A DNA stretch of 64,000 nt from Pseudobdellovibrionaceae bacterium (GTDB taxonomy: Bacteria > Bdellovibrionota > Bdellovibrionia > Bdellovibrionales > Bdellovibrionaceae): the NCBI GenBank assembly GCA_021731025.1, contig JAKFYD010000003.1, positions 30,138 to 94,137 on the forward strand, written 5' to 3'. Under the pieces are notes generated by a model. The model was not told the DNA's origin and did not search any database. It saw only the letters and a list, made by a program, of their open reading frames with translations. Numbering within the stretch: position 1 is the stretch's first letter; each line of letters begins with the position of its first letter. Both the position numbers and the translations under genes were made by a program. Below are positions 1 to 64,000 of this stretch, one piece after another.

Positions 1-942
1 CAGAAGGTTCGTTTCTTGGGCAAAAGCGGTTCATTGACTGAAGTGATGAAGGAAATGGGTCACCTTTCCAAAGAAGAGAAGCCTTTCTTTGGAAAAAAGG
101 TGAACGAGACAAAACAAAAGTTAGAACAAGCTTACGTGGATGCCGAAGAAAAATTAAAGCGACGAGAAATTGAAGATCGCATGCACCAGGAAGAATTGGA
201 TATGACTTTACCTGCGACACATGCGCCAGCAGGGGGCCCTCATCCTGTGTATTCCGTCATGGAAGAAATATTTACGATCATGAGTCGGTTGGGTTACAGT
301 CTGCGCACGGGACCTTTGGTTGAAAGAGACTATTATAATTTTGAAGCTTTAAATATTCCGCAAAATCATCCCGCGCGGGATATGCAAGACACTTTCTTTA
401 TTGATGAAAGTCATGTCTTACGAACTCACACCAGCCCTATTCAAATTCATTCTTTGGAAAGTGAAGCGCCACCGTTGAGAATTATTGGCACGGGTTCCGT
501 CTTCCGCTGCGACAGTGACATTTCCCATTTACCCCACTTTCATCAGATTGAAGGAATGTGCGTCGATCGAAAAGTTTCAATGGCCGACCTGAAGGGGACG
601 ATCACCTTTTTCGTCAGCGAATTTTTTGGTCCCGGTTTAAAAACTCGTTTTCGTCCCAGCTTTTTCCCATTCACCGAACCCAGTGCGGAAGTGGATTGTC
701 AGTGTCCTCTTTGCAAAGGAAAAGGTTGCAGTTTGTGCAAGCAAAGTGGCTGGATTGAAATTGGCGGCGCAGGTTTGATCAATCCCAAAGTTTTTGAATT
801 TGCAAAAATTAATTATCCCGATTGGCAAGGTTTTGCTTTCGGTTTTGGACTGGAAAGAATGGCCATCATTAAATACGGCATCGAAGACATTCGTTTATTA
901 CCTGAAAATGACATTCGATTCTTAAGGCAGATGAGTTTATGA
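1..942 (+). CDS. pheS: Phenylalanine-tRNA ligase alpha subunit (5' end outside window)
   Basis: This is the catalytic subunit of the alpha2beta2 phenylalanyl-tRNA synthetase, which charges tRNA-Phe in the cytoplasm. The frame is open from base 1, and residues before the first possible start (TTG at 16) match the family helical region, so the true start lies to the left. About 313 residues are visible. The class II core is clear: a GxGxVFRxD-type motif 2 ([11 protein letters not shown]) and a motif-3-like [14 protein letters not shown] near the end. A Cys-rich insert of the CxCxxCxGxGCxxCxxxGW type lies before the GGAGLINP stretch and occurs in many bacterial PheS proteins. The stop overlaps the pheT start (ATGA), so the two are translationally coupled. 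Confidence 0.97.
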
Positions 943-3380
943 AGATCAGCTTAAAATGGATCAACGAATTTGTTGATATTCAAGAAGAAATAAAAAAGCC
1001 TGAAGACCTCGCAGAGAAATTGACTCGCGCCGGTCTCGAAGTTGAAGAGGTTATTAATAAAACCAAAGACTACAATCACGTTGTGGTTGGTTTGATTTTG
1101 GAAAAGGACAAACATCCTAACGCTGACAAATTGAGTTTGTGCCGAGTCACGACGGGCGAGGGTGTGGTTCATCAAATCGTCTGCGGAGCTCAAAATCACA
1201 AATCAGGTGATCGCATTGTTGTGGCTTTACCCGGTGCTGTACTGCCTGGAAATTTTCAAATTAAAAATTCAAAAATTCGCGGCATTGATTCCGCGGGGAT
1301 GTTGTGTTCCGCAAAAGAACTGGGACTTCCTGTTGAGAATGACGGCTTATTGATATTGCCGACAGATGCTCCCGTGGGAAAGCCCTTCGCTGAGTATAAA
1401 GAACTCAACGATATTTTGTTTGTATTAAAAGTAACTCCCAATCGGGCCGATAGTCTTAGCCACTATGGTCTTGCTCGCGAGCTTTCTTGTCTGTTGGGGA
1501 AAGAGCTTAAAAAAATAACTCCGGTTATTCCGCAAGATTCCTCTGCGGCTAAGTCTGAAGTTTCGATCGAGGTGAAAGCTTCGGAAGTTTGCCCTCGCTA
1601 TTCAGGGCGATACATTGCCAATGTGAAGGTGAGTCCCAGTCCGGATTGGTTACGAAAACGCCTAGAAAATTTGGGGATGAACTCGATCAATAATATTGTT
1701 GATGTGACCAATTACGTGATGATGGAATTGGGTCAGCCTTTGCATGCCTTTGATGCCGATCAGATTCAAGGAAAAAAAATCACCGTTGCGAAAGCTGTTG
1801 CTGGCGAAAAGTTTATTAAATTGGACGGTGTTGAAATTAACTTAATGGGTGAAGAGCTGACGATTCGAGATTCTTCTCGGGCTTTGTGTTTAGCTGGCGT
1901 TGTGGGTGGAAAAAACTCAGGTGTCACTGAAGGCACTCAAAATGTTTTTCTTGAGTCCGCTTACTTTAATCCCATGAGTGTGCGAAAGACATCGCGAAAA
2001 CATGGAATCGAGACCGATTCGGCTTATCGTTTCAGCCGGGGTGTTGATCCTGACGGAGCCTTGCGTGCCAGTGATCGCGCTACTGAATTGATTTTGAAAG
2101 TTGCAGGCGGGCAGGTGATTGGGGAAGCTGTCGATTTTTATCCCGAGCCCGTTAAAAAATCTTGGGTGAATATTTCTTTGCAAACCATCACTGATCGTTT
2201 GGGCTTCGGCGCTGAAGAAAAAATATTCACCGATTTTATGAAACGCTTAGGGTGCGAGTTGAAAATCAGTAGCCCTGGACAGTATTCGGTATTGCCGCCG
2301 TCTTATCGCTTCGATCTTGAAGCCGAGATGGACTTGGTGGAAGAGTACGCTCGACTTGTGGGTTACGAACATATTCCAGAAACATTGCCTGCTTTTAGCA
2401 AAGCGCCTTTAGCTCATGATAAAAATTATTTACTGAATTTAAAGACGGCAAAAACTTTAATTAAAGAATCCTATCATCAAGCTTTTAATTTTGCTTTTGT
2501 CTCGGAAAAACAAGAGAGCCAATTTTTAGGTTCTGTTCAGCGTTTGCAAGATGCCGGTTTGAAAGCTTCTGAAAATCCCATTCGCTTATTGAATCCTTTG
2601 AATGAAGATTTGAACGTCCTGCGCTCGACAATTACATTTGGTTTAACCAAAAACTTGCTGACGAATTTTCACAACGGAAATAAATCGGGACGGTTATTCG
2701 AGATCGGACCCTGCTTTTCAAAAGAGAGCGCCGGTGTTTACGAGCAGAATCGATTGGGAATTTTAGCTTGGGGACAAGAGGAAAATTTGTGGAATAAGGC
2801 GTCCTCGACACCATTGGTGTTTGAGATTAAAGCCGCTATGGAAAGCTTGCTGAAACAATTTCGTATCCAGTCCTACACATGGGTCAGTCCTCAAGATAAA
2901 GGTCTGATTCCTACTTTCTTACATATGGGGCAGTTTGCTCACCTTATTGTTGAAGGAAAAAAAGTCGGTTTCTTAGGTGCACTTCATCCGGTGTGGCTGG
3001 ATGAAAATAAAATTCGATGTTCTGCAGCGATTGCCGAATTTGACCTTGAGACTTTGTACAAAGGGCAACCTCGGCCCTTGCGTTTCCAATCCATTTCGAA
3101 ATTCCCGGCTGTTGAAAGAGACTTTGCTTTTATTATGGGGAAATCCTTAAAGGTGGATGAGATCCTTAAAGCAGCTAAAAAGCTGGGTGGACCTTTATTA
3201 AGTCACAGCGAAGTTTTCGATGTCTATCAAGGCGATAAAATGGAACCTGGCAAGAAGTCGGTGGCCATTCGTTTGGTTCTTCAAGATCCAAATGCCACAC
3301 TGCAGGACGCTCAGATCCAAGAGATTCAAAACAAAATTATTGAGGGCTTAAAAACTCAGTTCGATTTAGCACTGCGATAA
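939..3380 (+). CDS. pheT: Phenylalanine-tRNA ligase beta subunit
   Basis: This is the beta subunit of phenylalanyl-tRNA synthetase, needed for tRNA binding and editing of mischarged Tyr-tRNA. At 813 residues it has the usual bacterial length. The order is complete: N-terminal tRNA-binding OB domain (about 40-150, with [11 protein letters not shown]), B3/B4 editing region (about 210-390), B5 domain, a catalytic-like core (about 480-700) and the C-terminal anticodon-binding FDX-ACB domain, which starts near [16 protein letters not shown]. The ATG start overlaps the pheS stop. A weak hairpin follows at 3411-3428, but the ihfA ribosome site comes soon after, so ihfA may be partly co-transcribed. 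Confidence 0.97.
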
Positions 3381-3454
3381 ATTATTTATTGTTTTCAATG
3401 GCTTGCTGAGGTTCAATTGGTACTGAACAGTATTTTTTAAGGAGTCAAACCATT

Positions 3455-3808
3455 ATGGCTGGTCAAAACTTGGGTAAATCCACAATGACAAAAGCGGATA
3501 TCGTCGAAAAGGTTTACCAAAAAATTGGTTTCTCTAAAAAGGAAGCTTCGGAATTGGTCGAAATGGTTTTTGGAACATTAAAAGATGTTTTGCAAAATGG
3601 TGAAAAAATAAAAATTTCTGGTTTTGGTAATTTTGTCGTGCGCGGAAAAAACGAGCGCGTTGGACGTAACCCACAAACCGGAGAACAAATTAAAATTTCT
3701 GCCCGTCGCGTTTTAACCTTTCGGCCATCGCAGGTTTTAAAAGCCATGTTGAATGGAGAAGAGTATGCTCACTTGAAAGATGAGGATGATGACGATGACA
3801 ACGATTAA
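3455..3808 (+). CDS. ihfA: Integration host factor alpha subunit (HU/IHF family)
   Basis: This is a DNA-bending nucleoid protein. The fold starts at MTKADIVEKVYQKIGFSKKEAS and includes the beta-arm with the RNPQTGE signature of the HU/IHF family. Position after pheT is the classic one for IHF alpha. AAGGAG at 3440-3445 lies about 9 bases before the ATG at 3455, so I keep this start although many homologues begin at the internal ATG (3485). Oddity: the C-terminus carries an acidic tail (HLKDEDDDDDND) not found in E. coli IhfA. That tail is encoded where the gene overlaps the start of the next gene by 29 bases, so it may partly be a by-product of the overlap. Confidence 0.93.
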   Translation: MAGQNLGKSTMTKADIVEKVYQKIGFSKKEASELVEMVFGTLKDVLQNGEKIKISGFGNFVVRGKNERVGRNPQTGEQIKISARRVLTFRPSQVLKAMLNGEEYAHLKDEDDDDDND

Positions 3809-4331
3809 TCCCGAGACCACAACGAATCCTGAAAACACGCAAGAGATCGAAATTTTTGTTAGTGAAACTTCGGTCACAGTAAATCCACAAGTTGAAAGCG
3901 AAGCCATTTCCACTTCCTCCGGAGATTTATCTTTACCGGCAGCTCTTTGCGACGATTTGCTTTTGCAAGAAATTAATGCCATTCCCGACAAAATGGGTTT
4001 TAAGATTGGTGATGTCGCTGATCTTCTGGGCGTTAAACAATATGTTTTACGTTACTGGGAAAGCGAATTTGATATTCTTAAACCGAAAAAAGCTTCCAAC
4101 AATCAGCGTCTGTACACTCGAAAAGATGTTGAAAATTCTTTCTTAATTCGTAAATTACTTCACCGAGATCGCTTTTCCATCGAGGGTGCTCGGCACGCTC
4201 TGCGCGAGCTTAAAGCTCACGTGAAAAAAGAAAAAGATTTCACACAAGTGGTGAATAAAATCGAAGCTGTTCATGATCGTCTTGAAGATTTGGCAGTAGA
4301 TATTCGTCGCATTCGCCAACTGTTTCGTTAA
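3780..4331 (+). CDS. MerR-family transcriptional regulator
   Basis: This is a DNA-binding regulator of 183 residues. After an acidic, probably disordered N-terminus of about 75 residues comes a MerR winged helix (GFKIGDVADLLGV, then VLRYWE, and NNQRLYTRKDVE), followed by a helical coiled-coil-like C-terminus (about 135-180). No metal- or drug-binding domain is visible, as in the short MerR proteins found next to ihfA in other proteobacteria. It overlaps ihfA by 29 bases in another frame. ATGs at 3786, 3789 and 3795 are alternative starts that change only the disordered end. The stop is 10 bases before the tRNA, so all are probably in one transcript. The target is unknown. Confidence 0.85.
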   Translation: MRMMTMTTINPETTTNPENTQEIEIFVSETSVTVNPQVESEAISTSSGDLSLPAALCDDLLLQEINAIPDKMGFKIGDVADLLGVKQYVLRYWESEFDILKPKKASNNQRLYTRKDVENSFLIRKLLHRDRFSIEGARHALRELKAHVKKEKDFTQVVNKIEAVHDRLEDLAVDIRRIRQLFR

Positions 4332-4341
4332 TTCCAAAATT

Positions 4342-4418
4342 CAGCGTGTGGCGCAGCTTGGTAGCGCGCTTGCTTGTGGTGCAAGAGGTCGTAGGTTCAA
4401 ATCCTATCACGCTGACCA
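4342..4418 (+). tRNA. tRNA with GUG anticodon (tRNA-His by anticodon), CCA encoded
   Basis: A full 77-base cloverleaf is visible. The 7-bp acceptor is CAGCGTG/CACGCTG, the D stem GCGC/GCGC, and the anticodon stem CTTGC/GCAAG with loop TTGTGGT, giving anticodon GTG (His). The T stem is GTAGG/CCTAT with loop TTCAAAT, and CCA is encoded. Unusual for tRNA-His: the discriminator is A73, not C73, and the base before C1 is T, so the standard G-1:C73 pair is absent (a T-1:A73 pair is possible). The D-arm and C1:G72/A73 look like a tRNA-Pro body. The His identity therefore rests on the anticodon loop alone. Confidence 0.88.
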
Positions 4419-4436
4419 ATTTCATCCCGGTCCATA

Positions 4437-4484
4437 CCGGAGACATAGGTAACATATTGTACCTAAGACATGGGTAACACTTTT
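4437..4484. repeat. IS left inverted repeat with doubled internal motif
   Basis: It contains two copies of the motif CCRRAGACATRGGTNACA (minus-strand reading TGTNACCYATGTCTYNGG), spaced as in the right end. The transposase stop codon (4463-4465) lies inside this repeat, so the last residues of the protein (VLPMS) are encoded by the terminal repeat itself. Confidence 0.75.
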
Positions 4485-5644
4485 GGTCCGAAGGGATTGT
4501 GAAGTGGTTCGAACCGGCAGCTCTCCGTATCAAAATATCCTAGATCATAATTCATAAAAGTCACAAGCCAAGTTCCATCAGATACCTCCTTAAGTCCCAG
4601 CTTTTGCCCCTTAAAAACTATACTTAAATTAATTTTCATTTTTCCCATGCAGATTCTTCCACAACTTGTCACCTCGATCTCTCGATCATGCAGTGGGTAG
4701 TCGATCACTTGAAGGCCTTTGTAACTTCGATCAGATCTTTTGTAGATCTCACTTGGGTATTTCATACCTAAAGCCTCGTGAGGGCGATCGGTATTATATT
4801 CCTCTAAAAACTCGTCGAACTTTGCTTGTTGTTGTAAAAAATTTTCTCCAGCTGGCTTTGTGGCTTCTTTTTTTAAAGTTAAATGCATTCTCTCGTGCCT
4901 CCCATTTTGCTGTGGACACCCTGGTTGGATTCTCTCGATCTCTATACCTAGTCTTAACCACCATACCGATAACTTACTTAAATTAAATAGTGAGTGAGCT
5001 GAAGCAAAAGGTACCCCGTTATCCGTTCTTATCGCTTTTGGTAAGCCATGTTCTTGAAAAGTTTTTTCAAAAACTGTAAACGCATACTGCTCTTTCGTGG
5101 TACTTAGTCCATCGCAAGCTAAAAGATATCTGCTCGCATGATCAGTGATCGTAAGTGGGTAGCAGTACTGTTTATTGCCTAACATAAATTCCCCTTTATA
5201 ATCGGCACACCATAAGTCATTGGGGTTTAAGCTTTGTGATAAGTCTGTGCCTTGAGCTTTTCTTCTCACTCTTCCTCTAGGAACAACTAAACCATTACGA
5301 TCAAGCACAGCATGTATTGTGCTTTTTGCCGGAGTTCTGATGTCGGGGAATTTTCTAATTAGCTTTTCTCTGATTTTTCTAGCACCCCAGCTTGGGTATT
5401 CTTTTTTAAGATTTAAAATATATTTTTCCACTTGAAGTGGAAGCTGATTAGCTAACCGAATCGGACGACGACTTCGATCCGTAAAAGCCCCTGTGCCTAT
5501 ATCTTTATATCGCTCTAAAATCTTATACCCAGTTTTTCTGGAAATCCCAAACTCCTGACAAAGATCAGTCATCGACTCACCATCAAGAAGTCTGGCAACA
5601 AACTTAAGTCTTTCATCCATAACACTACGTTCCTTCCATGGCAT
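4463..5644 (-). CDS. IS481-family DDE transposase
   Basis: This 393-residue transposase catalyses cut/paste or copy movement of the surrounding element. An N-terminal helix-turn-helix (about 25-60, LCQEFGISRKTGYKILERY) is followed by a second HTH-like region and an rve-type integrase core. The catalytic triad is visible as D in LWCADYKGEF, D in AIRTDNGVPFA and E in QQNGRHERMH. The length is usual for the family and there is no frameshift. The ATG at 5644 starts just inside the right inverted repeat, and the stop lies inside the left repeat. Confidence 0.93.
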   Translation of the reverse strand: MPWKERSVMDERLKFVARLLDGESMTDLCQEFGISRKTGYKILERYKDIGTGAFTDRSRRPIRLANQLPLQVEKYILNLKKEYPSWGARKIREKLIRKFPDIRTPAKSTIHAVLDRNGLVVPRGRVRRKAQGTDLSQSLNPNDLWCADYKGEFMLGNKQYCYPLTITDHASRYLLACDGLSTTKEQYAFTVFEKTFQEHGLPKAIRTDNGVPFASAHSLFNLSKLSVWWLRLGIEIERIQPGCPQQNGRHERMHLTLKKEATKPAGENFLQQQAKFDEFLEEYNTDRPHEALGMKYPSEIYKRSDRSYKGLQVIDYPLHDREIEVTSCGRICMGKMKINLSIVFKGQKLGLKEVSDGTWLVTFMNYDLGYFDTESCRFEPLHNPFGPKVLPMS

Positions 5645-5667
5645 ATCCCTTTCCCCCTTTTATAGGG

Positions 5668-5715
5668 AAAAGTGTAACCTATGTCTCCGGTACGTTTTGT
5701 TACCTATGTCTCGGG
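5668..5715. repeat. IS right inverted repeat with doubled internal motif
   Basis: It reads AAAAGTGTAACCTATGTC and onward, and holds two direct copies of TGTNACCTATGTCTCSGG about 25 bases apart. It matches the left end in reverse complement. Located upstream of the transposase, it probably also contains the transposase promoter. Confidence 0.75.
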
Positions 5716-5824
5716 TCGCTCACCCCTCAAAATCCTTCAGACATGCGGTTTGGCACGTGCTTGCGGAGCAAGCCCGCGCCAAATCCGAACTCGAATTTTG
5801 AGGGGATGAAATTGGTTGGGATAA

Positions 5825-6883
5825 TTATCTTCCAGCTGGAGTTTTTTGAGGTTCTGTCTTTTGAATGATTTTTTTACTCACGCGCACTTTGTCGTTTTCA
5901 AAATTTTCCCGAGATTTGCTGACGCCTGAGATTGGAAACACTGTCCTAAAAACTTCAGTTTCTGGATATTTTTCGCATTGAAACTCAAGTGTTCTTATTG
6001 AGTAGATATTTTTATCCAATTGCTTTTCAGAGAATTCGTTCATTGGGCATTCTTGACTTCCGTCTGTTAAAGGTTGAGTTCTGAATACTCCATTTGCTTC
6101 ACGACGAATCAGGCAGGGCGCATCTTTAATGGAAGTAAGCTGACCTTCCTTGTAAGAAAATTTTATGTGTTTGGTGTCACAATCAGTTTTATCCTTACAT
6201 TTGATTGTGACTTTGACTTCAGAGGGTAAAAATTTTTCTTGCCCGGCCACGATTTGCTTCTCACATTTAATTTGCAGAAGTTCTTTTTCAACAAGAGAAT
6301 CAGCCGGGTTGAAAAGTCCGGATTTGTCTTTTATAAATTTTATAACGCCACCACTTGAAATCCAATCGAGTGTTGCTAAAAAAGCCATAAAAAGTGCGGT
6401 TACGCTAATTAGACCTACAACTAATGGGCCCATGGCATGAGCTTGATTTATCCAAAGAGGATAAAATGGATTGAAAACTTTCTTGTTTGAATCTTTAAGC
6501 AGACCTTCAAACTGCTCATAAAAATTTTCAAAGTTTTTTATTTTTTCGCTCTTCAAACGCTGATGGTTAACCCATACGGAATGATCTGCTTTTTTGATTT
6601 TTAATTCGTGGCCGGCAATTACAAATCGAGCACTGTCTGCATTTACGGTCAGCTTCATTTCTGGAGATTTCAAATTATAAAAATTCTTTGTCGTCGCTAA
6701 CTTCACAAATTCAGTTCTCAGTTCATTTGGGAGCGGGGCACTCTGAATAAAATCTTTAAAAGTTTTTGAATTTTGATAAGTGTAATTTATCAGTTGAGCA
6801 GAATCGCTGAAAGACAAAGCTCCGTGAGTTCCAGCGAATGCAGAATGGAGTATCAGTGTGCAACTTAAGAAAACGTTAAGCAT
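5825..6883 (-). CDS. Exported protein with one internal membrane segment, unknown function
   Basis: I do not recognise this 352-residue protein. It begins with a signal peptide (about 1-17, cleavage near AFA). A charged domain of about 130 residues follows, then a strong hydrophobic segment near residues 150-176 (GPLVVGLISVTALFMAFLA). The C-terminal half has at least six cysteines in pairs (KCEKQ, KCKDKTDCD, APCLI, QECPM, QCEKY), consistent with disulfides outside the cytoplasm. It is a single gene, separated from the IS palindrome by only a few bases at its 3' end. Confidence 0.7.
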   Translation of the reverse strand: MLNVFLSCTLILHSAFAGTHGALSFSDSAQLINYTYQNSKTFKDFIQSAPLPNELRTEFVKLATTKNFYNLKSPEMKLTVNADSARFVIAGHELKIKKADHSVWVNHQRLKSEKIKNFENFYEQFEGLLKDSNKKVFNPFYPLWINQAHAMGPLVVGLISVTALFMAFLATLDWISSGGVIKFIKDKSGLFNPADSLVEKELLQIKCEKQIVAGQEKFLPSEVKVTIKCKDKTDCDTKHIKFSYKEGQLTSIKDAPCLIRREANGVFRTQPLTDGSQECPMNEFSEKQLDKNIYSIRTLEFQCEKYPETEVFRTVFPISGVSKSRENFENDKVRVSKKIIQKTEPQKTPAGR

Positions 6884-7123
6884 ATTTATAAACTCCGTTT
6901 TATTTAATTATTTAAGAAGCAAGAAGAGATTTCTAGTGAAAACTCATTTTTCTGCCACAGACTTTATTAAATCCACCATCAGCAATAGGCTTCATTTGTA
7001 GGGACTCTGCCTTATTACTTAAGACTAGAGGGTGGGGCTTATTTGTAGAGTGCGGCCAGGTCTATAAAAGGTGTCCACCAGATCGGGGCTAGATCAAAAG
7101 GTACGCTAATCAAAAGTTGGTCC

Positions 7124-7714
7124 TTAACTTTTATGATGCTGGTCTACAATCTTGGCTAATTCACCAAGCCCAGAATTTACTTTTTTAATGAAGGATTTCT
7201 CGTGGGGCACAAATACAAAACGAGGATGTTGAGACCATAAGCTCTTGAGCTTCTGGTCAATCCTGAGGGCTTGTTCTATGGATTCAATGCGCATCGGATT
7301 TCCACCTTCAATTGAAATTCCGCCAACTGCAGCAGTTTCAAAAAATATGACGGCATCGTATCGAGAAAGTTCTTTTTTAAGGCTCGTCCCTAAATGCTTA
7401 AAAAACTCTTCGGGCTCTCCCGGCCAGTAGACAGCACCATCGACGGTTCCTCGATCACAGAGAAGAACTCGGCTGCGATAGTGGGCCGACTGTGCATCTT
7501 CAAGATTGAGTTGTACATGATAAATTGCACGTTGAGTTGCACGGCGAACTCCATTTTCACCTGCCCGCGGAAATCCACCCAAATAGAGAAGTGTGGCAGC
7601 CTCTGGAACAATAACGACGTCGTCGCCAATTTCCCTGCGATATAAATCCGCCGCAGTGGTTTTTCCTCCGCCAGGCCCTCCTGTTAAAACGACGCGACAA
7701 CATTTTTCATTCAC
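7124..7714 (-). CDS. P-loop ATPase/kinase-like protein (AAA_28/NadR-like)
   Basis: This 196-residue nucleotide-binding protein has a Walker A motif at residues 12-20 (GGPGGGKTT) and an early acidic strand (VVIVPEAATLLYLGG). A Walker-B-like LLCDRGTVDGAVYWPG resembles the RDRG-type motif of deoxynucleoside/NadR kinase-like P-loop proteins, and VIFFETAA follows. The substrate cannot be told from sequence. It lies 10 bases after the universal stress protein gene on the same strand, so the two form an operon, divergent from PEP synthase. Confidence 0.8.
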   Translation of the reverse strand: MNEKCCRVVLTGGPGGGKTTAADLYRREIGDDVVIVPEAATLLYLGGFPRAGENGVRRATQRAIYHVQLNLEDAQSAHYRSRVLLCDRGTVDGAVYWPGEPEEFFKHLGTSLKKELSRYDAVIFFETAAVGGISIEGGNPMRIESIEQALRIDQKLKSLWSQHPRFVFVPHEKSFIKKVNSGLGELAKIVDQHHKS

Positions 7715-7724
7715 CGTGATCTCC

Positions 7725-8606
7725 TTACGGCTTCAACACCAAAATGGGAACTTTGCTGCTCCTTACAATTTGTCGTGTAATGCTACCGCCCATAAGAGCG
7801 ACCATGGGACCGGCTTTAGCGCTTACAGCTACCAAATCTATTTTTTTCTTTTTCATATTTGTAAAAATAAGATCAACTGTCGCCTTAAAATCAGAGGCAA
7901 CGATGACTTCAACCGAAATGCCTGCTCGTTGACACTCTTGCTCGATCCAGCTTTTCATTTGGTTAACCTTTCTTCTATAGGCTTGGGTTTTTGGATTAGA
8001 TTCATCTAAAGACCATTTGTAAATCACTTCAGCATGATGAAACACAGTGAGGTTGGATTTTAGTTTTTTGCAAAAAGCTACAGCCATTTTCAGGTGTTTT
8101 TTAGAAGTCGGGCTAAAGTCACTTGCAAAGAGCATATTTTTTATCTTGGGCGCCACTTGTGTCTGTGGATTAAAAATCAGTAAGCTCGTTTTACTTCTAT
8201 GAATTGCGGTTTCTGCGAAACTTCCAATTGCAAAACGGAGATAACCTTTCCTAGCATGTGTAAAAACACCAATCAGATCAGCTCCGCGATCAGAGGCAAG
8301 TCTTAAAAGTCGGTCAACAGCCTTGGTGTTAGACATGGTTTCATAATCGACGACATGAATTTTTTTATCTTCGGATTTTATGCGAGCCTTTTTTAACTCT
8401 TGTTTTATTAATTTACGAGGATAAATACTAAATTGCTCTTTTTCTGGAATATCAAAAGCCAGATTGAGTGATGATTCTGATCGTGTAGCTATAAATCCCA
8501 CTTCAACATTTGAAGGGGATCCAGTCAGCTGGCTTAACATTTTGTACATACTTTTTATTCTAGTTTCATCTTGATGGAAGGGTTCAAAGGCCCACAATGC
8601 TTTCAT
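7725..8606 (-). CDS. Tandem universal stress protein (UspA family)
   Basis: This protein of 293 residues has two Usp domains. The N-terminal one (about 1-148) has a degenerate nucleotide site. The C-terminal one (about 153-293) starts at IKNMLFASDFSPTSKK and ends with GGSITRQIVRSSKVPILVLKP, close to the Gx2Gx9G(S/T) ATP-binding signature. Usp proteins bind ATP and act in stress and starvation survival. It sits upstream of a P-loop kinase-like gene and divergent from PEP synthase, a grouping that suggests a low-energy or anoxia response. That last point is inference. Confidence 0.88.
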   Translation of the reverse strand: MKALWAFEPFHQDETRIKSMYKMLSQLTGSPSNVEVGFIATRSESSLNLAFDIPEKEQFSIYPRKLIKQELKKARIKSEDKKIHVVDYETMSNTKAVDRLLRLASDRGADLIGVFTHARKGYLRFAIGSFAETAIHRSKTSLLIFNPQTQVAPKIKNMLFASDFSPTSKKHLKMAVAFCKKLKSNLTVFHHAEVIYKWSLDESNPKTQAYRRKVNQMKSWIEQECQRAGISVEVIVASDFKATVDLIFTNMKKKKIDLVAVSAKAGPMVALMGGSITRQIVRSSKVPILVLKP

Positions 8607-8847
8607 TTTAATTCTCCTATTAGGTTTAGTTTTCTAGCAATAAATTTTCAAAGCTCAATCAAATCAGTCTCGAGCCCTTTCTCCTGACAAAATGTCTCGA
8701 CGCTTGAGCAATTCTGTCTCATCAAATTGCCCCAATTTCATTAAAAGTGAAATTAAAATCATATCTATATCATACTAGCAGGGAGCATACCACTGGCCTT
8801 GATCTTGCTCCTCAATTAATGATTGCCTGTTGATCTGGAGTGACGAA

Positions 8848-8949
8848 ATGAAGAAAAAAAATGAATATCATCTGGCCATTGATCCCTATGGAAAGGGTCG
8901 ATTGCTTTTTACATTGAGAGTGAGAATAAAAATATGGGGAAATTTATAA
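8848..8949 (+). CDS. Possible 33-residue leader ORF overlapping the PEP synthase start
   Basis: ATG at 8848 is preceded by GGAG (8837-8840) at a suitable distance. It gives a basic peptide beginning MKKKNEYHLAIDPYGKGR and stopping at 8947-8949, inside the PEP synthase reading frame that opens at 8934. The overlap would couple translation of the two. It could be a leader peptide, or a remnant of a lost gene. I do not recognise the sequence. Confidence 0.3.
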   Translation: MKKKNEYHLAIDPYGKGRLLFTLRVRIKIWGNL

Positions 8950-11384
8950 AGTGGTTTGAAGAGATTTCAATCAAAGATGTTCCATCGGTAGGTGGCAAAA
9001 ACGCTTCGCTTGGAGAGATGTTTCAAATTCTAGTTCCGCAAGGAATTCGTATTCCGCCAGGTTTTGCCGTGACGGCAGACGCGTTTTCAGCTCTGATTTT
9101 ACAGAGCCAAATCTCAGACAAAATTTATTCATTGTTATCTCGGTTGGACCCAAAAGATACAGGCGAATTAGCAAAAGTGGGACACGAAATTAGAACACTC
9201 ATTCGCAGCACTGGGGTTCCTGAGGAAGTCGCCAACGAAATTCGCGAAGCCTATGCTCAACTATGTCTTCGATCCGGAGCGGAAGAATTAGATGTGGCAG
9301 TAAGGTCATCCGCAACGGCAGAAGATCTTCCTGACGCTTCTTTTGCTGGCCAGCAGGAAACGTTCTTAAATATCAGAGGTCCTGAAGACTTAATTGTCGC
9401 GTGCACGAATTGTTTTGCTTCTCTTTTTACTGACCGAGCTATCAGTTACAGGTCGACAAAGAGATTTGAACATTCAAAGGTTAGACTTTCGATCTGTGTT
9501 CAACAAATGGTGCGTTCAGATTTGGCTGCATCTGGAGTCATTTTTACTCTCGACACTGAATCAGGGGCCAGAAACGTGATTCTGGTCAACAGCTCTTATG
9601 GTTTAGGTGAGAATGTTGTCGGTGGTCGAGTAGACCCCGATGAGTTTTTCGTTCTTAAACCTCTTCTTGGTGGACAATTGAAAGATGCTGCGACGGTTCC
9701 AATTCTAAGAAGAAAGGCAGGCCTGAAACAGGTAAAGATGGTTTATTCTGGACACGGCAGTCGCACGACGAAAAATATTGAAGTCTCTCGCGCTGACCAA
9801 GAGAAGCTTTCAATTTCCGATGCTGACGTAATTCAACTCGCAGAATGGGCTTTGGCCATAGAGCGGTACTATTCCAAGTTGAATGGACATGATACTCCAA
9901 TGGATATCGAGTGGGGAAAAGATGGAAGAACAGGTGACCTCTTTATATTGCAAGCAAGACCAGAGACTGTCCACTCTTTAGAATCTGATCTTCAACAAAG
10001 TTCGTTTGTTCTTAATGAGCGATCAAAGGTATTGGCAGCTGGGCGCGCAATTGGCGCCAGAATTGGCGCCGGTCCTGTTCGAATTATCAAGGATGTTTCC
10101 GAACTTGATCAATTTAAAAACGGAGAAATTTTAGTCGCAGATATGACAGATCCTGATTGGGAACCTGTGATGAAAAAAGCTTCAGCCATCGTTACTAATC
10201 GCGGCGGTAGAACTTGTCATGCGGCGATTGTCAGTCGCGAGCATGGTGTGCCCTGTATTGTTGGAACAGGCGACGCCACTGAAGTGCTCAAGGAAGCGCA
10301 AGTGGTAACTGTATCCTGTGCTGAAGGCGATGAAGGATTTGTGTATGAAGGTCACCTTTCTTTCAAGGAAGAGAAGGTAAACTGGAGGTCTCTAGGAAAA
10401 CCTCGTACTAAAATTATGGTTAACTTAGGCAATCCAGCACAGGCGTTAAAAACTTCTCTCTTGCCAGTCGATGGAGTTGGTCTTGCGCGGATTGAATTTA
10501 TTATTAGTGAGTATGTTAAAATCCATCCAATGGCACTGGCTCACCTCAAGGATCTCAATGACACTGAGGCGAAAGAGCGCATCGAAAAGATCCTGGGACC
10601 ACAGAAAACTAATCCTGCTCAGTATTTCATCGACAGGCTTTCTGAAGGAGTAGGTCTCATTGCAGGAGCGTTTTTTCCAAGACCTGTGATTGTTCGATTT
10701 TCTGATTTTAAGACCAACGAATATGCAAGTCTCCTCGGAGGAAAACAATTTGAACCGACTGAAGAAAATCCAATGATCGGGTTTCGAGGCGCTTCACGCT
10801 ACTATGATCCCCTTTATAGGGACGGGTTTGCTTTGGAATGCAAAGCTATCAAGCATCTTCGAGAGAACGTGGGTTTGAGAAATATCAAAGTGATGATCCC
10901 GTTTTGTCGGTCTCCGGAAGAAGGCGAAAAAGTTCTAGCCGAAATGAAGAGCCATGGGCTCGTTCGAGGTGAAAATGGCCTTGAGATTTATGTTATGTCT
11001 GAACTTCCGTCAAATGTCCTTCGTGCCGAAGATTTTGGGAAAATATTCGACGGGTTTTCAATTGGATCAAATGACTTAACCCAGATGGTTTTGGGTGTGG
11101 ATCGGGATTCTTCTGTGATCAGCCATCTTTTTAATGAACGGGATCCAGCAGTATTAAAGATGCTGGAAATGGCTATCAAGGGCGCGAAGAAATCCAATCG
11201 GCCGATTGGGATCTGTGGACAAGCTCCTAGTGATTATCCGGAAATTTCGAAACTCCTGGTTCAGGCTGACATCAGTTCTATTTCTGTAACTCCAGATGCT
11301 GTATTGAAAACGATCCATGTCGTTTTAGATGCAGAAAAAATTTGTAGCGCGGTTTCTGATCAGCAGCTAAGGAGTAACTTATAA
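8934..11384 (+). CDS. ppsA: Phosphoenolpyruvate synthase (pyruvate, water dikinase)
   Basis: This enzyme converts pyruvate + ATP + water to PEP + AMP + phosphate, the entry step of gluconeogenesis. At 816 residues it is near the usual 790-810. The N-terminal ATP-grasp-like pyruvate-phosphate dikinase domain begins at the first residues (VGGKNASLGEM). The swivelling phosphohistidine domain carries GGRTCHAAI with His429. The C-terminal PEP-binding barrel has SNDLTQMVLGVDRDS and the catalytic Cys761 in ICGQAPSD. It is divergent from the Usp/P-loop operon across about 330 bases. The start is fixed by the conserved N-terminal ISIKDVPSVGGKNASLG. Confidence 0.96.
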   Translation: MGKFIKWFEEISIKDVPSVGGKNASLGEMFQILVPQGIRIPPGFAVTADAFSALILQSQISDKIYSLLSRLDPKDTGELAKVGHEIRTLIRSTGVPEEVANEIREAYAQLCLRSGAEELDVAVRSSATAEDLPDASFAGQQETFLNIRGPEDLIVACTNCFASLFTDRAISYRSTKRFEHSKVRLSICVQQMVRSDLAASGVIFTLDTESGARNVILVNSSYGLGENVVGGRVDPDEFFVLKPLLGGQLKDAATVPILRRKAGLKQVKMVYSGHGSRTTKNIEVSRADQEKLSISDADVIQLAEWALAIERYYSKLNGHDTPMDIEWGKDGRTGDLFILQARPETVHSLESDLQQSSFVLNERSKVLAAGRAIGARIGAGPVRIIKDVSELDQFKNGEILVADMTDPDWEPVMKKASAIVTNRGGRTCHAAIVSREHGVPCIVGTGDATEVLKEAQVVTVSCAEGDEGFVYEGHLSFKEEKVNWRSLGKPRTKIMVNLGNPAQALKTSLLPVDGVGLARIEFIISEYVKIHPMALAHLKDLNDTEAKERIEKILGPQKTNPAQYFIDRLSEGVGLIAGAFFPRPVIVRFSDFKTNEYASLLGGKQFEPTEENPMIGFRGASRYYDPLYRDGFALECKAIKHLRENVGLRNIKVMIPFCRSPEEGEKVLAEMKSHGLVRGENGLEIYVMSELPSNVLRAEDFGKIFDGFSIGSNDLTQMVLGVDRDSSVISHLFNERDPAVLKMLEMAIKGAKKSNRPIGICGQAPSDYPEISKLLVQADISSISVTPDAVLKTIHVVLDAEKICSAVSDQQLRSNL

Positions 11385-11556
11385 AAATTATATTCTTTGA
11401 TAGACATGCGCTGATTGTAGCAACAAAGGGTGATCTCAAAGAGACTCTATGGCAGAATCTTTGGCCCACTGGAAATTTTTTGTGGTCTTGGACTGTTTCC
11501 GTACGGAAATGCTGAGACTCGAAGAGGCGCTCAGGGACTTGACAGTGCCAAAGCCA

Positions 11557-12789
11557 CTAACGACCGGGCGGATTCGCTCTGACATCCTCAATAATTTGCA
11601 TGGATTTTTGGATGTTCGAAATAATCTCTTGGATGAGTTGATCAACAGGTGTTCCCAGCATGTTTCCACTGGGTAATAGAAATGGTGGGATGATCTCGGA
11701 TGAAGGCTTTGAAACAGCTTGGGCGAAAACACTCTGAAGGTCTTCGAGCGACCTCAGTTGCCAAGCGCCGCCGGTTTTAATGGCGTGGTCTGCGAAAGTG
11801 TTGAACGCCTTCGGGTCATAATCGGTAATCACCGAAGGATTGTTGAAAAACAAAAGTGGAGTGCCTGCGGAAAGGGGCTCCATGATATTGATGGGGCCAC
11901 TCACGACCGACAAATCCGAGACGTTCAAAATATGGGGCATTCTCCCTTTAAGATCGTTTGCCACAATAAATTTCCTGGAGGGATGATACTTCTGAGACCA
12001 TTCGCTCAATTTGATAAATTCGTATCCTTGAAAATTTTCACCGAATGCTTGAGTTGCCGATACACTTTCGCGGCCGCCGAAGGTGGCGAAGATAATATCG
12101 GGAGCTCTTTTACCGGCTTTTGAATACTGGTTTATAAGCGCTTTTGCCATTACTCCCATCGAGGGTGCCTCTTTGTAATTTGCTGTGTTGCCCTCGGGAT
12201 ATTTAAAATAAAAGCTGAGAACGTTGTGATGGGCAGGAATTCCAAAGGGCTCTCTTAAAGACTTGTGGGGAAGTCCAGCCAGACCAGGATTCGCCGGTTT
12301 GATGAGTTGCATTCTGACTGGTGCTTTTTCGAAGTGCATGAGTCTTTCGGAGGTGTCACGAATGTCCAAGAAGGCAAAGTTCTTGTTCCAGTATTGATTT
12401 CTCCACCTTAGGAGGCCGTCGAAAGCTGAATGCACATTCGGTTGATTCAAATCCGAGTTCAAAAAGGGTTCGATGATTGCTTTTGGATAAAGAATCCGAG
12501 CGATTTTGGCGACAAAGTTCGCGGCGATGTATTCTCCGATGTGAATTGGATCTGTTGCCGCCTCAAGATGTGAAACGCCAATGACAAAATCTTTTCCGTC
12601 GCCGATATTTATACTTTCTTTGTAGTCGTCAAAACCGCTCCCTAGCGGGGCTCGAATCGTCCTTTCAACCGTAAGCTTTTGAGCTTTCGCTTTCCATTTT
12701 TGGACAGCTGCTATGATTGAAGCAGGAGGTATAAAGAAGCTCGAAATTTCATATAGATATACAATACAAAATCCGTGCGCTTTTTTGGC
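11557..12789 (-). pseudogene. Glycosyltransferase-like gene lacking a usable start codon
   Basis: A conventional reading starts at a TTG at 12462 (301 residues), but the same frame stays open for 109 more codons to a stop at 12790-12792. That extra part looks like real protein (HGFCIVYLYEISSFF, then LGSGFDDYKESINIGDG). No ATG, GTG or TTG occurs in it. The C-terminal half has a GT-B-like donor-site pattern (VVSGPINIMEPLSAGTPLLFFN), similar to MurG/UGT-type glycosyltransferases. I think the 5' end was lost or its start codon mutated (the codon before AKKAHG is TAA); an ATT start is the alternative. The acceptor is unknown. Confidence 0.6.
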
Positions 12790-12797
12790 TTAAAAGA

Positions 12798-12887
12798 CTA
12801 ATTATTGTTCAACAAATGTTGAATCATGCCCGAGTCGAAATATCCCTCTCGAATAAAGTCTTCGAAAGTTTTCATTTGCAATGACAT
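12798..12887 (-). CDS. Possible 29-residue ORF or gene remnant upstream of the glycosyltransferase frame
   Basis: The ATG at 12887 leads into MSLQMKTFEDFIREGYFDSG and ends at TAG (12798-12800), nine bases before the open frame of the degraded glycosyltransferase. AAGGATC upstream could be a ribosome site. It may be the surviving start of the neighbouring damaged gene or an unrelated fragment. Confidence 0.25.
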   Translation of the reverse strand: MSLQMKTFEDFIREGYFDSGMIQHLLNNN

Positions 12888-12982
12888 ACATTTGCAGAGA
12901 TCCTTCGACCTTTGATCATTTCATCAAACATGCCAGCCATTTATTAAAATGAAATTGGAGCGTCATTCTTGGGAATTAGGTG

Positions 12983-15964
12983 TTACGGTACATATTTATA
13001 AACAAGATTTCCATTCGCATTAGTCACGTAAATATTTCCGCTGGCGTCTCTGGTGATAGTTTCAGAAGAAAGACTATCGAACATTGCAGGTTTTGCAATC
13101 GCTGTGTTATTGCATGCTGCGGGATTTACACCTGATAGATCGTAGCAATAAAGATTGTTGCTTGTTGTGTAGTAGACCCAGTTTTGTCCAGGGATATAGG
13201 AGAAGGCGCCCATTTGTCTTCCAGCATCTAAAAGCGTTCCTAGAGTTGACTGAGTTGTATCATAAGGTTTTGAGATGAAACGAATTTTATTCCCTTCGGT
13301 GAACAGAAGACGATCATTTGTTGTATCGTATTCTCCCATCAAACAGGAGCCCTGTCCTGCGGCACCGTAGGTGCAAGTGAAATTTTTGGTTAGGGCACTG
13401 CCTGCGGTTGGATCATCAATGCTTGTCGTATTCAACGTGCCGCCCATGACCTTATAGATTTTATTATTGGCGATATCAACTCGCATGAATTTTGGAACGT
13501 AAGTGGCGCTGGCTACTGCGGTTTGTGGACCAATATAAAGATTGCCATGGTTATCATAGATCAGCCCTTGCCAAGCTCCGTAAGCACGAGTGTTAAGGTT
13601 GGTTGCTGTTGCTCCATCGGCAGCGGCGTCGTAGGGTCCTGCGCCGTTGAGTACAGATTGGATTAATCCCGAGGCATCGACTTTTAAGATGTAACTGGAA
13701 CTGCTATAGAAAGTCAGCAGGCCTAAAGCATCAAAGCCAATGACACCTCCTGATATTCTTGCGTAATTGAGGCCGATGCTATTCGTTGAAGAAAAAGAGG
13801 AACCAATAGCAGGTCCTTTGGAGACCATATTTCCGCCGCGGACAGAATATATTCCGGTAGTTAAATTGATATGTCCAATGACATTGGCGCCGCCGTCGGC
13901 GACATAGAGTCCTCCGGGAAACAAAGCTTGGTTTAAAGCACCCGTAGATTTAAAAACAAGGCGCCGTATTTTTGAAAATCGAGCCAATAATTTATCTTTC
14001 AAGTCACCACTTGTTGGCATAACACCAGCAAGTGTCCTTATTTTATTTTGTTCGTCAATCATACGCACACGTATTGAAAATGTTTGATTGCGTCCTGGGC
14101 CGTCCGCGAATCCTAAGCCATCATTCGCCATTATGAAAAGTGAAGATGGCCGCACGCAAGCGTTGGTCACGAGAGTCCCATCTAAATTACAAGTTCCATT
14201 TGTGGAAGTGTCATCATTAACAATATAAGTTGTTACAACATCGTCGGCGGCTTGGTTGCTTGTAGGTACTATTTTGACCATGGGTCCAATATCAGTGCTG
14301 GCATATAAGGCGCCATCGGAAGATTTATAAACAAAAGAATTAATGTAAGTGTTAGAAATTTTATAAATTTTTCCGTTTACTATTTTGTAGGTTCCGGTCG
14401 TGTTTAATGTTGAAAAGTAGACTGCATTTGTCGATGGTGAATAGAAAAGTCCATGTAGACTTGGATAAATTGTATTTTCAAGAGGGGATGAGATCGCTGT
14501 TGCGCCATTGACGGGAGCACCGCGAGTGCAATCACCACCAATGGTCGTCACATTCCCTGCACTGCCATCATCATTTTGTACAACCTTACGAATAATGATT
14601 CCCGAAGTGCTGCGATTAGAAAGATCGCATGTGGACATAAAATAAATATCATTGTTGTTTGGATTAATACTGATCTTTGAATAATCCATAACAATGGCTG
14701 ATGTTGCTGGGACGCTGTTGGCATTAGACGTTCCTCCGCCGGCATAAATACTAATTTCGTTAGTGTTGGTATTTATTTTATAAATGCGGGCATTGGCAGG
14801 ACCGCCAACTGCAGTAGGGCCTACGATATAAAGATTGTCGTCCTTGTCCTTGATCATATTATTGCCATTGCTATTGAGCGCAGCGAATCGAGGAAGAGGA
14901 GCCGTGCCGACCACGCCAGGAATATTCTGTTCTGTGCCAAATGCCATGTAGGTATTAATAATTCCTGTAGCTGCAGAAACCTTTCGAATGCTACTGGCTG
15001 ACGCAATATAAATATCGCCATTCTTAGTTTGAATTAAACTTTGTGTGGCTGCATTCAGATCGACGGCGCTAATTTCACTTGCTGTCGCTAAATCTCCGTC
15101 ACCGCTTGTCGCTGTGCCTGCAAAGATAGACCATTTATCAGTATTCATTGATGTGCTGAGAACAGAAAAAGTATTTCCAGTGGCATCTGTAACAACGGCA
15201 CGCAGACGGAAATATCCCGCCGTTGGCGCAGTAAAAGAATTATAAGACGAAGTCCAAGAGGGTGGGTTACCTGTTGCGGTTCCCGTCGTGGTGCCTGTTG
15301 CAATGGTTGTGTAAGTTGAATTGTTAGTTGTGTAATAGAGAGATATTGGATTGGTAGCCAATCCTTCGGTGTCAGTCACTGTCCAACTGATGTTGACAGT
15401 ATCTCCAGCCAAAAATTTTGTTGTTCCAAAGTTTACACCGACAGTGCCATTAGTTACAGTCAGAGAGCTAAAAGCGGGATAATTTCCAACATCATAAAAA
15501 ATAGAATCTTTATCTTTTTCAGCAGTGCCTTCACGAGTGCTTGTTAACGAAGATATTGTGCTCAAAGAATTTTTCAACCACGCATAGACAGTATAGACCC
15601 CCGGAGCAGAACCTAAAGAGAAGGGGAAATTACTCAAATTCAGTGTCGTTGATGGAGTTAATCCCACAGAAGGAGTGTCGACAGCAGTCCAGCAACTGTC
15701 ATTGGTGTCAGGTTCGATAACGCTGTTTAAGCGTAAACAAAAATGAGTGATCTTGGATTTGTTACTTGTGCCTTGCAATGAAACTTGGACCGTTTTGCTC
15801 GTGACCGAAGGGGTTCCGCTACTGATCAGCGTTTGAGTTAAAGTCGGCGCCGAGGTATCAAGTGCCTCGGGAGGACGTGTCGTCTTCAGCTGGCCGTCGC
15901 CACTGCAACCGGCAAGCATAAATACGAGCAGAGTAAAAATTAGAAATTTACTCAATTGTGCCAT
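12983..15964 (-). CDS. Large lipoprotein with Ig-like N-terminus and NHL-type propeller
   Basis: This 993-residue exported lipoprotein has a signal peptide whose lipobox is LAGC (Cys about residue 20). Residues of about 40-280 are Thr/Ser-rich and beta-rich, with two Ig-like units including VNISWTVTDTEG. From about 285 onwards repeated strands such as TKNGDIYIASASSIRKVSAATG and DKDDNLYIVGPT suggest an NHL/six-bladed propeller. No catalytic motif is visible. AAGGAG precedes the ATG. A 15-bp palindrome (16028-16042) sits 64 bases upstream of the start, and the gene is divergent from the FecR protein. Confidence 0.82.
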   Translation of the reverse strand: MAQLSKFLIFTLLVFMLAGCSGDGQLKTTRPPEALDTSAPTLTQTLISSGTPSVTSKTVQVSLQGTSNKSKITHFCLRLNSVIEPDTNDSCWTAVDTPSVGLTPSTTLNLSNFPFSLGSAPGVYTVYAWLKNSLSTISSLTSTREGTAEKDKDSIFYDVGNYPAFSSLTVTNGTVGVNFGTTKFLAGDTVNISWTVTDTEGLATNPISLYYTTNNSTYTTIATGTTTGTATGNPPSWTSSYNSFTAPTAGYFRLRAVVTDATGNTFSVLSTSMNTDKWSIFAGTATSGDGDLATASEISAVDLNAATQSLIQTKNGDIYIASASSIRKVSAATGIINTYMAFGTEQNIPGVVGTAPLPRFAALNSNGNNMIKDKDDNLYIVGPTAVGGPANARIYKINTNTNEISIYAGGGTSNANSVPATSAIVMDYSKISINPNNNDIYFMSTCDLSNRSTSGIIIRKVVQNDDGSAGNVTTIGGDCTRGAPVNGATAISSPLENTIYPSLHGLFYSPSTNAVYFSTLNTTGTYKIVNGKIYKISNTYINSFVYKSSDGALYASTDIGPMVKIVPTSNQAADDVVTTYIVNDDTSTNGTCNLDGTLVTNACVRPSSLFIMANDGLGFADGPGRNQTFSIRVRMIDEQNKIRTLAGVMPTSGDLKDKLLARFSKIRRLVFKSTGALNQALFPGGLYVADGGANVIGHINLTTGIYSVRGGNMVSKGPAIGSSFSSTNSIGLNYARISGGVIGFDALGLLTFYSSSSYILKVDASGLIQSVLNGAGPYDAAADGATATNLNTRAYGAWQGLIYDNHGNLYIGPQTAVASATYVPKFMRVDIANNKIYKVMGGTLNTTSIDDPTAGSALTKNFTCTYGAAGQGSCLMGEYDTTNDRLLFTEGNKIRFISKPYDTTQSTLGTLLDAGRQMGAFSYIPGQNWVYYTTSNNLYCYDLSGVNPAACNNTAIAKPAMFDSLSSETITRDASGNIYVTNANGNLVYKYVP

Positions 15965-16027
15965 GAACGTACTCCTTATTAAGCTTAGATCTTTTCGGTA
16001 AGAATCGAGCCTGGCTTGAATAAATGT

Positions 16028-16042
16028 GTCTCAAATAGAGAC
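16028..16042. promoter_or_regulatory. Candidate operator GTCTC-N5-GAGAC
   Basis: The perfect 5+5 inverted repeat GTCTCAAATAGAGAC lies between the divergent lipoprotein (start 15964) and the FecR protein (start 16145). The same pattern occurs near other exported-protein genes here (20041, 39164, 54190). Confidence 0.45.
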
Positions 16043-16095
16043 TAACTAATTTACTTAAAGTTAACCTCCGCACTTTCGTTGTTTCTGCTTCAACT

Positions 16096-16123
16096 TTGAC
16101 CCCTATTTTCCGAAAAGTATTAG
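16096..16123 (+). promoter_or_regulatory. Candidate sigma70-type promoter for the FecR/barrel gene
   Basis: TTGACC (16096-16101), a 16-base spacer and TATTAG (16118-16123) lie about 20 bases before the ATG at 16145. They match the -35/-10 consensus moderately. The transcription start would fall close to the ATG, so the leader would be very short. Confidence 0.35.
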
Positions 16124-16144
16124 AGATATTACAGGGGTTACGTT

Positions 16145-17737
16145 ATGCGATCTTTTGATCGACGCACGAAAATTATACTGATTTTTGCTTTCATCAGTTT
16201 GTGCGCGGTCGTCTATGGTCTCATCATTCCCAAAACAAAAAAAAATGATTCGTTAATCTCTTCAAGCGCGGGTAAAATTGTCAATCGCAGCAATGATGTT
16301 CGGCGAAAAAGTGAGCTCGATGTTTCATGGAATCAGATTCCTAACCAAGAAAAAGTTTTCAATCAAGACCACATTTTTACGGGCGAACGTTCTTCTGCCG
16401 AAATTGAATTAAAGACTGGTGCTAAAGTATCGATGAATTCGAATAGCCTCATCGTTCTCAAAGATCAAAAAGATCGCAGTGAAGTTAAACAATCCACCGG
16501 TGGATTTATCAGCCGATTACGTCGCGGCGAAAAATTTAATCTCGTTAAAAATAATAAAGTGATCCAACTGAGTGCCGGCAAAGAAGATACTACGATTCAG
16601 GTTAATCAAACGAATGAAGATTCTGATTTGGGAATCGTCGTTCTTTCGGGTCAGCTGCAAGTCGAAGATAACGGAAAAGTTCTCGAATTAAAGAAAAATG
16701 AAGAGCTTGTTTTTGCTAATGTTCCCACTCTAGCTCCGAGGATTATCAAATATCCTGTTCGACTGCTTGAGCCGAAATCTGATGAAACTGTCCACGTGGA
16801 TCAAGTAGTGCAAGCACAAAGTGTTAATCGGAAACTAAGTAGCGTTTCCGAGAATGAACGAAGTCCTGAGCCGCCACCGAATAGAAAAATCCTTCCGTCT
16901 TCGAGTGAATCAAAAACCGAAACGGCTGCCCCACAAAAAATAACAAATGAAAGCGTGAAAAATGATGAACCAACAATCAAGCGCGAAGCTGTTAGTTCGA
17001 AGGATCGCAAGATCATCGAACAACTTTTCTATTTTTGGTTGGGTTTCGGGGCGAACTTTATCAGTTCAGCGCAAACGGACACCGATGGCACTGACTTAAG
17101 TTTTCAAAGCACTCCCAGTGCGTCTCATTTTCTTAAGGTGGGTGGTTTTGTCTCGAAAGATATTCCAGGTTTGGAATTTTCTTACAAACAATCACCGGGA
17201 TCTGTAGCGAGCAGTTCTGATGTTTCGGTCATCAATGGCCAATACAGATGGGAAACTTTTGCGTCAGAGGCTCTGTTCTTAGTCAGAGAGGATGAATTTG
17301 ATCCTGCAAAACTAGATAAAACTGTGACAGCTCGCTTGGGAATTCAACATCACTTTATTCCCTATTTTGCGACCCAACCATCAGGTTCAGTTGATGTCAG
17401 GAGAAACTCTGTGACTAATGCCTCTTTAGGATTTGAGTTGGTTTTGGGTGCAAAACATAAAGTTCGCTATGAATTTTTAGGAAGATATCAGTATCCGATT
17501 GTATCTGCAGCGGATGGGGGAAATACCTTTTCTGTAACTCCCAAATTTGCCTTTGACGGATCAATTGGGATTGCAAGTAACCTGAACAAAAATATGATTT
17601 TAGGTGCTTATTGGTATGGGCAATGGAATCAATACGGTTTTTCTTATTACGATAAAGTTAACAGCACCTCAAATTCGGGACGCCAATCTTTGTTCTATAC
17701 AAACATGGAAATACGCCTGGGATATATTTTTGAATAG
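16145..17737 (+). CDS. FecR-domain membrane protein with C-terminal beta-barrel-like region
   Basis: A 530-residue envelope protein. An N-terminal membrane segment (about 9-30, KIILIFAFISLCAVVYGLI) is followed by a FecR-like domain (about 45-195) with DHIFTGERSSAEIELKTGAKVSM and GQLQVEDNGKVLELKKNEELVF. A disordered Ser/Glu/Lys linker spans about 215-290. The C-terminus of about 240 residues, starting FYFWLGFGANF, has alternating strands and ends in an aromatic pattern (EIRLGYIFE) typical of outer-membrane barrels. FecR plus barrel in one chain would have to span the periplasm. Function unknown. Confidence 0.75.
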   Translation: MRSFDRRTKIILIFAFISLCAVVYGLIIPKTKKNDSLISSSAGKIVNRSNDVRRKSELDVSWNQIPNQEKVFNQDHIFTGERSSAEIELKTGAKVSMNSNSLIVLKDQKDRSEVKQSTGGFISRLRRGEKFNLVKNNKVIQLSAGKEDTTIQVNQTNEDSDLGIVVLSGQLQVEDNGKVLELKKNEELVFANVPTLAPRIIKYPVRLLEPKSDETVHVDQVVQAQSVNRKLSSVSENERSPEPPPNRKILPSSSESKTETAAPQKITNESVKNDEPTIKREAVSSKDRKIIEQLFYFWLGFGANFISSAQTDTDGTDLSFQSTPSASHFLKVGGFVSKDIPGLEFSYKQSPGSVASSSDVSVINGQYRWETFASEALFLVREDEFDPAKLDKTVTARLGIQHHFIPYFATQPSGSVDVRRNSVTNASLGFELVLGAKHKVRYEFLGRYQYPIVSAADGGNTFSVTPKFAFDGSIGIASNLNKNMILGAYWYGQWNQYGFSYYDKVNSTSNSGRQSLFYTNMEIRLGYIFE

Positions 17738-17850
17738 TGACTTCCAAAATCAAAACGGGGAATTTTTGCCCTAAAATTCGCTAAAATCTATTCTGTTCCG
17801 CTTTCATCCTTGGCAAAGAAAATGCTAATTCAATCGCTGAGGTGTAAATT

Positions 17851-18684
17851 ATGGAAGGCCCGTCACTGGTGATTCTTAAGGAAGAACTGAAAACTTTTGT
17901 TGGGAAAAAAGTTCTTAAAGTTTCAGGAAATACGACTCAACCTAAAGAAGAACTTCAAGGACTTGTGCTTAAAGCTGTGCACATTTGGGGGAAGGTTTTG
18001 TTTTTGGAATTTTCGGGTGGGAAAGGGAAAAAGTCGGTATGGACACGGACTCACTTTATGATGTTCGGGAGTTATCGGATTAATGATCCAAAACTTGATC
18101 GCGATCCACGTCTTGCTTTAGAATTTCGCAGTGGAATTTTCTATACTTATGCTTGTGCCTTTAGATTTCTTGAACGGGCCGAGTATCAGGAACATGACCG
18201 CCAAGTTGATGTGCTTGGACCGCGGTGGGATGAAGAGCATGTTCTTAACTTAATTGCGAAGAAGAAGGACGCCTATCTTTGCGATCTTCTTTTGGATCAA
18301 ACTCTTTTTGCAGGCTCGGGCAATATTGTTAAAAACGAAGTTCTTTTTAATTTGCGCTGTCATCCTTTGACGACGCTTTCGCAGATTCGTCGCGCCGACT
18401 GGCCGCTGGTGATTCACGAGGTCAGGGTCTACTGCGAAAATTTTTATAAATGGAAAAAGAAATTCGAGCTTCGTCGTCATTGGCAGGTGTATAAAAAGCA
18501 TAAATGTCCTCTTTGTGAACAAAAACTCAAAAGGGAAAAGTTGGGGAAGTTAGAACGCGCCACTTTCTATTGTCTCACTCATCAACTAGTTCCGAAGCCT
18601 TCGAAAAAGCTTGTTGTTCATGAGGTGCTTCCGCCCGCGGTTAAAGGTAAAGTTAAGAAGAAAGAAAAACGTCTCGATCACTGA
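17851..18684 (+). CDS. Fpg/Nei-family DNA glycosylase (MEGP subgroup)
   Basis: A 277-residue base-excision repair protein of the formamidopyrimidine-DNA glycosylase/endonuclease VIII family. The N-terminal beta-sandwich, the H2TH region (DLLLDQTLFAGSGNIVKNEVLF, including the conserved GxGNxxxxE) and a zinc-finger-like site (C219, C222, C241, H244) are all present. The start is MEGPS rather than the classical MPEGP, so the catalytic N-terminal proline is not in its usual place. A subgroup with MEGPS is known to me from Bacteroidetes, so this is probably a real variant, perhaps gained by transfer. Substrate uncertain. Confidence 0.85.
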   Translation: MEGPSLVILKEELKTFVGKKVLKVSGNTTQPKEELQGLVLKAVHIWGKVLFLEFSGGKGKKSVWTRTHFMMFGSYRINDPKLDRDPRLALEFRSGIFYTYACAFRFLERAEYQEHDRQVDVLGPRWDEEHVLNLIAKKKDAYLCDLLLDQTLFAGSGNIVKNEVLFNLRCHPLTTLSQIRRADWPLVIHEVRVYCENFYKWKKKFELRRHWQVYKKHKCPLCEQKLKREKLGKLERATFYCLTHQLVPKPSKKLVVHEVLPPAVKGKVKKKEKRLDH

Positions 18685-18704
18685 TTGAATTCAAAAAAAA
18701 TCAT

Positions 18705-19964
18705 TTAACGAACTTTTAAATTTTTTGGAACCTTTGGTTTCGTTGGTTGTACAGGAGGCGTCGGCATGGGGATTGGAGTAGTACCGTATTCCCAAGCTCC
18801 GATGTCGTAAGCTGTGCCCATAGGCCGCAAAGTTCCATTGATGTCTGTGCTAACTTCTCCCAAAGTTTTTCCTGTATCAATCGCGGGACTGGTGCTTTGT
18901 AAGCGAAGATCAAAAGTGCTTTCATTGATAAATTTTGGATCTGTCGATAAATTATTCGAGGAAAGTTGGATTGAACCTAAGTTTTCAACGGCGACGCCAT
19001 TTTGCCAGCAGATATTGTTAACAATAGAAGTGCCCGAAGCTGCTGGCCCATTCTGGATGCAGGATCCTACATTTTTAAAGATGGTATTGTTGTAAACTTT
19101 CGCCCCCGTTTCACCGTAATCGATGGTGACGCCGTACTGATTGCTCCAGATCATATTATTGTAAATTTGGTTTCCTGAACCACCGTAAACACTGATGCCG
19201 GGACCTCGTTTTCCAGCGAAGGCGTTGTTGTGCACACGATTGTTGCGGATGATATTGTTGCTTCCTTTGGGATACTTGTGAATTCCCCAGCCGCCGTTGT
19301 TATAAAATTCATTGCCTTCGAGCAAGTTGTTGTCGGTATTAAAATAAATTCCGTGGTCGAAATCTGTAGTGCCATTGTTATAGATTTTGCAGTTGATGAG
19401 CTCATTAAAATCAGAAGGAATTCCATTCCCAGGAAAAATTGTAATTCCTTGGCCCGGAGAATTTTTAAGCTCGCAGTTTTTAATGCGGATGTGATTAGCT
19501 CCACCCCATAAACTGATATTAACTTGTCCACTCCCATTGGTCGCAGTCGACTTGGTCAACAAACCGCCATCAATGACTAAACCATCAATGATGACATATT
19601 TAATATAGCTGTGAGACAGTCCAACAACGTAACTTCCTCCAGAGGGTCTCAGGATCGCCGTCTCACCAGGATAAGACATAATGGTGACAGCGCTACTCCA
19701 GGAAGTCCCGATGGGGATTTGTTGTGTGTTGCTATCAATTCTTTCAGCGTAAGTTCCGCCTCGCAGATAAAGGATGTCGCCGGCTCTGAGAACAGAGAGA
19801 CCTTTGTTGATTGTGCGAAAAGGAAGTGAAAGAGTTCCCGAGTTTGAATCGTTGCCTGATAGTGAAACGTAGTAGTTGGCCGCGTGGAGGAGGGAAGGGA
19901 AACTGCAAAGAATTGTTATAAACGCGACGAAGAATATCTGAATACGTGAAATTTTCATTTGCAC
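18705..19964 (-). CDS. Exported right-handed beta-helix protein
   Basis: A 419-residue protein with a signal peptide (about 1-28, ending LLHAA). It starts with the motif NYYVSLSGNDSNSGT and then LPFRTINKGLSVLRAGD, the usual entry of pectate-lyase-like and DUF1565-type beta-helices. Asn-ladder repeats such as NNIIRNNRVHNNAF and NQIYNNMIWSNQYGVTI form the helix. A Pro-rich tail (PMPTPPVQPTKPKVPK) closes it. Such proteins bind or cut surface polysaccharides, but no catalytic residues can be assigned. The operator-like palindrome 20041-20055 lies 77 bases upstream. Confidence 0.85.
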   Translation of the reverse strand: MQMKISRIQIFFVAFITILCSFPSLLHAANYYVSLSGNDSNSGTLSLPFRTINKGLSVLRAGDILYLRGGTYAERIDSNTQQIPIGTSWSSAVTIMSYPGETAILRPSGGSYVVGLSHSYIKYVIIDGLVIDGGLLTKSTATNGSGQVNISLWGGANHIRIKNCELKNSPGQGITIFPGNGIPSDFNELINCKIYNNGTTDFDHGIYFNTDNNLLEGNEFYNNGGWGIHKYPKGSNNIIRNNRVHNNAFAGKRGPGISVYGGSGNQIYNNMIWSNQYGVTIDYGETGAKVYNNTIFKNVGSCIQNGPAASGTSIVNNICWQNGVAVENLGSIQLSSNNLSTDPKFINESTFDLRLQSTSPAIDTGKTLGEVSTDINGTLRPMGTAYDIGAWEYGTTPIPMPTPPVQPTKPKVPKNLKVR

Positions 19965-20040
19965 CCTCTCATTAAATTATCGGTGAAATAAGAGCTTTTA
20001 TCTACAGTTTTTAATAGACGAATAAGTACGAGAAATGGGC

Positions 20041-20055
20041 GTCTCGGAATGAGAC
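20041..20055. promoter_or_regulatory. Candidate operator GTCTC-N5-GAGAC
   Basis: GTCTCGGAATGAGAC, a perfect 5+5 inverted repeat, lies 77 bases upstream of the beta-helix gene and just beyond the 3' end of the protease gene. Confidence 0.45.
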
Positions 20056-20059
20056 AGGG

Positions 20060-21052
20060 CTAGATTCCAGTTTGCTTTTGCTCTAGAAACTTTTTCCAAG
20101 AGCTTTCAATGAACGTTTTGGTTGCTTGGCAATCAACCATATAACTGTGCACTTGAAGATGGCTTTCCTCGTCAGAGCCTTGATAGTCGTAACTAATTCC
20201 CGCAGTCATAATCCCTACGAGTTCTCCATTCTTGTTGATAACAGGCCCGCCACTGCTGCCGGGGAGGGCATCGATAGTCGTCCCAACCGCAGGCCCGTTA
20301 GTTATTTGGTAGGTATTTCCCAAATAGACTCCAGAAGACCATCTTTTTGTCTTTAAAATTTCCTCGCTCGCAAAACTCTTTCTAAGCTCTTGATTGGGAA
20401 AGCCAATTGTTGCAAGGGGCGAACCCACATTGAGATTACAATCTGAAGTGAGTTTTATCGGCTCAGTATTTTGAGCATGTTGAGCCGGAACTTTAATCAC
20501 AAGAAAAGCTAAATCATAATCTGGAGAAATTTTTGAAAATAGAGGATCAACTTTAGCAAAAACATCGTAGGAATTTTTTCTCATTGGCAGGCTTTGGGAA
20601 TTGTATAATTTAATATTTTCATAAATGAGTAATCCATACTCAGTAAGAGGCCTAAAGACATGTTTGTTTGTAATCAAACCTAAGTACGTCCCGTTTTGTT
20701 CAATGAGTTTGTAAACAACACTTGTAGAGCCATTTCTTTGATCGAAGTTGTTTGAATCTAAGCTCGTAAATTCAAGCATAAATGTGCTTGCCCAAGCAGA
20801 GCCTTGAGCGGGCAGAATGCCTTGAGTCGAAAAACCTTCTTTAACTAAAATTTGAAAAGGGAAATTTGGTGAAGTCTTAAAATGTGAGTTATATTTTGCC
20901 TGCGCTTTAAATCCAGCAAAAGCGAGGACTAAAATCCATAGGACAAAAGCTGACTTCAGTGTAAAAGTTTTCAACACAATTCCTTCGTAGAATGCTGATA
21001 AAACTGTTGATGAAATTGACAGTAAGCTCAAAAGTGTGATTACAAATCTCAT
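20060..21052 (-). CDS. Trypsin-like (S1/HtrA-fold) serine protease, exported
   Basis: A 330-residue protein with N-terminal hydrophobic segments (about 1-50), so it is exported or membrane-anchored. The chymotrypsin-fold triad is visible: His in LITNKHVF, Asp in SPDYDLAFLVIK and Ser in PGSSGGPVINKNGELVGI. No PDZ domain follows, unlike DegP. Substrates are unknown. It could act on host or prey proteins or on envelope proteins. Confidence 0.85.
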   Translation of the reverse strand: MRFVITLLSLLSISSTVLSAFYEGIVLKTFTLKSAFVLWILVLAFAGFKAQAKYNSHFKTSPNFPFQILVKEGFSTQGILPAQGSAWASTFMLEFTSLDSNNFDQRNGSTSVVYKLIEQNGTYLGLITNKHVFRPLTEYGLLIYENIKLYNSQSLPMRKNSYDVFAKVDPLFSKISPDYDLAFLVIKVPAQHAQNTEPIKLTSDCNLNVGSPLATIGFPNQELRKSFASEEILKTKRWSSGVYLGNTYQITNGPAVGTTIDALPGSSGGPVINKNGELVGIMTAGISYDYQGSDEESHLQVHSYMVDCQATKTFIESSWKKFLEQKQTGI

Positions 21053-21165
21053 ATATCTTCTCTGTTAAACTAAACAGTGGTTTATTAGTTTAATTAGCAA
21101 AATTCATAACAATTGTTTTAAAGGAATGGCTTAATTTTTTGCCAGGTGGCATTGAACTGTTATTC

Positions 21166-21621
21166 TTATTTTGATTTTCGTTTTAAACTTTGGATGATTT
21201 GATCCAGCTTACCTAAGAACTGCGATCGATCTTGCTTCTGCATTGGCGCAGGGCCTCCGCGCATTTCTCCCATATGTCGAAGATTCTGCATCAGCTCGCG
21301 GCTGGCAACGGCGCTGCCGATATTGTCTTCGGTCCACTCGATACCTTTGGGACTGAGCACACGAATATTTTTTTTCACGCAGCGATCGGCTAACAATATA
21401 TCAGAAGTAATTAGAATATCTCCCGGCTCGCTCTTTTCAACTATCCAATCATCAGCAGCATCAAAATGACCTGATACCGAAACCATTTCAATCATCGGAC
21501 TGAGGGGAATTTTCATTGGACTGTTTGCTACAACAAATACTTTGAGCTGATAGCGTCCGGCAACTTTATAGATTTCTTCTTTGACAGGACAGGCATCCGC
21601 ATCAACGTAGATTTTTAACAT
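21166..21621 (-). CDS. YaiI/YqxD family protein (DUF188)
   Basis: A 151-residue protein of a widespread PIN-like/NYN-related family. The family signature is clear from the first residues ([14 protein letters not shown], then [23 protein letters not shown] and RGGPAPMQ). Conserved Asp residues suggest nuclease ancestry, but the family has no proven function that I can name. Its stop-to-start spacing from the upstream lipoprotein gene (9 bases) suggests co-transcription. Confidence 0.92.
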
Positions 21622-21630
21622 GCTTCATAA

Positions 21631-22650
21631 CTATTTCTTAATTGCGATAACAGTGTGATCCCAAAAGTGGGCCCACTCATAAGCGCAAGTTCGTCCTTGA
21701 GAAGTACAACTGCTGCCATCCCAAGCGTGATTGATTCCAAATTCTTCGAAGCCATTATAGCTGATATTGACGTTGGTGTTTTCTGAAGTCAACTTTCCAT
21801 TAACCCACACCCTGACAATGCCATCTTTCGTTGCAGGCCCTGTGCTTGCTTGAAGAAAGACTTCCAATTTATGCCAACCACTTCCTGGCATGACATTCGC
21901 GGCAGCTGCATTCACATTCGGTGAAAACCATCCCGTTCCATCATGATCAGGGCCAACTGTATTCCAGCATCGATTGTATTGAGCACCTGGTCCAAAATTA
22001 GGAAGATGACAGTTATCAACTTGTCCTTGTTGGTACCATCGAATTTGTTTCGATTTTGTTATTCCAGGATCTCCGTACCAAACCAAAAAACTATTGTCCC
22101 CACTGTTGCCGGCATTTACGAAAAACATTTTGTTAGCGTTGTTTGCAAAACCTTCGAAAGTTGAATTCGTACTCCACCAAATTCCGACATAAACTTGTCG
22201 TGCATAATTCAGTGGATAGTTCCAAACTCCGTTTCCTTGAGCACTATTAGCAGCCATAAATGACTTCATTGCTCTTGGTGCGCTAAGTGGAGTTCCTGCC
22301 CCTCCGGGTGAAGCGTAGACCGTTGTTTGACCTTGATAAGCGTTGATTAAATTGCATTGGTTATCGCTCCAGGGGCAATCGACCAAAGTTGTGAGACCTG
22401 CCGGTCTGTTCGCCCAACCTGCGGGAACATTCGTGTTGGGTTGAGGATTTGGAATAGGATTAGGTTGTTGCTGTTGAGGTTGTGGAGATGGTGACTGGTT
22501 GTCGGGAAGATTGTCGTCTGGGTTTATCGTACTCAATTGATCAAGAGAATTGTTTCCGAGGTCTTCCATGGTTTGGAACCGGCCGCAGTTGTTATAGAAA
22601 AATATAACTGTTGCGATTGCGAAAAAAGAAAACCACTTTTGGAAACCCAT
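21631..22650 (-). CDS. LamG/concanavalin-like lipoprotein
   Basis: A 339-residue protein. The signal peptide ends in FFYNNCGRF (Cys about 22), a lipobox of the kind seen in Bdellovibrio-like lipoproteins. A Pro/Gln/Asn-rich linker (about 45-75) leads into a single globular domain (about 80-339) rich in Trp, Gly and Asn, with GSGWHKLEVFLQAS and GIVRVWVNGKL, as in concanavalin/LamG folds. Four cysteines near the end may pair. A nearly identical C-terminal domain occurs in the broken gene at 24611-25670. GGGGG precedes the ATG. Confidence 0.75.
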   Translation of the reverse strand: MGFQKWFSFFAIATVIFFYNNCGRFQTMEDLGNNSLDQLSTINPDDNLPDNQSPSPQPQQQQPNPIPNPQPNTNVPAGWANRPAGLTTLVDCPWSDNQCNLINAYQGQTTVYASPGGAGTPLSAPRAMKSFMAANSAQGNGVWNYPLNYARQVYVGIWWSTNSTFEGFANNANKMFFVNAGNSGDNSFLVWYGDPGITKSKQIRWYQQGQVDNCHLPNFGPGAQYNRCWNTVGPDHDGTGWFSPNVNAAAANVMPGSGWHKLEVFLQASTGPATKDGIVRVWVNGKLTSENTNVNISYNGFEEFGINHAWDGSSCTSQGRTCAYEWAHFWDHTVIAIKK

Positions 22651-22778
22651 TCATACCCCCAATGGTATATTGTACTTGGGTAAACAAGCTATTCCATACT
22701 CATATTGGCGTAACTACAGTAAAAGTTCGTATCAAACTGATCTATTCAGAAAAGCCTTAGTCTAACAGGAGTTTGAAA

Positions 22779-24479
22779 TCAGAGTTGGTCGAAGAAATAG
22801 CGTTGTAAAATAATATCCAATAAGCCCATCGCGGGTTGTAAGGATGTTATGTCCGATATTTTTGTCGCCAATGTTGAGATATCAGTCTGGAATTGTGTCA
22901 CAAGATTGCCTGTGAAATTGCGATTGAGAATCACATGAGCAATCTCTCCCTGCAGTCGCATAGACTGGGGGTGATGATTGTAGCTCATTATCCATGACGC
23001 TAGGCCATCGACAGTCATAAATTTGCTGTGAAGTGTGGCTCCCTGTTTCAAATAAACCTCTGCACCGAAACGATACAGATCATCCAACGCTCGAAGTATA
23101 GGTTTTCCAATAATGGGAACATCAATGGAATTTGGAGAGTTTGTAAAAATGCGGACCTTGACTCCTCTTTTCAATGCGCGAATCAAAGCTTGGTTCATCG
23201 CAGGATTTTTAATAAAGTACGCATTCTCAATATTGATTTCTGTTGTAGTCCCTTCGACTCCCTTGATAATGCTTGCGAGTATGGGATCTCTGACTTCAGG
23301 GTTTGGAACTTGATCTATCGTCATAATCAGGGGACCGTTCTGATTTTCCGTTGAGACGTGTTCTTTTAAATCAAAAACTAATTTTGTGTAGGGAAGATTA
23401 TTTTTATCGACTTGGCTGTTCCAGACTTCGATGAAAACTTTCTGAGTGTCAATCGCTGCATTGTCGTTGGCATAGAAATCGGTGTCACGCCACTTTGGTG
23501 TAGCTTCGGGTCCCATATGACTGTAGACATCACCAAAATTCATTCCGCCATCAACGAGATGTCGGCCATCGACGATCATCGATTTTTTATGAAAGGCATA
23601 CATAGGGAATTCGAGATCTTTCCATTGAATTATCGGGACGCCTTGCTCTTTCAACCAAGCAGGAACAGCGCCATAAATTTCTTGTTGAGCTGTTTTATTG
23701 TCGACGATAATGCGCACATCGCGTCCCGCTTTATGTTGAGCTGCTAGGAGTTTAGCAAATTTCCAACCAGTAGTGTCCTTTTCAAAGGCCCACGACATAA
23801 CGTAAATGCTTTTTTTAGCCTCACTGATAAGTTTTTCTTTTAAGGGAAATGACTGAGGTCCATCCACAAGAAGTTTGACTTCCGAAGACCTTCGAAATTT
23901 TGATTCAGCGACAAGTTCTAATTCTTTTATAAAATCCGAATTTTCAAAGGCAGAGGAGTGGCCTGGTCCACGGGGAGGAACCAAGGTCTTTTGCGCAGAT
24001 TTTGCAATTTTTCGACAGGCTTCAAGCCATGAGATGTATTTGTTTTTCGATTTTTGACTGAGATTTTTGGCTATGAACTGGTGCTCAATCATCGTAGTCA
24101 ATTGGTCTACCGTCTCGGTTAAATTCTCTTGAGTGAAGCGCGCGGGGAGTTTACCCATATCCAATAATTTTTGAGCGAGAACGCTCAAAACAGGTTTTAG
24201 TTTATTTTCTCCGGAAAGCTTAGCGATAAGTGGCATTAATGAGTCAAGGCTTTTAATGATCTGGGCCTGTTGCGATTTATCTTGAGCAAGAAGGAGAAGC
24301 TGATCTTTAAGAGACATTTGTTGAGGATTTAGCTGAGGAGAAGTAAAAACGGATTCACATTGAGAATTCGTGGTCGCGAGACAACGTTGCTTCGACGAAG
24401 AGCTTTGCGTTTTAAAATGGGTGCAAGAGCTTGCGAATATTAAAAGACCTATTGGGATGATGAAATTCTTTTGTAACAT
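22779..24479 (-). CDS. Phospholipase D superfamily lipoprotein (cardiolipin-synthase-like)
   Basis: A longer reading from 24668 is possible, but the ATG at 24479 gives a proper lipoprotein signal (IPIGLLIFASSC), so I use it (about 566 residues). Two HKD motifs are present, HKKSMIVD and HSKFMTVD, each in the usual HxKx4D form, so the protein has the two half-sites of a PLD enzyme. A helical region of about 150 residues precedes them. It could make or transfer phospholipids, or hydrolyse them; the lipid anchor points to a periplasmic or outer-surface site. Confidence 0.87.
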   Translation of the reverse strand: MLQKNFIIPIGLLIFASSCTHFKTQSSSSKQRCLATTNSQCESVFTSPQLNPQQMSLKDQLLLLAQDKSQQAQIIKSLDSLMPLIAKLSGENKLKPVLSVLAQKLLDMGKLPARFTQENLTETVDQLTTMIEHQFIAKNLSQKSKNKYISWLEACRKIAKSAQKTLVPPRGPGHSSAFENSDFIKELELVAESKFRRSSEVKLLVDGPQSFPLKEKLISEAKKSIYVMSWAFEKDTTGWKFAKLLAAQHKAGRDVRIIVDNKTAQQEIYGAVPAWLKEQGVPIIQWKDLEFPMYAFHKKSMIVDGRHLVDGGMNFGDVYSHMGPEATPKWRDTDFYANDNAAIDTQKVFIEVWNSQVDKNNLPYTKLVFDLKEHVSTENQNGPLIMTIDQVPNPEVRDPILASIIKGVEGTTTEINIENAYFIKNPAMNQALIRALKRGVKVRIFTNSPNSIDVPIIGKPILRALDDLYRFGAEVYLKQGATLHSKFMTVDGLASWIMSYNHHPQSMRLQGEIAHVILNRNFTGNLVTQFQTDISTLATKISDITSLQPAMGLLDIILQRYFFDQL

Positions 24480-24568
24480 GCTTAAGTATCGGATCGAATA
24501 GCCCTTTAACCCCATTGGACAAAGGTTTAGATTCAAGGGAATGAAGAACGCCGAGCAGTTGATCAATA

Positions 24569-24592
24569 AAGGCCCAGCTATTTCCGGGCCTT
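24569..24592 (-). terminator. Hairpin terminator behind the chimeric LamG-like gene
   Basis: The perfect 7-bp stem AAGGCCC/GGGCCTT has a 10-base loop and is followed on the minus strand by TTTATTG. It lies 18 bases beyond the stop of the gene ending at 24611. Confidence 0.65.
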
Positions 24593-24610
24593 GTATTTCA
24601 TTACGAGAAA

Positions 24611-25670
24611 TTATCTTTTTATTGCTATGACCGTATGATCCCAGTAATGAGCCCATTCGTAAGTGCAAGTTCGTCCCTGCAACAGGCAGCTAGTACCATC
24701 CCAAGCGTGGTTAATGCCGAACTCTTCGAAGCCTCCTGGACTGATGTTCACATTCAGGTTACTGCTTGTAAGTTGACCATCAACCCAGACTTTAACGATA
24801 CCATCTTTCGTTGCAGGGCCTGTGCTCGCTTGAAGAAAAACTTCCAGCTTATGCCAACCACTTCCAGGCATGACATTCGCTGCCGCTGCATTGACATTGG
24901 GGGAAAACCAACCTGTGCCATCATGGTTAGCTCCAACAGTGTTCCAACATCGATCATAGGCAGCGCCAGGACCAAAGTTCGAAAGATGACAGTTATCAAC
25001 TTGTCCTTGTTGGTACCAGCGAATCTGTTTTGAATTAGTGATCCCAGGATTTCCATACCAAACAAGAAAACTGTTATCACCGCTGTTTCCAGCATTAATG
25101 AAAAACATTTTGTTAGCGTTATTAGCAAATCCTTCGAAAGTTGAATTGGTACTCCACCACATTCCCACGTAAACTTGTCGTGCATAACTTAATGGGTAGT
25201 TCCAAACTCCATTCCCTTGAGCACTGTAAGATGGTATTCTGTGAGAGTGTTTTAGTGTTCCTTTTAATTGTCACCAAAGCGCCAGAAGTTGTCCCTCCGC
25301 CACATGAAGAATTTAGATCGTACACTCTCCCAGTAATGGCTAATTGTCCTTTGCCTGGAGAAGTAAATCTAAGCACTGCATCCGCAAGATTACCGGGATG
25401 CATATAATCACGGCCAATGAGCAAATAAGCTTCAGAAGCGGCCTTCATGGTACCAACGGAGGAATTATAAACCATGGTTTCGTTTTTAGTCGTGGTGTAG
25501 GAAAAGCCACGACCCGTATTAAAATCAGTTAAAGCTTGGTAAGTGATTGTTTGGGTCTGTGCCTGTACTTGCAAAGAGAAGCTCATTGCAAGCAGAAATG
25601 GAAGAAGAAAACCAGATTGCCAATTTCTTCTAAAGAACCTCACATAGCTACTATTAAGACGTGAAATCAT
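24611..25670 (-). pseudogene. Frameshifted chimera: signal/beta domain joined to a LamG-like domain
   Basis: The first part (from ATG 25670, with GGGGGG just before it) has a signal peptide ending QVQAQT and a beta domain (about 40-150). Near 25240 the reading frame shifts. The rest, in another frame, matches the C-terminal domain of the lipoprotein at 21631-22650 very closely (shared stretches GFANNANKMFF and FGINHAWDG). The similarity to the paralogue begins at SAQGNGVWNYP, right at the shift, and a stop in the second frame lies upstream. This looks like an unequal recombination or gene conversion that left the gene out of frame. Two truncated products are the alternative. Confidence 0.7.
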
Positions 25671-25691
25671 ATTCCCCCCGGAAGTTGTCAA

Positions 25692-26193
25692 GCTTTCGCA
25701 TCAAAGATAAAAAATAGAAATGCATTCGAGTTTTGCTTTTGATGAATAGTTAGTATAGGAAGGAAATATACTTTAGTTACTACACAAAATGGCGTGATCC
25801 TGTATCAAAATAAGATATTGTTTAGATTATCGTCTCAAAATGAAATGTTTTAGACGCGAAAGTCAGTTAAAGTTTCTATCAAATTAAATAAAACTAAAGC
25901 TCATTTACTTTCGGTTTGAAGAAAGTTTAATAAGATTTTTTAGTCGTTTGATTCTGAGATGCTAGAATTTAAACCAGAAGAATTGCTGTCGCCCGAGCTT
26001 TCGAAGGCGAACCAATTGGTATTATTCGTTACAAGCTTCGCGGAAGAGATCGTCGTCCGTAAGATAAATCCAACTTGTTAGATAATAGCATCGTGCCATT
26101 TTTTAGGATTGGGTTAAGATTCCGTGTTGTTTCCGTTAACCCCCTTGTGCATTTCATATTTTCGATAACAAATATGTGCACGGGGGGTGGCTC
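25692..26193. other. Intergenic region, about 500 bases, AT-rich
   Basis: This holds a degenerate operator-like site GTCTCAAAATGAAAT (25832-25846) inside a hairpin (25831-25856, CGTCT/AGACG with AAAA/TTTT) and a 40-codon ORF (25959-26081) whose base use looks more coding-like than its surroundings. The ribosome site GGGGGG of the next gene ends it. No RNA gene or repeat family is evident. Confidence 0.5.
25959..26081 (+). CDS. Possible 40-residue ORF or gene fragment
   Basis: ATG at 25959 opens MLEFKPEELLSPELSKANQL and runs to TAG at 26079. It is more GC-rich than the surrounding DNA, which suggests coding origin. No ribosome site is visible and I do not recognise the product. It may be the leftover of a deleted gene. 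Confidence 0.3.
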   Translation: MLEFKPEELLSPELSKANQLVLFVTSFAEEIVVRKINPTC

Positions 26194-26514
26194 ATGAAAA
26201 TTATTTTATTATTAGCTTTATTTTGTACGGCCTGTTCAGAGGGAATACCAGTCTTTGGAATCAATAACGATGGAGAAGTGCAAGAGATTGCTGTAGACCC
26301 AGAGATTTATTCTGAAGAAATGGGGAAGGTTGTTCAAGGGCTTCAAAAGAAAACCTTACCGCTTCTCGAAAAGAAAGCAAAAACAGGTCAACTGACAACC
26401 GTCGCGGTGGGCGTGGGAATAGTGGCTCAAGCGGGAATTGGTCCCTACAGAGTCTCGGCAGAGCCCAGAATAAGATTTCTTATCTCAAATAAAGACATTC
26501 CAGTAATTCCTTAA
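26194..26514 (+). CDS. Small exported lipoprotein with one copy of a shared beta unit
   Basis: I choose the ATG at 26194, which follows GGGGGGTGG at good spacing, giving 106 residues. The lipobox is FCTAC. The C-terminal half has a helix (EMGKVVQGLQKKTL) and then an alternating-strand unit (TTVAVGVGIVAQAGIGPYRVSAEPRIRFL). The same helix-plus-hairpin unit recurs in the next two proteins. It is the first gene of a three-gene operon (12 bases to the next). Function unknown. Confidence 0.7.
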   Translation: MKIILLLALFCTACSEGIPVFGINNDGEVQEIAVDPEIYSEEMGKVVQGLQKKTLPLLEKKAKTGQLTTVAVGVGIVAQAGIGPYRVSAEPRIRFLISNKDIPVIP

Positions 26515-26526
26515 GGGAGAACACTC

Positions 26527-27789
26527 ATGAAATATATTTTAATTTTTATTCTTTTTTTCAGTTTTCAAGTCTTTGCGTCCGAGGTCTCTTACCAGGTGCC
26601 CTCTTCATGGTTAACGGCCGAGGAAGAAACTTACCAGATTTTCGGACAATCACCCCAAGCCACAGACGAAAAATTCAATCAGGGAACCGACAAAATTTTG
26701 CAAACGGTTTTAAATCCGCTGAAACAAAGTGCGAATGAAAAATCCTGGAAGCTCAATGGAGTGATGTTTGATTTAACTGTCTCTTCCCAGGGAACCTTAG
26801 GTTTATTGGCTATGAAAGGCGCACCTTCGGCCACGATTGCCTGGATTAAAAAGCCAAAAACTAAACCTGCGGTCGTTAGCCAAGAAGAAGGACCTGATTC
26901 CGGCTATGCAATAAATATCAATGAGAATGTCGATCGTTCAACAGATTCATTGGTCAAAACTTTAATGAGTACAGGACAAGTTAAAAATGAAGCCCATTTG
27001 CGTGAAAATTTAACTCGAGTGGTTTCATCGTTTAAAAATTTGACCAACGGAATTGAAACAACAAGCCAAACTCAATGGAGTTTAAGTCGATTACGACTGG
27101 ATTTATCTGTTGGGGCCTCTGGCGATCTTTCGCCCTTTACCACTGTGGGGGGAGCCTTGCGGGTTCGCTTAGAGTGGTTTCCGCAAAAACGAAGTCAGAA
27201 AATTCAGCCGAACGAAGCTCAAAAAAATATGAACAACTTTTTTAATACAATGGTTCATAATTTAAGTAATTGGAATGGGCAGAACCAGCTTCTTGAACAA
27301 GGTTTAGAGCTGGCTCGAATTCGCGTTGGCATCGGACTGACAAGTCGATTTAATGTTGGGCTTGTCAGAAGTTCCGTGGGGACGGCCTTTCATGTTTACT
27401 TTGAAAAGAAGAAAATGACTTATCAGATTCAGACAATTCACCAGCCGACGCCGAGCCAAGCTTTTCATCAATTCGCTGAGGAATCATTGGATGACATCAA
27501 TCAAAATTGGAATTCAATCCTACAAATTTCCAGTTCTAAGATGCTGACATCTAAGCCTGCTATCAAAGATAAACTGTATGTGGTTGAGCCCGAGCAATTC
27601 TATAAAGGTTTGTCGAAATCAGCAAAGATTGGAAAATACTTTGTGCAAAGATCGAAAAAGAATCTGGCTAATTCAGAATGGACTCTTCAACAAGTTAAAA
27701 TTGGAACCGAGATATCGCTGACCGGAGCGCTTTCGTTAGCGACCTTAACCGGTGCTACAAGTTGCGAAATGACTTTTCAACCTCTGTGA
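26527..27789 (+). CDS. Exported protein with four copies of the shared unit
   Basis: A 420-residue protein with a signal peptide (about 1-17, FFSFQVFAS). I see four copies of a unit of about 80-100 residues: a Asn/Gln-rich helix followed by W/L-x-hydrophobic strands with a central Gly, then an end strand. The strand parts begin near WKLNGVMFDLTVSSQG, WSLSRLRLDLSVGASG, LELARIRVGIGLTSRF and WTLQQVKIGTEISLTG. Sequence identity among copies is low but the pattern is regular. No enzyme motif. AGGGAG precedes the start. Function unknown. Confidence 0.7.
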   Translation: MKYILIFILFFSFQVFASEVSYQVPSSWLTAEEETYQIFGQSPQATDEKFNQGTDKILQTVLNPLKQSANEKSWKLNGVMFDLTVSSQGTLGLLAMKGAPSATIAWIKKPKTKPAVVSQEEGPDSGYAININENVDRSTDSLVKTLMSTGQVKNEAHLRENLTRVVSSFKNLTNGIETTSQTQWSLSRLRLDLSVGASGDLSPFTTVGGALRVRLEWFPQKRSQKIQPNEAQKNMNNFFNTMVHNLSNWNGQNQLLEQGLELARIRVGIGLTSRFNVGLVRSSVGTAFHVYFEKKKMTYQIQTIHQPTPSQAFHQFAEESLDDINQNWNSILQISSSKMLTSKPAIKDKLYVVEPEQFYKGLSKSAKIGKYFVQRSKKNLANSEWTLQQVKIGTEISLTGALSLATLTGATSCEMTFQPL

Positions 27790-27800
27790 AAAAGGAATTT

Positions 27801-28088
27801 ATGAAATCTTTAAACTTAAAGCTTGCTCTATTGCTCATCAGTTTTTCAATACTTGGCTCACTTAAAGTTGCTGCCGACTCGGGTGGCGCAATACAAGGTG
27901 AAGTCGTTGACTACGTGAATAAAAATATCGAAAAGGCCCTTGTCCCCATTTCTGAAAACGAAACTTCGTTGATCGATTGGGAACTTAAAAGGATTCGAGT
28001 CCGTGTGCAAAGCCAGCTCGGAATTAAAATTCCTTGGGTGACAAGCTTTCAAGTTGTGCCCGAGGTTGAGTTTATTTTTGAGAGGTAA
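27801..28088 (+). CDS. Small exported protein with one copy of the shared unit
   Basis: The ATG at 27801, after AAAGGAA, gives 95 residues with a signal peptide (LALLLISFSILGSLKVAAD). The mature part is one helix (GEVVDYVNKNIEKALVP) plus the beta unit ELKRIRVRVQSQLG and onward to VVPEVEFIFER. It lies 11 bases after the four-copy gene. Its last 29 bases recur in decayed form at 30137-30165. Its 3' end overlaps the convergent gene by 17 bases. Confidence 0.68.
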   Translation: MKSLNLKLALLLISFSILGSLKVAADSGGAIQGEVVDYVNKNIEKALVPISENETSLIDWELKRIRVRVQSQLGIKIPWVTSFQVVPEVEFIFER

Positions 28089-29946
28089 ATACGCCGCCGC
28101 AACTTTTATTTTGCAAAGTGTAAAGCGGAAGCGCGGAACGGGGAATAAACTGCCCAAAAATTTCCAAAATCTTTTCACGGTAGGGGGAGTTATTGACTTC
28201 TTGAGCGAACCAAGTTTCCCCTAGAAGGGGTGAGCCTCGGAAAGCAAAAACATTGTCAGAAACAAATGTACCATGATTGAGTTTTGGATTTCGAAGGCGC
28301 TTAATTATAATGTCTTTAGAATTTTTTGCATGTTGAGTCTGAGTCCACAAAAACAAAAATGTATTAAAACGACCATCTGGTTTTTGAAAGGCTTTTTCAT
28401 ACAAATGAGTCAAACGCTCGATGCATTTTTGCCCAGTTGCATTCGTCACCGACAATTCAAGATATTTTCGTAAAAACAAGGGCCTTATATCGTAAATTTC
28501 TTTAGCATCACTCAGAATTCTAAAGACGAATTCATCTACAAGTTGTTTTTGTTCAGGGTTGGATTGTATTTCAACTTGCATCCGCCATGATTGGCGGAAT
28601 AAATCGCCCATATTATATCTCTTCTTGTCGGCTAAAAACTCAAAATATTCAACCGGCCTGAGGTTTTCGTTAAGGTCGGCGGTTTCAATAGCACTATTGT
28701 TTAGAAGTACGACTTCATAATTGTATAAAAAGAAATCTGCTCCTACCTTCGCGTTCGGGTTTAATTTCTGAATGACTTTGTAATCACCATAGTCTGGATG
28801 CCATTCTGAGTCTTTTCCACGTATTGTATAGTAGCCATTTCCCCGTCGCGCTAATTCGCCTGATATGTCGCCGGCTTTATTGCGGTTATGTTGACGTGAG
28901 ATAAAAACATTGGGTCTGCCCAAGGGAGAATAGGTAATAGCGTTGTAAGTCTGCCGGTTTTCCGTCTGGTGAGTAAGGTAATCAATACCAATATCCTGCG
29001 CCCTTGCCCCCAAACCACGACCTAGTGGTTTGCTTGAAAGAACTTCTCTATTGTAGAATTCAGCTAAACCCGAATCATTAGTAGCTAATCTTCGTGAAGG
29101 ATCTAAATTTTTTAGAAGCCCGTGAGTGTATTCGAGATTGGCCGCATGCCAATAAATACGTGCTGCTAACGTTTTACCTATCCCATCTAATGGAAGCTCG
29201 GAAATTGCACGTCGAAGAAGGCTTTCGGTTTCATAGCTCAAAATAAGTTCGTGTCGCGAAACATTTGCAAGAGTATCAATCAAGTCTTTGACATTAGAAA
29301 AACGTGGATTGTAAAGGTGAAGTTGTTGGTGGATGACATCCTGAAGAAATTGATTTCTATCAATCTGCGCATTTTGAAAATTAATTTTCGCTAAGGAGTG
29401 ATTGTCATTACCTTGAATATTTTCGCGATTTTCAAATTTAACAAAGGGTAATCGACTTTGTATTTCAGTTAGAAATTGAGCTTTTGATTCTTCCTTACCA
29501 TTCAATTGAACAGTAAAAGTCAAATTTTCTTGCCATGGAAAGATATTCGAAAAGTGACCATCGAGTTTAGACTTCATGTAGCGAGAGTCGCCCTTTTTTA
29601 AGCGAAGATTTCTGTGTGCATAGTGGACAATTTGTGCTGCGGCCTCACCTACTAGGTCAAGCTCCAATCCATATTTTTCTGCCACCGACTTAATCATGTT
29701 GAGCTGTCGGTTTGAGTTAATGAGCTGAAATGTTTCGTTGATCAGCTCAGACTCTGAAATTTCAATTTGCGGTGCTGGCTTCAACCAATTAGGGAGTTCA
29801 ATTTTCGATTGTGATTGCGGAAGACCACCTAAATACCTTTGCACGACGTCTTGCTGAAACCATGCTGACCAAGAACGGCCTTCAGCTTGGGCAAGCATTG
29901 GCCCAAGAAGAATTAATAAAATAGAAAAGAAAATTGTTGGCTTCAT
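28072..29946 (-). CDS. Large exported protein, unknown function
   Basis: A 624-residue protein I do not recognise. The signal peptide (about 1-21) ends MLAQAEG. The rest is mixed alpha/beta, with several helical stretches (about 65-110 and 210-260) and a basic segment around 330-370 (SRQHNRNKAGDISGELARRG). Two cysteines only, so no disulfide-rich domain. The gene faces the three-gene operon and ends inside it by 17 bases. GAGGA lies just before the ATG. No family assignment. Confidence 0.72.
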   Translation of the reverse strand: MKPTIFFSILLILLGPMLAQAEGRSWSAWFQQDVVQRYLGGLPQSQSKIELPNWLKPAPQIEISESELINETFQLINSNRQLNMIKSVAEKYGLELDLVGEAAAQIVHYAHRNLRLKKGDSRYMKSKLDGHFSNIFPWQENLTFTVQLNGKEESKAQFLTEIQSRLPFVKFENRENIQGNDNHSLAKINFQNAQIDRNQFLQDVIHQQLHLYNPRFSNVKDLIDTLANVSRHELILSYETESLLRRAISELPLDGIGKTLAARIYWHAANLEYTHGLLKNLDPSRRLATNDSGLAEFYNREVLSSKPLGRGLGARAQDIGIDYLTHQTENRQTYNAITYSPLGRPNVFISRQHNRNKAGDISGELARRGNGYYTIRGKDSEWHPDYGDYKVIQKLNPNAKVGADFFLYNYEVVLLNNSAIETADLNENLRPVEYFEFLADKKRYNMGDLFRQSWRMQVEIQSNPEQKQLVDEFVFRILSDAKEIYDIRPLFLRKYLELSVTNATGQKCIERLTHLYEKAFQKPDGRFNTFLFLWTQTQHAKNSKDIIIKRLRNPKLNHGTFVSDNVFAFRGSPLLGETWFAQEVNNSPYREKILEIFGQFIPRSALPLYTLQNKSCGGVFTSQK

Positions 29947-30136
29947 TGTTCCTCAGTGTTGTGGACAATAGAATTGCAGATCCTGGGCCATATTAATCAT
30001 GAGTTTGTTTGTCGGCTTAAGCTATAATAGCTAATGGCTCATGCTGGACCGAAGACGCCATTTATTGCACACGAGTGTCTAAATTTTTTACGGGCTACAA
30101 ATAGATATTGGTTTAATATATGAAGGCAATTTTCGT

Positions 30137-30165
30137 CCGAGGTTGACTTCATTTTTGAGAGGTAA
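30137..30165 (+). pseudogene. Remnant of the 3' end of a paralogue of the gene at 27801-28088
   Basis: The 29 bases match 28060-28088 at 27 positions and read SEVDFIFER then stop, in the same frame as the intact copy (PEVEFIFER stop). Upstream the frame hits a stop within a few codons. It is what is left of a deleted or inverted copy of the shared-unit family. Confidence 0.6.
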
Positions 30166-30242
30166 CCCTGGGCAAAAGTGATTTCCTTATATCGAAATGA
30201 CCAGTTCAAAGAATTCTCAAGCGCTAACGAAATAAGTCAGCA

Positions 30243-30764
30243 TTAAACTTCTTTAACGACAGACTCTAAAGGTAAACGAAATCGCGGTCCCCAAGTTCCA
30301 TCCGGAGCTGCTTCGCCACAGCCGACGACCATGACGACACGTTCGCTCCATGACATTTTTAAAAGACGTTTGACCCGCCATTCGTCAAAACCTTCCATCA
30401 TGCAAGTTTGGAAACCCTGCGCTGTTAGGGCAAGGACGAAATTTTCAGCAGCAAGAGCTGCGGATTTAATAGCGACTTCCTGGAGATCGCGTCGGGTGAA
30501 TGGGCTTCGAGATATTGGACGAAAAAATCCCGCAATAGTCGCCATCAACCATTTCAAAGGAGCCAAGCTGTTGAAAATTCCCCAGCGATACATCAGCGGT
30601 ATTAATTTTTTATAATAAAGCACAACGGGTTTTGGAGCTTTGATCTTTTCGACGTACTCGATCAAGGGAGCCTGCGATCTTCTCCATAATCCAGGATCCG
30701 CTGAAATAACGATGAGCTCTTTGGCCGTGCGAGCTGCCGATTGAGAAAAACAGTGCTCGATCAA
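30243..30764 (-). CDS. Nitroreductase-family protein, N-terminally truncated
   Basis: The C-terminal two-thirds of an FMN-dependent nitroreductase fold: ARTAKELIVISADPG, AALAAENFVLALTAQGFQTCMMEGFDE, LLKMSWSERVVMVVGCGEA. Full proteins have about 190-220 residues and start with an RRSxRxF motif and the APSxxNxQPW FMN-site segment; both are missing. The frame stops four codons upstream of the TTG at 30764. FMN binding is therefore doubtful and the gene may be decaying. A 21-bp imperfect palindrome (30781-30801) lies just upstream. Confidence 0.65.
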   Translation of the reverse strand: MIEHCFSQSAARTAKELIVISADPGLWRRSQAPLIEYVEKIKAPKPVVLYYKKLIPLMYRWGIFNSLAPLKWLMATIAGFFRPISRSPFTRRDLQEVAIKSAALAAENFVLALTAQGFQTCMMEGFDEWRVKRLLKMSWSERVVMVVGCGEAAPDGTWGPRFRLPLESVVKEV

Positions 30765-30922
30765 ATTTTTTTTATTTTCTGAGGTTCTGACCCAGGACCT
30801 CGGAAAATGATCCTGACATTAAATTTTAAGTCGATCAACTCATTTTGCCACTCTAGGAATTCGAGAGAGAACTTGACTGGGTCCTGCTTCTAAACATAAT
30901 TTAATTGTAACTCGGGAGATTC

Positions 30923-31477
30923 ATGAAATCGACATCAGGTGCAATCAGTCCAGTTATCATCGCATCCCTCATGGTGTTGTTAGCGATTGCTACGATAACA
31001 TTGATGATGCAACCAACTGTAAATCGGTATTCGTTTAATATTCACAATTCAATGAAGCTGATCAAATCGAATTTGGAAATCAACATCGATGATGCGCAGG
31101 GGTGGGCTTTTACTGTTGCAGATACAACAAATGCGTCCATGGGCTGTTTACGAGATCACACGGATTGTTTTTCCCTTACAGGAATTAAATCGCCAGTAGT
31201 CACAGTGCGCGACACTGTTGATAATGTTTATTTGGGTGATCTCACAACTGCGGCCCAAGGAGTGACCTTAGCCGGTAAAAGTTGCAGCAATTTCAGTGCA
31301 ACCAATGGAAACTCAAGTTGTCCCGTAAAGGTCGTCGTCACGTGGACTCCCATTTGTGCGAGCAGTCCTTGTATAGATCCATCTTATTTGGTTGAAGTCA
31401 GTTTTGATTATTCGACTTCAAAAAATATGGGACCGAAAATTGATTTATCAAAGTACAACTTTGTGCTTCAGAAATAA
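30923..31477 (+). CDS. Pilin-like protein with Cys-rich core (simple form)
   Basis: A 184-residue protein. One N-terminal hydrophobic helix (about 8-30, AISPVIIASLMVLLAIATI) is followed by a core of about 150 residues with six or more cysteines in fixed order (CLRDHTDCF, GKSCSNF, SSCPVKVVVTWTPICASSPC). The same core recurs in the next two genes. The classical prepilin G/F-T-L-x-E site is absent. I read it as a minor-pilin-like or pseudopilin-like surface protein; processing is uncertain. GGGAG lies before the ATG. It converges on the RCC1 gene 3 bases away. Confidence 0.7.
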   Translation: MKSTSGAISPVIIASLMVLLAIATITLMMQPTVNRYSFNIHNSMKLIKSNLEINIDDAQGWAFTVADTTNASMGCLRDHTDCFSLTGIKSPVVTVRDTVDNVYLGDLTTAAQGVTLAGKSCSNFSATNGNSSCPVKVVVTWTPICASSPCIDPSYLVEVSFDYSTSKNMGPKIDLSKYNFVLQK

Positions 31478-31480
31478 AGT

Positions 31481-33397
31481 TTAAGGCCATGTGATGACTT
31501 GGACGGCTGTGCCCGTAAGTCTATTCGTTGTTGTACCATCGCCCAACTGGCCGCGATCATTCTGTCCCCAACAATATACTCTTTGAGAAGCAATCGCGCA
31601 ATTGTGGTAACCTTCATCGGAAGCGCCACCTTGAAAACTGGTGATATTCGGTGGAAGACCAGTCAGCTCAATGGGGTCCCAAATGTTTCCCCAAAACGGA
31701 GCAGCCCATGCTCCGTTCGGATCTCCCATGGGATTTCCGACATTATTTCTTCCCCAGGCCCAAAGACGTCCTCCTTTAAGGCCGAAGAAACCAGTCGAAT
31801 GGTGACCAAGAGATTCAACTCCATGAATTGTGGTTACCAATTGAGGTTCTTGAGTTGCGGCTGGAAGAGATCTCGCTAATTTTCCGTAATCATAATGTCC
31901 CCAACAGGCCAAATCACCGTTGTTAAATAAAGCACAGAAGGAGCCAAATGAAGATCTGATTTGTTTTACATTGGAATCAAGGATGGGGTAGTCCGTGGGT
32001 TCTGGTTTGGGGTTACACATTCCTGAATCGTAAGGAGACGGGCCACCACCCGGAGGAAGAAAAAAACCATACATGAACATTGGGTCTGATACTGCTGGAA
32101 GAGCTGTCCCCGCGAATACCCAAGGATAGCAAACTTTATGTCCTTTAGCGCCGATGGGATCATATGCTAAGTTTGGAAAGCCAGGCGAAGACATATCTAA
32201 ACTCCCACCACGGCTTTCGTTAAGACCCCAGCATTGGACTCCGCCATTGACGACAGCACAAGTAACGCGGTTAGTGGCAACAATGTCAGTTACAGGTCCC
32301 AGATCTGGGCCGTTAGCTCCACGACTCAGCCCTAACACGGGGTAGGCCGGTCCATTCGGGCCACTCCAGGTGTTATAGTCCACTGGGAAATCAGGAGTAG
32401 CCGGAACTGCATAGCCCAAATTGGCGTAAGTATTTCCGCCCCAGCAGTGGGCCGCATTGTTGCTGGTGATGGCACAACTGTGACCGATACCTACGGAAAC
32501 TTTGATGACATTCATTAAGGGAGTCCAGCTGATGCCGTTGATAACTTGCGGAGTAGCGCCATGATTTTGTCCCCAACAATAAACATTTCCTGCGGCGATA
32601 GCACAAACAGTGAACATACCAACTTCAACTTGAGTGACCGGCCTCGGTAAGCCCGTAACTTTCAATGGAACAGAAGAATCTCCGGTTGCTGCGGGACCCA
32701 GAGCTCCAAAATCGTTCGCACCCCAGCAATAAACATCACCTTCTGCTATAGCGCAGGTAAAATATTTACCAACGGCAACTGCAGTGGCTACAGGAGTATC
32801 CAGTGGTTTGCGCACCATGCTTGACACAGATGAAGCAACAAATCTTGCGCCGAAACCACCACCAAAAGATGAGCCACGATTAAAGGCGACTTCGATTTGA
32901 ATTGTTCGAGGGTTCACGCAAGTGGTTTTACAAACCGGTTGCCAAGTTAAACTGACGTGAAGAGGGCAACTAGCAAGGCCCAAGTTATAACCAGTACAAA
33001 CTGTTCCATCCAATTTAACGCCTTTATCGGCATCGGTATCAATAACAATTTCGTTGTTGGCATTAAGAACAACGGCGACAGGTTGTGGAGTTTGACTGCA
33101 TTCGGTTCCATCTTTTATGCAAGCAAATGTTGTCGCATTTCTTGGATCATCCATAGTTTTTTTCCAAGACTCCTCGTCTTGAAGGTAATAGGCATAGTTT
33201 TGTTGAAGAACATCGATGGCTAATTTGGAATCCGTAATGACTTGCTGTTCGCGCTTTTGGTAAGTCACTGACATCAAGGCTAAGGTCGCAATGGTCATGA
33301 TGCCGAACATGAGTATTAAATCGACAAAACCCTTTTGATTACTGACAACGTGTACTGGTTTCATACCTAATTCATCGGCAGGACTTTGGTCGAACAT
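31481..33397 (-). CDS. Pilin-like protein fused to an RCC1-type beta-propeller
   Basis: A 638-residue chain (an internal ATG at 33364 is an equally good start). The N-terminus has KGFVDLILMFGIMTIATLALM, a pilin-like helix after Gly-Phe but without the usual Glu5. The Cys-rich pilin core follows (CIKDGTEC, GTVCTGY, ASCPLHVSLTWQPVC). From about residue 205 come repeats of the type CAIAEGDVYCWGANDFGALG, about seven blades of an RCC1/ALC-type propeller with Cys pairs. This places a binding propeller at the tip or side of a pilus-like fibre. Confidence 0.78.
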   Translation of the reverse strand: MFDQSPADELGMKPVHVVSNQKGFVDLILMFGIMTIATLALMSVTYQKREQQVITDSKLAIDVLQQNYAYYLQDEESWKKTMDDPRNATTFACIKDGTECSQTPQPVAVVLNANNEIVIDTDADKGVKLDGTVCTGYNLGLASCPLHVSLTWQPVCKTTCVNPRTIQIEVAFNRGSSFGGGFGARFVASSVSSMVRKPLDTPVATAVAVGKYFTCAIAEGDVYCWGANDFGALGPAATGDSSVPLKVTGLPRPVTQVEVGMFTVCAIAAGNVYCWGQNHGATPQVINGISWTPLMNVIKVSVGIGHSCAITSNNAAHCWGGNTYANLGYAVPATPDFPVDYNTWSGPNGPAYPVLGLSRGANGPDLGPVTDIVATNRVTCAVVNGGVQCWGLNESRGGSLDMSSPGFPNLAYDPIGAKGHKVCYPWVFAGTALPAVSDPMFMYGFFLPPGGGPSPYDSGMCNPKPEPTDYPILDSNVKQIRSSFGSFCALFNNGDLACWGHYDYGKLARSLPAATQEPQLVTTIHGVESLGHHSTGFFGLKGGRLWAWGRNNVGNPMGDPNGAWAAPFWGNIWDPIELTGLPPNITSFQGGASDEGYHNCAIASQRVYCWGQNDRGQLGDGTTTNRLTGTAVQVITWP

Positions 33398-33436
33398 TAA
33401 GACTTTTTGACAGTTGTCTTAAATAAATACAAATTT

Positions 33437-34675
33437 CTACAAATTATTAAATTGAGACAACACTTCATTCGCTTTAAGCGATCTCTTCCAAATCTTGACT
33501 TGGTCAATGATTCCAGGAAAAAAGGAAAGTGTCCCGCCTTGATTCTCGGCTCCGATAAGCACAGGTTCATTAGACCAATAGTTAGAGCCGGTGTAGGCCA
33601 AGGGGCCAGCGGCAATGGCGCCATTAATATAGAGGTTCATGCTGGATAAATCCCAGGTGCCAACGACGTAGTACCAGGTTCCTGGCGCAATGGCCAAAGG
33701 CGCACTCACGCAGCGACTTCCCGAATTTTCAGCGACACAAAAAGAAAATCCAGTGGCGTCGGCTCGCAAATTATAACTGCTGTTCGTGCCCGAATTTCTT
33801 TTGCTGATGATGCCGTTGAAAGTTGTTAGAGCAACATCGGCGTTGACCCAAGCTGCAACTGTTATGGGTCCTCCGGGACGAAGTGATGTTGAATCAAGAA
33901 TGCTAATGTATTTGCCATTTTCAAAGCGCAATCCCTGACCAATTCTTCCGGCCACATAAGAAGGGAAAGGAGCTCCAGCAGTGCCTGTTAAGACGCCGTT
34001 ATTTTTTAATCCTGAGTTATCTTGTAAAGCCGCGCCGATGGCAACGGAAGAGCCTAAAGTTCCATTGAGTTTCAGGAATAAAACCAGATCGCGATCAAAG
34101 GGTTCAGCGTAACGGACCACTTTGCGTGTGATCAATGGAGCTTGAATTGTTTTTCGATTGAGGGGGGATTCTCGCAGCTCGATGGTGATTTCGACTTGAT
34201 TGTTCACGCAGGTGATACAAAGCGGACGCCAACTGAGTTCTACTCGTAAAGGGCAAGCATCATTTCCCGCCAGAGAAAACGTGTTGCATGTAGTGCTTAA
34301 ATTCATTCCTGCTGTAGCCGTTGGAAAATCAATGAAGGTATTACCTGCTTCGTCCAGCAAAGAAAATTTTCCCCCATCAGTCATCGCACAAGCGCCTGCT
34401 GTTGGGACAGATGGAAATTTTCCGGGATCTTTTAAACAGTCGAGCTGGGTATTCGCCGCATGATCAATCGTTTTTTGCCAAGCAATATCATTGTTGATCA
34501 GGTTTATGGCCGAGATAATGATTTCTTGTTTACGTTCCGAGTAATCTAAGTTTCTCTGTGATTTTAAATAACCTTCCAGAACTTGGCTGAATCCAAAAAG
34601 AAAAATCGTAATCAGTCCCAGTGAAACAAGGACTTCAACTAAAGTAAAACCTTTGGATGAATAATTGGGGCTCAA
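33437..34675 (-). CDS. Type IV pilin-like protein fused to a LamG domain
   Basis: A 412-residue protein with a proper class III prepilin site, KGFTLVEVLVSLG (cleavage after Gly9, Glu at +5), as in substrates of PilD-like peptidases. The Cys-rich core shared with the two neighbours spans about 70-185 (CLKDPG, GACAMTD, NDACPLRVELSWRPLC). The C-terminus (about 200-412) is a LamG/concanavalin domain (GLRFENGKYISI, ITVAAWVNADV, GTWYYVVGTWD, GIIDQVKIW), expected to bind sugars or protein. It lies 39 bases upstream of the RCC1 fusion on the same strand; the two likely form an operon. Confidence 0.85.
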   Translation of the reverse strand: MSPNYSSKGFTLVEVLVSLGLITIFLFGFSQVLEGYLKSQRNLDYSERKQEIIISAINLINNDIAWQKTIDHAANTQLDCLKDPGKFPSVPTAGACAMTDGGKFSLLDEAGNTFIDFPTATAGMNLSTTCNTFSLAGNDACPLRVELSWRPLCITCVNNQVEITIELRESPLNRKTIQAPLITRKVVRYAEPFDRDLVLFLKLNGTLGSSVAIGAALQDNSGLKNNGVLTGTAGAPFPSYVAGRIGQGLRFENGKYISILDSTSLRPGGPITVAAWVNADVALTTFNGIISKRNSGTNSSYNLRADATGFSFCVAENSGSRCVSAPLAIAPGTWYYVVGTWDLSSMNLYINGAIAAGPLAYTGSNYWSNEPVLIGAENQGGTLSFFPGIIDQVKIWKRSLKANEVLSQFNNL

Positions 34676-34859
34676 AGAGGGACTCCTGTTCGGCTTCCTC
34701 TTTATCGGAATGTCGAAATATATTATTAAAAATACATTTTCGTATCAAATTGATTCGTTCACTGTAGGGATTAAGCTTGTCGTGGTTTATCGTGACAAAA
34801 TCTCAACATCTTTAATCTATGTTTGACCTTGACTAGCAATGCGAACATTATTCTAGGAA

Positions 34860-35282
34860 ATGACAATCCCTAAAATATATACGCCAGGACAAAAAGTTGA
34901 TCTTAAAATTCTGCGCGAAACCGATTTAGGTTTTGTTGCCAGTATCAATGGGGTCGACGAAGGCTTACTTTATCACGATGAAATTTTCGAGCATTTAGAG
35001 CCCGGACAGGAAGTTCCTGGGTATATAAAAAAAGTTCGTGAAGATCAGCAAATCGATTTGCTACTCCAAGCGTTTGGGAATTTGGGTGCCGAAGAAATGG
35101 GCGAGCGCATCCTAGCTGCACTGAAAGAAAATCAAGGATTTTTACCGATCACGGCAAAAACTTCAGCCGAAAAAATTTATGAACTTTTTGGGATGAGTAA
35201 GAAGAAATACAAAATTGCTTTGGGTGGCTTGTATAAAAAACGGCTCATTTCAGTTGATGACGACGGCATTCGCTTAGTTTGA
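34860..35282 (+). CDS. CvfB-like protein, C-terminal half only (S1 plus winged helix)
   Basis: A 140-residue protein matching the last S1 domain and winged helix of CvfB: TDLGFVASINGVDEGLLYHDE, GQEVPGYIKKVREDQQIDLLLQ, then AAEKIY-type helices and ALGGLYKKRLISVDDDGIRL. CvfB proteins (about 280 residues) bind RNA and modulate virulence genes in Staphylococcus. The two N-terminal S1 domains are absent, and the 5' region holds no decayed copy, so this may be a naturally short form. It stands alone, convergent with the Calx-beta gene. Confidence 0.8.
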   Translation: MTIPKIYTPGQKVDLKILRETDLGFVASINGVDEGLLYHDEIFEHLEPGQEVPGYIKKVREDQQIDLLLQAFGNLGAEEMGERILAALKENQGFLPITAKTSAEKIYELFGMSKKKYKIALGGLYKKRLISVDDDGIRLV

Positions 35283-35289
35283 AACTTCG

Positions 35290-38200
35290 TTACGGAGAAA
35301 ATGTTTTCAATCCCCCGGTGCCGTCCAACTTCACTGAGTACCAATCGTAGCGACTGACATCGTCCTGATTCGCGCGATAGAGCACTCGGGAATTATTCGG
35401 TAAAATTTTAAATGAATCGACTTTTTTTCCGGAAGCTAAGCTTGAATTCAGAGTCGCGCGTGAAAGCCCTGTTGGGTTTACTGAAAATAGCTCAACAATC
35501 CCCGAAGTATTTTGATCACCCATGTAAATCACTTTTGTGGAATCGCTGGTGATCGCGAATTGAGTGATCTGACCTCCACTGACGGGAGTGAGATTTAATT
35601 TAACACGACCGGTTCCAATAAGGCTAACAGCGTACAGTTCTTGAGTGGCCGCGCTGTCTTGATGTCCCAAATAAATAACGTTAGCTCCATCCGGAGTGAA
35701 CGAGGCTTGATCGATGCGACCGCCACTCACCAAAGTGTTGTTCAATTTGTAGCGATTGGTGCCATCCGTGCTCACTGTATAAAGTTCAGCAGAACCTACA
35801 TTTTGCGCTTCACCGAGGTACAATATTTTCGACGAGTTCGGTGAGAAGTCATAACTTGTCACGGCACCGCCGGAAATTAAATTTTGATTCACTTGGGTGC
35901 GACTCGACCCATTGATGCCAACGACATACAGATCAAAATTTGAAGAGGCATTGTCATTGTGAACGTAAGCCACCTTGCTTGAATCCAAAGATATTTTGAA
36001 AGACTTCACGATGCGATTGCTGATGGTTCGACTTAACTGAGTGGAGCTTCCTCCGCCGATGGGGACAACATACAGAACCGCATCTCCTCCTGAGCCTTTA
36101 ACAGCATAGACCACCTTGCTGTTGTCAGGCGTGATTGCGAAGAGATCAACATCTTGTCCCGCGCTTAAATTGGCATTCAATTTAACTTGTGATGTTCCTG
36201 CGGAATCAATGGAATAAAGTTCCATTGTGCCCAATGTTCCCAGATCCGAAAGAAAAACAATTTTATTTCCATCGGAAGTTGCCTCGAAATCCGCAATGGT
36301 TTTTCCACCCGACAGGGCCGAACCTAAACTGATTAAGCTACTGCCATTCGCGTTTACGGCGTACATTTCGTAAGCTCCGTTCAAGCTGGCCTGATCTGCT
36401 AGAAAAATAATTTTTGTGCCGGTGCCGACGGCGCGGAATTTTTGCACTTTGCGAGTTGCCGCCCAACCGGATGCGTTCAGTCGAGTAAGTCCCGTGCCAT
36501 TAAAGTTGACTGAAAAAAGATCTAAGCCACTGACACGCTGATTGTTACCACTGAAAATGATTAAGGATTGATCGCCGGTTAAGTGAAAGCCGCCCACTTG
36601 GGGAGTGTCGGTAGCTGCTCGCGAAAGTATGGCTCCGGCTGAAGACAGTGGCCCACCAACGCTTAAGGGATTTGCTGTCCCACCGGAAAGACTACTGGCG
36701 TAAACAAGTTTTGTTGAGTCGCTGGAGGACACCAGCAAAGATCCCATGTTGGGATCATCTTCCAGTGTTAAAGTGTAGACAGATGTCGCGCCCAGTGTGG
36801 CTCCCGAAACCGAACCTAAAGTAAGAATGACCGTTTCGCCACTGTCAGAAGTGGTATCCCGTGTGGGGCTCAGGCTCACGGTTTGAGAACTGCTTCCCGC
36901 AGGAATACTGATGGCCGTTGTTGGTAAAGTGTAATCTTGATTGATGGTCGCTGTTCCCGAAGTCGTGATTGTGGCTGTCACAGTTCTATTCGTGATGTGA
37001 GACAGCACAACGTTGACGGTCGCGGTTCCCGCTGTTTCTAATACGCTGTCAGTGGATTTAGAAAAACTCAAAGTCGGAGCTGTATCATTGTCATTGATCG
37101 TTAGTGTGGAAGCGGAGGCAGGCACTGTGGCTCGATTCCCTGAAGAAAAAATAACATTGGCGATGCGCGAGCCCTGATCAATAACATCGTCAATGGTCGC
37201 TACGGAAAAATTCACCGTCGTTGAACCTGCGGTAATAGTTGCCGTTGCAGTTGCCGATGTAAAATCTTGGCCAGCTGTCGCGGTATTGTTTTGGGTCTGC
37301 CAAGTGAAACTGACATTGTAATTACAAGACTGCGAAAGTGTTGCCGTGAAAGTGCCCGCTGTTCCTTCGGTGACAGTGACATTGTTCACGGTGATCGAAG
37401 GATTGTCGTTATCCCAAAGCGGCATGCTGTAAGTGCTGGTGCCTAAGGTTCCGCCGCTGGGTGAAGAAATATCCAATGAAAAGTTTTTATTCGCCTCACA
37501 AACCGTTGCATTATTGCTTGTAGCTACCGTCACAGTCTTCGAAGTTTCACCCGGGGCAAAGGTCACACTTCCCGAAACTGATGTGTAATCCGTGCCAGCA
37601 GTTGCGCTGCCATTGGACGTGGAGTAGTTCACATCAACATTAAAAACGCTGGCACGATTTAAGGTGATAAGAAAATTAGCGCTCTGACTCTCAAGAACCG
37701 AAGCCGATCCCGTCACCGAGATCTGCGGCAAAGAGTCATTTTCGGTGATTGTCACAGTATTTGTCGGATTCGTCCCCGCTGTTGCATTGGTCAAACTTGC
37801 AAATGATAAAATTAAAGTTTCATTTCCCTCGTAAAGATTATCATCGGTGACTTGCACGGCGAAGCTTCCCGAAGTTGTTCCCGCAGGAATACTGATTGTC
37901 GTTTGAGAGTAAGTATAATCAGTTCCGTCGGTTGCGGTGCCCGCAAATCCTACGGTGGCAGATATCGCTCGGGCCGAAGCACTATTCAATTGCCAACTGA
38001 TAGAAGCCGTTCCCACTCCTTCAGAAATACTTTGGCTAGCGACCGTCCACGATAAAGTGGGTGGGGGAGTTGTGTCGACAACAGTTAGTGTTCCGACGAC
38101 ACTGGGCTCATCAACCAAGCTGACGGATAAAGTTAAATCTGGTCCATTCTGAAGATCATCCAAAGTTGTTACGGGGACACTCACTGTTGTGTTGCCAGAA

Positions 38201-39165
38201 AGCAAAGTTACATTTGCGCTCGTAAATCCCGTATAGTTGACTCCGTCAACGGCTGTTCCTGCAGTGGTCTTTACGCTGATTGTGCGATTGAAGGGGCAAC
38301 TGACCGCAGAAGTCAGAGTTAAATTTCCAACACTGCCTTCGTTCACCGAATTATTATTTAAGGTATAATTCATAGGGCTGCCTTCAGTGATGGAAGACAC
38401 GAAGGAAACAGAGCCTTGGGTCGATGCCGATGAAGTTGAAGTGAGTTGAGTCAAAAAAGTTTTAGGACTTTCACACAAAGCATTTGTATTCAATGAAGTT
38501 GTTAAACTTTGAGTGGTTGTACCAGCCGTAAATTTAATTACGCCCGAGCTTCCGGTGTAGTCGGAAGCCAAGGCGGTGCCTGGAGACATGGTGTAGTTGA
38601 AACTGAGATCTACATCAGCGGCTCGATCCAAAGTTAAATTTAAAACCGAAGTGCTGCCTTCACTCGCGGCGCTAGAGCTTCCACTCAGTGTAGGAAATGG
38701 ATCTTGATTCTTAACTAAAAATTCGATAGAGCTCGTCGACACTTCCGAACCCGAAATTGTAACGGCTAAGATTCGGTTTCGCGATTGGTAAATGCCATCA
38801 GCCAAAGTTAAAAATGAAATCTCCGCAGCTAAATTTCCTTTAGGGATCACGACACTGCTTGGAGCTCCGCTAAGATCAGTGCCTTCTAGAAAATTTCCCG
38901 AATACTGCAAAGTGATTTTAATGTCTTGGTCTTGCGCCTTTGCGAGAGTAATCTGAAATTGAACTGATTGGCCTTCATTAAGCTGTTCCGCCGTTGACGA
39001 GAGTTTCACCTGAACTTTTGTATCTTCAAAACCATACTCGCTTTGGCAGCCCAAAAGTAGGAGCTGGCTAAGAAACAAGATTAAAATGAATGAAGATTTC
39101 TCATATAGTTTCACGCAGTTAGTTATATCGGCGTTTAGACGGTCTAGCTTGAATAAGAGATGCAT
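35290..39165 (-). CDS. Lipoprotein with multiple Calx-beta domains and TolB-like propeller
   Basis: A 1291-residue surface protein. The lipobox is LLLLGC. Calx-beta type repeats fill about 50-800 (for example DDNLYEGNETLILSF and EGTAGTFTATLSQ), each with Gly/Asp-rich turns that can bind Ca2+. From about 830 to the end, repeats such as DLFAITPDNSKVVYAV and FKISLDSSKVAYVHNDN form a TolB/PD40-type propeller. The start is uncertain: the ATG at 39165 lies inside the operator-like palindrome, and GTG at 39114 also gives a good signal. It is divergent from the SUMF1-like pair. Confidence 0.83.
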   Translation of the reverse strand: MHLLFKLDRLNADITNCVKLYEKSSFILILFLSQLLLLGCQSEYGFEDTKVQVKLSSTAEQLNEGQSVQFQITLAKAQDQDIKITLQYSGNFLEGTDLSGAPSSVVIPKGNLAAEISFLTLADGIYQSRNRILAVTISGSEVSTSSIEFLVKNQDPFPTLSGSSSAASEGSTSVLNLTLDRAADVDLSFNYTMSPGTALASDYTGSSGVIKFTAGTTTQSLTTSLNTNALCESPKTFLTQLTSTSSASTQGSVSFVSSITEGSPMNYTLNNNSVNEGSVGNLTLTSAVSCPFNRTISVKTTAGTAVDGVNYTGFTSANVTLLSGNTTVSVPVTTLDDLQNGPDLTLSVSLVDEPSVVGTLTVVDTTPPPTLSWTVASQSISEGVGTASISWQLNSASARAISATVGFAGTATDGTDYTYSQTTISIPAGTTSGSFAVQVTDDNLYEGNETLILSFASLTNATAGTNPTNTVTITENDSLPQISVTGSASVLESQSANFLITLNRASVFNVDVNYSTSNGSATAGTDYTSVSGSVTFAPGETSKTVTVATSNNATVCEANKNFSLDISSPSGGTLGTSTYSMPLWDNDNPSITVNNVTVTEGTAGTFTATLSQSCNYNVSFTWQTQNNTATAGQDFTSATATATITAGSTTVNFSVATIDDVIDQGSRIANVIFSSGNRATVPASASTLTINDNDTAPTLSFSKSTDSVLETAGTATVNVVLSHITNRTVTATITTSGTATINQDYTLPTTAISIPAGSSSQTVSLSPTRDTTSDSGETVILTLGSVSGATLGATSVYTLTLEDDPNMGSLLVSSSDSTKLVYASSLSGGTANPLSVGGPLSSAGAILSRAATDTPQVGGFHLTGDQSLIIFSGNNQRVSGLDLFSVNFNGTGLTRLNASGWAATRKVQKFRAVGTGTKIIFLADQASLNGAYEMYAVNANGSSLISLGSALSGGKTIADFEATSDGNKIVFLSDLGTLGTMELYSIDSAGTSQVKLNANLSAGQDVDLFAITPDNSKVVYAVKGSGGDAVLYVVPIGGGSSTQLSRTISNRIVKSFKISLDSSKVAYVHNDNASSNFDLYVVGINGSSRTQVNQNLISGGAVTSYDFSPNSSKILYLGEAQNVGSAELYTVSTDGTNRYKLNNTLVSGGRIDQASFTPDGANVIYLGHQDSAATQELYAVSLIGTGRVKLNLTPVSGGQITQFAITSDSTKVIYMGDQNTSGIVELFSVNPTGLSRATLNSSLASGKKVDSFKILPNNSRVLYRANQDDVSRYDWYSVKLDGTGGLKTFSP

Positions 39166-39178
39166 CTCAGAACGAGAC
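39164..39178. promoter_or_regulatory. Candidate operator (A/G)TCTC-N5-GAGAC between divergent genes
   Basis: ATCTCAGAACGAGAC lies at the divergent start region of the Calx-beta gene (start 39165 or 39114) and the first SUMF1-like gene (39235). One mismatch from the GTCTC-N5-GAGAC pattern. Confidence 0.4.
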
Positions 39179-39234
39179 AGATCATTAAACTTTTTTTGAT
39201 AAACAGCCGAAAGGTCTGCTGGAGTAGGACGTTT

Positions 39235-41802
39235 ATGAGGTTGCGGTACTTAAACACCAAAATGAATTCTATTGGGCTTACCATAAGCTTGGTTTTTATT
39301 TTGTCAGGTTGTTTAGCTAAAGAGAGCATCGATGCCGTAGCGCCTTCAGATACCACCACAGCGGATCTTGGATTTAGCGGAGTTACAAGCGTTGAAAATG
39401 TGAGCGGCACCGTCATCAAAGTCAGTTGGAATTCAGCAACGAATGCGCAAACAACAAAATACAAAATTTATGAAGTGTTAGGCGATGGAACTTTAGTGGC
39501 GGTTGGTCAAGTGAGCGCGCCTGGAACATCTTTTTACCATTCGGGATTAACGGCAAACACTTTTCACACTTATCGTGTTAAGGCCGTTGATGCCAATAAC
39601 AGTATGGACACAAACATTGTAAACAAAACAGCGTTTACATATGCAGGTGCAACATCTGCTACTGCAACAGGGGCAACAACAGCTACTGTTAACTTCACAG
39701 CTGTTGGTGCGAGCCATAGTAATGCAAGAATTTATGCCACAGCTCGAGGAACCACGACACTTGTCGCAACAGCTTTGAATACCGCAACTTCGGCTAGCAT
39801 TACGGGACTTAATCCAGGAACGACTTATATTTTTACTGTTAAGGCTGTGGACTTTTCCAGCGTGGAAGATGGCAATGCGGTTACGGCTTCAGCGCAGACG
39901 ACTCCAACGTGGACAAGTAAATATCAAGGTCCGATGCTGGTGAAGGCTTTTGGTGACTCGCCGAATGCCCCTACGGGAACTCCGCAAACACGCCAGGTTA
40001 GCATCACATGGTTGCCTTTTGTTTCTTCATCATCAAGCACTTCGTACTCATTGGTTCGAACCGCTAAAGGTGAAGCCATAGACACAACCACCACAACGGT
40101 CTGCACCAGTGCAATTACAACTAGCTGTCAGGTCTGCTCTGCGACAGGGTCGGATGCGAAGACTTGCACTGACACCAATGTGGCTGCGCCGCCTGCAGCT
40201 TACGATTATGTTGTGACTCTAAACCCAAATTCTTGGCCCGAAGAAATTCCAAGCACGGGAAGTGATAGCGCTTACCGCATTACAGTGCAAATTCCGCCTG
40301 ACAATATGGTTCTTGTTCATCGTGACAGTGCTAACTATGAACTTTGCCAAAGTATGAACCGAACTAGTGATCCTTTAAATCATCAAAGATGCGCCATCAA
40401 CGGAGCTTCAATGATTGGAGCCACTCCATACAATATTGGACCAGGCAGGCCACCTCTGAATCTTTCCACAGCCTATTATGATTTTGGTTACAATATTTTC
40501 TTCGATCGTTGGGAAGCGGGTTGTAATTGGACTCCCCAAGCTCAAGGCGGAATGTGCGGGGCTGGAGCTACTGCAGGTAACTGTTATGATTCCACTACAC
40601 CAGCAAACACAATTGGGTCTGATGGAAATGTGTTTTACCGCACAGACAATGGAATTTGTTGGGTTAAACAAAGTGGAGCCTGGTTGCAGGCTAATACCTC
40701 GACAATAACTTCAGTTAACCGCGCTTTAATGTACACGAACAATCCCTCTACCACTTACCGTAAACCTGTCTTAGCAGGTCTCGACCAGAATCGAGCATGG
40801 GATACATGCCAATTAGCAGAAGACCTAAATTATGGTAAAAAACGCTTACCTCGCCAGCGCGAATGGAAAGCCGCAGCTGCTTGGGCTTATTTCCCGGGGG
40901 AACCCGGGGCATTATCTGATAGTGATATTGTGCTTATCGAGAATGGCAGTTCAGGAGCGACTACTCACACTACACTGGCCTATTGTAATTCCACTAGTCA
41001 TGCTGGAATGTCTGCGGGAGCCTTTAACACCACTGAATTAGGTGGCGATGTGGGCGATGCTGTTAGATCTTTTGTTTTAGGTAGCAATGGAACGAAAAAT
41101 TGCGTTTCCCGTTATGGTATTCAGGATATGCCAGGCAATGTCCATGAAATGACGACAGATGCCTACACGCGTGCCGCCGCCGCGGCCACAGGTGTTGGAA
41201 TACAAAGCCCATTAGATTCGGGAAATGGTTATGCTGCAGGATTTGATATGAATGGATTTAATTTTGATGGTGTAATGGCGCCAGCTGGCTTAGATCAAAC
41301 AGTTTGTGTCTATCATTCTGGTCTTGGTGCCGTAACAGATCCCCCTGGTGCAGGTATCAGTACCGTAGGGGCAGTTGCGTACAGCACTGCATCTACCTGT
41401 TATTATAAAAGAGATGCAACAACTTGGGTCAATTTTGCTTCAGCTACTGCGGCAGAAAAGGTTGCTATGCATGGAATTTCGCTCTGGACAATTTCATCTG
41501 CTACTGTTGGCGGAACTACCCAAGCTACAGGGTACGGGGCGGTCTATTTTAATTGGGCATTGGGTATGCCCTTACTCACCTCTAATAATTCTAACGCCGT
41601 ATATATCCCTAACATAAATACCAAATTCCATAATGATCAAATCGTGCCTATATTTCCTACAATACTTTTTAATCGGATTTCGATGTTAGGCGGTTCTTGG
41701 GGCACGGGCAATCCGGCTGGGCGCTGGTATTCCTACTGGGCGTTCCAGGCAACTTCGACCGGTGCAAGTGCTGGATTTCGTTGTGTCTTGCCGGCTGAAT
41801 GA
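39235..41802 (+). CDS. Lipoprotein with FN3 domains and SUMF1/FGE-like domain (copy 1)
   Basis: An earlier ATG at 39160 is possible, but AGGA precedes the ATG at 39235, which gives 855 residues and a lipobox (FILSGC). Two FN3-like domains (about 45-220) precede a linker and a C-terminal sulfatase-modifying-factor/formylglycine-generating-like domain. Its marks are GKKRLPRQREWKAAAAW, VSRYGIQDMPGNVHEMT, GGSWGTGNPAGRWYS and the end GFRCV. Such domains may be catalytic or sugar/protein-binding; the two FGE active-site cysteines cannot be confirmed. A tandem paralogue follows 18 bases later. Confidence 0.8.
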   Translation: MRLRYLNTKMNSIGLTISLVFILSGCLAKESIDAVAPSDTTTADLGFSGVTSVENVSGTVIKVSWNSATNAQTTKYKIYEVLGDGTLVAVGQVSAPGTSFYHSGLTANTFHTYRVKAVDANNSMDTNIVNKTAFTYAGATSATATGATTATVNFTAVGASHSNARIYATARGTTTLVATALNTATSASITGLNPGTTYIFTVKAVDFSSVEDGNAVTASAQTTPTWTSKYQGPMLVKAFGDSPNAPTGTPQTRQVSITWLPFVSSSSSTSYSLVRTAKGEAIDTTTTTVCTSAITTSCQVCSATGSDAKTCTDTNVAAPPAAYDYVVTLNPNSWPEEIPSTGSDSAYRITVQIPPDNMVLVHRDSANYELCQSMNRTSDPLNHQRCAINGASMIGATPYNIGPGRPPLNLSTAYYDFGYNIFFDRWEAGCNWTPQAQGGMCGAGATAGNCYDSTTPANTIGSDGNVFYRTDNGICWVKQSGAWLQANTSTITSVNRALMYTNNPSTTYRKPVLAGLDQNRAWDTCQLAEDLNYGKKRLPRQREWKAAAAWAYFPGEPGALSDSDIVLIENGSSGATTHTTLAYCNSTSHAGMSAGAFNTTELGGDVGDAVRSFVLGSNGTKNCVSRYGIQDMPGNVHEMTTDAYTRAAAAATGVGIQSPLDSGNGYAAGFDMNGFNFDGVMAPAGLDQTVCVYHSGLGAVTDPPGAGISTVGAVAYSTASTCYYKRDATTWVNFASATAAEKVAMHGISLWTISSATVGGTTQATGYGAVYFNWALGMPLLTSNNSNAVYIPNINTKFHNDQIVPIFPTILFNRISMLGGSWGTGNPAGRWYSYWAFQATSTGASAGFRCVLPAE

Positions 41803-41820
41803 TTTCTAGGAGGAAGTCGT

Positions 41821-44400
41821 ATGAATGTTTTGAATAAAAAAGATATGAAACAAACTATTATTTGTTTATATTATTTTATTCTTTTTTCATTTTCTCTTTC
41901 TTTAGGCGGTTGTCTTTCTCAGGAAAGCAGTACTCCTTCCGGAGGTGCAGTTTCTACGACGGCTGATTTAGGATTTTCAGGAATTACCTCCGCCGAAAAT
42001 CAAAACGGTTCTACGGTGAAAATATCTTGGACTGCAGCCACGAATTCTAGTGTGACGGGATACCGTATTTATGAAGTGTTGCCGGATAGCAGTCTTGTAG
42101 CTGTTGGGCAAACAACTTCGGCGGTGACGTTTTATTATCATCTCGGTTTGGCAGCAAACACGTCTCATACTTACCGAGTGCGGGCTATCAATGCAAGTAA
42201 TCAAACAGATACCAATACCGTTGAAAAAACAGCTTACACTTATTCAGGAATTACTTCTGCCACCGCAACGGGGACAACGACGGCAACTGTCAGTTTTCCG
42301 GCTACGGGTTCAAACAAAAGTGGTGTGCGTGTCTATGCAACGGCTCGGGGAACAACAAGTCTTGTGGCCACAGGCTTAAACACTTCCACTTCAGCAAATA
42401 TCACAGGATTGAAAGCGGGCACGACTTATACTTTTTCAGTGAAGTCCTATGATTTTTCTAATGCCGAGGACACGAATATTACAGAAGCTTCGGTTCAAAC
42501 AACGCCCACTTGGATCGGGCGTTATCAAGGGCCAATTTTAGTTAAGGCTTATGGTGATGCGCCGGGAGCTCCTTCAGGCACTCCCCAAACAAAACAAGTG
42601 AGCGTCACTTGGGCGCCATTCACTTCGGCCGTTGGCACAACTGCTTACACTCTTGTGCGAGTTTTAAGAGGGAATTCGATTGATCTGACAACGACGACCT
42701 CCTGTACGAGCGCGACCGATACCAGCTGTCGTGTCTGTACGGCAACCGGGTCTACCGCTCAAACTTGTATTGATACTAATGTCGGTGCTCCACCCAAAGT
42801 TTACGATTACATGGTTACGTTAAATACTAATTCTTGGCCTGAAGAAGCGCCAGCGAGCAACAATGAATATCGCATCACCGTGCCTATTCCTCCAGATAAT
42901 ATGGTCCTCGTGCATCGCGATAGTGCGAATTATGAAGCCTGCACTGTAATGGGGCGAACACCTGATCCTTTGAATCATCAAAGGTGCGCGATCAGTGGAG
43001 CTTCAATGATTGCAGCGACTCCCTACAATACTGGACCCAATAAGCCACCGCTGAATTTGCCAACAGGATATTATGATTTCGGTTACAATGTTTTCTTTGA
43101 TCGCTGGGAAGCTGGCTGCAATTGGACTCCGCAAGCCAGTGGAGGAATGTGCGGCGCGGGTGCCACTGCAGGAAATTGTTTTGGTACAGGCACTCCAGCA
43201 AATACGATCGGTGTTGATGGCAATATTTTTTACAGTACTGATGCAAGCAATTGTTCCATTAAAGTAGCAGGAGCTTGGGTAATAACTAATGCAAGCACAT
43301 TATCTTCAGCTTCTCGAGCTGCTACATACACAATACAGCCTTCAACAAGCTATCGCCGACCTCCGTTAGTGGCAATGACACAACCACGAGCTTGGGAAAC
43401 CTGCCAGGCTATTGAAGATGCGAATTATGGAAAAAAACGATTACCACGTAATCGCGAATGGAGAGCGGCGGCCGCATGGCAAACTTTAACCGGTGAGCCC
43501 GAAGCCATAACTGAAGGAGCTGCTGTCACTTTAGAAAATGGTAATTCAGGCGCCACTACTCATACGACTTTGGGCTACTGCAATACCAGTAACCATGTAA
43601 GTATAGCAGCTGCTGCATTTAATACCACGGAACTTGCTGGAGATACTGGGGACGCGGTGAGATCTTTCGTTATTGGTAGTAGTGGGACTCGCAATTGCGT
43701 TTCGCGATACGGGGTTCAAGACATGGTTGGGAACGTTTTGGAGTGGACTTCTGACAATTTGATGTTGGTCGATTATGCAAACCGCATTTATAATGGAATC
43801 CAAAGTTTGAGTGATAATGGAAACGGTTATTCCGCAGGCTTCGATATGAATGGTTTTAACTTTGATAATACGCTTGGACCAAATGGTATGGATTCAGTTA
43901 ATACCTGTAATGCCAATACAGGTTTTGCTGCAACGACTGATCCCCCTGGTGCCGGTGGCGGTATCGGGACTGTAGCAAAGAGCACCACTAATGTTTGTTA
44001 TAGCCGGAGAGACGCTTCAACCTGGGTAACTGGTGCGTCAGCTACCGCAGCCGAATTAACTACGATGCATGCCTTATCCAGCTGGATGTACCAGATTGCA
44101 ACCTTGGGCGGAACGACTGCTGCTACTGGGTGGGGGGCTGCCTATTTTAATTACGCTATGGGATTACCAATGATGTCCTCGGACAATTCGAACAGTCCAA
44201 CAGTTAGTACATTAAGTACTAAATTACATGGAGACTATATTTTCGTAAACTTTCATCAGTCAATTAGCGTTCGATATCTTGCAAGCGGTGGCAACTGGGG
44301 TAGTGGAACAACAGCTGGGCGTTGGTATTCCTGGTGGATTAGTTCATCAACCTCAACTAGCTCTTCGACTGGTATTCGCTGTGTTTTGCCTGCAGAATAG
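41821..44400 (+). CDS. Lipoprotein with FN3 domains and SUMF1/FGE-like domain (copy 2)
   Basis: An 859-residue tandem paralogue of the previous gene, with the same order: lipobox (SLSLGGC), two FN3-like units, linker, SUMF1-like domain. Long identical stretches remain, such as FDRWEAGCNWTPQA and MCGAGATAGNC, while the tip region before the C-terminus (about 780-840) differs strongly. AGGAGGAAG lies just before the ATG. The pair is probably one operon and arose by tandem duplication followed by divergence at the exposed face. Confidence 0.82.
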   Translation: MNVLNKKDMKQTIICLYYFILFSFSLSLGGCLSQESSTPSGGAVSTTADLGFSGITSAENQNGSTVKISWTAATNSSVTGYRIYEVLPDSSLVAVGQTTSAVTFYYHLGLAANTSHTYRVRAINASNQTDTNTVEKTAYTYSGITSATATGTTTATVSFPATGSNKSGVRVYATARGTTSLVATGLNTSTSANITGLKAGTTYTFSVKSYDFSNAEDTNITEASVQTTPTWIGRYQGPILVKAYGDAPGAPSGTPQTKQVSVTWAPFTSAVGTTAYTLVRVLRGNSIDLTTTTSCTSATDTSCRVCTATGSTAQTCIDTNVGAPPKVYDYMVTLNTNSWPEEAPASNNEYRITVPIPPDNMVLVHRDSANYEACTVMGRTPDPLNHQRCAISGASMIAATPYNTGPNKPPLNLPTGYYDFGYNVFFDRWEAGCNWTPQASGGMCGAGATAGNCFGTGTPANTIGVDGNIFYSTDASNCSIKVAGAWVITNASTLSSASRAATYTIQPSTSYRRPPLVAMTQPRAWETCQAIEDANYGKKRLPRNREWRAAAAWQTLTGEPEAITEGAAVTLENGNSGATTHTTLGYCNTSNHVSIAAAAFNTTELAGDTGDAVRSFVIGSSGTRNCVSRYGVQDMVGNVLEWTSDNLMLVDYANRIYNGIQSLSDNGNGYSAGFDMNGFNFDNTLGPNGMDSVNTCNANTGFAATTDPPGAGGGIGTVAKSTTNVCYSRRDASTWVTGASATAAELTTMHALSSWMYQIATLGGTTAATGWGAAYFNYAMGLPMMSSDNSNSPTVSTLSTKLHGDYIFVNFHQSISVRYLASGGNWGSGTTAGRWYSWWISSSTSTSSSTGIRCVLPAE

Positions 44401-44482
44401 CTATAGGTAAGAGCTCAAGTCTTTTACGGGCCTAAAGCCTGATATCCCCAATAATAAATTTCAAAAAATGAATTGGATTAAC

Positions 44483-44535
44483 AAGGTCCAGTTGATTATT
44501 CAGCTGGTCCTTCCGAATACTTCCTAAGAGGAAGT
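44483..44535 (+). promoter_or_regulatory. Two hairpins in the leader of the motor operon
   Basis: The first hairpin pairs 44483-44491 with 44504-44512 and is extended inwards by three more pairs (one T/T mismatch, loop ATTATT). The second, ACTTCCT AAG AGGAAGT (44519-44535), ends 4 bases before the ribosome site AGGAG (44540-44544) of the GTG start at 44549. No T-run follows, so these are not a standard terminator. Control of translation is possible. Confidence 0.4.
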
Positions 44536-44548
44536 CCTCAGGAGTTAC

Positions 44549-46426
44549 GTGAACTTAATTTCGAAGATACTCTTTTTTTGTTTAGTTCTGCTTGTTGAAG
44601 TATCACAAGTCAGTGCTGCTCCACGCGCAAAATCTTCGGCGAAATCGGATCAAGAAAACGAAATCAATCGTGCCGAAATTGTCGAGTATCGATCCAAGTT
44701 GGAAGAAGTCATTGCTGAAAAATATCGTCGCCGCATTTCTACTCGTATTGAAGATGATGCTTTCAATGTCGGAACACAAGTTGTTATTGAACTTGTTAAA
44801 GATGAGAAAAATAATCCCGTTGCAAAACAAGAAGAATCCAGTTTGCCTTCGGATATCACTTTGGGGATCCTGGAAAACTACACGCTTCCAGAATCTACTT
44901 TGACTCCTGCTGCGCGACCTCAGCTAAGAATTAAAAAAGTTGAGATCTTAGTGGGCTTGCACCCGAAATTAGGTAAAGACTACAAAGCAAAATTCAGTAC
45001 TTGGTTAAAAGCTAGCATTAAAGCTGAATTTCAAAATTTAGGTTCGGCGACCATCACTGATCTTGTTGAAAAACCGAAGGTCATCGAGAAAAAAGAACCC
45101 GAGCAAGCGCGCCCACTGAACTGGGAAGAAAAATTTGGCTACTTCCAAAATTTAATTGGCTTTATCGTGCTGGCTTTCTTCTTGGTGTTTGGAATGATTA
45201 TCGCGAAGCGAATGCCTTCGAAGGACACTCAAGAACAACTTTCTGTGGCTCTTAGAATCCAAGAAATGAAAAATTCGCAATTGCAATTGGGTAGTCAAAA
45301 ACCGGCCGCTGCATTGGGTGCGCCTGGTGAAAAGAATAAAAATGAACTTCAGCTCAGTGCGAATTTGCTCTTTGATAATTATCGCGATCATCAACGAAAA
45401 GTGGCTTTCATTGCTTTGTCTTCTCCTGAAAAAATAGATCAGGCTTTGGATCTTTGGTTTGATGAGAGCGAAGAGGGCCGTAAAAAAATCGCCAGTCTCG
45501 TGGACAGTGTGCTGACCCAGTACGGGATCAATCAGTTGAACGAAGGAGTGAATCCCGCCGAGATGGAATGGCACATGCCCGAAAAAATTCGTAACGACAA
45601 AGATCTGCCCGGAGTTTTCAGAGCCTTTGCGACTTTGTCCCTTGTCGACAAAACCAGTATTCTCGAAAAAACTTATTGGGATTTATTGTCTTTGAAAACT
45701 CTCAGCGACAAACTGATGCGCCCAAGATTTTCAAGCATTTCTCAATTGCCGGCGGCAAAAATTCAGAAAATTTTAAGCGGTCAGGACGCGAAAGTAAAAT
45801 CTTTGACTCTCTTGCATTTACCTTTAGAAAAACTAAATCAGGTTATGAGTGAGATGACTTTTGATGAAAAGAAAACGACGGTGATCCAAGCCTTTTCTTT
45901 GACTCGCGTCCGTGAAAAAGAATTGGAACTCCTTGATGAATCTTTGCGTTTCAATGTTAAGAAAGATGAATCCACTCAAGAAGGCACCATTGAGGTTCAA
46001 TCCCTAATTCCAAATATGTTGATGTCACTGAAACCAACGGAAGAGTTGACTCTTCTGAAGGACATCGTTTCCAAGCTGCCCGATCAGGGCGAGTATTTAA
46101 AACAGAATTATCCCAGCTTGGCCTTTGTGATGGATTGGCCGGAAGATAAGTTCAAATTGCTCGCGGGAAATGCGACGACTCAAGAGGCCCTAGCCCTAAT
46201 CCAAATGATGCCTGACATTTCAACGAAGGTTCTTGCGGCTTTGCCTTCACGAACCAAAATGATTGTTCAAGATGAAATTGGGAAAAGACAAATTGATTCT
46301 GCCGAATTGGATCAGCACTTGGAAGGATTGAAATATCGACTATTTAAATTAGTTAATGACGGACAAATTTCACTGGTCCAGATCTTTAAATCCAGCGCGA
46401 ATGCATCGCCCGGGAAGGCAGCCTAA
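44549..46426 (+). CDS. Membrane-anchored FliF/FliG-like protein partnered with MotAB
   Basis: A 625-residue protein. A signal-like segment (about 1-23) leads into about 175 periplasmic residues reminiscent of the FliF C-terminal periplasmic part (YRSKLEEVIAEKY, then TQVVIELVKDE). One membrane helix follows at 201-219 (NLIGFIVLAFFLVFGMIIA). The cytoplasmic part has a FliG-middle-like stretch (about 398-470, LPAAKIQKILS to LLDESLRF) and a FliG-C-like stretch (about 520-612, LAFVMDWPEDKFKLL, ALALIQMMP, LEGLKYRLFKLVNDGQI). The EHPQ motif is missing. Weak similarity, my assignment. The GTG start follows AGGAG, and motA starts 2 bases after the stop. Confidence 0.62.
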   Translation: MNLISKILFFCLVLLVEVSQVSAAPRAKSSAKSDQENEINRAEIVEYRSKLEEVIAEKYRRRISTRIEDDAFNVGTQVVIELVKDEKNNPVAKQEESSLPSDITLGILENYTLPESTLTPAARPQLRIKKVEILVGLHPKLGKDYKAKFSTWLKASIKAEFQNLGSATITDLVEKPKVIEKKEPEQARPLNWEEKFGYFQNLIGFIVLAFFLVFGMIIAKRMPSKDTQEQLSVALRIQEMKNSQLQLGSQKPAAALGAPGEKNKNELQLSANLLFDNYRDHQRKVAFIALSSPEKIDQALDLWFDESEEGRKKIASLVDSVLTQYGINQLNEGVNPAEMEWHMPEKIRNDKDLPGVFRAFATLSLVDKTSILEKTYWDLLSLKTLSDKLMRPRFSSISQLPAAKIQKILSGQDAKVKSLTLLHLPLEKLNQVMSEMTFDEKKTTVIQAFSLTRVREKELELLDESLRFNVKKDESTQEGTIEVQSLIPNMLMSLKPTEELTLLKDIVSKLPDQGEYLKQNYPSLAFVMDWPEDKFKLLAGNATTQEALALIQMMPDISTKVLAALPSRTKMIVQDEIGKRQIDSAELDQHLEGLKYRLFKLVNDGQISLVQIFKSSANASPGKAA

Positions 46427-46428
46427 TT

Positions 46429-47223
46429 ATGAATATATCAGTCATCTCTGGAATTATTGTTGGCATCATTGTCGTTATCGGTGGGGTTTTTACTTCCACA
46501 GAAAACTGGAGAATATTTTTTGATGTTCATGCCTTGTTGGTTGTGGTTGGTGGAACCTTAGCAGCAACCTTAATCAGCTTTCCGATTCCTCAACTTTTAA
46601 AAGTTACAAAAATTTTATGGAGCAAAATCATCGGGAACCACTCGGCTCCGCACATTACCGTCATTTCTGAAATTGTGAAATTGGCAGCAGGTCATCGTGA
46701 ATCTCCTGAATTTTTACAGTCCAATGTGGGAACAATCTCGAATCCCTTTTTAAAAGAAGCCGTCCAGCTGGAACTAGAGGGTGGAATTCCCTTTCATAAA
46801 ATCGATAGCATTCTTAAAAAACGCGCCGAAGTGCATTTTGTCAGATACCAAGATGAAGCTCATATTTTTAAAACCATCGCACGGTTTCCACCGGCATTTG
46901 GTTTGTTGGGCGCAGTTTTAGGGATGATCGCTCTGATGAGTGGTTTGGGTTCGCCCGATTCATTCAAAACCATCGGTCCCGCTATGGCTATGGCTATGGT
47001 GGCAACCATGTACGGAATCGCGATCGCTAATTTTATATTTGTTCCTCTCGGTGAAAATTTATCGAAGCTCAGTAAAGAAGATCATTTGATGAGAAATATC
47101 GTCATCGATGCCATCAAATTACTGCGAGAAAAAGAACATCCTTTAGTGGTGGAAGAGTATTTGAAAAGTTATCTGCTGACGGGTGAGCGCGAAAAATTAA
47201 CGGATAAAAAAGAGGCCTCCTAA
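46429..47223 (+). CDS. motA: MotA-type stator subunit
   Basis: A 264-residue proton- or sodium-channel subunit of a MotAB motor. Four membrane helices are visible (about 5-22, 34-52, 150-172 and 185-210). The loop between helices 2 and 3 is cytoplasmic and charged. Family marks: VVGGTLAATLISFP, PPAFGLLGAVLGMIALM with the conserved prolines, and GPAMAMAMVATMYGIAIAN. It lies between the FliF/FliG-like gene (2 bases) and motB (2 bases), so all three are co-translated. No other flagellar gene is in this window. Confidence 0.92.
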   Translation: MNISVISGIIVGIIVVIGGVFTSTENWRIFFDVHALLVVVGGTLAATLISFPIPQLLKVTKILWSKIIGNHSAPHITVISEIVKLAAGHRESPEFLQSNVGTISNPFLKEAVQLELEGGIPFHKIDSILKKRAEVHFVRYQDEAHIFKTIARFPPAFGLLGAVLGMIALMSGLGSPDSFKTIGPAMAMAMVATMYGIAIANFIFVPLGENLSKLSKEDHLMRNIVIDAIKLLREKEHPLVVEEYLKSYLLTGEREKLTDKKEAS

Positions 47224-47225
47224 GT

Positions 47226-48005
47226 ATGGCAGCTCCCGTTTTTAAACTTCCTGAACGAAAAGCACCTTGGTCGACCCCGGAACAAAAGCCCGAGGTCAAA
47301 GCAGAACAGTCTTACATCGTCGACGAAATGCTTCTGCAAAATTTGGGGGCCCATCAAGCCACTGATGACGGGGAGAGCATTTGGTTACTTTCGTATTCGG
47401 ATCTGATGACTTTGCTTTTTGCTTTTTTCGTCATGTTGATGAGCTTTTCACGAATTGATGTCGAAGCTTTTGAAAAAACTCGCAAAGAAACCACGGAGCT
47501 TTTTGGCGGTGAATACCAAAAGCCCCACAAAGAAATGCTCACTCAACTGAAAAAAGAAGTTACCGTCGAAGGACTTAATGACAAAGCCGTCTTTGATGAA
47601 TTGGAAAAAGGGGTTGCTCTGACTTTTCGTGGATCTGCCTTTTTTGATGCGGGCTCTGCTTTGATTAAGCCCGAAGCTTTGCAACTTTTAAAGAAAGTCA
47701 TTCCCGTTGTTAAAAAGCAGCAGCGGAAGTACAGCGTGGTGGTTGAAGGTCATACGGATGACAATCCCATTCGCACGGATCACTTTCCCAGCAACTGGGA
47801 ACTCTCAAGTCAGCGAGCTTCAGCGGTCCTACGACTTTTCGAAGAATCTGGTTTTGATCGCAGCTCTTTAAGATCGATTGGTTTTGCTGACACCTTACCC
47901 ATCGTCCCGAACCGCGATCCCGAAGGTAAAATTATCGTCGAGAATCAAAATCAAAATCGACGGGTCGTCATTAAACTGATTCGTTCGAATCAACTTAAAA
48001 ACTAA
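47226..48005 (+). CDS. motB: MotB-type stator subunit with OmpA-like peptidoglycan-binding domain
   Basis: A 259-residue partner of MotA. A single membrane helix (about 56-75) starts with the ion-binding Asp59 in LLSYSDLMTLLFAFFVMLMSF. After a plug/linker region comes an OmpA/MotB domain (about 120-255) with SAFFDAGSALIKPEAL, VVVEGHTDDNPIRTDHFPSNWELSSQRA and IVENQNQNRRVVI, which binds peptidoglycan. The N-terminus is longer (about 55 residues before the helix) than in E. coli MotB. The stop is 7 bases before the convergent FecR-like gene. Confidence 0.93.
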   Translation: MAAPVFKLPERKAPWSTPEQKPEVKAEQSYIVDEMLLQNLGAHQATDDGESIWLLSYSDLMTLLFAFFVMLMSFSRIDVEAFEKTRKETTELFGGEYQKPHKEMLTQLKKEVTVEGLNDKAVFDELEKGVALTFRGSAFFDAGSALIKPEALQLLKKVIPVVKKQQRKYSVVVEGHTDDNPIRTDHFPSNWELSSQRASAVLRLFEESGFDRSSLRSIGFADTLPIVPNRDPEGKIIVENQNQNRRVVIKLIRSNQLKN

Positions 48006-48012
48006 AATTTTT

Positions 48013-49104
48013 TTATTCGCCTAAAACTTCAATCGGCTGAGAATTGTCGATGGCTTTTTCCAAAGCCTGTTCGGAAAAAGGCTGAATGCTGAAAGCCGAT
48101 TTGTATTCAAACATTTGGCTGGTGAAACTCCAGGAATACTGTCCTGGCTGCACTTCGTCGCTCTCGATGCTAACGACACTGGATTCATTGCGTTTCCATT
48201 TGAAGCTTTTGAATTCGTGATTATCGCGGTACAGGGTCATTTGGCATTGATCCGGGCAAACAACTTTTGCTCCGATGAAAATGGGCTGGGCGTTCTTTAA
48301 CAAAAATACCGTACCTTCTGAGGGAGTAGGCAGATCATAATTGACGGTCGGAGCTTCTTCTGTGGCTTCGGTGACTTTGGGGGCAGTCTGTGGTTCTTCG
48401 AAGGAAGTGTCTTTCATTTTTGCTTTTGTTTTAGCTTCTTCTTTTAAGCCAGCCAAGGATTTCGTCTCTTGAGCAAAACTGGTGATTTGAATCCCGGCAC
48501 TCATGTCATTCTTAATGAGGTAGCTCCCTTTACGAATTAAGACCTCTTCAATGCGCGGGCCCTTCTTGATAAGAACAACCTGGTCATTGGTGAATTGCGT
48601 TTTTATCTCGCCTTTGGAAAGACGGATGAGGGGCTTGCCATCAAACCAAGTGATTCTCACTAAAGACCGCGGCTCAACGGTGATTTTAACATCTCTATTA
48701 ATCTCAACTTCAATGTTGGAATCTTTTTCTGTTAACAAAATATCTGAGTTAAATATTTTGTTCTGATGGGACAGGGGAAGCCAGAGGGAATCAAGATGAG
48801 TTTTCCGAATGGAGCTCCCTGTGGTTGTAGAAACGTGACCGATGGGATTAAGCCCCGTGGTGATGGGCTCAAGAAAGCGCAACCAGAATGTTGTGCTGAT
48901 TGTGGTGTAAATCGAAAAGACAAAGAGCCCCAAAAAAAAGACATACAAAGTGCGGGTCCAAATCAGATTTCGATAATCAGGATCACGAAAGAAGCGAAGG
49001 CCTTGACCAAAGTTCAGGAGAGAAAAAAGAAGACCGCTCTTGGTCACGGGCGAATTTTTTAGTGGGACCGATTTTGTTTTATCCGAGGTGACAGGTATAG
49101 CCAT
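48013..49104 (-). CDS. FecR-like membrane protein
   Basis: A 363-residue protein with one N-terminal membrane helix (about 50-72, TLYVFFLGLFVFSIYTTIS), so most of it is periplasmic. A FecR-like domain covers about 100-210 (HQNKIFNSDILLTEKDSNIEVEINRDVKITVEP and GKPLIRLSKGEIKTQF). A charged linker and a beta domain (about 270-340) with CPDQC follow. It lies between MotB (converging) and the PP2C gene (diverging, 40 bases away). FecR proteins often relay signals across the periplasm. Role here unknown. Confidence 0.75.
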   Translation of the reverse strand: MAIPVTSDKTKSVPLKNSPVTKSGLLFSLLNFGQGLRFFRDPDYRNLIWTRTLYVFFLGLFVFSIYTTISTTFWLRFLEPITTGLNPIGHVSTTTGSSIRKTHLDSLWLPLSHQNKIFNSDILLTEKDSNIEVEINRDVKITVEPRSLVRITWFDGKPLIRLSKGEIKTQFTNDQVVLIKKGPRIEEVLIRKGSYLIKNDMSAGIQITSFAQETKSLAGLKEEAKTKAKMKDTSFEEPQTAPKVTEATEEAPTVNYDLPTPSEGTVFLLKNAQPIFIGAKVVCPDQCQMTLYRDNHEFKSFKWKRNESSVVSIESDEVQPGQYSWSFTSQMFEYKSAFSIQPFSEQALEKAIDNSQPIEVLGE

Positions 49105-49144
49105 ACTCTCTATACTTACTTCATAAGTTCATCCAGGAGAAGCT

Positions 49145-50638
49145 TTGAGTTTAAGAATCAAATTTTTAGGACTGCTCGTTTTAATCCCTTCGATGTGTCT
49201 TGCGGTGTTTTTGTATTTTGCCATTAAGACCTTCGTCGATGATAAAAGAACGTCTCTGTTGGAAGAGCATTTTAATCTGCTGAATGCGGCGAGTTTGTTT
49301 CTTTCCAGCAGTGATGGAAATGAATTTCAAACAAAAGTTCAAAGCCTTATCAAACAAGAGGGCTTCGAAAGCATTCTTGTGATTAATCCTTCAGGCAAAA
49401 TCATTGCGGCGGGTGATGCCGGTCGGTTGCAGAAAGCTTTACCTGAAATATTAGGCAACGAGATTTTTGAAAAACTGATCGGACAAACCGCTGTCGAAGG
49501 AAGCTTCGAAGCTCGGGATATCAGTAAAGAGGAAAGATTTGTTTCATTTATGAAAGTTCCCATCGGGACTGCCGATTCGGCCATCTTACTGATGCACAAA
49601 TTAAAAAGCAGCTCTCTGCGTGCCAGCACTTTGTTCTTTTTAAAGTCCGGAAGTATCTTTGTCGCTCTGATATCTTTCGCTGTCCTGGTCAGTTTGCTTT
49701 TTTCCGACAAACTCTCCGAGGGAATTCAGCAGTTGTCACGGGCTATGGAAGCCTTTGGAAAAGACAACACCATAACGCCATTGCCAGCTCCCTCGAATGA
49801 CGAAGTCGGTGTGATGACTCGCCAATTTCAATCCATGCGCGTGCAAATTAAATCTTTAATCGAATCTCAAAAAGAAAAAGTAAAAATCGAAACGGAAATG
49901 AATTTGGCGGGAGAACTGCAAAAAAGATTTTTTCCGAACAGTCTTTTTAAAGTTAAAGGTTGCGAGTTCGCTGGATTTTTTGAACCTGCTGCCAGCGCCG
50001 GCGGGGACTGGTGGTTTTATTTTGTTAAGGGCAATGAGCTTGTTTTAACTATCGGTGATGTGACAGGACATGGACTGAACTCGGCAATGATCACGGCGGT
50101 TTCACGTTCTGCGTTCAGTTTGATTGAGGAGTTTTTTGTCAGCCCTAGTGAAAGCTTAAGACTTCTGAACCGCGCTATCTATGATGCTGCCAAGGGCGAG
50201 CTTTGCATGACTTGCATCGTGAGTGCTCTGAATTTGGAAACGGGTGTGATGCGATATGCAGCTGCCAGTCATGAAGCACCGATCGTTATTCCTCCTCAAG
50301 AAGTTGTAAAGCTCAAAGACTTTCAGTTTTTGAACAGAGTCAACGGTCCACGCTTGGGTGAAAAAGAAAACGCTAAGTATGACGATGCTCAGTTTCAGCT
50401 GCAGAATAATGAATCTCTGTTGTTTTACACAGACGGCCTTACAGATCTGCCTTCAGCATCGGGCAAGGTCTTAAGTGAAAATCAATTGCTGCGTTCACTG
50501 GGCAAAGAGCATTCGCAGAATCTTTCGGCCGAGCAATTGTTAGAAAAGGTAAAATCAATCGCTTTCAATCACAGGTTAACGACAGACCTGGCGGACGACC
50601 TGTCATTCTTTTTTATCAAATGGAGCAAATCGGTATGA
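49145..50638 (+). CDS. HAMP-domain PP2C/SpoIIE-type phosphatase
   Basis: A 497-residue membrane phosphatase. Two membrane helices (about 5-27 and 164-185) flank a periplasmic sensor domain. A HAMP domain follows (about 186-240), then a coiled coil and a SpoIIE/PP2C domain (about 265-495) with ASAGGDWWFYFVKGNELVL, IGDVTGHGLNSAMIT and LLFYTDGLTDL, which carry the metal-binding Asp residues. The start is TTG at 49145, preceded by AGGAG. It heads a three-gene operon with overlapping ATGA junctions. Typical targets are anti-anti-sigma or STAS proteins, none of which is in the window. Confidence 0.88.
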   Translation: MSLRIKFLGLLVLIPSMCLAVFLYFAIKTFVDDKRTSLLEEHFNLLNAASLFLSSSDGNEFQTKVQSLIKQEGFESILVINPSGKIIAAGDAGRLQKALPEILGNEIFEKLIGQTAVEGSFEARDISKEERFVSFMKVPIGTADSAILLMHKLKSSSLRASTLFFLKSGSIFVALISFAVLVSLLFSDKLSEGIQQLSRAMEAFGKDNTITPLPAPSNDEVGVMTRQFQSMRVQIKSLIESQKEKVKIETEMNLAGELQKRFFPNSLFKVKGCEFAGFFEPAASAGGDWWFYFVKGNELVLTIGDVTGHGLNSAMITAVSRSAFSLIEEFFVSPSESLRLLNRAIYDAAKGELCMTCIVSALNLETGVMRYAAASHEAPIVIPPQEVVKLKDFQFLNRVNGPRLGEKENAKYDDAQFQLQNNESLLFYTDGLTDLPSASGKVLSENQLLRSLGKEHSQNLSAEQLLEKVKSIAFNHRLTTDLADDLSFFFIKWSKSV

Positions 50639-51231
50639 AACATTTAGGCGGCGTGCTTGTTTTTACTTTGCTGGCAATGGGTTGTTCTTCCTCTTTGAAA
50701 GTGCAAAGTGAGCCAGCAGGCGTTGAAGTTTTTATTTCTCAACAAGAATCAAAAGAGAAAAAGTCTTTCGGTAAAACTCCGGTCGAAATCACCTACAATG
50801 ATCTTCGAGAAAAATTAGGAAGCAGTCTTTCCCCAAGTGATATGTTGGTCGTTAGCTTAGAAAGCCGTGAATTTGAACCCGAAAAAGTTTATGTGCCGCC
50901 ATCGAGTTTTGGAGTTACCACCACTCACGTGCAAGTGAGGTTAACTCCGAAGAAGGAAGTCAGCAATGCGGCTGGTATTTTACAGCGTTTGCACAACGCT
51001 CAAAAATTTGCCCAGGCCGGTCAGTTCGAGCGCGCTCACGTTGAAACCGACAAAGTTCTGGAGATTGATCCCAAGTTCACCCGCGCTCTTTCGATGAAGG
51101 GATCAATTTCTTATTTGCAAAAAAATTACGATGAAGCTTTGAAGTGGTTCGAAAAAGCATTGGCCGTTGATGCTTCTTTTGAAGAGGCCGTAAGAATGAT
51201 CGCCAAAATCAAGCAAGAGAAAAGCAAATGA
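50635..51231 (+). CDS. PEGA-TPR lipoprotein
   Basis: I start at ATG 50635, which overlaps the phosphatase stop (ATGA). It gives 198 residues with a lipobox (LAMGC). A PEGA domain (about 18-100, SEPAGVEVFISQQ, FGKTPVEITY) is followed by two TPR-like repeats (about 115-195, ALSMKGSISYLQKNYDEALKWF, then AFEKALA-type helices). Such lipoproteins are scaffolds at the envelope. It is coupled to the phosphatase before it and to the barrel gene after it (ATGA overlap). Confidence 0.82.
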   Translation: MKHLGGVLVFTLLAMGCSSSLKVQSEPAGVEVFISQQESKEKKSFGKTPVEITYNDLREKLGSSLSPSDMLVVSLESREFEPEKVYVPPSSFGVTTTHVQVRLTPKKEVSNAAGILQRLHNAQKFAQAGQFERAHVETDKVLEIDPKFTRALSMKGSISYLQKNYDEALKWFEKALAVDASFEEAVRMIAKIKQEKSK

Positions 51232-51821
51232 AGTGCAAATCTTTGATCTTAATTTCTATTTGTCTTCTGTCGACTCGCTGGGTTTTAGCGCGCACTGATA
51301 TTTCACGATTTTCAGGTCTCGCTGGATTTGCCATGTCTGCCAGCAAGTCGGCTGAAGAAGCAGGAACTCTGCGAAATGAAGGACCTCTAGGCTTTGCTTT
51401 CAGCATTGATCACAGCTGGCGTGGTCCTTATTTTTTATTTGCAGAACATATGAGGAGCATGAGCGGAGCTTCAACAGCCGTAGGTCTTACGGGCGCCGGG
51501 ATTAAATATTATCCCTGGGTTTCACCCTTGCATTTCAAAGCTCGTAACGCTGATAAGATTGAATCGGTTTCTTTATTTTTCAGTGGATATTCTTTTTACA
51601 TGGGCGGTTCTTTTGGCTTTGCCCAGTCTTCGATTTTGTCTTCAGGTGATAAACTAGCGTCTTTAGCAGCTGGGCTCTACGTCAACGCAAAGGCCGGAGT
51701 CGATTACCCCATGTCACAGATCTGGGGATTAAGAGGCGAATTCAATTACGCCATGACCATCGTAGGTTCAGGGGCGATTCAGCATTTGAATTTATTCGGC
51801 GGCGTTTTCTTTGACCTTTAA
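51228..51821 (+). CDS. Small outer-membrane-barrel-like exported protein
   Basis: A 197-residue protein with a short signal peptide (about 1-20, ISICLLSTRWVLA). The rest has alternating hydrophobic strands with Gly and aromatic residues (SGYSFYMGGSFGFAQS, GVDYPMSQIWGLRGEFNYAM) and ends HLNLFGGVFFDL, whose final aromatic strand suggests BamA-dependent insertion. It is the last gene of the phosphatase operon, starting inside the stop of the PEGA gene (ATGA). It could be the outer-membrane partner of the neighbouring envelope machine. Function unknown. Confidence 0.68.
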   Translation: MKCKSLILISICLLSTRWVLARTDISRFSGLAGFAMSASKSAEEAGTLRNEGPLGFAFSIDHSWRGPYFLFAEHMRSMSGASTAVGLTGAGIKYYPWVSPLHFKARNADKIESVSLFFSGYSFYMGGSFGFAQSSILSSGDKLASLAAGLYVNAKAGVDYPMSQIWGLRGEFNYAMTIVGSGAIQHLNLFGGVFFDL

Positions 51822-52066
51822 GGCGTGCGTTGGTTAGAAATATTTTTGGATTTTTATTGACTGAGATTTCGGCTTCACTGTGGTCGTGTAATCACGATTT
51901 TGTTTATAGAGCTCGACGCTTCTTGTTCGATTATTTTCGCTTCAATGCTGAGCTTTTATGCACGTCTGAGCGGCGTTTTTTAGTTGGGTTTGTTTTTCTC
52001 TTTTGCTTCTAATTTCCCTCTGAAATTGGCTTTTAAAATGCATGTTATATAGCTTGTGAGGTGAAT

Positions 52067-52960
52067 ATGATTTCAAAATTAAATAATAAAGAATTAGATC
52101 AAAAGATTAAATCCCTTGCTCGAGCTGAGAATAGACTTCTAGCTTTAGTGATTGAGCATATTAAAGAAGCTGACCGAAGAAAGCTCTATTTGGATTTCAA
52201 TTATCCAAATCTCTATGATTATCTCGTTAAAGAGTGTGGCTATCCCGGAGGATCAGCTCAGCGCCGTATTGATGCAGCTAGGCTGCTCGCCATTGAACCA
52301 AAGCTTAAAGCTAAAATAGAATCTGGAGAAATTAACTTATCTCAGACGACACTTTTGCAAAAAGCCTTTCGTGAGAAGAGTCAAACGGTTACCCTAGAGC
52401 AAAAACGAAGTTTAATTGCAAAGATCAGTGATATGACTGTTAATGAATCCCAAGTTCTTATCTCCAAAGAATTAAACCTTGAAATCAGGCAACAAACCAA
52501 AGTAACTCATCAAAAAGATGAAAGCATAAGATTAGAATTCACTCTCACCAAAGAACAATGGGAATCCCTTCAAAAAGCTAAAGACCTAGCTTCAAATGCC
52601 ACGCAAACAAATGACCTAGGTGTCCTTATTAAATATCTTTCAGATAAATTCATTAAACAAAAAGAGGGACCCACTGCCACCGTGGCGGTAAAAAAACAGG
52701 TTCTGCAAAGAGACCAATGTTGCCAGTATAAAGATCATAAAACTCAAAGGCTTTGCGGAAGTAGATGGAACCTCCACATCGACCACATCAAACCCAAATG
52801 GGTAGGCGGTACCGATGACATCGACAACCTCAGAGTTCTCTGCCAAAAGCACAATTACGAAAGGTATAGAGAGCAAGCAGGAATAAAAATGGTGTCTAGT
52901 AAAATCGACGATAAGATAATAGGAGGCAGACTTATTCAAGCCGACTGTACACACACTTGA
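52067..52960 (+). CDS. HNH endonuclease (stand-alone)
   Basis: A protein of about 297 residues. The start is ATG 52067 (GTG at 52061 also possible), with GAGGTG just before. The N-terminal two-thirds are helical and resemble the front part of DUF222-like HNH proteins. The C-terminus is a clear HNH domain with two Cys pairs (CCQYKDHKTQRLCG and LCQKH) around LHIDHIKPKWVGGTDDIDNLRVL. It is AT-rich and flanked by unrelated genes. Proteins of this type occur in many copies in Bdellovibrio-like genomes. No partner methylase is seen. Confidence 0.85.
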   Translation: MISKLNNKELDQKIKSLARAENRLLALVIEHIKEADRRKLYLDFNYPNLYDYLVKECGYPGGSAQRRIDAARLLAIEPKLKAKIESGEINLSQTTLLQKAFREKSQTVTLEQKRSLIAKISDMTVNESQVLISKELNLEIRQQTKVTHQKDESIRLEFTLTKEQWESLQKAKDLASNATQTNDLGVLIKYLSDKFIKQKEGPTATVAVKKQVLQRDQCCQYKDHKTQRLCGSRWNLHIDHIKPKWVGGTDDIDNLRVLCQKHNYERYREQAGIKMVSSKIDDKIIGGRLIQADCTHT

Positions 52961-53082
52961 CAGTTAGAGAAATTTTTCAATATGTAGCCGGTTTCATAAA
53001 TTGAATACTGTTTGGATTTCAATTTTATTAAAATCATGTATTATCCAGAACAAATTAATCTGTTTTTTAAAGGATGTTTTCC

Positions 53083-53787
53083 ATGATGCGTTTGACTCTT
53101 CTTATAGGGGCTCTTAGTTTCAGTATTTGGGCTCGTGCTGAATCAAAAATTGAAGAATCTCATGGAAAAAAATATCTAATTATGTCTAACGTTACAATGA
53201 TCGAAGAAAATTCAAGCCGGCATCATCGAATTGACAAGGATTATCAAGCGACAGCTTTGGTGTTTGGCATTGGGCCCAGCGTTTCAAAGACCTATGGAGT
53301 TCATTTTGGAAAATACTTAGATATAGATAGTGTTCTCTTGCTTGAAATTACTGGCGGTACAAATGATTGGAGTAGCAGTAACTACAGCGGTACGTCGGGT
53401 ACTAAACAAGAAATCTCAAGCTCGTCGATAGGATTACATTATAAGCATTTTACTGGAAATTCTTTTTATCTGCGAATTGGCGCTGATTATAGAATCTTAA
53501 AATACAAAAATACCTCTCTTAACTCGGATCTGACCCGTGATACCAGAAGTTTTGAGGGAGATTCTATTGCAGCCAATTTCCAAATCGGTAATCAGTGGCA
53601 GTGGGAATCGTTTACTTTGGGTTGTGACTGGATTGGATATTCTGCGCCTTTGACGAGTAATATTAGAAATTTCGAAGTGGTATCAAGTTTAGACTATGAA
53701 CACCGATGGGCTAAGGAAGATGCTGATATGTATATTAAAAAAGGGCACTTCAATTTACTCCGTTTTTACATGGGCACTTCATTCTGA
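53083..53787 (+). CDS. Exported beta-barrel-like protein, unknown function
   Basis: I use the ATG at 53083, 8 bases after AAAGGA, giving 234 residues. A signal peptide (about 1-19) ends WARAES. The rest has amphipathic strands (TALVFGIGPSVSKTYGVHFG, SIGLHYKHFTGNSFYLRIGADY) and a closing aromatic end (LLRFYMGTSF), typical of an 8- to 12-stranded outer-membrane barrel. It is a lone gene, convergent with the next one, with no further functional clue. Confidence 0.65.
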   Translation: MMRLTLLIGALSFSIWARAESKIEESHGKKYLIMSNVTMIEENSSRHHRIDKDYQATALVFGIGPSVSKTYGVHFGKYLDIDSVLLLEITGGTNDWSSSNYSGTSGTKQEISSSSIGLHYKHFTGNSFYLRIGADYRILKYKNTSLNSDLTRDTRSFEGDSIAANFQIGNQWQWESFTLGCDWIGYSAPLTSNIRNFEVVSSLDYEHRWAKEDADMYIKKGHFNLLRFYMGTSF

Positions 53788-53794
53788 GTTTCCT

Positions 53795-54196
53795 TCAGTA
53801 ACATCGCAAAACAACGCTGTGTCGAAGAGAATTTACTTTCTTATGATAAGCTAAAGAAATAATTTCATCGGTTCCGTTGCTCTGGGTAAATATTTTAGAC
53901 GTGCCCAAGGAAATATCTTTTTCATTATCCTCAATACTAATAATGACATTTTGTTCCGGTTTGATTGCGTTTTTAGAGAAGACTTCTTTCATATGGTAGG
54001 CGGTCAGCCTAATATTTAATTCCTTGAATTCAGAAGCATAGCTTGCAGTTTTCATTTCGGCATTTTCACTAGCTAAATTTAAAGTAAGCTCAGGTAAAAC
54101 TTTTGCGTCCTCGGCCTGTAAGAATCTCGACAAACCTCCCTGTAAAAACCCTAGACATTCGCTAGCCCTAAATTGGCTTTTTGGATATTGTCTCAT
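53795..54196 (-). CDS. Small protein, unknown function
   Basis: A 133-residue protein, cytoplasmic by appearance. The C-terminal half looks like a beta-rich domain (FKELNIRLTAYHMKEVF, QNVIISIEDNEKDISLG, RHSVVLRCY). I considered PilZ but the RxxxR and DxSxxG motifs are missing. The ATG at 54196 lies inside the GTCTC-N5-GAGAC palindrome, so the true start could be later. It converges with the barrel gene. Confidence 0.5.
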   Translation of the reverse strand: MRQYPKSQFRASECLGFLQGGLSRFLQAEDAKVLPELTLNLASENAEMKTASYASEFKELNIRLTAYHMKEVFSKNAIKPEQNVIISIEDNEKDISLGTSKIFTQSNGTDEIISLAYHKKVNSLRHSVVLRCY

Positions 54197-54204
54197 TTTG
54201 AGAC
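54190..54204. promoter_or_regulatory. Candidate operator GTCTC-N5-GAGAC
   Basis: GTCTCATTTTGAGAC, a perfect 5+5 inverted repeat, sits at the divergent start region of the 133-residue gene and the exported protein at 54285. Confidence 0.45.
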
Positions 54205-54284
54205 TCTAAAAACCGCTTTATCCTCGAAGGAAAGCGAAACTTTGGAACGGGGATTGAAATCAATAAAGTCATCAAGGAGAACTT

Positions 54285-54716
54285 ATGAAAAAATTGATTT
54301 CGTTATTTTTAGCTATTAGTTTCGTTATTTCCGCTGGATTCCAGGCTTTTGCTCAATCCGAAGATATTGATCAAAGAATCAGAAATCTATGGATTGCATT
54401 GGGTCGTTACCGCACCGAAGAAAGTAGAACTGCCTTCAACCACCGTGCAGCCGAATTAGTCCAGCTCTACAATAAAAAGGGCTTGCTCCTCACCCAGCAA
54501 GAGCAAAACCGTTTGGTCCACGATGTTGAATTGCAAAACTTTATCACTCAACAAGTTTTAGCAAAAGAAGAGCGACTGAGCACTCGAGAAGGTCTTCAAT
54601 CGGAAATTAGCCGTTTAATAGAGCTTAAAGAAGTTTATAAAGACGATAATCTTCGATCTGCGATAATTGGTCTCGAGATTGTTGGATTAAATAACCGCTT
54701 AGCCCTTAAGAACTAA
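54285..54716 (+). CDS. Small exported helical protein, unknown function
   Basis: A 143-residue protein with a signal peptide (about 1-23, ISFVISAGFQAFAQS). The mature part is almost all helix, with short repeated charged stretches (IDQRIRNLWIALGRYR, LVQLYNKKGLLLTQQEQNRLV). No Cys and no known motif. AAGGAG lies before the ATG, and the operator-like palindrome lies about 80 bases upstream. Confidence 0.65.
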   Translation: MKKLISLFLAISFVISAGFQAFAQSEDIDQRIRNLWIALGRYRTEESRTAFNHRAAELVQLYNKKGLLLTQQEQNRLVHDVELQNFITQQVLAKEERLSTREGLQSEISRLIELKEVYKDDNLRSAIIGLEIVGLNNRLALKN

Positions 54717-54736
54717 ACAAAATTTCCCCATCACAA

Positions 54737-56032
54737 CTAAAGCTTCGTATCGCCAGGACGGCGATCTGAAGTTAATCGTCCAAAGTGAATAAAGCCATCG
54801 TACATTTCCCCGAGTGGCTTTTCCTCAGTCGCAAACTCTTTCGCTGTTATCTTATCGATCATTGTTTTCAGAGGATTCGTTTGGCACTCGCTGCTTGGCT
54901 GAACCGCTGAAATGAAAAGGGGATGCGACGGAGTCTCTGAAAGCGCTTTCACGATAGGCGTGGGCATTCCCGATTTCCAAGTGAAATCTTTCGGCGGAAA
55001 AGTTGACCAATTAGTAGCGGAAACACTGCCTGCGCCAAAGGCAGGCGCCAGGGTAAAAACTTGTCCTCGAGTCAGAGGGAAATCATTCTCTAACATTCCT
55101 GATATTGTTTTCAAACCGCGAATCGTTCGCGGCAGCTTGTTGGTGTGAAAGGCACCCACATGCATATACAAACGGTCTTCGGGCTTTGTCATTAATGCTC
55201 GAACATTGGCATAAGTGAGTTCTTCGCGGCGGCGGACCCATTCAGCGTCGAGACCTCGGACCAACATCGATTTCGTTGATACCCAAATTGCTGAAGTCTG
55301 TGCCAGCAATCGATCGCACTGAGTCTGAATCAGATCCGCACACAATTGAGCTTTCTGGGCGTGAACTTGATTGTAAAAGTCATCCGCCTTTTTACCGTCT
55401 TCGGGTGTTGCCGAGGTCGCCGTTGTTGGCGGAGGCAAAATCCCCAAAAGAAAAGCCGAATGAGCCGGCGTCATCTGCGCTGCTAAGCTTTTAATTTCCT
55501 TCAACGCAGGTTCAGTGCGAAAGGGATTGTCGGTGGGATGAATGCGCAAGCGAAACCCCTGAAGAGTCAGCTGTCTTGCCATTCGAGGTAAAATCACCCA
55601 AAAAGAGTTTTGCGGAATTTCGCCAATTCGAAATTCCATGTAAAATTTGGCAGGATCACCTTCCCCCGTATCGACATAATGCTGCATTTCTTTCGCGTAA
55701 TCCATCGGTGCTTCCAGAGCGATGACATTGATTCGTTGACTCTTCACCAGGGATTCGAGCAATCGAGCACTGACAATTCCGAACTCGTTACTGCCGTGGG
55801 CTTCGCCAAACATAAAAACTTTATGAGAACCAAAAGCTTCGATCAAAGGTTGAAAGTTCCAATTCATTTCTTTGTCGCCAGAGCGCAAAGCTAAAGCTAC
55901 ATCTTGAATGAAGTTTGAAATCTCATGAGATTCTGTTGGTGCCTCTCGAAGCGAGGTGCACTCTGCAGAGAAAGCAAAGCTGCCATGAGTAAACAGAAGG
56001 CTGAATATTGTCGCAAAAAGAGTCTGGATCAT
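54737..56032 (-). CDS. Exported erythromycin-esterase-like protein
   Basis: The ATG at 56032, after GGGGA, gives 431 residues; a TTG at 56047 is less likely. A signal peptide (about 1-21) precedes a domain of the erythromycin esterase/ChaN/TraB type: VFMFGEAHGSNEFGIV, VIALEAPMDYA and, further on, LYMHVGAFHTNKL, which hold the conserved Glu/His residues. EreA-type enzymes open macrolide rings, but most members of this fold in environmental bacteria have other or unknown substrates, so I would not call it a resistance gene. Confidence 0.72.
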   Translation of the reverse strand: MIQTLFATIFSLLFTHGSFAFSAECTSLREAPTESHEISNFIQDVALALRSGDKEMNWNFQPLIEAFGSHKVFMFGEAHGSNEFGIVSARLLESLVKSQRINVIALEAPMDYAKEMQHYVDTGEGDPAKFYMEFRIGEIPQNSFWVILPRMARQLTLQGFRLRIHPTDNPFRTEPALKEIKSLAAQMTPAHSAFLLGILPPPTTATSATPEDGKKADDFYNQVHAQKAQLCADLIQTQCDRLLAQTSAIWVSTKSMLVRGLDAEWVRRREELTYANVRALMTKPEDRLYMHVGAFHTNKLPRTIRGLKTISGMLENDFPLTRGQVFTLAPAFGAGSVSATNWSTFPPKDFTWKSGMPTPIVKALSETPSHPLFISAVQPSSECQTNPLKTMIDKITAKEFATEEKPLGEMYDGFIHFGRLTSDRRPGDTKL

Positions 56033-56225
56033 TTTGAAGTCCCCCAAAAAAAATTCGTAGAGCAGAGGAGGCTGTTGGTCAATTTAAAATTTATCTTTCA
56101 TTACTGATCAATTTCAATCTTGCCGAGAGTAAATCGGGGCATTTTGCTCCAGTTTTTTTTATTTTCGAGAGACTTTCTAAACCTCTTGGCTGGGCTCCTT
56201 TTCTCAAGTAATTCCTAATAAGAAT

Positions 56226-56849
56226 ATGCCTGAACCTGGAAATACTCCCAATCACTTTCTCATTTGTAATGTCTGCTCTTTTTCAATTCCTGTTAGGGAA
56301 GAAAAGCCTGCCGTTGTCTGTTGCGATCGCTGCGGGCACAAGAATGAACTTATTGTCTCGTCCTCTTCAGCTTTGACCCTCTCATTTACCCTCACCGCAA
56401 TGATCTTCTATGTGCCAGCGAACATATTTCCTTTTATGACCATCGAAATGTACGGGCGCACGAACAGCTCAACCGTGTGGCAGGGGATTGTGTCGTTAGC
56501 CCAAGGAGGCTCTTGGGCTGTGGCCATCGTGATTTTTTTGGCCAGCGTCCTGATTCCTTTGCTAAAAATATTGATTCTTCTCTACCTTTCTCTTTTTGCA
56601 CAAAGGCAAAATAATGCTCGCTTTAATACTCAGCTCTATAAGTTTGTCGAGGCTATAGGCCGCTGGTCGATGCTAGATATTTTTCTTCTCGCCGTTCTTG
56701 TTGCCATCATGAAGCTCGGCAAGTGGACCCACGTGGAAGCCGAGTTTGGTTCGCTGATGTTTTTGTTTGTGGTGATATTCACCATGATGGCTTCCGCTTA
56801 TTTCGATCCCCAAATTTTATGGAGTAAAAAGAATGAAACCACTGATTGA
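56226..56849 (+). CDS. PqiA-like inner-membrane protein (single-domain)
   Basis: A 207-residue inner-membrane protein. An N-terminal Cys-rich knuckle (CNVCSF and CCDRCGHK) is followed by four membrane helices (about 48-70, 92-118, 133-155 and 166-185). This is one half of the duplicated E. coli PqiA. PqiA, with the MCE protein PqiB, takes part in lipid transport across the periplasm. It overlaps the MCE gene by 17 bases. A full pqiABC operon is not present: no PqiC lipoprotein follows. Confidence 0.85.
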   Translation: MPEPGNTPNHFLICNVCSFSIPVREEKPAVVCCDRCGHKNELIVSSSSALTLSFTLTAMIFYVPANIFPFMTIEMYGRTNSSTVWQGIVSLAQGGSWAVAIVIFLASVLIPLLKILILLYLSLFAQRQNNARFNTQLYKFVEAIGRWSMLDIFLLAVLVAIMKLGKWTHVEAEFGSLMFLFVVIFTMMASAYFDPQILWSKKNETTD

Positions 56850-57687
56850 AAGAAAAATTTCGATGCTGCGTTCGCATTGGTACATTTGGTTATTCCCGGT
56901 CATTGCTTTGATCATTACATTAGGCATGGTCAGAAAATACTTTGAAGAACAAGGACCCGAAATTTCAATTTCTTTTCCCGAAGCGGCAAATATTGAGCCT
57001 CAGAAAACTCAGGTGCGATTCCGTGGTGTTTCCATTGGAACGGTAAAGGAAGTGAAAATTTCGGAAGATACTAAAAATGTGAACGTGCGAGTTCTTCTTA
57101 AAAAAGAAGCCTCTCAGTTTGCGGTTAAAGGTTCAAAATTTTGGATTGTCTCACCCAAGCTCAACATCCAAGGGGTGAGTGGCCTCGAAACAATTTTTCA
57201 AGGGGTCTACATAGGAGCTCAGCCCGGTGAACCGACGGCAGAGTACGATGAAGAATTTAAGGGTCAAATGACTTTAGAGGTCACGGACCCTATGGAGAAT
57301 ACTTCGACTTATCAGCTCGAGACAAATAACGCTGAATCCATCAATCCCAATGATCCCGTCAGCTTTCGGGGTTTAAATATTGGCTCGGTCACCAGCGTGG
57401 CGCTTTCCAAAACGGCACAGACGGTGGTCATTAATATCAACGTGCAAAATAAATATGCTCGCTTGATTCGAGTGAATACGGGCTTTTGGAGAAAAGTGGG
57501 AATCCAAGCTAAATTGGGACTCTTCGGTTCAGAAGTTAAAGTGAATTCTTTAGATTCAATCATGCAGGGAGGTGTCGAATTATTTACTCCCGAGCCCGCA
57601 GGGGAAATGGCCAAAGCCAATCATAAATTTGTTCTTTTGCCTTCTCCGCCAAAAAATTATGAAAAATGGAATCCTGTGCTGAATTAA
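56833..57687 (+). CDS. MCE-domain protein, PqiB-like (two MCE domains)
   Basis: A 284-residue protein anchored by one N-terminal helix (about 15-35) with two MCE domains (about 42-135, from ISISFPEAANIEPQKTQVRFRGVSIG, and about 160-260, from NDPVSFRGLNIGSV). PqiB of E. coli has three MCE domains and a long coiled coil; those are absent here, so the complex would be shorter and may not reach the outer membrane alone. It is translationally coupled to the PqiA-like gene. Confidence 0.87.
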   Translation: MKPLIERKISMLRSHWYIWLFPVIALIITLGMVRKYFEEQGPEISISFPEAANIEPQKTQVRFRGVSIGTVKEVKISEDTKNVNVRVLLKKEASQFAVKGSKFWIVSPKLNIQGVSGLETIFQGVYIGAQPGEPTAEYDEEFKGQMTLEVTDPMENTSTYQLETNNAESINPNDPVSFRGLNIGSVTSVALSKTAQTVVININVQNKYARLIRVNTGFWRKVGIQAKLGLFGSEVKVNSLDSIMQGGVELFTPEPAGEMAKANHKFVLLPSPPKNYEKWNPVLN

Positions 57688-57764
57688 AGCGTTAAGTTGT
57701 TGATTCTGATTTTATTTGAAAAATAATTTTGGGCTTTTTTTTAAGCTCATTTACACTGTAATTT

Positions 57765-58757
57765 ATGCTTATTAAAACAACAGCAGGCCTTTATTGTTCG
57801 CGTGGAAATTTCTACATTGATCCCAGTCGTGGGGTTGAGCATGCAGTCATTACTCATTCTCATGCGGACCATGCCCGACGTGGAAGTAAAAAATATTACT
57901 GTGTTCAATCGGGCGTAGGGCTTCTGCGTGAACGTATCGGAAAAAATATTTCCGTTGAAAGCCATAATTATGGCGAAAAATTCTTTCTCAATGGAGTTGA
58001 GCTTTCTTTTCATCCCGCAGGCCATATTTTAGGTTCGTCGCAGATTCGAATGCAGTTTGAAAACGAGACCTGGCTAGCTTCGGGCGATTATAAGCGTGAA
58101 CCCGATCCCACCTGCGAGCCTTTTGAAGTCGTTTCTTGTGATGTTTTTGTCACGGAGGCCACCTTTGGGACGCCCAGCTTTGCTTGGCCCAAAGGTAAAG
58201 ATTTAGGAAAAGAAATTTTCCAGTGGTGGCAAGACAATGCCGAGCAAGGTTTCAACAGTGTTTTGTTTGCTTACTCTTTAGGGAAAGCCCAACGTGTTTT
58301 AGGAGTTCTACAGCCTTATGCTAAAAAGCCTATTTTTTGTCATCCGGCGGCTACGGGATTAAATCAATGTTATCGGGAGCAGGGGATTCTTTTAGCCGAA
58401 ACTCAATGTCTTAGTGAAGTGCAAACAATAGATCCTTTAAAGAGAGAATTATTTTTAGTTCCCCAATCTTTTCTGCAAAGCCCACAGGCGCCTCTTCTGG
58501 GCGAAAAATTTAAAACGGCCTTTGCGTCGGGTTGGACCGCCCAAAGCACTTACGGAATTGATAAAGGTTTTGTGATGTCGGATCATGCCGACTGGAATGA
58601 TCTTGTACGAACGGTGAAAGATACGGGTGCACGACGTGTCTACGTTCAACATCGGGGCAAGGGCGCGCTGGTGCGCCATTTGAAATCGCTGGGCATTGCC
58701 GCTTTTCCGGAAGAGGATTTAATTCCAAAAAATCCTGACCAAATGTCTTTTTTTTGA
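57765..58757 (+). CDS. Ligase-associated-type DNA exonuclease (metallo-beta-lactamase/beta-CASP)
   Basis: A 330-residue nuclease of the metallo-beta-lactamase fold. The zinc-binding HSHADHARRG (H31, H33, D35, H36) is intact, with FHPAGHILGSSQI, TWLASGDYKREPDPTCEPFE and MSDHADWNDL supplying further ligands. Length and motifs fit the ligase-associated DNA exonuclease family, usually encoded with ATP-dependent DNA ligase and an Lhr-like helicase. Here the partner is a different helicase, 6 bases downstream. Likely role: DNA end processing in repair. Confidence 0.88.
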   Translation: MLIKTTAGLYCSRGNFYIDPSRGVEHAVITHSHADHARRGSKKYYCVQSGVGLLRERIGKNISVESHNYGEKFFLNGVELSFHPAGHILGSSQIRMQFENETWLASGDYKREPDPTCEPFEVVSCDVFVTEATFGTPSFAWPKGKDLGKEIFQWWQDNAEQGFNSVLFAYSLGKAQRVLGVLQPYAKKPIFCHPAATGLNQCYREQGILLAETQCLSEVQTIDPLKRELFLVPQSFLQSPQAPLLGEKFKTAFASGWTAQSTYGIDKGFVMSDHADWNDLVRTVKDTGARRVYVQHRGKGALVRHLKSLGIAAFPEEDLIPKNPDQMSFF

Positions 58758-58763
58758 GGGCCA

Positions 58764-61145
58764 ATGAAAAAGTTTCCTTTATCCATCACTTCATTTTCTT
58801 TACCGAGTCCCCGCCAGGGAAGCATCGATGTTTTTTCGGGCTTTGGGCGTGGAGCTTTGGATGGAATTGAAATTCATCAGCGTCTGCAAGCGCGACGATT
58901 ATTGGATTTCCCTGAATATAAACCCGAGATGTGGATGTCCCGCTGTTTTGAAAAAGGTGGCTACAGCTTTGATATCGGGGGGCGAGCCGATGGGCTTTTT
59001 CCCGGGTCCTCGCCCAAAATTGAAGAGATTAAATCGAGCTTTAACATTATAGAGCTCGAAAAAAAACTGCGGGAATCAGAATACAACCATCCTTACTGTT
59101 TACAGTTAAAAACCTATGGTTATTTTTACTGGCTGAATTATGGAGTCATCCCCGAATTAAATTTAGTTTTGGTATCGTCGCGGGATGAAGATGAAATGAT
59201 CGAGATTCCATTGACATTAAACACTCAATCCTACGAAGAGTGGTTAGAGCTTCGGCTGAGCGAGTTGGTGCAGGAAGCTCAATGGGTTGAAAAACTCATT
59301 AAACGTCGAAAAAAATCTTCGAAGAATTTAAAATTTCCTTTTGAAAATGCTCGACCTGGTCAAAGCGAATTGATCAACTCGATCGAAGAAGGACTTGGTG
59401 AAAATCGACCCTTGCTCGTCCAAGCGCCGACAGGTTTGGGTAAAACTATGGGCGTTCTTTATCCCAGCTTAAAAGAAGCTTTGGCTCGGGGGCAGAAGGT
59501 GGTTTACGTCACTCCGAAAAACAGCCAGCACAGTGTGGCCGAAAATGCAGTTGAGCATTTGCAAGAAACGGGAGCTCAGATACGATCACTGACCCTCACT
59601 GCAAAAAGTAAAATGTGCATGAAAAGCGAACCTCTTTGTAATCCAGAGTATTGTGAATACGCCAAAAATTATTACACAAAGGTTGCCGAAAATAAATTGG
59701 TGGAAGTGCTGTCAAAGAAAAGAAATCTTCAAGCAAGGACATTTAAGAAACTCGGTGAGCAGTATCAGGTCTGTCCCTTCGAGCTTCAGATGGAAGCCAC
59801 TCAGTCGGTTGATGCTGTCATTTGCGATTACAATTATGTTTTTTCACCCAATGCAAGCTCGGCACGACTTGCAGGGGGTGTTTTTCAACCGAAAAGTAAA
59901 CCTAATTTAATCATTGATGAAGCCCACAATCTGCCCAGCCGAGCGAGAGATTATTTTTCGCCCCAGCTGTCCATAAGTGTTATTGAAGACTTACAAAGAA
60001 ATTTAAACAACTTCCCCAAAAATTTTATTTCAGAATTTCGCGAGCTTTTGGAAGAAGCTCTTCTTTTAATTAAGAACTGCGGGGAAGCCGTACGTGAACC
60101 TTGTAAAATCAATTTAGAGATGGAAGCTTTTTTTGAATACGATCAAAAAATTAAAAATTTTCTCTCTCGCTATTTGAAATCTCCGATAGAAATTTTGTCC
60201 GGAGACCCAGTGATGAAATTTTCATTTTACTGGGGTGATTTTGTGGCGAGCCTTGAAACGGTAGCATTAAATCCTTCCGAATTTTTCATTACCTTTCATC
60301 CCTCTCCGGCGACCCTGAAGATCACTTGCTGTGATGCTTCGGTGCTCATTGCCGATCGCTATGAAGATTATTCTCAGGTGGTGGCTTTTTCCGCGACACT
60401 GAAGCCATTTAATTATTATCAAAAGATGATGGGCCTTAGCGATAAAAATGTAAAATTGCAGGAGTTCAATTCTCCGTTTCCGAAATCGAATCGGAAATTG
60501 CTGTTTATTCCCCAGATTTCTTCAAAGTATTCTCAACGCGAGAAAAATTATCCCCGCATTGCCGAAACCATACAGAAAATTATCGCTTTGAAGCCGGGTA
60601 ACTATTTTGCTTTTTTTCCAAGCTTCGACTTTATGGAAAAAGTCTTGCGTGTTTTCCAACCACCTGCGGGATTTGGAATTCTTAAACAAGAACGTTCAAT
60701 GAGAAAAAATCAAGTCGATGCCATTTTGGAAAAGTTAGCTGAAAACAATTCGCCTCAAATGGTTTTTGCAGTTCAAGGAGGGATTTTTTCAGAAGGCATC
60801 GATTACCCAGGAAAAATGGCCATTGGTGCCTTTGTGATTGGTCCACCTTTGCCGGTATTTAATTTAGAAAACGAAAAACTTCGCGAATATTTCGAAGAAA
60901 ATTATTCGGCGGGCTTTGATTACACCTACACCTATCCCGCCATGGCCAAATCCATTCAAGCTGCGGGACGTGTGATTCGCTCGGAAACAGACCAGGGCCT
61001 GATTGTATTTATGGACGATCGTTTTTTAAATCCATCTTTTGCCCAGTCGATGCCCACGGACTGGTTCGAGGAAAGCCCTCATGAATTGACGTCCCAAAAT
61101 ATTTTAGCCGAAGTGGCGCAATTTTGGGACGAGTCTCATCTTTAA
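58764..61145 (+). CDS. PD-(D/E)XK nuclease fused to an Fe-S XPD/DinG-like helicase
   Basis: A 793-residue protein. Residues about 25-125 match a PD-(D/E)XK nuclease (H38, D76 in GGRADG, E87/E88 and K90 in KIEEIKSS, Q114). The helicase part starts near 195 (ENARPGQSELI), with Walker A APTGLGKT (221-228), four cysteines at 285, 292, 297 and 337 as in the XPD/DinG Fe-S cluster, DEAH at 385-388, and late motifs GGIFSEGIDYPG and AAGRVIRSETDQG. It should unwind 5'-3' and cut DNA. Co-transcribed with the MBL exonuclease. Confidence 0.88.
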   Translation: MKKFPLSITSFSLPSPRQGSIDVFSGFGRGALDGIEIHQRLQARRLLDFPEYKPEMWMSRCFEKGGYSFDIGGRADGLFPGSSPKIEEIKSSFNIIELEKKLRESEYNHPYCLQLKTYGYFYWLNYGVIPELNLVLVSSRDEDEMIEIPLTLNTQSYEEWLELRLSELVQEAQWVEKLIKRRKKSSKNLKFPFENARPGQSELINSIEEGLGENRPLLVQAPTGLGKTMGVLYPSLKEALARGQKVVYVTPKNSQHSVAENAVEHLQETGAQIRSLTLTAKSKMCMKSEPLCNPEYCEYAKNYYTKVAENKLVEVLSKKRNLQARTFKKLGEQYQVCPFELQMEATQSVDAVICDYNYVFSPNASSARLAGGVFQPKSKPNLIIDEAHNLPSRARDYFSPQLSISVIEDLQRNLNNFPKNFISEFRELLEEALLLIKNCGEAVREPCKINLEMEAFFEYDQKIKNFLSRYLKSPIEILSGDPVMKFSFYWGDFVASLETVALNPSEFFITFHPSPATLKITCCDASVLIADRYEDYSQVVAFSATLKPFNYYQKMMGLSDKNVKLQEFNSPFPKSNRKLLFIPQISSKYSQREKNYPRIAETIQKIIALKPGNYFAFFPSFDFMEKVLRVFQPPAGFGILKQERSMRKNQVDAILEKLAENNSPQMVFAVQGGIFSEGIDYPGKMAIGAFVIGPPLPVFNLENEKLREYFEENYSAGFDYTYTYPAMAKSIQAAGRVIRSETDQGLIVFMDDRFLNPSFAQSMPTDWFEESPHELTSQNILAEVAQFWDESHL

Positions 61146-61149
61146 TTTT

Positions 61150-62031
61150 TTACAATCGTTGGCTGACTTCCTGAAGATATTTTTTAAATTCCGCACCAAA
61201 CTCTGAATTTTTGAGAGCAATTTCGACATTGGCTTTCAGATATCCTAATTTATCTCCAGCATCGTAGCGGGTTCCACTGAAGGAACTCGCCCACATCGGG
61301 GAATTCTGCGCGAGCAGATTCATGCTGTCAGTGAGTTGAATTTCTTTATTCACTGTGGGTCGCGCTTCTTTCAGAAGGGATAAAAGGCTATTTTCAAAAA
61401 CATAACGTCCGGTCAGGGCCCAGCGGCTTTTTATTTCTTCGGGTTTAGGTTTTTCGATAAGACTGCGAACCCGGTAGCAGTTGTCTGCAGAGTCTTCAAC
61501 ATCAGCGATCCCGTATCGAGAAACATCTTTGTCTTCGACTTCCATGACGGAAACAACGCTGTGACCCTTTTCTTCGAAGGTTCGACAAAGTTGTGAAGTT
61601 AAACTGCCAGTTTTTCCATCATCGGTGGTGATTTCATCACCCAAGAGAACGGCAAAGGGATCATCGCCAATCACCGGCGCTCCACAGAGCACCGCATGGC
61701 CTAAACCCAAAGCATGCTTTTGACGAATACTGATAATGTTCGCCTTGTCCCTGACTTTGATTAAACGCTCGAGCATATGGGTGTGGCCTTCTTTAGCCAA
61801 TTTATCTTCAAGCTCATAAGAAGAATCAAAGAAATCCTCGATCGCGTATTTGCCACGGCCAGCGATCAAAATAATGTCTTCGATGCCCGCTTGAATGGCT
61901 TCCTCAACGACGTACAAAATGATCGGTGCGTCCACGATGGTGAGCATTTCTTTGGGCACCGTTTTGGTGGCTGGTAAAAATCGGGTTCCAAGACCCGCAG
62001 CAGGGATGAGAGCTTTTTTAATTTTTGTCAT
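61150..62031 (-). CDS. galU: UTP-glucose-1-phosphate uridylyltransferase
   Basis: The enzyme makes UDP-glucose from glucose-1-phosphate and UTP for LPS and other glycans. The ATG at 62031 (GAGGAAC before it) gives 293 residues with the nucleotidyltransferase start KALIPAAGLGTRFLPATKTVPKEM. Further signatures are LGHAVLCGAPVIGDDPFAVLLGDE, VEDKDVSRYGIAD and GTRYDAGDKLGYLKA. It converges on the helicase gene, whose stop is 4 bases away. The upstream MscS gene ends 22 bases before it, so the two are probably co-transcribed. Confidence 0.95.
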   Translation of the reverse strand: MTKIKKALIPAAGLGTRFLPATKTVPKEMLTIVDAPIILYVVEEAIQAGIEDIILIAGRGKYAIEDFFDSSYELEDKLAKEGHTHMLERLIKVRDKANIISIRQKHALGLGHAVLCGAPVIGDDPFAVLLGDEITTDDGKTGSLTSQLCRTFEEKGHSVVSVMEVEDKDVSRYGIADVEDSADNCYRVRSLIEKPKPEEIKSRWALTGRYVFENSLLSLLKEARPTVNKEIQLTDSMNLLAQNSPMWASSFSGTRYDAGDKLGYLKANVEIALKNSEFGAEFKKYLQEVSQRL

Positions 62032-62053
62032 AGTCGTTCCTCTATGAAATCGT

Positions 62054-63163
62054 TTATTGGTGGCCATCGATGTATTCGTGAGCTTGAGCCGCTTTCGTCA
62101 TTGGCAATGGTGATTTTAAATTAACGGTGTATCTTGGTTCAGAAAGTTCAATGTCATGTTCTTGAAGTCTGCGAAGCAAGTGGAGATAAAAGTTTTCTTG
62201 GACCTCAATATATAAATTATAATTGGGATCGTTGACCCAAAAAACGATTTCAAAGATAAAGGCATATTCGCCAATTTCAGTAAAGCGGCAGTATTCAAGA
62301 CGAGCTTGAGAATGATCCTTGAAAAAATCTTGCACAAGAGTCGTAACAGATTCCAATTTTTTAATTGGTGTTTCGTAGCTTAAACGAATTTTTTGAGTCG
62401 CCCGCCGATCTGACATTCGTTTGTAGTTGCGAATGCGACTTTCAAGTAAATCCTTATTAGAGATCACCAATTGCTCGCCAGTAGCACTTTTAATGCGGGT
62501 TGTTTTTAGGCCGATGTTTTCAACCGTCCCGCTGTAATCACCGATAACGATGTAATCACCAATACTGAAGGGTTTGTCGAAAAGAATTGAAAAAGAGGCG
62601 AATAAATCCCCCAAAATATTTTGTGCAGCTAAAGCAACGGCAACACCACCAATTCCCAAACCCGCAATCAAGGCGCCAATGTTGACGCCCAAGTTGCTGA
62701 GTGCTGCCAGAGCGAGAATCATTATGACGAGGGCCTCTGCTACTGAACTGAGTAAGCCAATGGGGGCTCGAGCTGAAGCATCTTGTTGAGCGATGCGTTT
62801 TAATTTTTCATCACGCCATTCGCGGATAAAAAGTAAAGCCCACAGTGTGACCTGAATGGTGGTGGCAATAACAACTAGAGTTTTAAGAAATGTGGCATAG
62901 TGATCATTGATATTAAAACTCTGGGCAAGAAGATAGAAAACCCACACCCCAATAACTATTTTTTTAGTGCTGTTCAGCAAATCGAAGAGGATGTTATCCC
63001 AGGATAATGCGCTTTTCTGAGTCCAACTTTGAATCTTTCGGCGCATGGGCCTTATAATAAATCCACCAATAAACATCACTACGAATGTCGCTAAAAAAGC
63101 GGCAACGAGTGTTATGATTCCACCATAGCTAAGTTGGTCTATAATATAGTCAAAATTCACCAA
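62054..63163 (-). CDS. MscS-family mechanosensitive channel
   Basis: A 369-residue membrane protein. Four or five hydrophobic segments in the first 190 residues precede the pore helix and MscS signature (ALIAGLGIGGVAVALAAQNILGDLFASFSILFDKPFSIGDYI). A beta domain follows (GTVENIGLKTTRIKSATGEQLVISN) and a C-terminal alpha/beta domain. These channels open under membrane tension and release osmolytes. GTG start, GGAAT upstream. Longer than E. coli MscS (286) by an N-terminal helix pair. Co-transcribed with galU. Confidence 0.92.
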   Translation of the reverse strand: MVNFDYIIDQLSYGGIITLVAAFLATFVVMFIGGFIIRPMRRKIQSWTQKSALSWDNILFDLLNSTKKIVIGVWVFYLLAQSFNINDHYATFLKTLVVIATTIQVTLWALLFIREWRDEKLKRIAQQDASARAPIGLLSSVAEALVIMILALAALSNLGVNIGALIAGLGIGGVAVALAAQNILGDLFASFSILFDKPFSIGDYIVIGDYSGTVENIGLKTTRIKSATGEQLVISNKDLLESRIRNYKRMSDRRATQKIRLSYETPIKKLESVTTLVQDFFKDHSQARLEYCRFTEIGEYAFIFEIVFWVNDPNYNLYIEVQENFYLHLLRRLQEHDIELSEPRYTVNLKSPLPMTKAAQAHEYIDGHQ

Positions 63164-63206
63164 TTATTCCTTTATTTTTAAGAGATTGATTGGCTAAATT
63201 GCAACG

Positions 63207-63235
63207 CCCATACCAGAAATGAGTGGTAGTATGGG
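63207..63235 (-). terminator. Weak hairpin behind the dienoyl-CoA-reductase-like gene
   Basis: CCCATAC (63207-63213) pairs with GTATGGG (63229-63235). It lies about 75 bases beyond the stop of the minus-strand gene ending at 63310. There is no good T-run on that strand, so it is only a possible terminator. Confidence 0.3.
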
Positions 63236-63309
63236 GCATTTTAGTGGCGGCTTTTTGGTATAGCGGGTTTTTTTTGGGCGGGGATTTGGGAAAATTTGAA
63301 CCCTAAGAT

Positions 63310-64000
63310 TTAAATTTTTAGGGCTAAAAGTGTACCTTCAAGTATAGCTTGCTTTGCATCTAATTCTATTGCCTTCAAGGCGCCACCGATCACGTGAACA
63401 TTGCTTTTACGATTGAGCTTTTCCGCAAGGTTTCGCTCGGACTCTTGACCTGCGCATATAATAATATGATCCACCTCAAGAATTTTTTCTTTTCTTTGGA
63501 ATTCCAGATGAAGGCCAACATCATCAATTTTAATATATTTAACGTTGCTCATCATTTCCACTCCTAGCTCCAAAAGCTCTTGGCGATGAATCCAAGCGGT
63601 GGTCTTTCCAAGGTGGGCGCCTAATTTTCCAGACTTTCTTTGTAGAAGATAGATCTTGCGTTCTGCAGGAGGAATTTTTTTCACCGCCAGTGATCCCGCA
63701 GTTTCTAAATTTTGGTCGACTCCCCAGAAATCCAAAAATTCTTGTAAATTTTCCGAAGCTTTGTTTCCCCCCTTCGCCAAAAATCGAGCGGTGTCGAAAC
63801 CAATCCCCCCAGCGCCGATAATGGCGACACGCTTTCCAGGAATGATTTTTCCGCTAAGGACATCTGTGTAAGAAACGACTTTTTGATTTTCAATTCCAGG
63901 AATTGAAATCTTTCGAGGTAAAGTTCCTGTCGAAATAATAATTTCATCGACAGGATTTTTTTGGAGTTCTTCAATGCTCATTTTTGTTTTTAAAAAAACT
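63310..64000 (-). CDS. 2,4-dienoyl-CoA-reductase-like flavoprotein, C-terminal part (cut by window edge)
   Basis: The frame is open to base 64000, so the N-terminal part lies outside. The 230 visible residues are the NAD(P)/FAD-binding part of the old-yellow-enzyme/FadH type: DEIIISTGTLPRKISIPGI, GKRVAIIGAGGIGFDTARFL (Rossmann GxGxxG), IYLLQRKSGKLGAHLGKTTAWIH, VDHIIICAGQESE and HVIGGAL. E. coli FadH has the same order after an N-terminal FMN barrel. Expected reaction: NADPH-dependent reduction of 2,4-dienoyl-CoA in unsaturated fatty-acid breakdown. Confidence 0.88.
   Translation of the reverse strand, partial: VFLKTKMSIEELQKNPVDEIIISTGTLPRKISIPGIENQKVVSYTDVLSGKIIPGKRVAIIGAGGIGFDTARFLAKGGNKASENLQEFLDFWGVDQNLETAGSLAVKKIPPAERKIYLLQRKSGKLGAHLGKTTAWIHRQELLELGVEMMSNVKYIKIDDVGLHLEFQRKEKILEVDHIIICAGQESERNLAEKLNRKSNVHVIGGALKAIELDAKQAILEGTLLALKI

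What the first reader, a model, noticed from the sequence alone, without database searches (positions are those of the whole stretch)
44549..48005. Self-contained motor module: FliF/FliG-like membrane protein with its own MotA and MotB
The 625-residue protein joins a periplasmic segment, a single membrane helix (201-219) and a cytoplasmic part with FliG-middle-like and FliG-C-like stretches. It is followed after 2 bases by MotA and after 2 more by MotB, with no other flagellar gene around. In the rough alignment the stator-facing acidic pair of FliG falls on E532/D533 (PEDK). A rotor-like protein anchored directly in the membrane and co-translated with its stator would be a new arrangement, for gliding, predation or another envelope task. 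The FliG assignment is mine and rests on weak pattern similarity.
Basis: partly seen in the sequence, partly recalled or inferred. Interest (0 to 1): 0.85.

Follow-up and report, generated by a model that had tools for sequence, protein, structure and literature searches.

The report
Stand-alone flagellar-type motor without flagellum
In relatives of the predatory bacterium Bdellovibrio, a single inner-membrane protein, predicted to fuse shortened versions of the two ring proteins of the flagellar rotor, is encoded beside or in the same gene block as its own MotA/MotB stator, which it keeps even in two species where three key flagellum genes could not be found, so it is likely a self-contained rotary motor that would turn something other than a flagellum.

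Summary
In detail: a 625-aa protein (44549-46426), MotA and MotB follow one another with 2-base gaps. The reading as a membrane-anchored FliF/FliG-like rotor holds too, with one correction. The AlphaFold model matches FliF RBM3 (37-175) and FliG (308-609); a family profile matches canonical FliG (E 1e-11). A B. bacteriovorus relative passes Pfam's FliG_C and FliG_M cut-offs and matches FliF RBM3 at 2.2 A. The stator-facing acidic pair is D575/E576, not E532/D533. The FliM-binding EHPQ motif is in 19 of 19 canonical FliGs and 0 of 56 of these proteins. MotA and MotB lie within 6 kb in 38 of 61 loci; main-family MotA form their own clade. Two nearly complete genomes (97%, 99%) without FliM, FlhA or canonical FliG keep the fusion and MotAB; 13 flagellum-less family members without the fusion (80-99% complete) have no MotB. 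Neighbours include a TPR lipoprotein, a likely outer-membrane barrel and, in four loci read in full, a ~29-kb block with giant putative lipoproteins. Best explanation: a dedicated, switch-less rotary motor, likely moving surface proteins (gliding or prey contact). Output and rotation are inferred; nothing was tested at the bench. My searches found no description in print.

The parts
44549..46426 (+). FliF-FliG fusion protein ('A', 625 aa): signal-peptide-like N-terminus, periplasmic RBM3-like domain, one membrane helix, FliG-like cytoplasmic part
44657..45073 (+). residues 37-175: FliF RBM3-like ring-building domain (alpha-beta-insert-beta-alpha-beta)
45131..45220 (+). residues 195-224: single membrane helix (in the place of FliF TM2)
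   Evidence: hydropathy
45359..45475 (+). residues 271-309: segment aligned with the FliF C-terminal tail; W303 in 36 of 36 main-family rows
   Evidence: weak sequence alignment, colinear
45722..45961 (+). residues 392-471: FliG middle domain
45782..45793 (+). residues 412-415 (QDAK): position of FliG's EHPQ (FliM-binding, recalled), not conserved
   Evidence: EHPQ in 0 of 36 main, 0 of 20 second-subfamily, 19 of 19 canonical FliG
46109..46369 (+). residues 521-607: FliG C-terminal (torque) domain
46271..46276 (+). D575/E576: equivalent of the stator-facing FliG D288/D289 pair
   Evidence: both acidic in 33 of 36 main-family rows, 16 of 19 canonical FliG
46429..47223 (+). MotA (264 aa, closest to PomA models); R90 retained, position of E98 not acidic
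47226..48005 (+). MotB (259 aa): plug, channel-Asp motif (YSDLMT, D59), OmpA-like domain
48013..49104 (-). c8: 363-aa protein, no Pfam match, beside the fusion in 7 of the loci clustered
49145..50638 (+). c7: HAMP (sub-threshold)-SpoIIE phosphatase, within 6 kb of the fusion in 17 of 61 loci; candidate regulator
50620..51231 (+). c2: TPR lipoprotein (lipobox LAMGC) with an N-terminal part that I read as PEGA-like; within 6 kb in 54 of 61 loci
   Evidence: PEGA label is mine
51228..51821 (+). c1: ~200-aa likely outer-membrane barrel (no Pfam match itself; one relative reaches the OMP_b-brl cut-off, 28.7 bits); within 6 kb in 45 of 61 loci
39160..41802 (+). c9: putative lipoprotein with fn3 and FGE-sulfatase-like domain, related to the ~1946-aa protein of the 29-kb block
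41821..44400 (+). c9 paralogue, directly upstream of the fusion gene

Best explanation
The locus encodes what is likely a self-contained rotary motor: a rotor protein predicted to join a shortened FliF ring domain, one membrane helix and a FliG, encoded directly upstream of its own MotA/MotB stator. Likely working (inferred except where calls are cited): the RBM3-like domains would build a ring in the periplasm; the FliG-like parts would line the cytoplasmic edge of that ring; the MotAB stator, fixed to peptidoglycan through MotB, would use ion flow to push the retained acidic pair (D575/E576) with MotA R90. Because the FliM-binding motif is gone there would be no FliM/FliN switch ring and no CheY-controlled reversal, so the motor would turn one way or be controlled otherwise, for example through the linked SpoIIE phosphatase. 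Because the periplasmic part has room for one ring domain only and there is one membrane helix after the signal-peptide-like start, there would be no export apparatus inside the ring. The torque would be passed through the periplasm to the TPR lipoprotein, the outer-membrane barrel and, where present, the LysM protein and giant fn3/FG-GAP proteins, most likely to move adhesive surface proteins for gliding or prey contact.
Against: No experiment shows rotation, a ring or a surface function. The window protein alone passes no Pfam cut-off (FliG_M E 0.018). In the two main-family members whose Pfam coordinates I saw, the FliG_C match lies on the middle-domain region (384-450, 400-478), and in the B. 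bacteriovorus model the solved FliG C-domain chains 8ucs_H and 1qc7_B align best to 342-430, not to the C-terminus, so these armadillo-like modules resemble each other and single-domain matches do not fix which one is which. The sequence match of the main family to FliF hardly beats its reversed control (score 35.9 versus 31.7). The AlphaFold models are monomers with low pTM (0.31 and 0.32), so domain arrangement is unknown. The second electrostatic pair of the flagellar motor is mostly lost (R281 position R/K in 16 of 36; MotA E98 position acidic in 0 of 26); in the second subfamily the acidic pair is complete in only 3 of 20 and R90 in 7 of 15. In 23 of 61 loci MotAB was not both found within 6 kb (some are contig ends, some have it ~25 kb away). 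Most carriers are flagellated: 37 of 40 main-family genomes. The flagellum-less control rests on 2 (or 3) genomes with the module; G205 (83% complete) has MotB but neither FliM, FlhA nor the fusion. By title and my recall, Morehouse et al. 2011 found that all three B. bacteriovorus motAB pairs contribute to flagellar motility, and one of these pairs appears to be the stator beside the fusion gene.
Confidence: 0.72

Rival explanations
1. Accessory of the flagellar motor: an extra FliF/FliG-like ring, with an alternative stator pair, that sits at the flagellar base and boosts or tunes swimming.
For: 37 of 40 main-family carriers also have FliM; B. bacteriovorus motAB pairs are described as flagellar stators (passages of PMC11323537 and PMC12827227; Morehouse 2011 recalled).
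Against: G249 and G251 have no FliM, FlhA or canonical FliG but keep the fusion, MotAB and the ~29-kb block. FliM-binding motif absent in 56 of 56. The main-family module MotA form a clade apart from the own genome's other MotA. In the passage seen, FliL-Bd1076 bound MotB3 and not MotB2 (PMC11323537).
Confidence: 0.13
2. A static docking ring: the FliG-like part only recruits or gates MotAB (or senses load or magnesium, as MgtE_N domains do), and the stator drives something by pulling, as TolQR and ExbBD do, with no rotor turning.
For: MgtE_N matches 13 of 21 homologues; one of two stator contacts is lost; the FliG-like modules resemble each other enough that single-domain matches shift place.
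Against: The stator-facing acidic pair and MotA R90 are kept in the main family; in the window model residues 523-608 match FliG in complex with MotAB (8ucs_H); MotA scores 153.9 bits to PomA and 23.3 to TolQ.
Confidence: 0.1
3. The motor powers export or surface placement of the giant proteins rather than locomotion.
For: Giant proteins with fn3, FG-GAP and FGE-sulfatase-like domains are encoded in the same block.
Against: No secretion pore, ATPase or chaperone was recognised among the block's proteins that I scanned; the giant proteins were not seen in the stretches fetched around several core modules.
Confidence: 0.15

Closest known systems
Bacterial flagellar rotor (FliF MS ring + FliG of the C ring) with MotAB/PomAB stator
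   Same: RBM3-like fold, a membrane helix, then FliG in N-M-C order, torque-domain acidic pair, PomA-like MotA, MotB with plug, channel-Asp motif and OmpA domain
   Different: FliF-like and FliG-like parts in one protein, room for one ring domain only, no EHPQ for FliM, MotA E98 contact lost, not encoded with export or rod genes, present without FliM/FlhA/canonical FliG in G249 and G251
Engineered or strain-specific FliF-FliG fusion proteins of flagellar motors (papers listed; abstract starts only)
   Same: FliF joined to FliG
   Different: Those belong to flagellar motors and, as I recall, use nearly full-length FliF; here the FliF part is one RBM-like domain plus one helix and the stator is dedicated
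AglRQS-Glt gliding machinery (Myxococcus; candidate Bd0828-0838 in Bdellovibrio, PMC3169522 passages)
   Same: Ion-driven motor of the wider MotA/TolQ superfamily; outer-membrane and periplasmic partners (recalled)
   Different: No FliG or FliF part is mentioned (0 occurrences of either word in PMC3169522)
GldLM / type 9 secretion gliding motor of Bacteroidota
   Same: Rotary 5:2 motor coupled to outer-membrane proteins (PMC13104615 passages)
   Different: GldLM is described there as not homologous to MotAB; no FliG-type rotor that I know of
SctJ and SpoIIIAG ring-building proteins
   Same: RBM-like fold (needle-complex chain 2y9j_Y and SpoIIIAG 5wc3_0 among weak hits)
   Different: No FliG-like part and no MotAB stator (recalled)

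Membership tests
Flagellar rotor protein FliG | FliG middle and C-terminal domains | tested here: met
   profile alignment; structure; Pfam for P0024 (window protein alone below cut-off)
Flagellar rotor protein FliG | EHPQ motif for FliM binding (motif's role recalled) | tested here: not met
   0 of 36 main, 0 of 20 second subfamily; 19 of 19 canonical FliG
Flagellar rotor protein FliG | acidic pair facing MotA (D288/D289; place in the sequence recalled) | tested here: met
   33 of 36 main family; only 3 of 20 in the second subfamily
Flagellar rotor protein FliG | basic residue R281 (place in the sequence recalled) | tested here: not met
   R or K in 16 of 36 (the window itself has R568); 19 of 19 canonical FliG
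Flagellar MS-ring protein FliF | RBM3 ring-building domain | tested here: met
   structure; sequence E 3.9e-5 for the second subfamily only
Flagellar MS-ring protein FliF | RBM1, RBM2 and two membrane helices (recalled) | tested here: not met
   one helix after the signal-peptide-like start and a periplasmic part of ~170 aa in the window protein; not tested for the 760-830-aa versions
Flagellar motor as an organelle | presence of FliM, FlhA and canonical FliG in the same genome | tested here: not met
   absent in G249 and G251; present in the window's own genome
Flagellar-type stator MotAB | PomA/MotA-type MotA, MotB plug with channel Asp and OmpA domain | tested here: met
   (PomA model 153.9 bits, below its own cut-off of 341); Asp motif in 37 of 38 MotB
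Flagellar-type stator MotAB | MotA R90 and E98 contacts to FliG (PMC12505986 passage) | tested here: inconclusive
   R90 in 24 of 26, E98 position acidic in 0 of 26
MgtE magnesium channel | MgtE channel and CBS domains | tested here: not met
   only MgtE_N-like matches; no channel or CBS match listed
AglRQS-Glt gliding machine | AglR/TolQ-type motor subunits | tested here: not met
   MotA scores 153.9 bits to PomA, 23.3 to TolQ; no Agl model was run
AglRQS-Glt gliding machine | Glt partner proteins in the locus | not tested
   no Glt profile was run

The most novel reading that the evidence does not exclude
A previously undescribed class of rotary machine: a one-protein FliF::FliG rotor with its own MotAB, free of the export apparatus and the switch, that turns surface adhesins in Bdellovibrionota (the missing gliding or prey-handling motor), and whose existence in flagellum-less species shows that the rotor-stator half of the flagellum can live as an independent evolutionary unit.
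Probability: 0.5. Interest if true: 0.95.

Novelty: categorically new. Interest (0 to 1): 0.88.

Why it matters
FliG is treated as a part of the flagellum; a FliG-type rotor in genomes in which FliM, FlhA and canonical FliG were not found would mean that the flagellar torque unit is used elsewhere, as the injectisome is a non-flagellar use of the export unit. A 2026 review states that the gliding machinery of Bdellovibrio is unidentified (PMC13104615, passages seen); this module is a concrete, testable candidate, and its likely B. bacteriovorus version sits beside a MotAB pair so far counted as flagellar. It also makes the question whether rotor and stator came before or after the export apparatus open to phylogenetic test, and a one-protein rotor would be a simpler object for studying how MotAB makes torque.

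Tried and rejected
Single-sequence searches were uninformative: no PDB sequence match with the protein or its profile, no NCBIfam match, only a sub-threshold FliG_M match. A first phylum search with close relatives found 41 of 368 genomes; the wider alignment found 133 of 368, but that number includes canonical FliGs and must not be read as module carriers. The same wider alignment added only two new proteins in the protein database. MgtE was considered because of MgtE_N matches and rejected for lack of channel and CBS domains. My first MotA residue count used wrong positions and was redone. Sequence-only evidence for FliF in the main family was tested against reversed and shuffled alignments and judged weak. 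tblastn against plasmids gave nothing. One of the two other FliG_C-like genes of the own genome was read and is not such a fusion; the other was not read. Query alignment A3 found nothing in 16 flagellum-poor genomes, including one (G293) that has a fusion-like gene by A2, so that search is not evidence of absence; the fusion-minus status of the 13 control genomes rests alone, where G250 has a borderline match (E 7.9e-4). In the MotA tree, module MotA under 200 aa (L045, L047, L103) were dropped, and for G306 and G179, which carry a main-family fusion, no member of the module clade was among the MotB loci fetched (not all of theirs were). Print: searched open-licence PMC papers, and nothing in the listings and passages I saw described this module; no preprints or subscription papers were searchable, and Morehouse 2011 was not held.
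Full report
OBSERVATION. The window is on contig C8 of a 3.49-Mb, 99.95% complete genome. That genome also has an ordinary flagellum: two rod proteins, fliF, fliG and a fliI-like ATPase in one cluster on contig C18 (order), FliM on C35, FlhA on C55 and two other MotB genes on C65 and C5. None of these is on the window's contig.

SEQUENCE EVIDENCE. A profile of 38 family members against 19 canonical FliGs of the same phylum aligns 281 columns, E 1.1e-11; the C-terminal part alone gives E 1.8e-12 (score 92.2), against 0.14 for the reversed FliG alignment and a best score of 25.1 in 40 column shuffles. The same family profile, used on whole genomes, picks up canonical FliG genes: 18 of these matches (E 1.7e-13 to 1.7e-8) were fetched, and all 18 loci hold an ORF similar to the own FliG. 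For FliF the main-family sequence signal is weak (score 35.9; reversed 31.7; best of 40 shuffles 25.1), but in the full-length alignment it is colinear: periplasmic part, membrane helix and FliF tail in FliF order (E 0.004).

WHAT IS KEPT AND WHAT IS LOST. The FliM-binding EHPQ (its role recalled) is in 19 of 19 canonical FliGs, 0 of 36 main-family and 0 of 20 second-subfamily rows (the near-identical L045 and rows under 480 aa were dropped). The R281 position is R or K in 16 of 36 against 19 of 19. In the partner, MotA R90 is kept in 24 of 26 main-family and 7 of 15 second-subfamily MotA; the E98 position is acidic in 0 of 26 (and 0 of 15) and basic in 17 of 26, while both other flagellar-type MotA of the own genome have E. 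That R90 pairs with D288/D289 and E98 with R281 comes from PMC12505986 (passages seen); where these residues stand in FliG and MotA is recalled. So one of two contacts is kept, the other is mostly lost on both sides. MotB has its channel-aspartate motif in 37 of 38. NCBIfam scores MotA as PomA-like (153.9 bits, below that model's cut-off of 341) and hardly as TolQ (23.3).

THE MODULE. Of 61 loci read (window, 40 main-family, 20 second-subfamily picked by me), MotA lies within 6 kb in 40, MotB in 38, both in 38; the TPR lipoprotein c2 in 54, the barrel-like c1 in 45, the SpoIIE phosphatase c7 in 17. For the 19 loci with at least 6 kb on both sides the numbers are 13 (both Mot), 18 (c2) and 18 (c1). 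In 18 further loci with weaker matches, again picked by me, a fusion-like ORF is seen in 17 (L194 shows none among the selected ORFs), MotA and MotB both in 13, MotB alone in 1, c2 in 16. Four loci without MotAB within 6 kb were read further, and in all four the same block of about 29 kb appears: c1, fusion, c2, a ~2300-aa fn3 protein, a ~1100-aa FG-GAP protein, a ~1946-aa protein related to the window's c9 genes, c13, a LysM protein, a long coiled-coil-like protein, a GYF protein, MotA, MotB (LysM). These four were chosen because MotB was on the same contig, so they are not a random sample. In the window the related pieces are two c9 genes upstream and c8, c7, c2, c1 downstream. Lipobox by a simple pattern: 4 of 4 ~1946-aa proteins, 1 of 4 ~1100-aa, 4 of 7 c9, 17 of 30 c2, 4 of 16 c5 (~2300 aa), 1 of 6 c12 (LysM), 0 of 5 c13, 2 of 37 c1 (many ORFs were cut or started too early, so these are lower bounds). 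The lipoprotein nature of the giants is therefore only partly shown.

DEDICATED STATOR. In a maximum-likelihood tree of 69 MotA, the 26 main-family module MotA (22 within 6 kb of the fusion, 4 in the 29-kb blocks) fall in one clade of 29 rows (support 100/99); the other 3 come from genomes G350, G210 and G227, which carry the fusion gene elsewhere. The own flagellar-type MotA (C65) and the C5 type are outside, on long branches. The second subfamily's MotA are near but not one clade.

WITHOUT A FLAGELLUM. FliM is found in 318 of 368 genomes of the phylum. Of the 40 main-family carriers (its 41st match, G091, is a weak one), 37 are in the FliM list; G149 (88% complete) lacks FliM but has FlhA and FliG. 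G249 (97% complete) and G251 (99%) lack FliM, FlhA and canonical FliG, while the flagellated relatives searched alongside have them; both keep MotA and MotB on the same contig as the fusion, inside the 29-kb block. G293 (89% complete) has a fusion-like gene next to MotA and MotB, no FlhA and does not appear in the FliM-positive list. As control, 15 of the 50 FliM-negative genomes were searched for MotB: 13 family-f9 genomes (80-99% complete, 7 of them at least 90%) without the fusion and without FlhA have none; G267 has MotB and FlhA, so it is a flagellated, incomplete assembly; G205 (83% complete) has two MotB but no FlhA or FliM and is unexplained. Within family f9 that is 2 of 2 against 0 of 13. 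Thirty FliM-negative genomes were not listed by the tool.

MECHANISM. Shown: homology to FliG, predicted fold, gene order, co-inheritance, residue retention, existence where FliM, FlhA and canonical FliG were not found. Inferred: ring formation, rotation, lack of switching, coupling to the outer membrane, and the use for gliding or prey contact. A 2026 review calls the Bdellovibrio gliding machinery unidentified (PMC13104615, passages); an earlier candidate is the Agl/Glt locus Bd0828-0838 (PMC3169522, passages). [quoted passage not shown] that link is speculation. Against a purely non-flagellar role stands the published view that all three B. bacteriovorus motAB pairs serve the flagellum (Morehouse 2011: title and a citing passage seen, abstract recalled). 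In the passage seen, FliL-Bd1076 bound MotB3 and not MotB2 (PMC11323537), which fits a separate role; that MotAB2 is the pair beside the fusion is inferred from gene order and position in G133 (MotB at 2.919 Mb).

VERDICT. I rate it categorically new in the sense in which the injectisome is a different machine from the flagellum: the parts are homologous, the machine is likely not a flagellum.

Noticed in passing
window 46418-46423 and homologues: The fusion protein ends in -AA, as do many main-family relatives although the preceding residues vary; 40 of 56 rows over 550 aa (both subfamilies) end in A. It may be a degradation tag or docking signal.
   Followed up: no
L087:2460-3233 (G000 contig C4): A 257-aa protein, coiled-coil-like to my eye, has a FliG_C-like part (37.7 bits) and lies beside a protein that looks VWA-like to me; G227 and G230 have 233-255-aa ORFs with FliG_C matches.
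   Followed up: partly
L110-L113, L116, L181, L183-L188: Some lineages have 760-830-aa versions of the fusion; in L110-L113 and L116 the membrane helix lies near residue 350-380, so the periplasmic part is about twice as long, perhaps with more ring-building domains.
   Followed up: no
G191 contigs C140 and C18 (L043, L045): One genome carries two copies of the fusion gene with MotA, on different contigs.
   Followed up: no
L097, L135 (G133, likely B. bacteriovorus HD100): The likely MotAB2 pair of B. bacteriovorus sits ~3-4 kb from a FliF-FliG fusion gene, with the TPR lipoprotein between them, so it may not be an ordinary flagellar stator.
   Followed up: partly
window 39160-44400: Two tandem putative lipoproteins with fn3 and FGE-sulfatase-like domains; relatives lie near the fusion gene in other loci.
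   Followed up: partly
window 16145-17737: A 530-aa protein related to c8 (E 3e-8), about 27 kb away from the fusion gene.
   Followed up: no
G205 contigs C22 and C15 (L167, L170): An 83% complete genome with two MotB genes but no FliM, FlhA or fusion detected; its MotA fall with the other-stator clades.
   Followed up: partly
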